From: a virus
Direction: 5' to 3' (one strand)
Length of the DNA: 35,620 nt
IMG/VR virus record: IMGVR_UViG_3300017740_000024
Location: 1 to 35,620 of that record
The position numbers and the translations under genes were made by a program. Position 1 is the stretch's first letter. Each line of letters opens with the position of its first letter. Of the stretch, positions 1 to 35,620 are shown piece after piece. A model generated the notes under the pieces. The model saw nothing but the letters and a program-made list of their open reading frames with translations. It was not told the origin of the DNA and did no database searches.

Positions 1-2607
1 GGACAATTAGAGCATAAGTATCCTGCAGAAGAAGGTGGTATAAAACTATACCCTAGAGAGTGGAAAACCGCCAATACAAAGTATCATAATTTTTTAGATA
101 TAAAGTTATCCTACCCTATTATACTAGTAAAAGATATCAATGACTACAGCCAAAGAAATACATATATAGAAGATTATGTTTGGTTAGTAGATTGGGATTA
201 TAAAGTAAATCACAATTCCTTTGATTGGGTGCCTAATCCTTTTGAGCAAGATATGATACATACATTTCGTATGCCATACCAACTAACAGAAAAGTACCCA
301 CAAGAAATAGGCGGTATAAGACTAGTACCTAAAAAATGGAAAGACGCAGAAATAAAAATACACAAGGACTGCCCTATAGAAGATGAGAACTATGATGTAT
401 TTTATACAAACAAAAAGTTTGATGCTGAAACATTTGAATTTTATACAAAAAGATCTGAAACAAATTGGTTTTGGGTTATTGATAGAGATTACGATTTTAA
501 TGGAAAACTTCTATATGTTCCTGGAAGTCATGAAAAAGAATATATACATGTTTTTAAATGGGGATTGGAGCATAGATACTTACCAGAAGTAACAGAACTA
601 TGGGACGATAGGGTTGCTGGTATATACCTTGTCCATAAAGAGTTTGATTTTACAAAGCAAAAACTACATACAGATATTGTGCCTGTTAGGTATGATATTT
701 TCTTTACAGATAATTTAACTGACTATAATACCTATAGCAGGAAAAGTAGAACAGATGCATTTTGGTTAATAGATTCTGAACACGTTTTATCAGAAACAAT
801 TAAATGGGTACCAGAATATAGCGATCAAAAATATATAAATGTTTTTAAGATACCTAAACAATTAGAACATAAGTATCCACGCAGTATTACTAATGTAAGC
901 GATAATAGATGTGGTGGTATTAAATTAGTACCAAATAATTTTAATAAAGAAGAAGTAAAGTATCAAGGTTTACTGACAGACATAGAGATTATAGAGTTTG
1001 AAAAATTTAGTAGCGAAGAGGAAGGCAGAACAAATACTAAACATGACTGGTTTTGGGTTATAGACCCAGATGTAACTGTAATAGAAGATTTTAATTTTGA
1101 TTTTGTACCAGATACATGGGACGACCAAAAGACTCATGTATGGCAAAAGATAAATCCTATTACAAAAAGACAGTATGATTACAGTGGTGTAATGCTATGT
1201 CCTAAAGTAGCACAAACAAAAGGCAGACCAAAATATATAAGAGAACCTGCATGTATGCAAAACGAATATCCAGTATATTACTTACAGGCATCTGATTACA
1301 AAAATGGCTTACAGAGCGTCTATGAGCGTCTATCAGCACAGTCTGATAGTAATATGTACTGGGTTGTAGATGCTTTTACACAGATAGAACCAGATTTTAA
1401 ATTTAGTTATTACCCTACACAATGGGATCAAAAGTATATTCATGCATTTCTCAACCAAGACAACGCATATACGAGCGTCAGACTGGTGCCTAAACAGATG
1501 TTTTTAAACAATGAATATACAGACAAAGACATAGAAAACAACAGTTTTGAAAACTTAAAACAAATAAATACTATAGCGAGCCTAAGGCCAACATGGCCTG
1601 TGATCCACTTGCAAAGTTTAGAAAAGAACGAGTTTATAAACGCAATAAAGGATATAAAAACCCCCTTTGTTTGGACTATAGACCCAGATGTGAAAGTGGA
1701 TAATAATGTACTCGAACGTGGATATCTGCCTGCAATAACGCAAACTAATAAAGTACATGCATGGCAAAAGCAAAATCCAACCACAAATAAGGTACATGCA
1801 TACGGAGGCTTACGTCTATGGCCTACTACTAATGATTATTCTGACATAAAATCTGATGACTTAAAATTAAACAGAATAAAAAATATAAATTATGTTAAAG
1901 AAATAGGCAGTAAAACTAATACATATGATATTGTATTTTTAAGTTACAAAGAACCTAAAGCAGACAACAAATTTGCTAAACTACAAGACCATCTAAGAAA
2001 TAACGGATTATTGTTTAACCTTATATGGGTAAGAGATGTTGAAGGCATTTTTAATGCACATAAAATTGCATCTACCAGAGTGCAAAGTAAAATGTTTTGG
2101 GTAGTAGATGCTGATGCCGAAATAAAAAAAGATTTTATATTTGATTACATACCAGATGTTTACGATCAAGAAGTTGTACATGTTTGGTCAAGTAAAAATC
2201 CTATCACACAAGATGAATATGGATATGGAGGAGTAAAATTATTCCCTACTGAAATGGTAAGAGAAGCCACATCATGGGGATTAGATTTTACAACAGGTCT
2301 AAGTTCTAGATTTAAATCTATGCCACAAGTTAGTTGTGTCACTAAATTTAATACTGATGCATTTAGCACTTGGAGGAGTGCTTTCAGAGAGTGTGTTAAA
2401 CTCACACTTAACGAAGATGCAGAAAGTAAACAACGTTTAGATACTTGGATAAACACTAGGGGCGATGAGGAGTTTACTGCTGAAGCAGTAAGCGGAGCAC
2501 TAGCGGGGAACCAGTTTGCGGAAGCGAACAAAGATAATCTAGCAAAACTAGATAAAATAAATGACTTTAACTGGATACGACAAAGATATGAAAGCAATAA
2601 TAACTAG
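1..2607 (+). CDS. Multi-repeat glycosyltransferase-A-like protein, 5' partial
   Basis: The frame is open from base 1, so the N-terminus is outside the window; 868 residues are visible. The protein is built of at least seven tandem units of about 95 to 140 residues. Each unit has a hydrophobic strand ending in an acidic motif (W-[VL]-[IV]-D-x-[DE]) and most have a following P-D-x-[WY]-D-x-x-x-[VI]-H-[VA]-[WF] strand and a Y-G-G-[VI]-x-L-x-P loop. The acidic motifs are encoded near bases 181, 463, 757, 1045, 1353, 1663 and 2092. Only the last unit keeps a clean DAD (VVDADAEI); others read DWD, DRD, DSE, DPD, DAF and DPD. The last unit and the conserved C-terminal tail (FNTDAFSTWRSAFREC) match a glycosyltransferase-like family I know from marine T4-like phages. 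I infer sugar transfer to a phage structure or to host glycans, with the inner units perhaps only binding. Its end overlaps the next gene by 20 bp. Confidence 0.6.
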   Translation, partial: GQLEHKYPAEEGGIKLYPREWKTANTKYHNFLDIKLSYPIILVKDINDYSQRNTYIEDYVWLVDWDYKVNHNSFDWVPNPFEQDMIHTFRMPYQLTEKYPQEIGGIRLVPKKWKDAEIKIHKDCPIEDENYDVFYTNKKFDAETFEFYTKRSETNWFWVIDRDYDFNGKLLYVPGSHEKEYIHVFKWGLEHRYLPEVTELWDDRVAGIYLVHKEFDFTKQKLHTDIVPVRYDIFFTDNLTDYNTYSRKSRTDAFWLIDSEHVLSETIKWVPEYSDQKYINVFKIPKQLEHKYPRSITNVSDNRCGGIKLVPNNFNKEEVKYQGLLTDIEIIEFEKFSSEEEGRTNTKHDWFWVIDPDVTVIEDFNFDFVPDTWDDQKTHVWQKINPITKRQYDYSGVMLCPKVAQTKGRPKYIREPACMQNEYPVYYLQASDYKNGLQSVYERLSAQSDSNMYWVVDAFTQIEPDFKFSYYPTQWDQKYIHAFLNQDNAYTSVRLVPKQMFLNNEYTDKDIENNSFENLKQINTIASLRPTWPVIHLQSLEKNEFINAIKDIKTPFVWTIDPDVKVDNNVLERGYLPAITQTNKVHAWQKQNPTTNKVHAYGGLRLWPTTNDYSDIKSDDLKLNRIKNINYVKEIGSKTNTYDIVFLSYKEPKADNKFAKLQDHLRNNGLLFNLIWVRDVEGIFNAHKIASTRVQSKMFWVVDADAEIKKDFIFDYIPDVYDQEVVHVWSSKNPITQDEYGYGGVKLFPTEMVREATSWGLDFTTGLSSRFKSMPQVSCVTKFNTDAFSTWRSAFRECVKLTLNEDAESKQRLDTWINTRGDEEFTAEAVSGALAGNQFAEANKDNLAKLDKINDFNWIRQRYESNNN

Positions 2608-3352
2608 TGGTTGCAGTTTATCTGAACCTAATCATACGGGTACATGGCCAAAGCATTTAAAAGATGCATACAATCCTGAATACATTATTTTATCAGGACA
2701 AGGTTCTATAGGTACAGATTTAATATCAAGAAAAGCAATATATTATTGTAACGAAGCATTAAAACTTTACAAAGCAGAAGAAATTTTATGCGTAGTTGCA
2801 TTTACAACATTACATAGAGCAAGTGGTTTATTTAATGCTCAAGATCCATTACCTACTAAATTAAGGAATCACAAAAATTATATAGAGGATTACGATAGAT
2901 CTCCAACATGGAACCAACAAGGCTGTTATTTCGATTCATCAACATCAGAAAATACTGGATGGTATTTTTGGAATCTGTGGAGAGATCATGATGACTTTGC
3001 GTATTATTTTACATATTACCAAAGTTTTATAAATTTGTTAGAACAATATCTATTTAATATGTTAGCAGTAAAAAACTTTTGTGATGCTAAAGGAATAAAA
3101 TTTGTTTTTATGTTTGCTGAAGGAGATATTCCAAAAAGTTTGTTTAATAATAGAGAACACTGGGCACTGAATCATATGTTTGATGAAATCTTTAATAATA
3201 ATCCATACTATTTGAATGAACCAATATCAACTTGGGTCAAACAAAATTTAGGAGATTCTTATATGGGAGACGAACTACACCCTACATGTGAAGGTCATAA
3301 AATTTATACGGAAAAAGTTTTAATACCACACCTGGAGAAAAATGGAATATGA
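2588..3352 (+). CDS. SGNH-hydrolase-like protein
   Basis: 254 residues. The N-terminal strand with SGCSLSEP matches block I of the SGNH/GDSL fold (nucleophile Ser in a G-x-S setting), and the C-terminal DELHPTCEGHKIY matches block V, where D-x-x-H supplies the catalytic Asp and His. Family members are esterases, deacetylases or O-acyltransferase partners acting on glycans or lipids. I start at the ATG at 2588 because it puts the block I strand directly at the N-terminus, as in the related genes at 4565 and 6521; an in-frame ATG at 2561 would add nine residues. It overlaps the upstream repeat protein by 20 bp and the next gene by 4 bp (ATGA), so all are probably translated from one mRNA. Likely role: adding or removing acyl groups on surface sugars; the substrate is unknown. 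Confidence 0.55.
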   Translation: MKAIITSGCSLSEPNHTGTWPKHLKDAYNPEYIILSGQGSIGTDLISRKAIYYCNEALKLYKAEEILCVVAFTTLHRASGLFNAQDPLPTKLRNHKNYIEDYDRSPTWNQQGCYFDSSTSENTGWYFWNLWRDHDDFAYYFTYYQSFINLLEQYLFNMLAVKNFCDAKGIKFVFMFAEGDIPKSLFNNREHWALNHMFDEIFNNNPYYLNEPISTWVKQNLGDSYMGDELHPTCEGHKIYTEKVLIPHLEKNGI

Positions 3353-4017
3353 TAGAACTGAATAGTTGGAATGAAGTAGAAGAATATATAGATAATAGTT
3401 TTCTACGAATTCCTCCAAGTTATTTTGAAAGAGCAGTAATGGATAGAAGATATCCACGTGATGCTTTTAGTAAAGGACAGTTAGCAAGTAAAAGTTGGTT
3501 GCTTGGTGAACTGTATAAGGTTACACCATTACCTAGCAATACAACTGTAGCATTATTAGGCTGTTGGATAGGCAGTATTGTAGAACCAATGTTAAATGCT
3601 TTAACAATAGAACGTATATATGGAATAGATATAGATGCAGAAAGTATTGAGTTAGCAGAAAAGTTTAATCAAAAACATGTAGCAAACAATTGGAAGTTTA
3701 AAGGTGTAGTTGCTGATTTAGATTTATTAGATTGTAATCATATGGAATTCGAAACAGGTGGAGAATTAATTAAAGTATCACCTGATATTATAATTAATAC
3801 AAGTTGCGAACATATGAGTACAAATTGGTTTGAAACTGCAGGTAGTAATCAGTTAATTGTAATGCAAACAAACGATTCAGAAGAGTTTGACGGGCATATA
3901 AACGTATGTTATACTGCAGATGAAATGCAGGAAAAATATCCATTAAGTAAAACACATTTTGTTGGCAGTTTAAAAACACCAAGTTATACAAGACACATGC
4001 AGATAGGTTATAAATGA
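3349..4017 (+). CDS. SAM-dependent methyltransferase-like protein
   Basis: 222 residues with a Rossmann-type pattern. VALLGCWIGS near residue 68 stands in for the glycine-rich motif I, and IYGIDIDAESIELAEKF about 22 residues later has the acidic end of strand 2 that binds the SAM ribose. DIIINTSCEHM about 60 residues further looks like the motif IV region. Target prediction is not possible: it lacks the NPPY or PCQ motifs of DNA methyltransferases, so small-molecule or sugar methylation fits better. It starts on an ATGA overlap with the SGNH gene and ends on another ATGA overlap with the kinase, which puts it inside the surface-chemistry cassette. It could also be a non-catalytic relative. 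Confidence 0.45.
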   Translation: MIELNSWNEVEEYIDNSFLRIPPSYFERAVMDRRYPRDAFSKGQLASKSWLLGELYKVTPLPSNTTVALLGCWIGSIVEPMLNALTIERIYGIDIDAESIELAEKFNQKHVANNWKFKGVVADLDLLDCNHMEFETGGELIKVSPDIIINTSCEHMSTNWFETAGSNQLIVMQTNDSEEFDGHINVCYTADEMQEKYPLSKTHFVGSLKTPSYTRHMQIGYK

Positions 4018-4568
4018 AAGTAATAAATTTTTATGGTGGACCAAATAGTGGCAAAAGTACTAAAGCCGCAGGGTTATATTATAAAATGAATATGGCAGGT
4101 TATAGTGTTGAACTTAATAATGAGTTTGCAAAAGAATGTGTATGGGAAGATAATGTTCCTATGCTAAAAGATCAATTGTTTATGTTAGCACATCAGCATA
4201 GAAAAATACTTAGGCTTGTTGGTAAAGTAGAATATGTTATTACAGACTCTCCTGTAATGTTAAGTGGTATATATAGGGAACTATATGACGGTCCTTTGTA
4301 TAGCGACTTAATAGATAAACTTGCTCGTGAGTGCTATGACAAATATGAAAACATAAATTTTATGTTAGAAAGACCACCACAGTTTGAACAAACAGGCAGA
4401 GCACAAAATTTTGACGAAAGTATAAACATAGACAATGCAATTTTAGAAATGTTTAGAGATGAAGAAATTCCTTTTTTCCAATTAAAGGCTCCTACAATGC
4501 AGGAAGATCCTTTTTATGTTGCAGTAGATGTTGCATTTAATTATGTTCAAAAACGTAGTAAAAAATGA
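4014..4568 (+). CDS. P-loop ATPase/kinase, AAA_28 (NadR-like) type
   Basis: 184 residues. The Walker A loop GGPNSGKST is at residues 8-16, right after the first strand (INFYGG). A Walker-B-like strand YVITDSPVMLSG follows near residue 75, and an ERPPQFEQTGRAQ segment resembles the Arg-bearing lid of small-molecule kinases (compare the nicotinamide-riboside kinase domain of NadR). This suggests phosphoryl transfer to a nucleoside- or sugar-like small molecule; the substrate cannot be told. ATGA overlaps on both sides (3349-4017 and 4565-5416) place it in the same operon as the SGNH and methyltransferase-like genes. A DNA-repair or packaging role is unlikely given the size and context. Confidence 0.55.
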   Translation: MKVINFYGGPNSGKSTKAAGLYYKMNMAGYSVELNNEFAKECVWEDNVPMLKDQLFMLAHQHRKILRLVGKVEYVITDSPVMLSGIYRELYDGPLYSDLIDKLARECYDKYENINFMLERPPQFEQTGRAQNFDESINIDNAILEMFRDEEIPFFQLKAPTMQEDPFYVAVDVAFNYVQKRSKK

Positions 4569-5416
4569 AGTTAATTGTAAGTGGTTGTAGTTGGAGCAGT
4601 AGAGACAGAACGTCTCCAGGTGTAGAATTTGGGCAACTAATTGCTGATCATTACGGCTGGCAATATCAAAATACTGCTGTTATAAGTGCAAGTAATTTTA
4701 TTATTAGACTACAAATACAACATGCAATAGAAAACTTAAATCCAGACTTTATAATAATAAACTGGACTAATCCTGCAAGAATAGAGTGGAATTTTGCAGG
4801 CAAAGAATACGATCCTTTACAAGGAATAAGGCAAGTAACTTATGCAACAGGCGAACATTCGCCTAACGATGAGCTTCATCCTGCTGGAGAACTAATAGAT
4901 CCTACAATAGCATTTAGTACATTCCAAAGTTTGTTTTGTGAGGACCTTAGTTTAAGTTTTGAGGAAGTATGTGATGTTTATCCTATAATGTCATCTACAT
5001 GTAGTGAACAAAATTGGAAAGCATTAAGACATTACTACACAAATTTGTATGATACTGCTTTAGAATGCCACAAGCAAATTTATATAATGCAAAGTGCTAT
5101 CCACGAGTTAGAATCTAGAGGCATACCTTATTTAATGAGTCCAAACACATTGGATTTTTTACACGATTTACAAACATTACGTGGTGAGACAGATCCACAA
5201 AAAATATTAAAGGATAGTTTTTATCCTTTTTGGGATATGATACCTGAGAAAAATAAAATACAAGGTGTTGCAAGTATGCTATCAGAAGTTGATACAAATT
5301 TATATGGAGATTATGATAAAAATCCAGGACGATTTCTTAGTAGCCACATATCCCCTCTTGCTCACAAGGCTTATGCAGAAAAATTAATACCCAGTATTAA
5401 TAATTTGATTGTATAA
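4565..5416 (+). CDS. SGNH-like protein, paralogue A
   Basis: 283 residues. It opens with MKLIVSGCSWSSRD, an SGNH block I strand and turn. Near the C-terminus SSHISPLAHKAYAEKLIP occupies the block V position, with a His but Ser-Ser in place of the usual Asp, so the catalytic dyad may be altered. The conserved interior (NPDFIIINWTNPARIEW, YPIMSST, HKQIYIMQSAI) is shared with the gene at 6521-7378 and makes the two clear paralogues, while the SGNH gene at 2588 is more distant. It overlaps the kinase gene by 4 bp (ATGA). Its 3' end overlaps the 3' end of the convergent gene at 5384-6496 by 33 bp, with no visible terminator between. Likely function: acyl-ester chemistry on glycans; inferred only from fold motifs. 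Confidence 0.5.
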   Translation: MKLIVSGCSWSSRDRTSPGVEFGQLIADHYGWQYQNTAVISASNFIIRLQIQHAIENLNPDFIIINWTNPARIEWNFAGKEYDPLQGIRQVTYATGEHSPNDELHPAGELIDPTIAFSTFQSLFCEDLSLSFEEVCDVYPIMSSTCSEQNWKALRHYYTNLYDTALECHKQIYIMQSAIHELESRGIPYLMSPNTLDFLHDLQTLRGETDPQKILKDSFYPFWDMIPEKNKIQGVASMLSEVDTNLYGDYDKNPGRFLSSHISPLAHKAYAEKLIPSINNLIV

Positions 5417-6496
5417 ATCTATAGAATGCCTTCTTGGTAAAGACATTAAAAGGCTTCTGTTATGTATTAATGTCTTATGCATACCCTCTAACATATCTCT
5501 AAAATCTGCATGATTTAATGATGCTAATTCTGTAACGATATCTAAAATCATATCAGATCGTTTTAAAAAATCTATTTCTGCATCATAACTTTCGTCCCAC
5601 CAATTACTAAATGTTTTAAATCCTATGTCTTGTAAGTGTTTTAAACTTCCAGGCATTCCATTTATAATAAACGGCTGTAAACAAGCAATAGGTTTAAATG
5701 TTTTTTCATTTATAAACATGTGGTCTTTGTCATAATGGAATAAACTTTCATTTACTACTTGAATATAACTTACTTGTTGTAACTCCCAACCCATTATACT
5801 TACTAAATTAGGCACATCTAAATCTAATATTAAATCGTATTCTAAAGGCAACATAGGAATAAGATCAGGATAATCTTGTTGGTAAAAATCTAAATCATAT
5901 TTGTCTGGCATACCCAACGTACATAGCACATTTTCATTATCTTTAAAATGATCTACAAATCTAAATCTGTTTTCATCAGGACGCCTGTTAAAACTTGCAA
6001 TTTTATACTCACGTTCTGCAAAAGATTGCTTTGTTTCGAATACCATTACATCACTATTATCTGCAATAGGATGTAAACAAGATCTGCCAACTTCAATAAT
6101 AAATCTATTAAAATATAAGTCTAAATCATGCCTATTATATGGGTTACCATCAACGTATATATAGGGTTTTTGTATATTATATTTGCTTAAAGTGTTGTTA
6201 ATCACACTTTTATACATGTCGAACTCATGTTCTATACTGTTATTCCTACTCTCAAAAGTGTAATCAAAGAGCAGTAAACACTTGTCATCTTGTATATCTT
6301 GCACTACTTTATCGCTTATATCAAACACATACTCTGCGTCTAACATAGCAGTAAGTATTAAATGGTATATATACTTGCCTGAAATAAAGTTTACATCAGT
6401 AGATACAAAGTAATCTGTATTGCCAAAACATCTAGAAAGATTGTCTTCCATAGTAAAACTATTATGCTCGTCATAACCAATATAAATTTTATCCAT
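5384..6496 (-). CDS. Glycosyltransferase-like protein (GT10/fucosyltransferase-like C-terminal domain)
   Basis: 370 residues. The C-terminal third has NEKTFKPIACLQPFIINGMPG, then a LxxxGFKTFSNWWDESYD segment. This resembles the nucleotide-sugar-binding half of alpha-1,3-fucosyltransferase-type (GT10-like) enzymes, where a T/N-E-K loop is followed by a P-F-x-x-x-G strand. A second protein in this window (10759-11763) shares the same C-terminal pattern but differs in its N-terminal half. It runs against the surrounding + strand cassette, overlapping paralogue A at its 3' end, and starts only 24 bp from the divergent paralogue B. There is no Shine-Dalgarno sequence; a TAAATA element lies exactly 5 nt before the ATG. 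Function by motif only; it could also be an inactive relative. Confidence 0.4.
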   Translation of the reverse strand: MDKIYIGYDEHNSFTMEDNLSRCFGNTDYFVSTDVNFISGKYIYHLILTAMLDAEYVFDISDKVVQDIQDDKCLLLFDYTFESRNNSIEHEFDMYKSVINNTLSKYNIQKPYIYVDGNPYNRHDLDLYFNRFIIEVGRSCLHPIADNSDVMVFETKQSFAEREYKIASFNRRPDENRFRFVDHFKDNENVLCTLGMPDKYDLDFYQQDYPDLIPMLPLEYDLILDLDVPNLVSIMGWELQQVSYIQVVNESLFHYDKDHMFINEKTFKPIACLQPFIINGMPGSLKHLQDIGFKTFSNWWDESYDAEIDFLKRSDMILDIVTELASLNHADFRDMLEGMHKTLIHNRSLLMSLPRRHSIDLYNQIINTGY

Positions 6497-6520
6497 ACAT
6501 ATATTTAAGTAAATATGTAT
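6497..6520. promoter_or_regulatory. Divergent 24-bp intergenic region with back-to-back TAAATA elements
   Basis: Both diverging genes have TAAATA exactly 5 nt before the ATG: 6502-6507 on the minus strand for the gene ending at 6496, and 6510-6515 on the plus strand for the gene starting at 6521. The centre ATTTA-AG-TAAAT is an inverted repeat. T4 late promoters carry TATAAATA from about -13 to -6, which would put transcription start on the A of each ATG, giving leaderless mRNAs. No ribosome-binding site is visible on either side. Confidence 0.5.
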
Positions 6521-7378
6521 ATGAAATTAGTAGTTTGCGGTTGTAGTTGGAGCAGTAGAGATCATGCTTATCCAGATACTGAATTTGGTCATTTTGTGTC
6601 TGAGCATTTTGGCTGGGAGTACCAAAATATTGCAAGAGTAGGAGGCAGTAACTTTGCAATACGTTTGCAAATAGACTATGCAATAAAACATCTTAATCCT
6701 GATTTTATAATTGTAAACTGGACTACACCAGATAGGTTTGATTGGAATCATAAAGGCGATTTATACGAACCTGCAAATGGATTAATACACACAGACTATG
6801 ATGTAGATGATTTTGTTAGTAATGAGTGGAACCATCCGCATTATCCTAAACACAAACCAACAATAATGCATCAAAGTATTACAGGATTAGTTTCATTAGA
6901 CGATTTTAATAGATCATACGAAGAGGCATGTGTTTGGTGGGATAATTTACCTAAACATATGAATAAGAAGCAATGGGAAACAATGCGACAGTTTTATTTG
7001 CATTTATATGATACAGATTTAGAAGCACACAAACAGTATTATATGATGGAAAGTGCTGTTAACCAAATGCAAAGAGCAGATGTACCGTTCCTTTTTTGTC
7101 CAAATACGTTTAACTGGAAACAGAATATACAAGAACGTTATAAACTAACTGATCAAGAAAAACACAAATACTATATACACGGTTTAACTTATGATTTTGT
7201 GCCTGAAAAGAACTTACAGTTATACACAGGTATTGCAGATGCTTTACAATGGGACTTTGATTTTATGGATGATCCTATTAATCACCCTAATCATAATCAT
7301 TGTCATCATTTGAGTGCTGATGCACAAAAGAAATGGGCTACTGATATAGCAATACCTAAAATTAAAGATATTCTTTAA
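6521..7378 (+). CDS. SGNH-like protein, paralogue B
   Basis: 285 residues from the ATG at 6521, chosen because MKLVVCGCSWSSRD then lines up with MKLIVSGCSWSSRD of paralogue A; an ATG at 6515 would add two residues and overlap the promoter element. Shared features are GGSNFAIRLQIDYAI, NPDFIIVNWTTPDRFDW and a C-terminal HHLSADAQKKWATDIAIP. The block V region is His-rich (HNHCHHLS), so a catalytic His is likely, while the paired Asp is not obvious. The nucleophile strand reads C-G-C-S rather than S-G-C-S. It is a one-gene + strand unit expressed from the divergent region; its 3' end overlaps the convergent SWIM gene by 17 bp. Function: SGNH-type ester chemistry, inferred. Confidence 0.5.
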   Translation: MKLVVCGCSWSSRDHAYPDTEFGHFVSEHFGWEYQNIARVGGSNFAIRLQIDYAIKHLNPDFIIVNWTTPDRFDWNHKGDLYEPANGLIHTDYDVDDFVSNEWNHPHYPKHKPTIMHQSITGLVSLDDFNRSYEEACVWWDNLPKHMNKKQWETMRQFYLHLYDTDLEAHKQYYMMESAVNQMQRADVPFLFCPNTFNWKQNIQERYKLTDQEKHKYYIHGLTYDFVPEKNLQLYTGIADALQWDFDFMDDPINHPNHNHCHHLSADAQKKWATDIAIPKIKDIL

Positions 7379-7691
7379 TATGTTTACAAGTACCTCTAAA
7401 TGTAAACCCAGGACAAGTACAAGTTTTCTTTTCAGTATCTACTAGATAAACATTGCCTTTAGAACCTGTAACCTTTATAATATGGCTTTCAAGTTCTTCT
7501 GGACGTTCACCTATTTTGATAAACTTACGTCTAGATTTACTAAATTGTGTGCTAGGTACATTAAGAACTTGTACTTCAGATTTTTTGTTTGGTTGATAAG
7601 CAACTAATTTTCCAGCACTATTAATATGATATATGCCGTTGTTGACTTTGTATTTACCCCAATCAGTTACTTCTTGTAGTATCTCAATCAT
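7362..7691 (-). CDS. Small SWIM zinc-finger protein
   Basis: 109 residues. The C-terminus CTCPGFTFRGTCKHIKEYL fits the SWIM pattern C-x-C-x(n)-C-x-H, a zinc-binding fold used for DNA or protein contacts. The N-terminal 70 residues include a basic stretch (SKSRRKFIKIG) and have no other motif I know. It has its own sigma70-like promoter (7719-7746) and an AGGAG ribosome-binding site 5 nt before the ATG. Being the only gene from that promoter in a compact genome suggests separate early expression, perhaps as a host-takeover or regulatory factor. That role is inference; the zinc finger is seen. Confidence 0.65.
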   Translation of the reverse strand: MIEILQEVTDWGKYKVNNGIYHINSAGKLVAYQPNKKSEVQVLNVPSTQFSKSRRKFIKIGERPEELESHIIKVTGSKGNVYLVDTEKKTCTCPGFTFRGTCKHIKEYL

Positions 7692-7718
7692 ATGTTACTC
7701 CTAACATTTATACTACAT

Positions 7719-7746
7719 ATTATAGCATTTTATTAGGATTTGTCAA
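7719..7746 (-). promoter_or_regulatory. Sigma70-like promoter for the SWIM gene
   Basis: On the minus strand: -35 TTGACA (7741-7746), 16-bp spacer, -10 TATAAT (7719-7724) preceded by TG at the extended -10 position. It lies directly after the stop of the upstream gene at 7747. Confidence 0.8.
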
Positions 7747-8076
7747 CTAATCTTCTTGGAAATACTTGTCTAAAAGTTTACTGGAATGTTTGGATATTTT
7801 GTTTTGGATAACGTCTAACTCAACTAATATTTCAACTTCTTCTACAAGTCTATCTACGTCAGTTTGCTTTAATAACCAATTTAAGTCATCAATTACAACG
7901 TTATTTTCTATTACTGATATTTCTGCTTCTGAACCATCATCGTATCTTAATGTAATAAGACTGACAAATTCAGCAGGAATTTCCTGAGTAAATATCTCAC
8001 TCAGGAATCCATTGATCTTTTTGGATCTGTTTTTCGAACGCCCGAGTACGATAATTCGAGCTGGACCTTTGGCCAT
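7747..8076 (-). CDS. Conserved phage protein of unknown function
   Basis: 109 residues; I do not recognise a family. The N-terminus (MAKGPARIIVLGRSKNRSKKI) is strongly basic, the rest is acidic, with a likely helical C-terminal half (VEEVEILVELDVIQNKI). It starts 2 nt after the stop of the 8079-8663 gene and has no clear Shine-Dalgarno sequence of its own, so it is probably translated by coupling. It is the last gene of a unit running from the VWA gene: VWA, 113 aa, 105 aa, 194 aa, 109 aa. The charge split suggests nucleic-acid or protein binding, which is inference. Confidence 0.6.
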   Translation of the reverse strand: MAKGPARIIVLGRSKNRSKKINGFLSEIFTQEIPAEFVSLITLRYDDGSEAEISVIENNVVIDDLNWLLKQTDVDRLVEEVEILVELDVIQNKISKHSSKLLDKYFQED

Positions 8077-8078
8077 TA

Positions 8079-8663
8079 CTACGATGCTTTAGGTGGTCTT
8101 CCTGGTCCTTTTTTAGGTGCCAGGCTAGGATCTAATTCGTAAGCCGCCAATTTTTTAGACTCTGCGTCTTCAATCATTGCCTTTGCATCACCTTCTATTA
8201 ATTCTGCTTGTTGCAGTAATCCTTGTGCTCTGGATTCATTAGATGATTCATCTGCCTGTTGTTCCATAATAACATCAGGGTTTGCTTCAGTATTTAAAGG
8301 AGGATTAGAACCATTATCTAACTTCATAATTTCTTTATTTACTTCTGCAAGTGCAATTTTATCAGTAGGCGTAGGTGTTAAGAACACTAACTCACTTGAT
8401 ACTTTAATAAGTTTTTTAGTAAAGTGTAAGTCGTTAAGTACATTACTGCCATCTGTAAATTGTCTTCTGCTTAAAACCTCTGAAATCTCATTTGATTCCT
8501 GAGCTTCTAAACTTTGCACAATGTTCATTAAATCATCATGTTTTTGATCTTCTAATGAAGTTGTTTCAACAATTAAGCAATTTTCAGGTTCGTTTGGTAC
8601 TTCTCTAAAAACTACTACACATGGTTTTTCACCATATTTTCCTACATGTTTTAATACTGCCAT
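8079..8663 (-). CDS. Unknown protein with acidic coiled C-terminal half
   Basis: 194 residues from the ATG at 8663, chosen because AAGGAGA lies 6 nt upstream; a longer reading to 8756 would add a very basic tail that comes from reading through the acidic end of the upstream gene in another frame. The N-terminal half is a mixed alpha/beta domain (KPCVVVFREVPN, ENCLIVETTSLED). The C-terminal half is Glu/Gln/Ala-rich and probably coiled, ending in a short basic tail (APKKGPGRPPKAS) that resembles an AT-hook core (G-R-P). No family is recognised. It sits in the VWA unit, one base after the 105-aa gene. Confidence 0.6.
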   Translation of the reverse strand: MAVLKHVGKYGEKPCVVVFREVPNEPENCLIVETTSLEDQKHDDLMNIVQSLEAQESNEISEVLSRRQFTDGSNVLNDLHFTKKLIKVSSELVFLTPTPTDKIALAEVNKEIMKLDNGSNPPLNTEANPDVIMEQQADESSNESRAQGLLQQAELIEGDAKAMIEDAESKKLAAYELDPSLAPKKGPGRPPKAS

Positions 8664-8664
8664 T

Positions 8665-8982
8665 TTATTCTCCTTGTGGAGCCTCTGCTGGTGCTTCTGA
8701 ATCTTCTTCTGCTTCTGCTTCTGCTTCTTCATTAGCCTTGTTCTGCTCAGCGACAAAGTTTAGGAAAGTACTTAATTTATCAAATACTGCTCCTACCTGT
8801 GTGAGCTCATTACCTCTAAAGGCGCCTCTTTGTGATGCAAGGTCTACAATTTGTGCTAATATCTGTAGATCTTGTAAACCAATGCTTTCAGGGACTTCTG
8901 TTCCTTCAGCCTCTGGTGCTTCTGTTTCTGCAGGTGCAACATCTTCTACTGCTTCTGCTTCTGGTTGTTTCTTATCAGCCAT
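8665..8982 (-). CDS. Acidic phage protein of unknown function
   Basis: 105 residues from the ATG at 8982, which has GGAGA 8 nt upstream. Both ends are Ala/Glu/Pro-rich and disordered-looking (EAEAVEDVAPAETEAPEAEG; EEAEAEAEEDSEAPAEAP). They flank a compact helical core (LQDLQILAQIVDLASQRGAF, then VGAVFDKLSTFLNFVAEQ). I have seen similar acidic small proteins in marine T4-like phages without an assigned role. The acidic tails could mimic DNA or mediate assembly; that is speculation. Its stop is one base from the next start, so translation is probably coupled. Confidence 0.6.
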   Translation of the reverse strand: MADKKQPEAEAVEDVAPAETEAPEAEGTEVPESIGLQDLQILAQIVDLASQRGAFRGNELTQVGAVFDKLSTFLNFVAEQNKANEEAEAEAEEDSEAPAEAPQGE

Positions 8983-9058
8983 TTTAAATTTCTCCAATTA
9001 TAAAAAATTATATACCACTATTTAACACTATACTTAATAGGTGCTTCAAAAAAATGGT

Positions 9059-9400
9059 CTATTTTGTAGTTTTATTTAATCCATTTGCTATATTATAGTA
9101 ATGGAAAAAATTCTCCTTATCCATAGGACTTGCAAAGTAAACATATATAGTTTTATGTCCATAAACATCTTCTATATCGTAATAAACCAAGTCTTCAGGG
9201 ACTTCTTTAAGGTAATCAAGTACCGTATCTAGTAACGAATCTTTTTCAGATATCTTAAAAGAAACGTCTGTTCCTTTTACTTTTGTATCTTTTTCGATTT
9301 GTACTCTGACTTTATTTCGCAACATATGGACATATAACTCGTTTCCGTGTAAATTTGCCCAGTCCTCACGAGTAAGAACAGAAGTGTAATTAATCGTCAT
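9059..9400 (-). CDS. Hypothetical protein downstream of the VWA gene
   Basis: 113 residues from the ATG at 9400, which overlaps the VWA gene end by 11 bp; an in-frame upstream start at 9427 would lie deeper inside the VWA gene without a ribosome-binding site. The sequence alternates short beta strands (VRVQIEK, DVSFKI, KTIYVYFASP) with acidic helices and looks like a small alpha/beta domain. No family is recognised. A 60-bp AT-rich gap separates it from the next gene (8982), in which I see no terminator or promoter. Confidence 0.55.
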   Translation of the reverse strand: MTINYTSVLTREDWANLHGNELYVHMLRNKVRVQIEKDTKVKGTDVSFKISEKDSLLDTVLDYLKEVPEDLVYYDIEDVYGHKTIYVYFASPMDKENFFHYYNIANGLNKTTK

Positions 9401-10712
9401 CTCTAGTATATGGTACTGTGATACCAAATGGTGCTACAGGAGTTTTACCTCCGTAGCCTGAACCATGTACAATAAACAAGGTATCACAATAGTTTTCATC
9501 ACCCCAACTACCCCAAGGATAGCCGTCAGTAAACATAATGTGTTTCTTAGGAACAATACCTGCTTCTTTCATGTAATCAAATACACAATCAAACTCAGTA
9601 CCGCCACCGCCTTGAATATCATACTCCATAAACTCTTCCATATTATGAGGTGTAAATGTTACTGGATTATGTACTTCAGTATCAAAACAGAATAAGTGTA
9701 TTCTAAAGTCGTTATACTGATCCATAATACCTTTAACTTCTGATAAAAAGTCACGTAGCATTTCATCATATATGGAACCTGATACGTCCATGGATATTGC
9801 AACATCTATAGTTGTTTCTCTGTCCATTCCTGGCAAGTAAAAACCTTCATTAAGTCCTTTTCTACTAGGATTCATCATAGTGTAATCACTTCTAATAACA
9901 CTCTGTATTTGCATAGCAATTAGTTGTCTCCAATCTAATTGAGGATTTAATAAATGGTCTAATGCTCTTTTTACACCGCCTGGTAAATTACCGGCACCTG
10001 CCGCCTTGGCGGCTTGCATAGTAGCATTTTTAAACTCCTGAGAAATTTGTTCTTTTTCTTCAGCAGTATATTTTGCAGGGCCATCTTTATCGCCACCTTC
10101 AGAGTTGGCTTCACCGCCTTGTCCTTGGGCACCTTCGTCGTCTCCTTCTTCTCTGTCTAAATGCATATCAAAGGATTCAACTTCAATTACTCTGCCTTCT
10201 TCTTCTGCTTGTTTGAACAAATCATCATAAATTTCTTCTGATACCATACCTCTGTATTTCCAATCAAAACAAATTTGTACTAATTTAATCTCCCCTCCAA
10301 TTTTAGCATCAATTAAATCAGCATTAATAACATAGTCATTTGCAATATTCCATAATCGAGGGTCTCTGTTACCACGTCTATTGACATCGAAATGGTCATA
10401 AACACAATGTAATACTTCGTGTCCTATACCAAATACAATCTCTGCATCGCTAAGAGCGGCAACAAAGTTCCTGTTATAATAAAAGTATCTGCCGTCAGTA
10501 GCAAGTGTAGGACACCATTCTGTAGCATCTTTAAATCTAAGCCTAGTAGCCAAGTTACCAAAGAAAGGTGCAGAAATTAACATTTCTATTCTTGCTTTAA
10601 TAAGTTTATCTTCTATTTGCTCAGATGTTAAATCAGTTGCAGGTATTTCAGTTAGAGCCTTTGCAACTCTATCTTTTGCTGTCTCCTGTCTTGCTTGTTT
10701 TGTATCTGACAT
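9390..10712 (-). CDS. VWA-domain / putative metallopeptidase (DUF2201-like), MoxR partner
   Basis: 440 residues. The N-terminal part is a zincin-like domain with HEVLH at residues 98-102 and a further His in YDH. A Gly/Glu/Asp-rich linker (about 185-215) follows. The C-terminal part is a von Willebrand A domain with a MIDAS motif DVSGS at 309-313, a GGGGTEFD loop with the second metal contact and an FTDGYPW strand with the third. Proteins with this layout pair with MoxR AAA ATPases as chelatase-like or folding machines, and phage versions are common in marine myoviruses. The MoxR partner is at 11880-12986. The gene has its own sigma70-like promoter and an AAGGAG site, and the 20-nt leader is identical to that of the MoxR gene, which suggests matched expression. 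Client unknown. Confidence 0.8.
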   Translation of the reverse strand: MSDTKQARQETAKDRVAKALTEIPATDLTSEQIEDKLIKARIEMLISAPFFGNLATRLRFKDATEWCPTLATDGRYFYYNRNFVAALSDAEIVFGIGHEVLHCVYDHFDVNRRGNRDPRLWNIANDYVINADLIDAKIGGEIKLVQICFDWKYRGMVSEEIYDDLFKQAEEEGRVIEVESFDMHLDREEGDDEGAQGQGGEANSEGGDKDGPAKYTAEEKEQISQEFKNATMQAAKAAGAGNLPGGVKRALDHLLNPQLDWRQLIAMQIQSVIRSDYTMMNPSRKGLNEGFYLPGMDRETTIDVAISMDVSGSIYDEMLRDFLSEVKGIMDQYNDFRIHLFCFDTEVHNPVTFTPHNMEEFMEYDIQGGGGTEFDCVFDYMKEAGIVPKKHIMFTDGYPWGSWGDENYCDTLFIVHGSGYGGKTPVAPFGITVPYTRDDD

Positions 10713-10732
10713 TAGTTACTCCTTAATTTAAC
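10713..10732 (-). repeat. 20-nt leader shared with the MoxR gene (copy 1)
   Basis: The minus strand reads GTTAAATTAAGGAGTAACTA immediately before the ATG, identical to the leader at 12989-13008. It contains the AAGGAG ribosome-binding site. Confidence 0.85.
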
Positions 10733-10741
10733 TATACCATT

Positions 10742-10769
10742 ATTATAGCAAAAAAGTGTTAATTGTCAA
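10742..10769 (-). promoter_or_regulatory. Sigma70-like promoter for the VWA gene
   Basis: -35 TTGACA (10764-10769), 16-bp spacer, -10 TATAAT (10742-10747) with a TG extension. The -35 box overlaps the 3' end of the upstream glycosyltransferase-like gene. Confidence 0.8.
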
Positions 10770-11763
10770 GCAGATTTTGTATGTTTTTTCTATTAGTTTC
10801 AGCAACTTTTAAAAAAGTTTGATAATTATGCTCTAATCTAGGCTTGAGACTTTCAAATAATTCAGGTAAATGAGCGTCACCTTTATTAACTAGATCTGTT
10901 ATATTAGATACTATCCATTCTATTCTTTTATGATGATCTGTATAGTTGCAGGTACCAAATAAGTCATCAAAAGTATCGAATCCCCATTCTTTTAGTAGAT
11001 AATATATATTTGTATCACCTAAAATAATAAAAGGCCTTCTGCCTATAATAGGCTTTAACGTTTTTTCCGTTAAAAATACATTTGTATATGTTGTAGTTTC
11101 GCTTACAACGTTAAGAAAGTGATTGTTCCAATTATCCTGATGTCCTAATGAAGTGATATCATTAGTAATACCCACATCTCCTCCTACAGCCTTATCTCCT
11201 TCTTTATTTTTTATGTCTTTTGATAATTTAACTAAGTGATCTCCCCCTAAACTAAGATAGCCAAAATTCATAAGATCATGATCTCTAAGTTGATTTACTA
11301 GTTCAATTCTATGACGATGAGGTTTCCTGTTAAGGCACATATAATACTTCATAGGTATTTTAATATCGTATGTGTTAAATTCTGTAAATTTGTTTAAATT
11401 CTCATATACAAAATCTATCCAAAAACTAAAGTAGTATTTTCCTAAAGTATTGCCAATGTATATAGTATTACATTCACTTAATTTATTATGTAAAAACCCA
11501 TATCTATTTTCCCTGCCGGGCTCTCCATACTGATTATCCCAATCTGGACCACTGTAAACAAAAACTCGTTTGTTATCTTTTTTACAAGTTTCAATAAAAG
11601 CATCAAGTTCGGAGTCATGTTTTGCCCATGTAGTATCAATAAATCCGTCATTATCTGCTAACTGACCTAAAATAATTTTTTTAATTTTAGAATCGTGAAT
11701 ACCTATAATATTAGAAGGCTCTGCGGCTTCTGTGCTAAATCCTTTGTCGTAAATTAGTGGCAT
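10759..11763 (-). CDS. Glycosyltransferase-like protein inserted between MoxR and VWA genes
   Basis: 334 residues. The C-terminal half has VFLTEKTLKPIIGRRPFIILGD, then LLKEWGFDTFDDLF and an Arg-bearing helix (HHKRIEWIVSNI). This is the same pattern as the 5384-6496 protein and similar to GT10-type fucosyltransferase C-domains. The N-terminal half (KRVFVYSGPDWDNQYG) differs. It lies between the two halves of the MoxR/VWA pair, behind the MoxR terminator. It has no Shine-Dalgarno site but has TAAATA exactly 5 nt before its ATG, as does the 5384-6496 gene. The different promoter class suggests it is a cargo gene expressed late. Donor and acceptor sugars are unknown. Confidence 0.4.
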   Translation of the reverse strand: MPLIYDKGFSTEAAEPSNIIGIHDSKIKKIILGQLADNDGFIDTTWAKHDSELDAFIETCKKDNKRVFVYSGPDWDNQYGEPGRENRYGFLHNKLSECNTIYIGNTLGKYYFSFWIDFVYENLNKFTEFNTYDIKIPMKYYMCLNRKPHRHRIELVNQLRDHDLMNFGYLSLGGDHLVKLSKDIKNKEGDKAVGGDVGITNDITSLGHQDNWNNHFLNVVSETTTYTNVFLTEKTLKPIIGRRPFIILGDTNIYYLLKEWGFDTFDDLFGTCNYTDHHKRIEWIVSNITDLVNKGDAHLPELFESLKPRLEHNYQTFLKVAETNRKNIQNLLDN

Positions 11764-11768
11764 AATAA

Positions 11769-11774
11769 TATTTA
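11769..11774 (-). promoter_or_regulatory. TAAATA late-type element, leaderless
   Basis: TAAATA on the minus strand, 5 nt before the ATG at 11763, no ribosome-binding site. It is the same geometry as at 6502, 6510, 15501 and 33737. Confidence 0.45.
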
Positions 11775-11783
11775 CCTTATAAA

Positions 11784-11811
11784 GAAAAAAATCCCCCAGT
11801 TGCCTGGGGGA
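11784..11811 (-). terminator. Rho-independent terminator after the MoxR gene
   Basis: An 8-bp GC-rich stem (TCCCCCAG 11792-11799 with 11804-11811) and 4-nt loop, followed on the minus strand by a run of seven T. A second, longer inverted repeat of 10 bp (11814-11823 with 11852-11861) lies just upstream between the MoxR stop and this hairpin. Confidence 0.85.
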
Positions 11812-11879
11812 CCAAACTAGAGATTCTTAGGTAGGGAGTAACATAGGTAGGTCTCTAGTTTTTGAAATTTGCCTCTCCC

Positions 11880-12986
11880 TTAGGCGATATACTTTGTGTA
11901 CCTCTCACTAAAAGTTTTGTGAAGTTCTTTATCAAGATCAGTTCTTACATTAAATCTAATCTGATAGTCCTTCATAATTGTCTTAAATAAGAACACAACC
12001 ATTTCTGGTTCAAAGTTGTCATAACTAAATCTAACAACATTGTTGAGTGCTTTTCTAAACTTGTCGTCAATACCTGAGTCTTTAAACATTTCGTTAAGCT
12101 CATATGCAAGTCCAACTACAAGTGAATACTTAGCAGATATTTCTTTAGACAGTTTAGTGTCTAGTTTTTTAACTTCTCCGCCTATAATTTGATCAGGGTT
12201 AGGAAGTTTAGAAGCAATCTTTCTGTGTTCTACAAACTTAATTGCCATTCCTTCTCCAATAGCACCTGCTATCTCGGCCTTCTGTTCAAATGCTTCTGCA
12301 TTGTCGAAGCCATCTGCCGCTAACATTTCACTTACAAAAGTCCAACTTCTTGGTGTTGCAAAAGATTGTGAACTACTTTTTGCATCAAAGTCAAAAAGAT
12401 CGCCTTTAGAGAAACTTAAATAACCTATTACATCAGGGTGTACACTATTTTGCATAGCCCATTGTGACCAGTCTTCAAAGTTTACTTCCATATTAATATG
12501 TCTAAACCTGTTAGCCAACGGTGCCGGCATTCTATATGTAACACCTCTGTCAGTCTCTCTATTACCTGCGGCAATAATTCTAACATTATCAGGTAATTTG
12601 TATTGTCCAATTCTTCTGTTCAATACTAATTGATAAGCCGCCGCCTGTACACTAGGAGGTGCTGAGTTAAGTTCGTCCAAAAACAATACCACATTGTCAT
12701 ATGAAGCGGCAAGGTCTTGACTAGGCAAGTCACTTGGTGGGCTCCATTCCATTTGATTTGTTTCAGGGTTTCTAAAAGGGTACCCTCTTAGATCTGTTGG
12801 CTCTAATAATGCCAACCTCATATCAATCATTAAAGCATTGCCTAGTTCACCTTCGTCAACTAGTCCTTGCACTAATTCTGATTTACCAATTCCAGGTGCT
12901 CCCCAGATAAAAATTGGTCTATTAACCTTTAAAGCCCTTAAAATAATTGGCTTTACTGATTTTGCTCTTACGTTTAATGTTTCCAT
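11880..12986 (-). CDS. MoxR-type AAA+ ATPase
   Basis: 368 residues. Walker A GAPGIGKS is at 29-36, Walker B VVLFLDE at 99-105, followed by LNSAPPSVQAAAYQLVLNRRIG typical of the MoxR/AAA_5 group. Sensor 1 is in RIIAAGNRE, and the Arg-finger region is near NRFRHI. MoxR ATPases remodel protein complexes together with VWA-domain partners; here the partner is at 9390-10712. The substrate in phage infection is not known. It has a sigma70-like promoter, an AAGGAG site and a strong terminator, so it is a single-gene unit. The 20-nt leader matches that of the VWA gene exactly. Confidence 0.85.
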   Translation of the reverse strand: METLNVRAKSVKPIILRALKVNRPIFIWGAPGIGKSELVQGLVDEGELGNALMIDMRLALLEPTDLRGYPFRNPETNQMEWSPPSDLPSQDLAASYDNVVLFLDELNSAPPSVQAAAYQLVLNRRIGQYKLPDNVRIIAAGNRETDRGVTYRMPAPLANRFRHINMEVNFEDWSQWAMQNSVHPDVIGYLSFSKGDLFDFDAKSSSQSFATPRSWTFVSEMLAADGFDNAEAFEQKAEIAGAIGEGMAIKFVEHRKIASKLPNPDQIIGGEVKKLDTKLSKEISAKYSLVVGLAYELNEMFKDSGIDDKFRKALNNVVRFSYDNFEPEMVVFLFKTIMKDYQIRFNVRTDLDKELHKTFSERYTKYIA

Positions 12987-12988
12987 AT

Positions 12989-13008
12989 TAGTTACTCCTT
13001 AATTTAAC
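12989..13008 (-). repeat. 20-nt leader shared with the VWA gene (copy 2)
   Basis: Identical on the minus strand to 10713-10732, two bases further from its ATG. It includes AAGGAG. Confidence 0.85.
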
Positions 13009-13018
13009 CTATACAAAT

Positions 13019-13046
13019 AGTATAACAAAAAAATGATCTAAGTCAA
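13019..13046 (-). promoter_or_regulatory. Sigma70-like promoter for the MoxR gene
   Basis: -35 TTGACT (13041-13046), 16-bp spacer, -10 TATACT (13019-13024) with a TG extension. The -35 overlaps the stop codon of the small gene at 13043. Confidence 0.75.
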
Positions 13047-13222
13047 GCCTTATTTTTGAAAAGTTTAGAAAAAATTTCTTCTTGCTCTTCTCTGCTGTAA
13101 GGTTGCTCATTAAATGCTAATTTTTCTTCTGTGTTTATTTGTGCCCACAATGAAAAATTACTTTCAAATGACATTGAACCGTCATATGTGAATTTATATC
13201 TCCCTGCGTCTACAATACCCAT
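13043..13222 (-). CDS. Small hypothetical protein (59 aa)
   Basis: 59 residues starting MGIVDAGRYKFTYDG, then an amphipathic, Glu/Lys-rich C-terminal helix (REEQEEIFSKLFKNKA). No family is recognised. It is supported as a gene by its own sigma70-like promoter (13251-13278), an AAAGGAG site 6 nt before the ATG, and by filling the gap between the HTH and MoxR genes. It is a single-gene unit, as expected for early accessory phage proteins. Confidence 0.65.
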   Translation of the reverse strand: MGIVDAGRYKFTYDGSMSFESNFSLWAQINTEEKLAFNEQPYSREEQEEIFSKLFKNKA

Positions 13223-13250
13223 ATTTTACTCCTTTATTAAATATTCCACT

Positions 13251-13278
13251 ATTATAATACAAAAATTAATTTTGTCAA
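13251..13278 (-). promoter_or_regulatory. Sigma70-like promoter for the 59-aa gene
   Basis: -35 TTGACA (13273-13278), 16-bp spacer, -10 TATAAT (13251-13256). Confidence 0.8.
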
Positions 13279-13281
13279 GCC

Positions 13282-13311
13282 AAAAAAAAGGGCACTAAAA
13301 AGTACCCTTTT
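13282..13311 (-). terminator. Rho-independent terminator after the HTH gene
   Basis: The stem AAAAGGG-ACT with one C/A mismatch pairs 13286-13296 with 13301-13311 over an AAAA loop. On the minus strand it is followed by a run of eight T. Confidence 0.8.
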
Positions 13312-13331
13312 ATATTAAGTATTATCTAAGA

Positions 13332-13595
13332 TTAGACAGTACCGTTAGCCATTGCTTTGTAACCAGCGGCAATTATAGCTCTTGAAGGTGTACCTAAACG
13401 GTAAACATTTCTGCTTCTGCCTTTTGTGTCAGTTACAGTATTAAGATAGATTGAAAAACCTTTAAATCTTAATGCTTGGATAACTGCCTGTGGGTTACCT
13501 GCTCCGAATTGAGCTCTTAGTTGAGCAGAACTTAAAGTTCTACCTGACTGTAGTGCTGATAGCACTTTGGCTTCTTTAGTAGTAGTTGTTGTCAT
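13332..13595 (-). CDS. Small helix-turn-helix DNA-binding protein
   Basis: 87 residues. A winged-HTH-like pattern covers residues 8-70: AKVLSALQSGRTLSSAQLRAQF, then NPQAVIQALRFKGFSIYLN as the recognition helix region and a VYRLG wing. Similar small HTH proteins occur widely in T4-like cyanophages and related phages. It has a sigma70-like promoter, AGGAG before the ATG, and its own terminator, so it is a separate, probably early and strongly expressed unit. Likely role: regulating phage or host transcription; target unknown. Confidence 0.7.
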   Translation of the reverse strand: MTTTTTKEAKVLSALQSGRTLSSAQLRAQFGAGNPQAVIQALRFKGFSIYLNTVTDTKGRSRNVYRLGTPSRAIIAAGYKAMANGTV

Positions 13596-13658
13596 ATGAC
13601 TTCTCCTATTTTTACTTACTTATTTGAAAACCTAGTATTATTACTAGATATGTCAACT

Positions 13659-13686
13659 ATTATACACTAAAACAGGATATTGTCAA
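13659..13686 (-). promoter_or_regulatory. Sigma70-like promoter for the HTH gene
   Basis: -35 TTGACA (13681-13686), 16-bp spacer, -10 TATAAT (13659-13664). A second TTGACA at 13651-13656 lacks a good -10 at the right distance. The leader is about 60 nt, longer than for the other early genes, and contains the partial inverted repeat CTAGTA/TACTAG, which could be an operator for the HTH protein itself. Confidence 0.75.
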
Positions 13687-14276
13687 GCATTAAAATTAAA
13701 AATTGGTAATTTTTGGTATATACCTAAATCTTGACCCAAATAATTTTGTATATCATTATACAGGTCTTTGTCTGAATGTATAATATTATGAATATATTGT
13801 TTATCTTTATTAGGATTGTCGTTAAAATAAACATCATTAATGTTTATTGGATTATACCCTAATTGGCTTAATAATATACCTATATCTCTAAAATTTATAA
13901 AAGTTATATTTGTATGGTCTTCAGGTATAAAAGAATAAGATTTTATTGTATGGCCGTCAAAATCCCAATTATTTTTTTGAGAGTAATAACATTCATAAAA
14001 AGCATCATGTAAAGACATCTTACTTATTCTAGTATATAAATCCTGATACTCAGGTGTTTTGTTATTCTGATGAGAGCGATAATACAACGTGCAAAATCCT
14101 GAAATAAATCTGTCTAAAGGGTATCTTACTGATATATAATGCTTATCAGGGTTTGTATATGTATCTCTAGATATGTCTGAGTATTCTCCACACAATGATT
14201 CCATAAAAGTTGTTCCTGTTTTAGCAAAAGTGGATATTTGTATGTTTTGATTGTTTATCTTAAATGTTTTATTCAT
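13683..14276 (-). CDS. Sulfotransferase-like protein
   Basis: 197 residues. TFAKTGTTFMESL at about 16-28 matches the 5'-phosphosulfate-binding loop of PAPS-dependent sulfotransferases (K-[TS]-G-[TS]-[ST]). VRYPLDRFISGF at about 50-61 matches the 3'-phosphate-binding motif (R-x-P-x-x-R-x-x-S). The size fits the short Sulfotransfer_2-type family that modifies carbohydrates. It follows a 143-aa unknown with an ATGA overlap and ends just before the HTH promoter. Neighbouring glycosyltransferase-like and SGNH genes suggest sulfation of a sugar on the virion or the host surface. The motifs are seen; the substrate is inferred. Confidence 0.6.
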   Translation of the reverse strand: MNKTFKINNQNIQISTFAKTGTTFMESLCGEYSDISRDTYTNPDKHYISVRYPLDRFISGFCTLYYRSHQNNKTPEYQDLYTRISKMSLHDAFYECYYSQKNNWDFDGHTIKSYSFIPEDHTNITFINFRDIGILLSQLGYNPININDVYFNDNPNKDKQYIHNIIHSDKDLYNDIQNYLGQDLGIYQKLPIFNFNA

Positions 14277-14704
14277 ATTACATCTATAAAAGCAGATATA
14301 TCTGAACCGTTAAGTTTAAACCATGCAGAGTCTTCTTGATCGTAAAATACCATTTTTTTCTTAGTAAAATAATAAGGCCATTTCATTTGCTTGTCTAAGA
14401 CTAGATACATTTTAGGAGTCGGATTTACACTATGACTATAATCATATGCAGTAAATTGCCTTTTTAATAACTCATTGCCTAAGTGTGTTAACCTAATACC
14501 TTTAGGAACGCCGTTGTCTATTCTGAAGTTATTAAAAATTTTATATGCTATTTCTACTCTACTATCGTCTAAAAACTGCTCATAGAACTTATTCATTTTA
14601 TTATATCCAGGACGTCTAGATTTACTTTCTAAAAGTCCTTCTTCAATAAAAGTTAAAATTTTATCTAATATTTGATATTGAATGTATTTACTATTTGGTG
14701 TCAT
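14273..14704 (-). CDS. Hypothetical protein
   Basis: 143 residues, no family recognised. The N-terminal half is helical and basic (LDKILTFIEEGLLESKSRR, then NKFYEQFLDDSRVEIAYKIF). The region around RLTHLGNELLKRQF looks like a winged-helix recognition helix. The C-terminal half has strands with many aromatic residues (MKWPYYFTKKKMVFYDQED). It overlaps the sulfotransferase start by 4 bp (ATGA) and the upstream 99-aa gene by 14 bp, so all three are probably cotranslated. Confidence 0.6.
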   Translation of the reverse strand: MTPNSKYIQYQILDKILTFIEEGLLESKSRRPGYNKMNKFYEQFLDDSRVEIAYKIFNNFRIDNGVPKGIRLTHLGNELLKRQFTAYDYSHSVNPTPKMYLVLDKQMKWPYYFTKKKMVFYDQEDSAWFKLNGSDISAFIDVI

Positions 14705-14990
14705 TTTCAGTAACCACTTTACCTTCGGTAAGCATGACTACTGTAAATAGATCTGTTGAAAAAGTTTTATTTAATCGCTCTGCTAAATTAAAGGCATGCC
14801 CACTATTACTAAACGATACTTTTTTATATTTTGGTCCAGGATAGGATACTAGTGTATGTAATGTTCTTAAGTTAATTGGTTTGCCGTCATAGAAAACACT
14901 AAAAATAGCATCAGCAGATAGTATTTGCTCTGCTTTATATGTATTTTTATTAACCGCTTCTAGTAATATTTTAGGCTTTGGTCTACTCAT
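14691..14990 (-). CDS. Conserved T4-like phage hypothetical protein
   Basis: 99 residues. I recognise the sequence style (MSRPKPKILLE, then FYDGKPINLRTL and YPGPKYKKVSFSN) from small uncharacterised proteins of marine T4-like phages, but no function is known to me. It looks like a compact alpha/beta fold. It has AGGAG 9 nt before the ATG and a GATAAATA late-promoter-like element at 15012-15019, so it probably heads the unit with the 143-aa and sulfotransferase genes. Confidence 0.6.
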   Translation of the reverse strand: MSRPKPKILLEAVNKNTYKAEQILSADAIFSVFYDGKPINLRTLHTLVSYPGPKYKKVSFSNSGHAFNLAERLNKTFSTDLFTVVMLTEGKVVTENDTK

Positions 14991-15011
14991 ATATGTATTC
15001 TCCTATACATA

Positions 15012-15019
15012 TATTTATC
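15012..15019 (-). promoter_or_regulatory. T4-late-type promoter candidate (GATAAATA)
   Basis: GATAAATA on the minus strand, 21 nt before the ATG at 14990, with an AGGAG site in between. One base from the T4 late consensus TATAAATA. Confidence 0.45.
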
Positions 15020-15043
15020 TTATTTTTAGATTAAAACAGTTGT

Positions 15044-15274
15044 TTATTTACTTGCTAGTACTAATGCCTTAAACTCTGTAAAGCCGCCTATTTTCTCACC
15101 ATCAACAATAATTTGTGGGAATGTTCTGGCACCTGGAAATGTTTCCATTAGTGTTTCTCTATCAAAGTCCTCATCTAACATCTTGTAAGTTAGTTCGTGG
15201 CCTTCTCTTTCTGCCAATGCTTTTGCTTGAACGCAAAAAGGACATTGTGGTTTGCTATATATTTCTACTTTCAT
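15044..15274 (-). CDS. nrdC: Glutaredoxin
   Basis: 76 residues with the CPFC redox site at residues 11-14, the cis-Pro loop TFPQIIVDG and the GGFTEF glutathione-binding segment. It is the usual size for a phage glutaredoxin and close to complete relative to bacterial Grx (about 80-85). Role: glutathione-dependent dithiol donor, classically for ribonucleotide reductase; no RNR genes are in this window. It starts 2 nt after the cold-shock gene, so it is probably translated from the same message. The symbol is by analogy to T4 nrdC, and grxC-type naming would be equally fair. Confidence 0.85.
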   Translation of the reverse strand: MKVEIYSKPQCPFCVQAKALAEREGHELTYKMLDEDFDRETLMETFPGARTFPQIIVDGEKIGGFTEFKALVLASK

Positions 15275-15276
15275 TA

Positions 15277-15495
15277 TTATATTTTTATTCTAGGTGTTAA
15301 ATCGCATGTTGATTGTATTTCCATACCATTAATTTCTGTATCGAACTCTACTTCCATTCCAGCACTAAGTACTGACGGAGGAGTTGGACTTGTAATATGA
15401 TGTCTTTTTAAATAGACATTTGATTTACCAGCACTTACTACACCATAATTTCTTCTAGTGTTCCAAAAATTTAATGTACCTGCTCCTGTTTTCAT
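15277..15495 (-). CDS. Cold-shock-domain (CspA-like) protein
   Basis: 72 residues. GTLNFWNTRRNYGVVSAG matches the G-x-[LV]-x-[FW]-[FW]-x(4)-[GY]-[FY]-G motif with the RNP1-like segment. NVYLKRHHI is the RNP2-like segment, followed by VLSAGMEVEFDTEI as strand 4. The first aromatic patch is kept, while the usual GFGFI is replaced by YGVVS. Cold-shock domains bind single-stranded RNA or DNA. It starts 4 nt after the previous gene. The end of that gene carries TAAATA exactly 5 nt before this ATG, so this gene and glutaredoxin may also have a leaderless late transcript. Confidence 0.6.
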   Translation of the reverse strand: MKTGAGTLNFWNTRRNYGVVSAGKSNVYLKRHHITSPTPPSVLSAGMEVEFDTEINGMEIQSTCDLTPRIKI

Positions 15496-15499
15496 GCCT

Positions 15500-15766
15500 T
15501 TATTTAGTCACATCTATTGATAATTTGCAAATAATAAGGTCTATCTTGCTTTCAAATGACAGTACCATATTTTGTTTTTCAAACCATTTTTCTTCAAGGT
15601 AGTTCATATCTGGTTTAGGCTTGAAATGCCAACCCCATCTTTTTTTACAAATATTATCTATATTTGGAATATGATTTATTGACAATCCATATACAGGAGT
15701 AATCCAATTGTATTTAAAAATTTTATTGTACCCACAATCTTCAGGTAACTCATAAAGATCACTCAT
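15500..15766 (-). CDS. Hypothetical protein
   Basis: 88 residues from the ATG at 15766 (MSDLYELPEDCGYNKIFKYN); a start at 15784 adds six residues and cannot be excluded. I prefer 15766 because it overlaps the end of the 59-aa gene by 8 bp in the style of its neighbours. It is rich in aromatic residues (KRWGWHFKPKP) and has several Cys. No family is recognised; similar proteins occur in marine T4-like phages next to the same 59-aa protein. Confidence 0.55.
   Translation of the reverse strand: MSDLYELPEDCGYNKIFKYNWITPVYGLSINHIPNIDNICKKRWGWHFKPKPDMNYLEEKWFEKQNMVLSFESKIDLIICKLSIDVTK
15501..15506 (-). promoter_or_regulatory. TAAATA late-type element before the cold-shock gene
   Basis: CTAAATA on the minus strand with 5 nt (AAGGC) to the ATG at 15495. 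An AAGG in the gap could also act as a weak ribosome-binding site for a longer message, so the leaderless reading is less certain here. Confidence 0.35.
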
Positions 15767-15938
15767 CTGAAAAATTTCCGCCATCTACCCAATCTACATT
15801 TGATTGTTTAGAGGGAGAAGATTGCTTTGGAAGACTTTCTAAAATGTCTTTAAGATATTTGACATTTATTGTAAACTCTTGGTGGCCTTGATCTTTTAGA
15901 TTTTTAAGATGTAAAAGTAGTTTGTCCAGTTCGTTCAC
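15759..15938 (-). CDS. Small conserved phage protein, GTG start
   Basis: 59 residues reading (GTG start) NELDKLLLHLKNLKDQGHQEF, then VKYLKDILESLP and a C-terminal NVDWVDGGNFSDE. The GTG at 15938 is supported by AAAGGA 6 nt upstream. It overlaps the 181-aa gene by 35 bp and the following gene by 8 bp. The leucine-rich N-terminal helix pair suggests a small dimer. No function is known to me. Confidence 0.6.
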   Translation of the reverse strand: MNELDKLLLHLKNLKDQGHQEFTINVKYLKDILESLPKQSSPSKQSNVDWVDGGNFSDE

Positions 15939-16449
15939 TATTTTTCCTTTCTTTATTAATCTTTTTAAGGATTATTTTACATTCTTGTTCAGTTTTAAAA
16001 GGACCTCTAAATCCATATTTTATAAGTGTACTATATTTAGGACCATGCCCATGTTTCCAACACTTATCAAAGTTAATGCAATACCAACCTGCGGCATAGT
16101 ATATATCACTATCAGGTGTTTTAGTATATAGTGGAACATCTGGATCATAGTTAGGCTCTGTAGGATCTAAAGGATAAGGTGTTTCATAATCTATAAGGTG
16201 TCCCTTAATATAAAATGCTTCTGGCTCTGTGGTAGATGTAGTAATTTGCTCTTGGAATATATCTGTATTACCAAAGTACTCCTCTACGTCTTCTTCGTTG
16301 TCTAAAGAGACCATTTCTTTACCATTAATATAAAAGTAATGGTTTTGCACATCTTTATTTAAAATGCCTAACTTATTTTTACCTTGTCTTACAAGCCATG
16401 CTACATCAGATATCTGTTGTAGTGTTGCTTTTCCTTTATCTTTTACCAT
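15904..16449 (-). CDS. Hypothetical protein
   Basis: 181 residues. An N-terminal DVAWLVRQGKNKLGILNKD reads like a small helical domain with a beta strand pair. The C-terminal part (AAGWYCINFDKCWKHGHGPKY, then GFRGPFKTEQEC) is Cys/His/aromatic-rich and could bind a metal. AAGGAG lies 8 nt before the ATG. It overlaps the 80-aa gene upstream by 7 bp. I know relatives in marine T4-like phages only as hypothetical proteins. Confidence 0.6.
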   Translation of the reverse strand: MVKDKGKATLQQISDVAWLVRQGKNKLGILNKDVQNHYFYINGKEMVSLDNEEDVEEYFGNTDIFQEQITTSTTEPEAFYIKGHLIDYETPYPLDPTEPNYDPDVPLYTKTPDSDIYYAAGWYCINFDKCWKHGHGPKYSTLIKYGFRGPFKTEQECKIILKKINKERKNSERTGQTTFTS

Positions 16450-16685
16450 GCTTTATTCTCCTTGTTTCCATAGTCTTCATCCTTACCAATTACAACTCCA
16501 CCTATGGAATAAAGTTGTTTATTTGGTTCTCCTTTATTATTTTTAAATAATTCAGGACAAACATCTCTTCTCATTTGCCTATATACTTTATCCTGATCAG
16601 GACTAGTATATATCCAATACGGTTTTTTAGGCCAATCCAAACAAATTCTTTTCATTGCTTCTTCTACAGGATCAGGCTTTGCCAT
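16443..16685 (-). CDS. Hypothetical protein
   Basis: 80 residues starting MAKPDPVEEAMKRICLDWPKKP, with a basic middle (QMRRDVCPELFKNNKG) and two Cys. It overlaps the RNase H gene by 14 bp and the next gene by 7 bp, so it is part of the same translation chain. No family is recognised and no membrane segment or signal is seen. Confidence 0.55.
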   Translation of the reverse strand: MAKPDPVEEAMKRICLDWPKKPYWIYTSPDQDKVYRQMRRDVCPELFKNNKGEPNKQLYSIGGVVIGKDEDYGNKENKAW

Positions 16686-17664
16686 TCATAAACTCCGCAT
16701 AGTCTCCTGGATTCTGGCTCATACGTTCTAAGTTCCATTTAGCACAAAACTTCATAAAATATATTCCAACCTGTTGTTTTGGCTCTTGTACTTTTGCCTC
16801 ATCTATTCTTGCTTTGCACTCTGCTTTAACTTCGTCAGGTTGCATAGTTAAGTCTATTAAAATCTTATTGCGTTCAAAATCATCTTTAACTCTATGTTCT
16901 TCTTCCTCATGATCTACCCAACGTTGTAGCATAAAGTTGTTATAATTATAACCGCCTGTGTGTCTATCTTCATATGCTTCTGTAATTCCTGTCTTGTTTT
17001 TAGTACCTTTTAGTCTAGCACCAGGATATGCACTAAACACATTATCACTGCTGTCTCCTCTAACACACTTTTCAAACAATACCCATTCAGGAACAACCGG
17101 AGTTTTTACTTCACTAGTCTTTTTATCTATAACCCATTCTCCTGTCTTTGCATTTTTAAACCCTTCAAGACTAACTATTTGATCTGTTGTGCCGTTATAC
17201 TGCGTGACATTAGGTGCTAAGAGCTGATAAAAGTCACTATCTGTACTAATTATAACATGGTTGTCTTCAGGATGTTGTTGTATCCATGTAGCAATTAAGT
17301 CATCTGCTTCTGCATTAGGCTGTTGTATTACACTACAATTTGTACGTTTATCTAAAAACTCTACCATGTCATTGTAAGACTCAAAAAACAATTCGTCATC
17401 TTCTTGTTCTCTGACACTTCTTTTATCCATTGTAACTTTTCTGTTTGCTTTGTAAGGCGTATAAAAGTCCTTACGCCATGAACGACCTTCTAAACACATA
17501 ACAACATGATCACCATCAAAGTCTTTCCAAACTTTTTTAATACTGTTAAACATAATATGCATTGCCATACCAACACGCATGTCAATATCTCTACCGCCAC
17601 CAACGTGTTTAGCACGGAAGAACATGTTTAAACTATCTACTAATATGTATGTCTTTTTACTCAT
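16672..17664 (-). CDS. rnh: RNase H / 5'-3' flap exonuclease, T4 Rnh type
   Basis: 330 residues, close to T4 RNase H (305). The FEN/5'-nuclease acidic set is visible: D near residue 9 in ILVDSLNMFFR, the E-A-D-D cluster in NAEADDLIATW near 120, D-S-D in ISTDSDFYQLL near 140, and RGDSSDNV near 205. A helical-arch region with Arg/Lys (YTPYKANRK) precedes the acidic cluster. It removes RNA primers and flaps on the lagging strand and works with gp43, gp45 and gp32. It overlaps the 82-aa gene by 8 bp. In T4, rnh is next to dsbA and gp33; here dsbA has moved near the polymerase. Confidence 0.85.
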   Translation of the reverse strand: MSKKTYILVDSLNMFFRAKHVGGGRDIDMRVGMAMHIMFNSIKKVWKDFDGDHVVMCLEGRSWRKDFYTPYKANRKVTMDKRSVREQEDDELFFESYNDMVEFLDKRTNCSVIQQPNAEADDLIATWIQQHPEDNHVIISTDSDFYQLLAPNVTQYNGTTDQIVSLEGFKNAKTGEWVIDKKTSEVKTPVVPEWVLFEKCVRGDSSDNVFSAYPGARLKGTKNKTGITEAYEDRHTGGYNYNNFMLQRWVDHEEEEHRVKDDFERNKILIDLTMQPDEVKAECKARIDEAKVQEPKQQVGIYFMKFCAKWNLERMSQNPGDYAEFMNGKA

Positions 17665-17905
17665 TGTTAAATCCTAAGTCGTCGTTTATTATAGCATCAA
17701 AAGGCGATTCTTTCAAGTTTTTTTCACGACTTTGTTCAAAGTCTCTAGTAAGGTCATATTTTAGATGTTTTCTAAAATTAGCCAAAATATATTCTATCTC
17801 AGCAGGTGTAAACTCTGCTAATTGAGATTCAACTATTGGCTCTATTGACTTAACTAGGATTGCTAGTTTCGTCTTCGCCTGTGTCTCCATCTGTTCTGAT
17901 GACAT
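17657..17905 (-). CDS. Small helical protein next to rnh; possible gp33-type late coactivator
   Basis: 82 residues, fully helical-looking, with a basic middle (NFRKHLKYDLTRDFEQSREK) and an acidic-hydrophobic C-terminus (SPFDAIINDDLGFNNE). The ATG at 17905 has AAGGAG 7 nt upstream. T4 gp33 is a small helical protein encoded beside rnh that bridges RNA polymerase and the sliding clamp through an acidic-hydrophobic C-terminal tail. Position, size and tail fit, but I cannot show sequence homology by eye. The alternative is an unrelated small protein. Confidence 0.5.
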   Translation of the reverse strand: MSSEQMETQAKTKLAILVKSIEPIVESQLAEFTPAEIEYILANFRKHLKYDLTRDFEQSREKNLKESPFDAIINDDLGFNNE

Positions 17906-18371
17906 CAGTCTCTCCTTGTTGTAATCCGTAATCTTGATCTGCTAACTCTTGCACTAATACTGTTCTGCAGACATCATTAAACCATTTGTTTACTACTGCT
18001 TCATCGTTCTCAGCAGTATAACCGTTCTCATGTAAAAACTTAACAAAATGATCGTTCCAATCTAATTCCATATATCCTGCTTTTGCATTTTCAGGGTTTA
18101 CTTCTAGTTTAAGAACATTTACATATGGCTCTTCTTTTATCTCAGCAACTTTTTTATCAAATTCATATTTGCCTATTTTGTCATTTTTAAGTTGTACTTC
18201 CAATTTAGCAATTTCTTTATCAGTATCATTATCTGCGTCAAGTTCTGCTAATACTTCTTCTAATTCTTCACCCTCATAATAATATTCTGCTTCTGCTACA
18301 GCACGAGTCTTACCCTTAAGACCCCAACTAGCAGGCATCATACTAAATGGTAATTTAGTTTTCTTCGACAT
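17850..18371 (-). CDS. Hypothetical acidic protein
   Basis: 173 residues from the ATG at 18371, chosen for its GGAGG site 7 nt upstream; an earlier in-frame start at 18395 lacks one. The N-terminus (MSKKTKLPFSMMPASWGLKG) is basic, then comes a long acidic coiled region (EGEELEEVLAELDADNDTDKEI). A C-terminal globular part follows (YMELDWNDHFVKFLHENGYT), with an acidic tail. It overlaps the 82-aa gene by 56 bp, unusually long for this genome. I recall the N-terminal motif from marine phage hypothetical proteins but know no function. Confidence 0.6.
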   Translation of the reverse strand: MSKKTKLPFSMMPASWGLKGKTRAVAEAEYYYEGEELEEVLAELDADNDTDKEIAKLEVQLKNDKIGKYEFDKKVAEIKEEPYVNVLKLEVNPENAKAGYMELDWNDHFVKFLHENGYTAENDEAVVNKWFNDVCRTVLVQELADQDYGLQQGETDVIRTDGDTGEDETSNPS

Positions 18372-18807
18372 TATCCGCCTCCTCAATGACTTCATATATT
18401 GCTTTTATTCTGCAAGGGAATCCTGATTGGCCAAAACTAATTGGCACAAAGGCATCTCCTTTTCTTAATACAATATTATATTTGCTTACAGAACTAAAAC
18501 TTTTAAATCCTAAGTTTGTCATAAATGACAATTCAAAACAGTTGTTATAAAAATGTACTTCTACATTCTTATTCTTTAACTTTAAATTTAATGTATTATT
18601 TTCTCTATTGTAAGAACTACCTCTAATGTCATTAACTTTAATTCCTTTTATTTCAGTATCTGACTTATAAACTGGAAGTCCATCAAAAGAATGTCCCACA
18701 ACATCATCTGCTTTTGTTTCATATGCCACTAGCATAAAAAACATTACCATTGCCGCTATTAATAACGGGCTCATATTTTTTATAAAGTTTTTATCGTGTT
18801 CGTTCAT
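18355..18807 (-). CDS. Exported or membrane-anchored small protein
   Basis: 150 residues from the ATG at 18807, supported by AGGAG 5 nt upstream. A hydrophobic helix (PLLIAAMVMFFMLVAY, residues about 13-28) follows a short mixed-charge N-terminus, and ETKADD directly after it looks like a signal-peptidase I site (TKA then DD). The remaining 115 residues are beta-rich (LNLKLKNKNVEVHFYNN, YNIVLRKGDAFVPI) with two Cys that could form a disulfide. This suggests a periplasmic protein acting on the host envelope, such as in superinfection exclusion or lysis control; that is inference. It lies directly downstream of queE with an 8-bp gap. Confidence 0.6.
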   Translation of the reverse strand: MNEHDKNFIKNMSPLLIAAMVMFFMLVAYETKADDVVGHSFDGLPVYKSDTEIKGIKVNDIRGSSYNRENNTLNLKLKNKNVEVHFYNNCFELSFMTNLGFKSFSSVSKYNIVLRKGDAFVPISFGQSGFPCRIKAIYEVIEEADNVEEN

Positions 18808-18815
18808 AATATCTC

Positions 18816-19709
18816 CTAAGTCCCCCAAGCATTACCAAATAAATTGATATGCAATCTGGGACTAAACTTGTAGCCTGTCTTCATACAGATTTCTGCTACA
18901 TCTTTTTCTGTTAGTGTTTGTTGTTCTAATGTTGCACCTTCAGGCATTAAAAATACACTATCTATTTTTACACCTGCGTCTTTATATGCACTAACAAATT
19001 TATCAACATCTGGTAAGCATAGTTCGTCACGTACTACAAATTTATTATATAAAAAACTATTTTCGACTTCGTTCATTGTTACTAACTGTTCTGGTATTAG
19101 TGTGTCTTCTAGCAACTCTCCACTTATAGACAGTTTAGGAGATGTACTCCAAGTAACATGTAAGTCTTTTGCTTCTTCATTAAAATAATTAATTAATTCT
19201 GGTGTTACAGCCTTGGAGCCATTTGTTTCAAATGTAACATTTATTAGTCCTACCTCTCTGCACATATTAAGAAGTGCTGGCCAAACACGTTGCCACCCTA
19301 GTAGCGGTTCACCACCTGTGATCACCAAGTGTATGTCTTCACCGTGTTGGCCAGTGAAAGTGCCATTAGGTATCAAAGATGTGATGTGATCAAACACTTC
19401 ATCTGCAGATCGAGTCATTTGCAAATGCTTATATTTCTTCGACCAACTGGCACTAGAATCACACCCAATAGGTGTGACAGGTAATTCTTCAATGCTTTTA
19501 TAAGCATCTGGGTGTTCTTTATCCGCTTTAGGATCTGTAAAGTAAGGCATTTTATCAGAAGCAATCATTTTACCACGTTCTTGTCCAAAACCTGCACATT
19601 CAAAATTGCAACCAAATACACGCAGGAATATACTAGGCACACCAACAAATCTGCCTTCTCCTTGCACACTATAAAATGCTTCGCTATATCTTAATTTAGG
19701 TTGCTTCAT
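18816..19709 (-). CDS. queE: 7-carboxy-7-deazaguanine synthase, radical SAM
   Basis: 297 residues. The N-terminal SEAFYSVQGEGRFVGVPSIFLRVFGCNFEC is the QueE signature, with ITGGEPLL near 129 for SAM binding and FETNGS near 158. QueE converts 6-carboxytetrahydropterin to 7-carboxy-7-deazaguanine (CDG). The iron-sulfur cysteines are not the standard C-x3-C-x2-C: C34 and C38 are present, the third position is Phe41, and the likely third ligand is C83 in IGCDSSASW, after a roughly 40-residue insertion. I recall phage QueE proteins of this layout. It overlaps the 172-aa gene by 14 bp and shares a transcription unit with folE. Confidence 0.85.
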   Translation of the reverse strand: MKQPKLRYSEAFYSVQGEGRFVGVPSIFLRVFGCNFECAGFGQERGKMIASDKMPYFTDPKADKEHPDAYKSIEELPVTPIGCDSSASWSKKYKHLQMTRSADEVFDHITSLIPNGTFTGQHGEDIHLVITGGEPLLGWQRVWPALLNMCREVGLINVTFETNGSKAVTPELINYFNEEAKDLHVTWSTSPKLSISGELLEDTLIPEQLVTMNEVENSFLYNKFVVRDELCLPDVDKFVSAYKDAGVKIDSVFLMPEGATLEQQTLTEKDVAEICMKTGYKFSPRLHINLFGNAWGT

Positions 19710-20214
19710 CCTGTTCCTTCATAAACTCTACAAATAATTCTTCATCAAATTGTTCGTCTGTAATATCCATTATAGCATTATATACTATAAGATGCAAGTC
19801 ACTACTTTCATAACCTACACTATTATTTAACACATCTTCAAAGGATTCTATTGCACACATACGAAATCCTTTATCATATAGCATATTAAAGTCTGCTTCT
19901 TGAGGTAAAAATATTTTACCAAATTGTATAGTTTTAACAAAAAATGTATCAGACATTTGTCTTGTTTCTATAGTAACTTTACCTACTTCGTCACTACCAT
20001 TATTTAACTCTAAATGGATACCATGATCCAAATTGTCTAAATCAGCAATACAGTCTATACACTCCATAACCTCATCTGGCTTTAATGGATATCTTGAACA
20101 TATATAATCCATATCCTGTCTGTCACAAACTGCATTAGTAACCTCTCTAACAGGTACTGCATGTCTGCCTAGTACTAAATGGCCATTACGAGTATTAATC
20201 ATTAGGTTCCGCAA
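19696..20214 (-). CDS. Unknown protein between folE and queE, DUF433-like N-terminus
   Basis: 172 residues. The N-terminal HLVLGRHAVPVREVTNAVCDR followed by YICSRYPLKPDEVMECIDCIAD resembles the small DUF433 helical domain (G-x-R-[IV]-P-V, then Y-P-x-L-x-x-[ED]-[DE]-[VI]). The C-terminal part is acidic and helical (DEQFDEELFVEFMKEQDE). It overlaps folE by 13 bp and queE by 14 bp, so it is locked inside the 7-deazaguanine operon and may serve that pathway. Homology to DUF433 is by eye and weak; no catalytic motif is visible. Confidence 0.55.
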   Translation of the reverse strand: MRNLMINTRNGHLVLGRHAVPVREVTNAVCDRQDMDYICSRYPLKPDEVMECIDCIADLDNLDHGIHLELNNGSDEVGKVTIETRQMSDTFFVKTIQFGKIFLPQEADFNMLYDKGFRMCAIESFEDVLNNSVGYESSDLHLIVYNAIMDITDEQFDEELFVEFMKEQDEAT

Positions 20215-20891
20215 GAATGTTGTTGCTGTAGTTTAATATTATCAAAAAACTCTTTCTTAGTACTTTGATCTTCCATAAATCTACCTTCTAAAACAGTTGT
20301 TTGTGTTAAACTGCTATGTGCTAATACACCTCTGTTCTCTACGCAACCATGTGTTGCTTGTATGTATACACCTAAATTTACACTACCTGTTGCTTTTTTA
20401 ATTTCTCTAGCAATATCATTTGCAAGTTCTTCTTGTAATGTACCACGTCTAGCACACCATTGTGCAATTCTAGTATACTTAGAAAGCCCTATAAGAGTTT
20501 CTCCTGCAATAATACCTATGTATGCAGTACCTTTAACTGGCTGATGATGGTGCGAACACATACTTAGTATTTCACTTCTCACAACCAACATGCCTTTATA
20601 ACCTTCTTCTATATCATTAGGAAATGCTGTAGCATTAGGCATGTTATTGTATCTGCCCCACATAAGCTCATTAATATACATCTTAGCAAGACGTCTAGCA
20701 GTACCTTGACTGTTGGGATCATTATACCTATCAATAATTAGTGTGTCTAAAATACCTTCAAAATGCGGAATAAGTTCTTCAATCAACTGTTGATCATCAC
20801 CTTCATCCATAAACTCAGAAACATTATCACTAGCCCAATACTTATGACCTGCTTCTTTAATTCTTTTAGTTATTTTTTCACTAACTTTCAT
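20202..20891 (-). CDS. folE: GTP cyclohydrolase I
   Basis: 229 residues, the normal length. MCSHHHQPVKGTAYIGII at 111-128 contains the zinc and substrate residues (C112, H115). GVYIQATHGCVENRGV at 174-189 contributes H181 and C183. QEELANDI near 153 matches the family helix. The enzyme turns GTP into dihydroneopterin triphosphate, the first step to 7-deazaguanines and also to folate. Company with queE downstream and queD and dpdA in the next unit points to the 7-deazaguanine route. It overlaps the DUF465 gene by 11 bp. Confidence 0.9.
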   Translation of the reverse strand: MKVSEKITKRIKEAGHKYWASDNVSEFMDEGDDQQLIEELIPHFEGILDTLIIDRYNDPNSQGTARRLAKMYINELMWGRYNNMPNATAFPNDIEEGYKGMLVVRSEILSMCSHHHQPVKGTAYIGIIAGETLIGLSKYTRIAQWCARRGTLQEELANDIAREIKKATGSVNLGVYIQATHGCVENRGVLAHSSLTQTTVLEGRFMEDQSTKKEFFDNIKLQQQHSCGT

Positions 20892-21081
20892 CTTCCATTT
20901 CCTTAATTTTATTTTTTAACTCTTCTATTTCTCTTTTAAGGGTAAGTTTCTCTAACTTTTCCTGCCTAATTTTATCATCACTATCATGATGTTCCCAATG
21001 CCTTGTAATTTTCTTATCTAGTTCTCGGTGTATGTCTTCCAAATGTTTTAAATGATTTGTTAGACTTTGTACCGTACTCAC
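20881..21081 (-). CDS. DUF465/YdcH-like coiled-coil protein, GTG start
   Basis: 66 residues. HLKHLEDIHRELDKKITRHWEH, then a Lys/Glu-rich helix with KLEKLTLKREIEELKNKI, follows the DUF465 (YdcH) helical-hairpin pattern. I start at the GTG at 21081, which overlaps the phosphoribosyltransferase stop (GTGA) and has AGGAG 8 nt upstream; GTG codons at 21087 and 21090 are too close to that site. Function of the family is not established. It is sandwiched between the phosphoribosyltransferase gene and folE with overlaps on both sides. Confidence 0.6.
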   Translation of the reverse strand: MSTVQSLTNHLKHLEDIHRELDKKITRHWEHHDSDDKIRQEKLEKLTLKREIEELKNKIKEMEDES

Positions 21082-21569
21082 TTCCACCACTCCTCATAAG
21101 GAAATACAATCCATTTTTCTTCTTCTGGAGTAACTACATTACCTGTAAAACTTACATACTCAAATGCACTACTCTCTTTATCAAATAGTGTAGCATACTT
21201 TATGCCTTCATGCAATGCCAATAGGTTATTATTTTCTTGTGAGTCCCATAAGTCAACTACACCTTTAATACCATTTAAAGTATGCCCTGAATCATTTATG
21301 TCATCAACAAGTAAAATATCATCACTACTGTATTTAGACAGAATTGTTTCCAACCTAGTGGATTCCTTGATCATTTCATGATCTCTAGTTTGCCATTCAA
21401 AGCCATGGAAAGGAACTTCAAAGTAGTGACTTAGCATTACGCCCATTACATAGGCTCCTCTGCCAGGCCCAATTACTACATCAGGTTTAAAGCCACTTAC
21501 ATGGATTTGTCTTGTTATTTCGCTTAAATCTTTTTCAAGATCTGTGTTAGAATAATATAGTTTCGCCAT
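21078..21569 (-). CDS. Phosphoribosyltransferase (purine type)
   Basis: 163 residues. DDILLVDDINDSGHTL at about 84-99 is the PRPP-binding motif of type I phosphoribosyltransferases (two acidic residues followed by D-[ST]-G-x-T). DVVIGPGRGAYVMGVMLSHY near 30-49 is the pyrophosphate loop region. The size matches xanthine/guanine or hypoxanthine PRTases. A role in making GMP for the downstream folE would fit. It is the first gene of the unit. Its sigma70-like promoter places the transcription start at the ATG itself and there is no ribosome-binding site, so the message should be leaderless. Confidence 0.75.
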   Translation of the reverse strand: MAKLYYSNTDLEKDLSEITRQIHVSGFKPDVVIGPGRGAYVMGVMLSHYFEVPFHGFEWQTRDHEMIKESTRLETILSKYSSDDILLVDDINDSGHTLNGIKGVVDLWDSQENNNLLALHEGIKYATLFDKESSAFEYVSFTGNVVTPEEEKWIVFPYEEWWK

Positions 21570-21575
21570 AATAGT

Positions 21576-21603
21576 ATTATAGCAGAAAAGAGTTTGATGT
21601 CAA
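21576..21603 (-). promoter_or_regulatory. Sigma70-like promoter giving a leaderless phosphoribosyltransferase mRNA
   Basis: -35 TTGACA (21598-21603), 16-bp spacer, -10 TATAAT (21576-21581) with a TG extension. Only six bases (ACTATT) separate the -10 from the ATG at 21569, putting +1 at or next to the A of the start codon. Confidence 0.8.
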
Positions 21604-21604
21604 G

Positions 21605-22570
21605 TTATTTTTTACTTGAGGATTGGTACTCGATTTCTGTCTTTACAATGTCCTCTAAAGAGTTTGCGGGTTCCCAGCCAAACAAATCCATTGCTTTCGA
21701 AATGTTTGCATCTGTTTTGGCGGCATCGCCTTCTCTTTTAGGACCGTATTCAACATCAACTGTATTACCAGTTTGTGCTTCTACTTCTGCTATGACTTGT
21801 TTGATACTTTTAGGTGAGCCTGCTCCAATGTTAAACACACCACTTTCTCCACCATCAAAAAGATAATGTAGTGATGCCAGATGGGCAGTTGCTATATCTA
21901 ATACATGAGTATAATCTCTAATACAGGTACCGTCTATTGTGTCGTAATCATCTCCATTAACAACAAACTTTCCTCCATTAAGTGCCTTATCAACTAAAAT
22001 AGGCATTATGTGTTCTTTTGGATCTAATTGATATCCAAAACCTTCATAACTACCTGCGGCACAAAAGTATCTTAAACTGTTATAATTAAAATCGTGTACT
22101 GCTGATAAATCTTCTAATATAGTTTCCACCATTGCTTTAGTTCTACCATAAGGTGTTTTAGGATTTATGTCATCTATTTCTGAGTTAAGTAAGTTGTCTG
22201 AATCACCATAAACAGAACTAGAACTACTAAACACAAAGTTTTTAACACCGCCGTCTATTGCATGATTTAATAACTTGATAGAGTTTTCAACATTGTTGGA
22301 GTAATATACTTTTGCTTCTGCAATACTTTTAGGTACACTATGATTTGCGGCCAAATGTATAATTGCATCTGGCTTTGTCATTTCTATAACACCTTTAATT
22401 TGAGAGTTATTAATATCAAATGGATATTGTGTTACACCTTCTATAGTTCTTTTTACTCTATCAACATTTATAACATTAAAACCAGAGGCTACAAGTAACT
22501 TACAGGTTACACCACCTATAAAGCCACTACCTCCTGTTACAAGTATTGTTTTATCTTCGTTACTGCTCAT
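21605..22570 (-). CDS. galE: UDP-glucose 4-epimerase-type sugar-nucleotide epimerase
   Basis: 321 residues, an extended short-chain dehydrogenase. VTGGSGFIGG at 12-21 binds NAD. HLAANHS near 75, a Ser-rich FSSSSSVYG near 120 and the catalytic pair in TPYGRTK (Y-x-x-x-K) near 143-147 are all present. RYFCAAGSYEG near 170 matches the GalE substrate loop. It interconverts UDP-glucose and UDP-galactose or a related UDP-sugar. It starts on an ATGA overlap with the glycosyltransferase gene, so it probably supplies its donor. It is the last gene of the unit that begins at the clamp promoter. Confidence 0.8.
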   Translation of the reverse strand: MSSNEDKTILVTGGSGFIGGVTCKLLVASGFNVINVDRVKRTIEGVTQYPFDINNSQIKGVIEMTKPDAIIHLAANHSVPKSIAEAKVYYSNNVENSIKLLNHAIDGGVKNFVFSSSSSVYGDSDNLLNSEIDDINPKTPYGRTKAMVETILEDLSAVHDFNYNSLRYFCAAGSYEGFGYQLDPKEHIMPILVDKALNGGKFVVNGDDYDTIDGTCIRDYTHVLDIATAHLASLHYLFDGGESGVFNIGAGSPKSIKQVIAEVEAQTGNTVDVEYGPKREGDAAKTDANISKAMDLFGWEPANSLEDIVKTEIEYQSSSKK

Positions 22571-23568
22571 ACAGGTTCTCCTGTCTTATCTCCTTCTCCA
22601 AACCAAGTTATCATAACTTTGTCTGTGTCTAAGACTATTTGTTGCTCTTGATAATTGTTTATCGCATCGCAAACCATATCCACACTTTCATCAAATCTGT
22701 CATATAGTTTTACATCTGGATATAATTCAGGATAAACTAATCTGTTAGGTAATACAGGTGTACAACCTAAGTAAACGGCTTCTGCAACACCAAAGCCAAA
22801 GTTTTCTTGTAAGGCATAACTTACTACTGCCTTACTCCTGCCTAATAAATCATAGTATTCTTCTTTACTATAGTTCATATCTTGTGTCCTGATAAACTCA
22901 ACATTTTCAGTTATTCTTTCATTAACTTGCTTTGCAAGTTCATTAAATAACCAAGGTTGTTTCTCATCACATATTCTGCCATTAAAGACAACAATGTTTT
23001 TCTTTGTTTGTCCTTTGTGAGGATCTAAACCACTATAGTCTACAGGTAAACCAGATACAACTAGTTTATTAGGATCTATCATTCTTTTCTTTATAATATC
23101 ATTTTTAATAAAATTACTTGCACAATAAATTGTGTCGCTAATATCAAAAATAATATCTTCAAAGTTCTTTGCCCAACGTTCCATGTCGCGAACAAAATCA
23201 GTATCTGTAAAACTACCTGCATGTATTAAGCCTGTAATTTTAAGATTATCCATTTTATTAAAGTATTTCATATATGCAATACTTTCTATTCCTGGGAACC
23301 AAATATCACTAAAAAACAAAGTGTCACCATCTGTAATAACACCACGTTCTATCATATCTGATATTTCTGCAATCTGTAAGGCTTTAAATTTACTTGTAAA
23401 AGCAGAATTTAAAAACTGTCCTTCAGGCAATGGAGGAGTATCATAAGTAGGCATAATTTTAATATACTCAATATTTTCACGAACAAGATATTCCTCAATG
23501 GCAATATCCATGTGTATTGTGTATCTACCTTCAATATGCTCTAGTGGCACATATATTAACTTACTCAT
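22567..23568 (-). CDS. GT4/GT1-type glycosyltransferase
   Basis: 333 residues with a GT-B layout. The C-terminal domain starts near KKNIVVFNGRICDEKQPWLF. SYALQENFGFGVAEAVYLGCTPVLPN at about 258-283 is the donor-binding E-x-F-G-x-x-x-x-E-A motif. The Rossmann-like N-terminal domain includes DTLFFSDIWFPGIES and LIHAGSFTD. The acceptor is unknown: it could be a virion protein, a host surface glycan or a modified DNA base. The ATGA overlap with galE and an 8-bp overlap with the small gene upstream indicate cotranslation. Confidence 0.7.
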   Translation of the reverse strand: MSKLIYVPLEHIEGRYTIHMDIAIEEYLVRENIEYIKIMPTYDTPPLPEGQFLNSAFTSKFKALQIAEISDMIERGVITDGDTLFFSDIWFPGIESIAYMKYFNKMDNLKITGLIHAGSFTDTDFVRDMERWAKNFEDIIFDISDTIYCASNFIKNDIIKKRMIDPNKLVVSGLPVDYSGLDPHKGQTKKNIVVFNGRICDEKQPWLFNELAKQVNERITENVEFIRTQDMNYSKEEYYDLLGRSKAVVSYALQENFGFGVAEAVYLGCTPVLPNRLVYPELYPDVKLYDRFDESVDMVCDAINNYQEQQIVLDTDKVMITWFGEGDKTGEPV

Positions 23569-23707
23569 CTCCTAAATCTCCATAGTCAACAACATCAGTA
23601 ATCTTATCGTCTAAACTTTGTGCAAAGTCGCCTTTCTTATCTGCTTCTTCTTTGCTGATAATATTAGGCTTAGATTCTGTATTACTACTGTCGTTTTGTT
23701 TTTCCAT
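23561..23707 (-). CDS. Tiny acidic protein (48 aa)
   Basis: 48 residues, MEKQNDSSNTESKPNIIS followed by KEEADKKGDFAQSLDD and an acidic end (VVDYGDLGDE). The start overlaps the stop of the histone-like gene as TAATG, and the end overlaps the glycosyltransferase start by 8 bp, so it fills its slot exactly. No family is recognised; it is probably disordered. A GGAGA-like site for the next gene lies inside its end (TTAGGAGATGAG). Confidence 0.6.
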   Translation of the reverse strand: MEKQNDSSNTESKPNIISKEEADKKGDFAQSLDDKITDVVDYGDLGDE

Positions 23708-23883
23708 TACATTGAGTTTCTTTTATCTTGAATCTCTGTTCGTCTTGTTTTAGCAAGTTTAGTGAATTCCATAAGTGCCTTTCTTGCTCTAGTAGAACTT
23801 GCTTTTACACCGTTCTGCTCGAACTTGTCGTGCTCTGCTAAATATGTTTCAAATGCTACTTTTAATTGTAAATGTGTTTCCAT
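23707..23883 (-). CDS. Histone H1-like (Hc1-type) DNA-binding protein
   Basis: 58 residues from the ATG at 23883, which has AAGGAGA 6 nt upstream; an in-frame start at 23934 would overlap queD. FETYLAEHDKFEQNGVKASS followed by TRARKALMEFTKLAKTRRTEIQDKR matches the N-terminal helical domain of Hc1/H1-like bacterial histones (D-x-x-K-F-x-x-x-G-x-K-A-[AS]-x-x-R-x-R-K-A-L). The long basic tail seen in chlamydial Hc1 is missing. Role: DNA compaction or nucleoid remodelling, inferred. Its position between queD and the glycosyltransferase is notable. Confidence 0.6.
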   Translation of the reverse strand: METHLQLKVAFETYLAEHDKFEQNGVKASSTRARKALMEFTKLAKTRRTEIQDKRNSM

Positions 23884-23893
23884 TATTTTCTCC

Positions 23894-24268
23894 TTAATTA
23901 TTAACTGGATATTCCATTTCGCAACCGTTTTCATTATCTTCGGCTACTGAAATCCTTACATAACGACCTGGATACCTGTTGGTAATCTCTGCCGCTAAAT
24001 CATCTGCGATCATCTCGCATGACTTGTTATTAAGTTGTACAACGTCTTCGTTGTATAAACTTTCAAGCCATCTCTTAAATTGTATAAACTCAATGTCTCT
24101 GTCATCATGAAACACTTCTATCCATACTTTAAAATGGAATATGTGTCTGTGTTTATACCCTAAAAAACTTACGTCATACTCATCACCTGTTGCTGTAGCA
24201 GGATTCGTGTCTGCTCCAGGATAAAAATGTATGCCCTCTTTACTAAATGTTATCCAAATACTTCTCAT
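23894..24268 (-). CDS. queD: QueD-like 6-carboxytetrahydropterin synthase
   Basis: 124 residues, the usual QueD length. The T-fold pattern is visible: KHRHIFHFKVWIEVF with H40, H42 and H45 (zinc ligands in the H-x-H-x-[FY]-x-[VL] strand), IEFIQFKRWLESLY in place of the DF-x-x-L-K helix, NNKSCEMIADDLAAEI in place of the P-T-x-E-N helix, and VRISVAEDNENG with the C-terminal catalytic Glu. The first His strand is less canonical (EGIHFYPGAD). It would convert dihydroneopterin triphosphate from FolE to the QueE substrate. The gene starts 3 nt after the 47-aa gene. Confidence 0.65.
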   Translation of the reverse strand: MRSIWITFSKEGIHFYPGADTNPATATGDEYDVSFLGYKHRHIFHFKVWIEVFHDDRDIEFIQFKRWLESLYNEDVVQLNNKSCEMIADDLAAEITNRYPGRYVRISVAEDNENGCEMEYPVNN

Positions 24269-24271
24269 ATA

Positions 24272-24415
24272 TTAACTCCCAAAACCTAGTTGGCCTTTAA
24301 GCCAAGCATTTAAATCTTCACTCTTTTTCTGTTCTTCTTTACGGTCTTTATCTGCCCAACCACTTTCAATATGTAGTCCTGCTGGCATTTTAGTTGCTTC
24401 TTTTACTTCTTTCAT
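24272..24415 (-). CDS. Small hypothetical protein (47 aa), leaderless
   Basis: 47 residues reading MKEVKEATKMPAGLHIESGW, then a Lys/Glu-rich helix and a C-terminal NAWLKGQLGFGS. No family is recognised. It is supported by a TTGACA-16-TACAAT promoter whose -10 ends six bases before the ATG, the same leaderless geometry as the phosphoribosyltransferase gene, and by tight spacing to queD. It therefore probably heads an internal transcript covering queD, the histone-like gene, the glycosyltransferase and galE. Confidence 0.55.
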   Translation of the reverse strand: MKEVKEATKMPAGLHIESGWADKDRKEEQKKSEDLNAWLKGQLGFGS

Positions 24416-24421
24416 AGTATT

Positions 24422-24449
24422 ATTGTAACACCTTGTGTTTGTTTGTCAA
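24422..24449 (-). promoter_or_regulatory. Sigma70-like internal promoter, leaderless for the 47-aa gene
   Basis: -35 TTGACA (24444-24449), 16-bp spacer, -10 TACAAT (24422-24427) with a TG extension. Six bases (AATACT) separate it from the ATG at 24415. Confidence 0.7.
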
Positions 24450-24477
24450 TATAAAATCTGCCTTCTTCATACTTTAT

Positions 24478-24654
24478 TTACAGTTTATCAAGTTCTTCAA
24501 TCAGTTCTTCTGGTATTTCTGCACCATTTTTTATGAGAAATTTAAACAGTAAAACTACTAATCCTTGAATATCTTCCTCATATTGAAAATCTCCGTCATA
24601 TGAGGCAGATGTTTCAATTCCGTCATCGTCTGTTGCTGTAATATCTATTCTCAT
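24478..24654 (-). CDS. Small acidic protein (58 aa)
   Basis: 58 residues: MRIDITATDDDGIETSASYD, then a helix (DIQGLVVLLFKFLIKNGAEI) and a Glu-rich end. It starts on an ATGA overlap with the 168-aa gene, which supports it as real. No family is recognised. The strand-strand-helix order would suit a small alpha/beta adaptor. A 62-bp gap with the internal promoter follows. Confidence 0.55.
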   Translation of the reverse strand: MRIDITATDDDGIETSASYDGDFQYEEDIQGLVVLLFKFLIKNGAEIPEELIEELDKL

Positions 24655-25157
24655 TCTACTGGCTTATCGCCTCCATCAGAGTATTTAGACCAAGGAATAA
24701 AATGCTCTTTGTCTAATACATCTTGTAATTGCATTGACCAAGTACCTTCATTAGTTTGGTCAAACCCTTTATCAGCAATCTTAAATGCTGTATTGAAATT
24801 GTATTTAGACGAATTAGGTAAAACAGCAGTTATAACAGGTATAAAATTGCTATAATCATGCAAACCCATTTTAAATATATCTTCACAATACTTAACTTCA
24901 AACTCTAATGTTACTTTAACACCGTTATCGCATAAATGTAATAATAGCTCTTCCCAAAGTTTCCATTGATCAAATCTGTCTGGATCAAAGTAACACAAAT
25001 GTATGTGAGTACATTTTTCATTAAATGCTCTACTTAAAATTTCTTGTACTGGTTGCCAGCCTGCTACAAACAAAGTTTCTTCACCTTGTGCAACTGTATG
25101 CTCTACTTCTTTGCCTACAAAGAACTTTACGTCATTAAAATTAGGTTTATCTTTCAC
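24651..25157 (-). CDS. Unknown protein directly downstream of dpdA, GTG start
   Basis: 168 residues from a GTG at 25157, three bases after the dpdA stop, with GAGG about 10 nt upstream inside dpdA. It has alpha/beta character: TLFVAGWQPVQEILSRAF, THIHLCYFDP, a helix, VKVTLEFEVKYCEDI, FIPVITAVLP. The C-terminal FNTAFKIADKGFDQTNEGTW resembles a segment I recall from marine phage hypothetical proteins. No QueC (S-G-G-x-D-S) or amidotransferase motif is present, so it does not replace QueC in any way I can see. Tight linkage to dpdA makes a part in base modification plausible. Confidence 0.6.
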   Translation of the reverse strand: MKDKPNFNDVKFFVGKEVEHTVAQGEETLFVAGWQPVQEILSRAFNEKCTHIHLCYFDPDRFDQWKLWEELLLHLCDNGVKVTLEFEVKYCEDIFKMGLHDYSNFIPVITAVLPNSSKYNFNTAFKIADKGFDQTNEGTWSMQLQDVLDKEHFIPWSKYSDGGDKPVE

Positions 25158-25160
25158 TTA

Positions 25161-26693
25161 CTATGCCTCAAAATCTCCAGACATAATGTCATGTGTTTTT
25201 GCACTGATGTCATCGTCTGCATCAAATTCTTCTTCCTCAAAAAATGCACCAAATCCTGCATTAGTTTTTGCACCAAAACTTAACTCATCTAATAATTTAA
25301 TATTATCTTCTATTAATTGATATGGATCAGGACAATTAGGATCTAATACTTCCTGACAAAAACTATCAAAGTATAATGCTTTTGCAGGTACATAAGGACT
25401 AAACTCATTGCTCTTACCAGAACTTTTATCACTAATATAATCACTATAGTGTACATTAGTTCTATACTTTTCTACATCTGCTAATCTGTTTGCTTCTTGT
25501 ACCGCAGTAATATGATTGTAGACACTATGCCCCATATAATATAAGTAACTCTGTGTGTCCCAACTTGTACTATCTGGACCTTTTGCTTTACCGTTTTTGT
25601 CTAAGTCTCCTTCTGCCATTGCACAAATATCTCCAACAGTAAGTCTGCTCATAATAGGAGAGTGTGCAAAAGGCATAGGCAAGTCAGAACCTTTAAGTTC
25701 CTGATTGTCTATTGCTCTATCCATTAAGTAACTAAACTTTTTAGGATGGAAACTGTTATGTGTATATGTACTACCATATGCACTATTAACAAACGGACTT
25801 GCGGCATCCATGCTTAAACATATTTCTGGACTATCATGTTTCCTTAGCATTCTTTGTATGCTAGTTAAGTAACATGCCCAGTCTAATTTACCTGTACCCA
25901 GGAAGTGTATCCAACCTTTGTCTTTAAGTAGTCCATCTTCTCTAAGTTTTAAGATACGTCTTAGTGCCATTCTCATATTACGTTTTTGTAAATCAGCAAA
26001 TGCATATCCTTCCAATGCTAGTTCACTGTTACCACATGCTTCTTGGCAAAACTTAGGATCACTAAAGTGTTTAACTTTTTCATACCACTCATCACATGTA
26101 GGCTGATCTACCCCACTCATAACATTTAAGAACTTACACTTACCTGGTGTTCTGTTCTTCATATAGTAGTCTAAGTTATACAAACTAATTGTCATAGTCT
26201 GCTCAAATGTTTCTAATCCTGTTTTCTTATTAAAAGGAGGGAAGGCCGCAAAAGGAGGAACGTCAAGTGTCATTGCCCAGTCACATTGTTCTTCCTCCCA
26301 TTTAAGAATTTTGTCTACAAGTTTTTCCCTTTCAGGATCATTAGGATTAATTGCGTTTTCCCAATCCATTTTAATAACACCTGTAGCAATCTGGAAACCA
26401 CCTGAGTCTCCTAGTATCATTGTTTTACTTCTGTCTCTGTCAGTAATCATGGGCTCGCCATCTAACTTCTGTAAATCTAGTTGAGCGTGACCGGCCGAAT
26501 ATAATCCCCATGGATAGTGATAATATGTGTCTTTGTCTTTTAGGAAATCCATACCCTCATGGCCTAATTCAAAGCCTTCAGGTATTCTTGGAGCACCTTC
26601 ATTAATAAGTTTTTCTAATTGCTTGACATAAAAACTACTAATAGCAGGCAGATAGAATGCATAATCTTTTTGTGTCTTTCCTAAATCGTACAT
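25161..26693 (-). CDS. dpdA: DpdA-type DNA guanine transglycosylase (TGT superfamily)
   Basis: 510 residues. MILGDSGGFQIATG at about 92-105 is the TGT substrate-binding motif, with D96 as general acid/base in tRNA TGTs. TLDVPPF near 142-148 and LSMDAASPFV near 293-302 provide further conserved Asp residues, D296 being a nucleophile candidate. HFLGTGK near 263 matches the G-[LV/T]-G loop. It is longer than queuine TGT (about 380) and lacks the tRNA-type C-terminal zinc motif C-x-C-x2-C, as expected for phage DpdA. It swaps guanine in DNA for a 7-deazaguanine. It lies 3 nt after the clamp gene, so it is transcribed with replication genes. Confidence 0.8.
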   Translation of the reverse strand: MYDLGKTQKDYAFYLPAISSFYVKQLEKLINEGAPRIPEGFELGHEGMDFLKDKDTYYHYPWGLYSAGHAQLDLQKLDGEPMITDRDRSKTMILGDSGGFQIATGVIKMDWENAINPNDPEREKLVDKILKWEEEQCDWAMTLDVPPFAAFPPFNKKTGLETFEQTMTISLYNLDYYMKNRTPGKCKFLNVMSGVDQPTCDEWYEKVKHFSDPKFCQEACGNSELALEGYAFADLQKRNMRMALRRILKLREDGLLKDKGWIHFLGTGKLDWACYLTSIQRMLRKHDSPEICLSMDAASPFVNSAYGSTYTHNSFHPKKFSYLMDRAIDNQELKGSDLPMPFAHSPIMSRLTVGDICAMAEGDLDKNGKAKGPDSTSWDTQSYLYYMGHSVYNHITAVQEANRLADVEKYRTNVHYSDYISDKSSGKSNEFSPYVPAKALYFDSFCQEVLDPNCPDPYQLIEDNIKLLDELSFGAKTNAGFGAFFEEEEFDADDDISAKTHDIMSGDFEA

Positions 26694-26696
26694 AAT

Positions 26697-27443
26697 TTAA
26701 CTTCTCGCAGGTAATAAGTATGTGTATTTTGCCATTCCGCTATCTACAATAATTTGTAATAAGCCTTGGTCATTGATACTTAATACACAATTTCCAGTAT
26801 CACTTAACCTTAATATTTTTAATACAATATCTAATGGCCATTTCCAGTCACCTGTAATGCTACCATCAATATCACTATTAATTAAAATTTTTGTTCTGTC
26901 ACTTACGCCATCACCAATATGGAACCATAAACTAGTACCATCAGTTTTAGGGCTAAAGTTTGCTTCAAAGGCACCCAACACACTATTAAAGTAAGATAAG
27001 TCTTTTAAGTTCTTATCACTAGGCACAATATTAAGATCAAACTCAGCACCTTTAAATTTAATTGCTTTAAGTTGTTGATTAATAACATCTGCTAACATAA
27101 ATCTATAATGTGCATCATTACCATCAGCACTTGTAAATTCTACTTCTACAGGCACAGACTCACCATTACGATCTTGTGTGTTAATTTTTGTATCTGAACC
27201 ATCACCGTCAAATCCAGGATATTTTAAGTATCCATCTAAAACTTGCATTCTGCTCAACCCAACAGTTGAGTCTACAAATTCTGGATATGGGTTATGTGTT
27301 TCCCCTTTAAAAATTACAGTCTTATCTGGGTCTACTGTTTCAACAGTAGTTTTTTCAACATCACCTGTAATCTTTACCATTTCAAATATGCCTAAACCAT
27401 GTGTATGTTTTAGTACATCTTTCATTATGTCTTTAATTGCCAT
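26697..27443 (-). CDS. 45: Sliding clamp (T4 gp45-like)
   Basis: 248 residues, slightly longer than T4 gp45 (228). The N-terminal VDPDKTVIFKGETHNPYPEF and the C-terminal half (GDWKWPLDIVLKILRLSDTG, then QGLLQIIVDSGMAKYTYLLP) follow the gp45 clamp pattern, and neighbouring gp43 supports it. It tethers the polymerase, and in T4 also activates late transcription through gp55 and gp33, which fits the late-type TAAATA elements found here. It has its own sigma70-like promoter and GGAGA 8 nt before the ATG. Confidence 0.8.
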   Translation of the reverse strand: MAIKDIMKDVLKHTHGLGIFEMVKITGDVEKTTVETVDPDKTVIFKGETHNPYPEFVDSTVGLSRMQVLDGYLKYPGFDGDGSDTKINTQDRNGESVPVEVEFTSADGNDAHYRFMLADVINQQLKAIKFKGAEFDLNIVPSDKNLKDLSYFNSVLGAFEANFSPKTDGTSLWFHIGDGVSDRTKILINSDIDGSITGDWKWPLDIVLKILRLSDTGNCVLSINDQGLLQIIVDSGMAKYTYLLPARS

Positions 27444-27468
27444 TCATTTCTCCAAAGATTAATTTATT

Positions 27469-27496
27469 ATTATACATTACTATTTAGAATTGTCAA
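27469..27496 (-). promoter_or_regulatory. Sigma70-like promoter for the clamp-dpdA unit
   Basis: -35 TTGACA (27491-27496) lies inside the 3' end of the 38-aa gene; 16-bp spacer; -10 TATAAT (27469-27474). Confidence 0.8.
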
Positions 27497-27596
27497 GATC
27501 TTTTTTACCTTTTTTTTCGTTTTTTTTCATTTCTTCCATCGTTCTTATTATATGTGAAGTTAAGTTTCCTACAAATTGTGCTTTCTTTTTTTTCAT
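27480..27596 (-). CDS. Tiny lysine-rich protein (38 aa) downstream of DNA polymerase
   Basis: 38 residues: MKKKKAQFVGNLTSHIIRTM followed by a Lys/Glu helix (KKNEKKGKKDLDNSK). The ATG overlaps the polymerase stop as TAATG, the same coupling seen at 23707, 31319 and 31627, which is the main support. No family is recognised. The charge suggests contact with DNA or RNA. The downstream promoter overlaps its 3' end. Confidence 0.5.
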   Translation of the reverse strand: MKKKKAQFVGNLTSHIIRTMEEMKKNEKKGKKDLDNSK

Positions 27597-30271
27597 TAAA
27601 TCTCAAAAAAATGTGTAAAGGCTTCACTCTGTGTTGTTCTACTTAGATCATATTTCATTGGACCAATAACATTTTCTATCTTTTTATCTAAAACTGTTTC
27701 TTCCATTGCCTCTTCATCAAAAGGAAGTTCCTTAAACCATTGTGGTAAATTTAATTCATCTGTAGGATATGCAACACTAGTATAGCCCATGGGATTATTT
27801 TTAAGTTTACAAACAACAACTTTCATACCATCTGTAATACTTAAACTATAAGCATCACTATTTGCTTTTTTAAGATTATTCCAATTTATACTAGCTCTTA
27901 CATGACCAGGAATCATATTACTTTTGCCTTCATTTTTAAGTGAGGTTATTTTATGTAATGTATTTGTTTGTGGTGCTGTGGCTTTTTCTAAGAGCCTTGC
28001 TGTGTACATAGTAACGTTATTAGCACGTTTAGGCATACCCTTACCCCAAGGCTGTAAATCTTTAAAATACTTTTTAAATACTTTTATTTTTTCTATAATG
28101 TGATCTTCGCCTAAGCCATTTAAACAATCTACTAAAAGTTCTTCTAAAAAGTCTTGTATAAACTCAGGAGTATCAGAACGTTTAATTTCTAAACCCATTG
28201 CTTTTAGTTTACCGCCTTCAGGCTGATATCCTTCAATGTCTAAACATAAAATACCATATCGCTTTTTAGTTAAAAACAAACCAGCTCTGCCAACAACTTC
28301 TCTACCTGCTTTCATCACTTGTCCTGTTTCTAAAGGAACATTAAACGTATCTTTCAAGTATTGTGGGAACGTATCGCTTACAGTATCAGATACATGATCA
28401 TATAACTTAATCGCACTATCCATATCTAACTGTTGATCTTTCATTACAGGTGCCGCACTAAAATATACAGAGTCAGTATCACCATAAATTATTGTTTCGC
28501 CTTCATAATCATACTCGCCTGTAAACATTCTGTTTGTTTCAGCCGCCATGTGTTTTGTAATAGCTCTGCCTGTTAGTGTTGTACTTTGTCCTATACGTTT
28601 ATCATAAAATCTACAATGAGGATTAAGTATTGCACCATATAAACTGTTTAACTGGATCTTTTTAACTAACTGTCTTTTATCCCAATAAATTTGTTCTGCG
28701 CCTTCTGACTCTTTTTTCTTGGCTTGCATACGTTGTCTGTCAGTATACCAAAACTCTAATAAACCAGGAACAATACCTTGAAAGTCTGTTTTAAATATTG
28801 TACCGTTAGCACTAATATTCCACGGTTGCCCACTATTAAAAATTAAATTATAAACATCAGCACCTGTGACTTCATGTGTTCCGCCATCATCCATATCTAA
28901 ATGCATAACATGATCTACGTCTTTGCTCTTAACAAACTCAAACTCATTTGTGCCAAACTTACCATGCCAACTGTCTGCAAAACTTTTCTTTTCTAATCGC
29001 ATAGCATTACTAATTTCTTCATCTGTATAATCTAAACGAAGTTGGCCAACAATAGTTTCTGGCGCCATATTAAGTGCCCTAAATACACTAGGGTATAGAC
29101 TGTTTAAATCCATACTACCTACCCACTCATGATATCCTTTTTTAGGACTTGCCACAAAGGCACCTGCGGCTGTATCACGTTCAGATTCTTTAGGCTTATC
29201 AGGAACAACCATATCACGCCTGTGTGCTTCATTAATAATTGCTTGTTCAGTTGTTGCTACTGCTCCCATTGTTGTAGGAATCAATACAGTATTTTCATGT
29301 GCAATAAGATTTGCTAAATCTATAAACTGCAACTTCTTGTCCATTTTGTCTAGCAACATAACGTCTTGTATGTTATATTCACAAAACTTTAGGAAGTCAT
29401 GATTATAAAGTCTATCCAAACTACCTTCATATGGAACTTTCTTCTCACCAACTTCCATCTCACCAATATAGTCTAGTCTGTAACTGTGTCGTTCTTCATA
29501 GTTGTATTTCCTATACAGCTCTAAGTAGTCTAAATGTATTCTCCCAACTAAATCATAAGTGTTTACATCTTTACCAAACTTTTCATAACTTCTAGACTTA
29601 GGTAGTTTTTTCATTAAACACATACGTCTTGTTTCTGCTTTACCTAATGTTTTAGTAATTCTGTTTATAATATAAGGTATATCATAACCCTCACTATTCC
29701 AACCACTTAACACGTCTGCATCTTCAATCATTTCTAAAAATGTATCTAGCATTTCCTTTTCTGTTCTAAACAGCATAACTTCAGGCAGAGGCTTTACAAC
29801 TTCTTGTGCTTGTTCCCAAGTTAATGTTTTTGGAGGAACTGCTAAACAAACCATGGCATCCATCCATTGTAAATAAACACCTACAGCAGTTATTTGTGTG
29901 AAAGGATCATCTGGGCTACTATAACCACGTTGTGGATCAAAGTCTACCTCAATATCTAAAAAGCAAACATTAAGTTTAGGAGGCTCTGCATTAACATACT
30001 CTTGTGCTAATACTTTATTAAGTGGCCTTAAGTCACTCTCAAATAGTTTATTGTTATTGTTTATGCCTATGTTCTTTTTAAAGTCTTTTAGGCTTGCACA
30101 CCTAACTTCTGATACAGGGTCTCCGTATATACTTCTGTGTTTACCTTTGGGATCTGCATAGTAAAAATTATGTACAGGTTGTATTTCTCTTATTACTCGC
30201 TTTCCGTCAATACGTTCTACAACTGTAACAACATCTTTGCCTTGCTCATATATTGCGTCTACGTAACTCAT
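27596..30271 (-). CDS. 43: Family B DNA polymerase (T4 gp43-like)
   Basis: 891 residues, like T4 gp43 (898). Exonuclease motifs: Exo I FLDIEVDF near 104-111, Exo II SGWNSEGYDIPYI, Exo III YNIQDVMLLDKM. Polymerase motifs: A MDLNSLYPSVF, B KIQLNSLYGAI, C IYGDTDSVYF. The start at 30271 is chosen because it forms an ATGA overlap with the oxygenase gene and has CGGAG 5 nt upstream; an ATG at 30289 has no such site. The C-terminus (SEAFTHFFEI) has the acidic-aromatic form of a clamp-binding peptide. It carries out replicative synthesis and proofreading with the gp45 clamp. Confidence 0.95.
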   Translation of the reverse strand: MSYVDAIYEQGKDVVTVVERIDGKRVIREIQPVHNFYYADPKGKHRSIYGDPVSEVRCASLKDFKKNIGINNNNKLFESDLRPLNKVLAQEYVNAEPPKLNVCFLDIEVDFDPQRGYSSPDDPFTQITAVGVYLQWMDAMVCLAVPPKTLTWEQAQEVVKPLPEVMLFRTEKEMLDTFLEMIEDADVLSGWNSEGYDIPYIINRITKTLGKAETRRMCLMKKLPKSRSYEKFGKDVNTYDLVGRIHLDYLELYRKYNYEERHSYRLDYIGEMEVGEKKVPYEGSLDRLYNHDFLKFCEYNIQDVMLLDKMDKKLQFIDLANLIAHENTVLIPTTMGAVATTEQAIINEAHRRDMVVPDKPKESERDTAAGAFVASPKKGYHEWVGSMDLNSLYPSVFRALNMAPETIVGQLRLDYTDEEISNAMRLEKKSFADSWHGKFGTNEFEFVKSKDVDHVMHLDMDDGGTHEVTGADVYNLIFNSGQPWNISANGTIFKTDFQGIVPGLLEFWYTDRQRMQAKKKESEGAEQIYWDKRQLVKKIQLNSLYGAILNPHCRFYDKRIGQSTTLTGRAITKHMAAETNRMFTGEYDYEGETIIYGDTDSVYFSAAPVMKDQQLDMDSAIKLYDHVSDTVSDTFPQYLKDTFNVPLETGQVMKAGREVVGRAGLFLTKKRYGILCLDIEGYQPEGGKLKAMGLEIKRSDTPEFIQDFLEELLVDCLNGLGEDHIIEKIKVFKKYFKDLQPWGKGMPKRANNVTMYTARLLEKATAPQTNTLHKITSLKNEGKSNMIPGHVRASINWNNLKKANSDAYSLSITDGMKVVVCKLKNNPMGYTSVAYPTDELNLPQWFKELPFDEEAMEETVLDKKIENVIGPMKYDLSRTTQSEAFTHFFEI

Positions 30272-30792
30272 ATATCTCCGTATGCCCATGCTGTAAGGAC
30301 ATATCTTTCTCCATTTGTAATAGGTTCTACTTTATGTATCCAAGTGCTTGGAAATATAATAGCCTTACCTACAGGCCCATTATATTCTGTAGTAAGACAT
30401 TTGTCTGCATTTTTAATTAGTATTTTACCACCGTCAAAATTATCATTTAGTAAAATAGACATACTTAACATTCTGACATTTGTTGAGCCTTGAGAGCCAA
30501 CACCCTCTTTAATTTCTTCGTCCATATGCCAATCTATATGTCCTGTATTTTTGTATCTTTGTATTTTTATACTACACTTACCATCTAAATTAAAATTATA
30601 AAATGCATTTGCATTCTCAAAAAACGACATAATTTTATTATGTAATCTATTATTTTTTATTACAGAGTAATCAGATCTTCTTCCCATTTGATCTTTAAAT
30701 GGAAATGTTTCTGGTATTGCTACATTTGGCTTCCAATCATATTCTTGGCTTAAAATATAGTCAACAATTTCCTTCTCTAATATTAAACTCAT
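30268..30792 (-). CDS. 2-oxoglutarate/Fe(II)-dependent oxygenase
   Basis: 174 residues with the double-stranded beta-helix iron triad: H-x-D in GHIDWHMDEE, and the distal His in STWIHKVEPITNGERYVLTAWAY, whose Arg would bind 2-oxoglutarate. The size fits the prolyl-hydroxylase-like phage family common in marine T4-like phages. The substrate is unknown; protein hydroxylation or base/nucleotide oxidation are both possible. It heads the polymerase unit with its own sigma70-like promoter. The ribosome-binding site is weak (GAGAAT). Confidence 0.75.
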   Translation of the reverse strand: MSLILEKEIVDYILSQEYDWKPNVAIPETFPFKDQMGRRSDYSVIKNNRLHNKIMSFFENANAFYNFNLDGKCSIKIQRYKNTGHIDWHMDEEIKEGVGSQGSTNVRMLSMSILLNDNFDGGKILIKNADKCLTTEYNGPVGKAIIFPSTWIHKVEPITNGERYVLTAWAYGDI

Positions 30793-30812
30793 AGATGTAT
30801 TCTCATACTGTA

Positions 30813-30840
30813 ATTATACAGCAAATGTGGAAAAAGTCAA
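30813..30840 (-). promoter_or_regulatory. Sigma70-like promoter for the oxygenase-polymerase unit
   Basis: -35 TTGACT (30835-30840), 16-bp spacer, -10 TATAAT (30813-30818). Confidence 0.75.
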
Positions 30841-30844
30841 TTGA

Positions 30845-31108
30845 TTATAATGTTTTGCCTATAGATTCCAAAATAGTTTCAAGTTCATCAAACTTGTCAT
30901 ATTCTTCTTGGAACTTGGCTTTGTGAGCTATTTTTACTGCCTTCATTAAAACACTAGGTTTAAGGTCCATTTCTTCTGCTATTGCTTTAACAGTTTCACG
31001 GAGGCCTGTGTTTAGAGCGTCTACTTCATGGAGAACTTGGTCTCCTTCAGTAACTAGTTTTTTAAGTCTTGCAATTTCTTCTTGGTTAAAAACTTTATTA
31101 AATGCCAT
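30845..31108 (-). CDS. dsbA: DsbA-like double-stranded DNA-binding protein
   Basis: 87 residues, close to T4 DsbA (89). It is helical throughout: FNQEEIARLKKLVTEGDQVL, then LRETVKAIAEEMDLKPSVLM, KAVKIAHKAKFQEEYDKFDE and a C-terminal LETILESI. This matches the T4 DsbA order (helix, E-L-x-x-x-x-x-x-L-x-x-[AL]-x-x-x-H-K, acidic helix). T4 DsbA binds late promoter regions, consistent with the NATAAATA element just upstream (31130-31137). It starts one base after the stop of the 69-aa gene. Confidence 0.6.
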   Translation of the reverse strand: MAFNKVFNQEEIARLKKLVTEGDQVLHEVDALNTGLRETVKAIAEEMDLKPSVLMKAVKIAHKAKFQEEYDKFDELETILESIGKTL

Positions 31109-31109
31109 G

Positions 31110-31319
31110 TTATGTGTCCTGTATGCCTATATTTATTGTTAATGGTTCTATTATAACAGATCTTCCGGCTGTGTCAACATTTATTTCAAAGACACCTTTA
31201 ACTCCTGGAAATTGTTGAAATGCAATTACGTTGAGGATAGAACTATCCGTAATTTTTTCTCCGTTACTTTTATTAAAAGCAAGGAATTCTTCGCCATTAA
31301 AATGGACTTCTACGATCAT
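31110..31319 (-). CDS. Small hypothetical protein (69 aa)
   Basis: 69 residues, mostly beta strands: MIVEVHFNGEEFLAF, ILNVIAFQQFPGVKGVFEIN and GRSVIIEPLTINIG. No family is recognised. The start overlaps the upstream stop as TAATG, and it ends one base before dsbA, so it is a coupled member of a tight group. Its 3' end contains the late-promoter-like element for dsbA. Confidence 0.55.
   Translation of the reverse strand: MIVEVHFNGEEFLAFNKSNGEKITDSSILNVIAFQQFPGVKGVFEINVDTAGRSVIIEPLTINIGIQDT
31130..31137 (-). promoter_or_regulatory. T4-late-type promoter candidate (AATAAATA) for dsbA
   Basis: AATAAATA on the minus strand inside the 3' end of the 69-aa gene, 21 nt before the dsbA ATG at 31108. 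One base from TATAAATA. Confidence 0.4.
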
Positions 31320-31627
31320 TAAACTTCTACTGATGCTTCAAATGTAAATTTTACGTCTGGAAATTCTTTAAATAACTCTTTAGATATTTCATCACCCTCA
31401 TCTGCATCTATTTCTTCTTCTAGAATGATTTCGTATATAAACATATCACCATCGTCATCTTCGCTAGTGTATGCCATTACTTCTATACCAACTTTTGCTT
31501 TTTCTTCATCGTATGCAGTAAGCAATTTAGTTGGTACAACACTTTGCACAATGTCAAAATACACAATAACGTCCTCATCACTGAGTTCTTCTCGTGTCAA
31601 CATTCTTGCAAAGTGTTTAATAAACAT
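31319..31627 (-). CDS. Hypothetical acidic protein (102 aa)
   Basis: 102 residues from the ATG at 31627, chosen because it overlaps the upstream stop as TAATG; a TTG at 31639 or an ATG at 31603 are alternatives. A helical N-terminus (MFIKHFARMLTREELSDED) is followed by strands (VGIEVMAYTSEDDDGDMFIY) and an acidic helix (DEGDEISKELFKEFP). No family is recognised; the overall charge is strongly negative. Confidence 0.55.
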   Translation of the reverse strand: MFIKHFARMLTREELSDEDVIVYFDIVQSVVPTKLLTAYDEEKAKVGIEVMAYTSEDDDGDMFIYEIILEEEIDADEGDEISKELFKEFPDVKFTFEASVEV

Positions 31628-31764
31628 TAAAATATCCAAATAAGAATTGCCATTGTTATCACTCCCTTACTCCAACTGAGCCAAGCGACCTGATACATAG
31701 ATAAATTATACTTTTCTATAAAGTCTAATGTTCTGTCTTTATGCCATTCTATAAATTCGTTCAT
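31627..31764 (-). CDS. Tiny membrane protein (45 aa)
   Basis: 45 residues: an amphipathic N-terminal half (MNEFIEWHKDRTLDFIEKYN) and one C-terminal hydrophobic segment (VAWLSWSKGVITMAILIWIF). It lies 5 nt after the 127-aa membrane protein and its stop overlaps the next ATG (TAATG). A 45-aa single-span protein next to a two-span protein recalls a holin/antiholin or other membrane-effector pair; that is inference. No lysozyme is seen nearby. Confidence 0.55.
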   Translation of the reverse strand: MNEFIEWHKDRTLDFIEKYNLSMYQVAWLSWSKGVITMAILIWIF

Positions 31765-31769
31765 AGTTT

Positions 31770-32153
31770 TTATTGTTTGCTGAAGGCCTTTCCTGCCTCA
31801 CTAATACCAAATGCACCTAGTGTTACAACAACAAATGATGTGTATATTGTATCGGATATTTTTAAGTCCATATCCCAAAATGCTGTAATTAAATCACATG
31901 CACCAAATACAACCATTAGTGTAAAACTTGCAAACCCAATTATTGCCTTCTCATTGATGTCATTTTCATCTCTAAATAATGCACCAAAAGAAAACCTTTC
32001 TTGTGGTTTAGCGGCCGCAGTTGCTATCGCTAATTCTTTTCTGAGATTATTCATCTCATTAATCTTGTCTTGTGCCTCATCGACTTTTAAGACAAGCTCT
32101 GTATATTTTTCCAAGTCAACGTGTACGTTGCCTTTTCCTTCTACCTCTGCCAT
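31770..32153 (-). CDS. Two-span membrane protein with N-terminal coiled coil
   Basis: 127 residues. Residues about 13-50 are a coiled coil (LEKYTELVLKVDEAQDKINEM, then LRKELAIATAAAK). Two membrane segments follow: AIIGFASFTLMVVFGACDLITAF near 70-92 and IYTSFVVVTLGAFGISEAG near 102-120. The layout resembles small phage holins of the two- or three-span kind, but I cannot assign a family. AAGGAG lies 6 nt before the ATG, and a GATAAATA late-promoter-like element is at 32183-32190, which suits late expression and a lysis role. Confidence 0.6.
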   Translation of the reverse strand: MAEVEGKGNVHVDLEKYTELVLKVDEAQDKINEMNNLRKELAIATAAAKPQERFSFGALFRDENDINEKAIIGFASFTLMVVFGACDLITAFWDMDLKISDTIYTSFVVVTLGAFGISEAGKAFSKQ

Positions 32154-32182
32154 AGTATTCTCCTTGTGTGTCTACCATATAC

Positions 32183-32190
32183 TATTTATC
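32183..32190 (-). promoter_or_regulatory. T4-late-type promoter candidate (GATAAATA) for the membrane-protein genes
   Basis: GATAAATA on the minus strand, 29 nt before the ATG at 32153, with an AAGGAG site between. It sits right after the terminator hairpin. Confidence 0.45.
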
Positions 32191-32195
32191 AGGTT

Positions 32196-32241
32196 AAAAA
32201 GGAAAACCTCTCTATTCGATCGCTATCTATTAAGAGAGGTT
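32196..32241 (-). terminator. Terminator hairpin after the 221-aa gene
   Basis: A 9-bp stem, AACCTCTCT/AGAGAGGTT (32205-32213 with 32233-32241), with a 19-nt loop, followed on the minus strand by TTTTCCTTTTT. Confidence 0.6.
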
Positions 32242-32354
32242 CATTCTAGTCTAATAGTTTTAAAGACGTCTATTAATCGTCTTGCAAATATTGGTTTTTA
32301 GTTTAAAGAGTCTCCAACCTCCCGGGCACCCGGGTAACCGCTCTGTTAGTAAAG

Positions 32355-33020
32355 TTACTTATCCTCTTCAACGAATTTGATTCGATTAACGACAGTCTCA
32401 AATCCAGAGTGATATTTACCCTTAGATTGAGACTTCACAAACCCTTCAAGTGTAATCTCTTTACCCAAATCAATTTTTTTATCAGTAAAAAATTTTAAAA
32501 TATGTTGATTTTTGACACTACAAGTAACAATATAACTCATTGTTCTTGGAATGTATCTAGTAAACTCTACAGTAGCATCAATTCTTTCTCTTTGATGTAA
32601 TGTTCCAATTTTTTCACTAGTTCTAGAAAGTTCCATTTCTCTGTTAGTCCAAGTATCTTGATCTACTTTGTTTAAGTAAACTTTAGGCAAACTTGCGGCT
32701 ATACCTAGTTTATCTTTTTCTATAACATCTGAACTAACTAATTTTAATACATTACTCTCAAATTCTGTAAGTGTTCTTTCTAATGCCTTAAAACTTAATC
32801 CTGCTAGATATTCTTTTACTTCAGTGGCCTGTGTTTCGTCCTCATCTAAAACTTTAAACTTTTTATCAGTAAAGAAGTAGTTATATAGCATATCGCTATT
32901 ACACGTTGATTTTTCAAATTTTCTATCGAACCTGACCTGGTCCTTTTTAATAAAGCCACTATTTAATCTATGTGCGGCACAACTAACTGCTAATACTTCG
33001 TCTATTGGAAATGTTTGCAT
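32355..33020 (-). CDS. Conserved phage protein of unknown function (221 aa)
   Basis: 221 residues. The N-terminus (FPIDEVLAVSCAAHRLNSGFI) is helical, the middle is acidic-helical, and the C-terminus is strand-rich (RIDATVEFTRYIPRTMSYIV, then KEITLEGFVKSQSKGKYHSGFETVVNRIKF). The last part could be an OB-like or single-strand-binding fold, but that is a guess. A strong single-gene unit (sigma70-like promoter, AAGGAG, terminator) suggests high early expression. Confidence 0.6.
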   Translation of the reverse strand: MQTFPIDEVLAVSCAAHRLNSGFIKKDQVRFDRKFEKSTCNSDMLYNYFFTDKKFKVLDEDETQATEVKEYLAGLSFKALERTLTEFESNVLKLVSSDVIEKDKLGIAASLPKVYLNKVDQDTWTNREMELSRTSEKIGTLHQRERIDATVEFTRYIPRTMSYIVTCSVKNQHILKFFTDKKIDLGKEITLEGFVKSQSKGKYHSGFETVVNRIKFVEEDK

Positions 33021-33051
33021 TTTTCTACTCCTTTACCTAATTACAGTATAT

Positions 33052-33079
33052 ATTATAGCAAATATTTAAACTTTGTCAA
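33052..33079 (-). promoter_or_regulatory. Sigma70-like promoter for the 221-aa gene
   Basis: -35 TTGACA (33074-33079), 16-bp spacer, -10 TATAAT (33052-33057) with a TG extension. Confidence 0.8.
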
Positions 33080-33083
33080 GTGT

Positions 33084-33674
33084 TTATTTTGAGGTAATAT
33101 ATTGATGAATTTGTTCCCAATTCATAACAACTTTACCATCAACTGGAGTATCCATATTATGGCCATGTTCCATAAGTATGCCTTTAAGACCTTGTATTGT
33201 GCCTGCTTTTAAGTTTTCTGGTTTGTCTTCTATCCAGTATGCACCAGGATATTTGTACCCATAGTCTGCAAGTATCTCATCTTTGTCTGCACCTGTGTCT
33301 AAACATACAACTTCTATAAAGGCATCGCCCATTAGTTTTTTGAGATTTCTTTCTCTTAATGCTTTTGCATATGGATCTAAACTAAGACTAGTAATAGCAA
33401 TAAACTTGTATCCATACTTCTCATGTAATAAATTTATATACCATTGTGCGTCTCTGAGTGGAGGCAAAAAGCCTATTGCGGCACTTTCGTTAAACTGCTT
33501 TATTAAACTACGACTAGTTTGTTTTGTAATGCCGTATCTAGTACCTACATCATAAACATATTGATACCCTTCAGTAAGATTATGCCCGTGATGTTGCATC
33601 CAGACATTAAATCCTTCTTCCCAATCTAATACAACACCGTCTATATCAGTTAATATTATTTTATCTTTTTTCAT
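33084..33674 (-). CDS. HAD-superfamily phosphatase/nucleotidase-like protein
   Basis: 196 residues from the ATG at 33674; a TTG at 33686 gives four more residues without better support. ILTDIDGVVLDWEEGF at the N-terminus is HAD motif I (D-x-D). FIAITSLS near 95 is motif II (S/T at the end of the strand). A Lys in ADKDEIL or KLMGD may serve as motif III, and YWIEDKPENL near 150 is motif IV. It resembles 5'-deoxynucleotidase or 3'-phosphatase-type phage HAD proteins; the substrate is uncertain. It has its own sigma70-like promoter. Confidence 0.7.
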   Translation of the reverse strand: MKKDKIILTDIDGVVLDWEEGFNVWMQHHGHNLTEGYQYVYDVGTRYGITKQTSRSLIKQFNESAAIGFLPPLRDAQWYINLLHEKYGYKFIAITSLSLDPYAKALRERNLKKLMGDAFIEVVCLDTGADKDEILADYGYKYPGAYWIEDKPENLKAGTIQGLKGILMEHGHNMDTPVDGKVVMNWEQIHQYITSK

Positions 33675-33697
33675 ATTATTACCCAAGTTACATGTAT

Positions 33698-33725
33698 ATT
33701 ATACTAAGAATAAAGTATTTGTCAA
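33698..33725 (-). promoter_or_regulatory. Sigma70-like promoter for the HAD gene
   Basis: -35 TTGACA (33720-33725), 16-bp spacer, -10 TATAAT (33698-33703). It is back to back with the + strand TAAATA element at 33737. Confidence 0.8.
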
Positions 33726-33736
33726 GTGATTTATGT

Positions 33737-33742
33737 TAAATA
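33737..33742 (+). promoter_or_regulatory. TAAATA late-type element for the + strand kinase-like gene
   Basis: TAAATA with exactly 5 nt (GTTAT) before the ATG at 33748. It helps decide the start: the in-frame ATG at 33733 lies upstream of this element. Confidence 0.45.
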
Positions 33743-33747
33743 GTTAT

Positions 33748-34335
33748 ATGGTTTACACACTACAAGACATGTTATCTGGAGATTGGTTAGAGGGCGAAAC
33801 ACTAACAAGTGGCAACTTTAATAAAAGTTTTATAGACCAATTTATAGACTGCCTTTTAGAATTACATCAGATAGACTTTTTAAAGGCAAAAGAGTATGGC
33901 CTTTACAAGTCAGCAACTGATAGAAAAATGCAAACAGTTGTCGACAATTTAGAACCTATAGACAGTTTTACATCAGACGCAATCAGCGAATACAATCAAA
34001 TAAAACATGACTTATATTATAATACATTATTACATGGAGATATTTGGGCTGGTAATATAATAGTAGATGATCAAGGAAACTTTGCTGGACTTATAGATTG
34101 GGACAACAAACAAGTAGGCGATCCACATTGGGATTTGAGAAATATAAGAAGATGGATAGGTTGGAATGGATTGGACAAACTAATAGATAAGTATAATAGC
34201 AAGACTGATTTTAAACTAAAAAGAGAATATATAGTAATTTTAGACAAAATATCTATGTGTCATTCCAGACAATTAAATAAGTATCGTAAATCAGTATTTA
34301 CAGAATATATAAAGAGATATCCAGATGGCTTTTAA
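33748..34335 (+). CDS. Aminoglycoside-phosphotransferase/choline-kinase-like C-lobe protein
   Basis: 195 residues from the ATG at 33748 (200 if the ATG at 33733 is used). LLHGDIWAGNIIVDD holds the Brenner motif H-G-D-x-x-x-x-N, and GLIDWDNKQVGDPHWDL holds the metal-binding D-W-D. Both are intact. The N-terminal lobe with its Gly-rich loop and ATP-anchoring Lys is missing: the protein begins at the hinge, and an in-frame stop lies at 33727. It may be a degraded kinase, need a partner, or be a minimal fold with another function. It overlaps the following gene by 11 bp. Confidence 0.6.
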   Translation: MVYTLQDMLSGDWLEGETLTSGNFNKSFIDQFIDCLLELHQIDFLKAKEYGLYKSATDRKMQTVVDNLEPIDSFTSDAISEYNQIKHDLYYNTLLHGDIWAGNIIVDDQGNFAGLIDWDNKQVGDPHWDLRNIRRWIGWNGLDKLIDKYNSKTDFKLKREYIVILDKISMCHSRQLNKYRKSVFTEYIKRYPDGF

Positions 34336-34897
34336 AAAATCAATTTTATTCCCAGATCTTTTATTTGAAGGACAACTTGAAGTACCGCAGGAATTAAATA
34401 AGCAAATACAAGAAAGTTTAAATAAAAATAAAGACTCAGGTATAACAACAGAAACAGTTTATGGCTGGTTTACTAATAAGCAATTTCCTTGTGAAGGAGT
34501 TGTCCCACAAATAGCAAATCTATTAGCATCTAATTTTGTTACTAATGTAGTACAAAACTTTGATTTAAAAGTTGAGAGAGATATTAATTTACTTAATCCG
34601 TATTTAATATCAACAAAACCAAATCATTCTTTCCCAACAAGTGTTGAGCCACAAAGATGGTATAATGCAGGTGTATATTTGCAAACTACAAATAAAGGAA
34701 GTCACTTAATGCTTAACAACTTTAGTGCAAAGTTGTATGCAGGACAAAATACACAAGATAATCAAGTGTTTGTAAAACCAAAACAATTTAAGGTCATATA
34801 CTGGCCAAGCCACATACCATGGGGACTAACACCTAATATGAGTATGGTGGAAACCACAATGCTTGTCTGCTCGTTTAGAGCGGATGCCAAAAGATAA
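34325..34897 (+). CDS. 2OG-oxygenase-like (double-stranded beta-helix) protein
   Basis: 190 residues. The pattern RWYNAGVYLQTTNKGSHLMLNN followed by QFKVIYWPSHIPWGLTPNMS and TMLVCSFRAD resembles phage 2OG-Fe(II) oxygenases: W-x-x-x-x-Y-L, G-x-L, F-P-x-x-x-x-H-x-V-x-P-N, and a final strand. The distal His, however, is replaced by Trp (PSHIPWG), with a His two residues earlier. No clear H-x-D is seen, so catalysis is doubtful. It is the second gene of a two-gene + strand unit and ends just before the shared terminator. Confidence 0.45.
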   Translation: MAFKKSILFPDLLFEGQLEVPQELNKQIQESLNKNKDSGITTETVYGWFTNKQFPCEGVVPQIANLLASNFVTNVVQNFDLKVERDINLLNPYLISTKPNHSFPTSVEPQRWYNAGVYLQTTNKGSHLMLNNFSAKLYAGQNTQDNQVFVKPKQFKVIYWPSHIPWGLTPNMSMVETTMLVCSFRADAKR

Positions 34898-34924
34898 AAA
34901 AAGGGCGGTTAAAAACCGCCCTTT
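34896..34924. terminator. Strong terminator hairpin between converging genes
   Basis: A perfect 11-bp stem AAAGGGCGGTT (34900-34910) pairs with 34914-34924 over an AAA loop. On the minus strand it is followed by seven T, so it mainly ends the tail-fibre-type gene; on the plus strand only TTTAAG follows the GC part, which is weaker. Confidence 0.85.
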
Positions 34925-34954
34925 AAGTTACTCCCTACCTAAAATTAGATATTA

Positions 34955-35620
34955 TTATACCCAATTATAGTGAACTGAGGCCACTGCCGCACCTGCTGTA
35001 GGTGAGACTGCGTTATCACTTGCATCAAAGAATGCTAACGTTACCGCCGCATTTTTTGTAAGTGAAACGTCACCATCTAGTTCGATAATATAATTACCTA
35101 CAGTTCCGCTATCTGCGTCTGCTTTAGCAACAAGTGTACTACCTGAACCTGCGTTATCTTTTACAGTAATGTAATTAACACTATTACCACTAAAGGCTGT
35201 GCTTACTTTAATTACTATTTTTTCAGCATAGTAAGTTCTACCAGTAACATTAGGTACAGTACCTATTGCTCTTGTTGTAGCACCACTAGTAATTGCCGCT
35301 CTTAGTAAAAGTCCGTCACCGCCATTGTTAGCAACATAGTCAACAACTGCCGCTGAAGTTGGAACAGTAGTATCATTATCGTTATTACTAATTCCATCTG
35401 ACTCATCAACAAATTTTGTTACAGTAATGCTTTCGCCACTGTCTGTTAATGAACCAAAACTTACAGCACCACTAATTGTAGCACTTGTACCAATGAGTCC
35501 AGCCGCTTCAAAATCAGTTGCCGCTAGTGTTAAATCACCAGCAGTTGATCCGTCTGCAGTTGTAGTCGCCGCTACAAATCTATCTGTACTTTGATCCCAT
35601 CCTAAGAAACCGTTGTTACC
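34955..35620 (-). CDS. Tail-fibre/structural-type protein, C-terminal part (5' partial)
   Basis: 221 residues are visible; the frame is open to the window edge, so the N-terminus lies outside. The sequence is Ala/Thr/Ser/Gly-rich and low in charge: GFLGWDQSTDRFVAATT, then VPTSAAVVDYVANNGGDG, and a beta-rich end (TYYAEKIVIKVSTAFSG, YIIELDGDVSLTKNAAV). This composition and the D-x-x-x-x-P-T-S-x-A-V-x-D-Y-V motif are typical of tail-fibre and neck or baseplate decoration proteins of marine myoviruses. It ends at the strong terminator. All its Ala-Ala pairs start with GCG, in line with the GCWGC avoidance noted below. Confidence 0.65.
   Translation of the reverse strand, partial: GNNGFLGWDQSTDRFVAATTTADGSTAGDLTLAATDFEAAGLIGTSATISGAVSFGSLTDSGESITVTKFVDESDGISNNDNDTTVPTSAAVVDYVANNGGDGLLLRAAITSGATTRAIGTVPNVTGRTYYAEKIVIKVSTAFSGNSVNYITVKDNAGSGSTLVAKADADSGTVGNYIIELDGDVSLTKNAAVTLAFFDASDNAVSPTAGAAVASVHYNWV

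Follow-up and report, generated by a model that had tools for sequence, protein, structure and literature searches.

A viral protein in which one complete GT-A glycosyltransferase domain follows an array of truncated, very probably non-catalytic relatives of that domain

In O-GlcNAc transferase (OGT) and SPINDLY, repeats located ahead of the transferase domain select substrates. The repeats of OGT are of the TPR type and its transferase has a GT-B fold, whereas in the array protein described here the repeats are derived from the transferase itself, which is of the GT-A type; OGT is an analogy and not a relative. Collagen lysyl hydroxylase LH3 (PLOD3) and the mimivirus protein R699 contain an active GT domain beside a GT-fold domain without GT activity, as we propose for the array, and the accessory domain of LH3, reported to be non-catalytic, has been suggested to aid substrate recognition (PMC6082870). 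However, these proteins have one accessory domain that follows the catalytic one, whereas the array has 7 to 17 truncated units that precede it. Tandem-fold alignments of the LH3/R699 type to residues 530-786 of the array protein gave rmsd values of 10-12 Å, and PLOD-type domains showed no sequence match to it. We regard LH3, OGT and the chondroitin polymerase K4CP as analogies rather than as members of the same family. No paper on a comparable array of GT repeats was found in a search of the open-access literature.

The stretch of viral DNA analyzed here (the window; 35,620 nt, IMG/VR record IMGVR_UViG_3300017740_000024) starts inside the array gene. The open reading frame occupies positions 1-2607 of the plus strand, and 868 aa are visible; the 5' end lies beyond the window edge, where the contig cuts the gene. 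The nearest full-length relatives (L001 and L010) have 1018 aa and nine units. The 3' part carried by the window comprises seven full units and the tail of an eighth, which are numbered here according to the family. The tail, of unit 2 (positions 1-108, residues 1-36), is cut by the window edge; it corresponds to the last part of unit 2 in L005, and to the same region in L001. It is followed, all on the plus strand, by unit 3 (112-363, residues 38-121), unit 4 (388-669, residues 130-223), unit 5 (688-966, residues 230-322), unit 9 (988-1263, residues 330-421), unit 10 (1264-1584, residues 422-528), unit 11 (1594-1920, residues 532-640) and unit 12 (1924-2604, residues 642-868). Their motifs at the DxD position are DWD, DRD, DSE, DPD, DAF, DPD and DAD, respectively, exactly as a preliminary description of the sequence had listed them. 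The first Asp of these sites is at residues 64, 161, 258, 355, 457, 561 and 703, and the spacings between them (97, 97, 97, 102, 104 and 142 aa) bear out the earlier count of at least seven repeats of about 95 to 140 residues. The description of the metal motifs as decayed needs correcting in that DWD, DRD and both DPD motifs formally fit D-x-D. DNA tandem repeats were not detected in the array gene by TRF, which argues that the units are old; an assembly artefact is ruled out by this absence and by the equal order of the units on many independent contigs. The linker after unit 9 (QTKGRPKYIREPACMQN; window 1213-1263, residues 405-421) ranks with the best conserved parts of the array in 43 sequences, and surpasses much of the GT domain in conservation.

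A hidden Markov model (HMM) of the unit detects every unit in the window protein (E values of 3e-23, 3e-20 and 2e-23 for units 3, 4 and 5, respectively). Because this test is partly circular, a single-domain HMM was built whose sole input was 35 stand-alone proteins no longer than 240 aa, none of which contains an array. Against this HMM, the upstream 641 aa scored 127.9 bits with six significant matches, while the best of 1000 shuffled sequences scored 8.7 bits. The individual scores were 54.3 bits (E 6e-19) for unit 9, 36.6 for unit 10, 24.6 for unit 11 and 11.5 for unit 3; units 4 and 5 are weak individually (5.6 and 5.7 bits). Given the weakness of the single scores for units 3-5, their assignment draws also on the unit HMM, on their regular spacing and on the structural model. 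The upstream units are thus homologous to the GT-A domain of their own family. Their matches span only positions 39-132 of the 223 in the HMM, which identifies them as an internal fragment of the domain, about 90-110 aa long and without its C-terminal third. Searches of the Pfam, PHROG, NCBIfam and PDB sequence families gave no match above the cut-off for the array family, and a PDB sequence profile search gave nothing credible. No match was obtained by tblastn of named phages with the array, the terminal domain and the stand-alone domain, and an HMM search of the carbamoyltransferase loci in Phage C48C1, S-SSM5 and pelagiphage Mosig revealed no relative. A link to TET/JBP-associated DNA glycosyltransferases, considered as a candidate, was supported by no Pfam match.

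An AF2 model computed with 43 arrays in the alignment had a pLDDT of 86 and a pTM of 0.59, the latter meaning that the relative placement of the units is uncertain; a model computed with only six close sequences (pLDDT 47) was discarded. In each upstream unit the model predicts strand-helix-strand(D)-strand(H)-strand(GG)-strand. The last unit shows this arrangement too, and adds a beta-alpha element ahead of the DxD strand as well as a C-terminal block of helices. The upstream units keep the core from the DxD strand to the GG strand, but one beta-alpha element is missing from them, as are the AH helix, the YGxGGxK loop and the FRE block, so that neither the HMM coverage nor the model gives a complete GT-A domain upstream. 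Residues 641-785 superpose on GT-A proteins with Z scores of 10-11.5, mostly with an rmsd of 2.7-3.9 Å over 130-145 residues, and the terminal unit thus has the GT-A (nucleotide-diphospho-sugar transferase) fold. For units 3-10, a GT-A-like fold is suggested by sequence homology and the predicted strand order, residues 1-531 being barely covered by the fold search. Of the units in the window, only the last is a complete GT-A domain, with a Z of about 11 for the model. The terminal unit shares its fold and DxD with the GT-A enzymes B4GALNT1, WrtF, TarS and SpsA and with the nucleotidyltransferase IspD of the same fold; however, its sequence identity to GT-A proteins is 8-17%, and AH, YGxGGxK and WRxxFRE are particular to the array family. 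Two BFVD entries from uncultured Caudovirales phages, A0A6J5LK21 and A0A6J5L5L5, match almost the entire array in Foldseek (E 8e-42 and 1e-39, respectively); these apparent members were already deposited, and are listed as uncharacterised.

The best reading of the protein, to which we give a little better than an even chance, is that one active GT-A domain stands on a non-catalytic platform of mini-GT units that serves in acceptor binding or scaffolding in a glycan-decoration operon. The C-terminal GT-A domain, as the sole complete catalytic unit, would take the sugar of an activated donor and pass it to an acceptor. The upstream units would form an extended platform that recognizes or positions the acceptor or partner enzymes, with its reach set by the number of units. 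The accessory domain of LH3 is a precedent that supports such a platform (PMC6082870).

The genes around the array suggest that its product acts in an operon building a decorated glycan. A carbamoyltransferase gene (PF02543/PF16861) is present upstream of all 43 long arrays for which upstream sequence exists, and a methyltransferase-like gene downstream of 40 out of 43, counts that include near-duplicate loci and are not all independent. The former adjoins the array in nearly all cases, the latter usually overlaps its neighbor by 4-52 bases, and the order carbamoyltransferase-array-methyltransferase is conserved. Radical-SAM/SPASM genes are common upstream of long arrays. In the window, an SGNH-like gene recognized by eye only (2561-3352, plus strand) overlaps the end of the array gene and lies between it and the methyltransferase-like gene (3349-4017, plus strand), whose weak Pfam methyltransferase matches are below the cut-off; an SGNH-like homologue occurs at this place in three of 39 long-array loci. 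Next comes a P-loop kinase-like gene (AAA_28; 4014-4568, plus strand; PF13521, E 2.9e-10), which is found downstream in a minority of long-array loci.

Searches of IMG/VR for relatives found seven loci with the window protein, at least 592 with the terminal domain and 51 with the array. In each of the 43 related arrays, 9 to 18 units follow one another in a fixed order, which for long arrays reads 1-2-3-4-5-[0 to 3 of 6-8]-9-10-(11-10)n-11 or 9-12, and those with a complete 3' end all finish in the complete domain. The family forms a size series of about 225 aa (one unit), 344-369 aa (two), 441 aa (three), about 550 aa (four) and 957-1953 aa (8-18 units). The first unit of short arrays spans HMM positions 1-116 and is an intermediate that has lost the C-terminal half and still keeps the beta-alpha element. 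The probable origin of the array is a C-terminally truncated copy that lost one beta-alpha element later and was expanded at two sites. The family shows an enzyme fold that was reduced stepwise to a small repeat module and multiplied before one intact copy, with intermediates persisting in other lineages (1, 2, 3, 4 and 8 to 18 units). Streptomyces, Photorhabdus, Bdellovibrionales and other bacterial genomes contain complete single domains, in a few cases two of them fused; none of the bacterial genomes with relatives contains an array of truncated units. It is possible, and we put it forward tentatively, that viruses made of the truncated GT-A core, a fragment of a glycosyltransferase, a repeat-protein scaffold that can be extended to as many as 17 units and that determines the acceptor and the distance for a single active domain. 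If the array does bind the acceptor, it would be a natural modular specificity device for glycosylation. The platform reading also offers a likely function for a large protein family of aquatic phages and bacteria that is matched by no family library.

Some relatives deserve separate mention. In another lineage, repeats of this kind have expanded separately and recently to give an array of eight units (L041:2884-5754), of which units 2-6 are mutually 63-74% identical. Streptomyces has, on many chromosomes and some plasmids (L157, L159-L183 and other loci), a complete relative of about 234 aa with a single domain; it has no library match, and most plasmid records call it a "hypothetical protein". 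In many contigs, the gene for the single domain or short array is immediately preceded by a second paralogue, which is about 297 aa in length and has a longer C-terminus (L006:7957-8847, L067:1956-2846 and similar).

The variation in unit number also bears on an alternative in which the array serves only as a structural rod or spacer, for instance a tether to a complex or to the virion, without acceptor recognition. Unit numbers of 1 to 18 with local duplications are what a length-tolerant spacer would show. On the other hand, 525 out of 538 units have their best match in another array (the 13 exceptions are in L124, L126, L096 and L041, which show recent local duplications), and such individual signatures exceed the need of a mere spacer. 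Moreover, the neighbors are enzymes and not structural genes. We consider a rod unlikely, although a role that is purely structural would also be compatible with the conservation seen in the array.

Catalytic positions were compared over 42-43 arrays. All units have an invariant or nearly invariant first Asp in DxD (the lowest count, 35 out of 43, is in unit 9), and six of the seven units, all but unit 5, retain the His that precedes the W/F of HVW/HVF by two residues. At the third DxD position, Asp is invariant in no unit but the last (42/42). In the upstream units this position is Asp in 7/42 arrays for unit 3, 20/42 for unit 4 (Glu in 19/42), 28/43 for unit 9 and 34/42 for unit 11, but never in unit 5 (0/42; Glu in 39/42) or unit 10 (0/43), so that an intact DxD is absent from units 5 and 10 and variable in 3, 4, 9 and 11. 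D703 and D705, at the end of the central strand, are present in 42/42 arrays and invariant in 22 diverse members. In the last unit, E651, AH (686-687), DAD (703-705), YGYGGVK (740-746) and FRE (795-797) are conserved in 38-42 of the 42 arrays, and AH, YGYGGVK and FRE are confined to it. Since the third DxD position and these three motifs are intact only in the last unit, the upstream units are very probably not catalytic. The idea of one active unit after a row of inactive copies is supported in that the intact GT-A unit comes last and the upstream copies lack essential parts of the active site, but the copies are not full GT-A domains.

These positions also argue against the upstream units being a nucleotide-sugar binding array, one of the roles that the preliminary description had envisaged, that would serve as a donor reservoir for the terminal enzyme. 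The nearly universal first Asp and His would suit such a role, but the third DxD position is variable, and E651, AH and one beta-alpha element, which lie on the nucleotide side of the fold, are missing upstream. With these N-terminal elements lost or shortened and the metal-ligand Asp lost or variable, donor binding by the repeats is improbable. Even less probable is a modular polymerase, with different sugars transferred by several of its units, comparable to the two-domain K4CP. K4CP does top the Foldseek list, and units 9 and 11 often retain DxD together with the W, N and GG positions. However, exactly one FRE and one YGxGGxK motif are present in 56 of the 58 arrays of two or more units, and the short upstream units are missing the C-terminal third of the domain.

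To call the copies decayed, as had been done, is misleading. Pairwise NG86 estimates of dN/dS for the array are about 0.06-0.2, rough values because some dS are large, and are below those of the GT domain in eight out of ten pairs. The reading frames are open in all arrays. Mean identity across arrays is 0.58-0.65 for units 3, 4, 5 and 9, unit 9 being among the most conserved, and 0.45-0.49 for units 10-11, compared with 0.65 for the catalytic core, so that most units are conserved comparably with the core. The array is under purifying selection and the repeats are not decaying; that they are functionless relics of duplication evolving neutrally, for which the loss of catalytic motifs in all upstream units might speak, is contradicted by these data and almost certainly wrong. 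The copies are strongly conserved, which makes it probable that they have a task, for example gripping the target, and are not remnants in decay.

Other genes of the window provide some context. The DNA polymerase that it encodes has its closest counterparts in very large phages (Phosso, Atu_ph07 and 121Q), and relatives were found on contigs of 250-340 kb, which suggests that the window is derived from a large phage. A GTP cyclohydrolase I gene (20202-20891; PF01227, E 3e-37) lies, within window positions 18816-26693, beside QueE-like and Tgt/DpdA-like genes that were recognized by eye only and have no Pfam or PDB sequence match; this set suggests synthesis of 7-deazaguanine for DNA or tRNA modification. 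Finally, the region 9390-12986 contains a putative metallopeptidase/vWA gene (DUF2201, PF13203, PF09967) near a MoxR-like AAA ATPase gene (phrog_1297).
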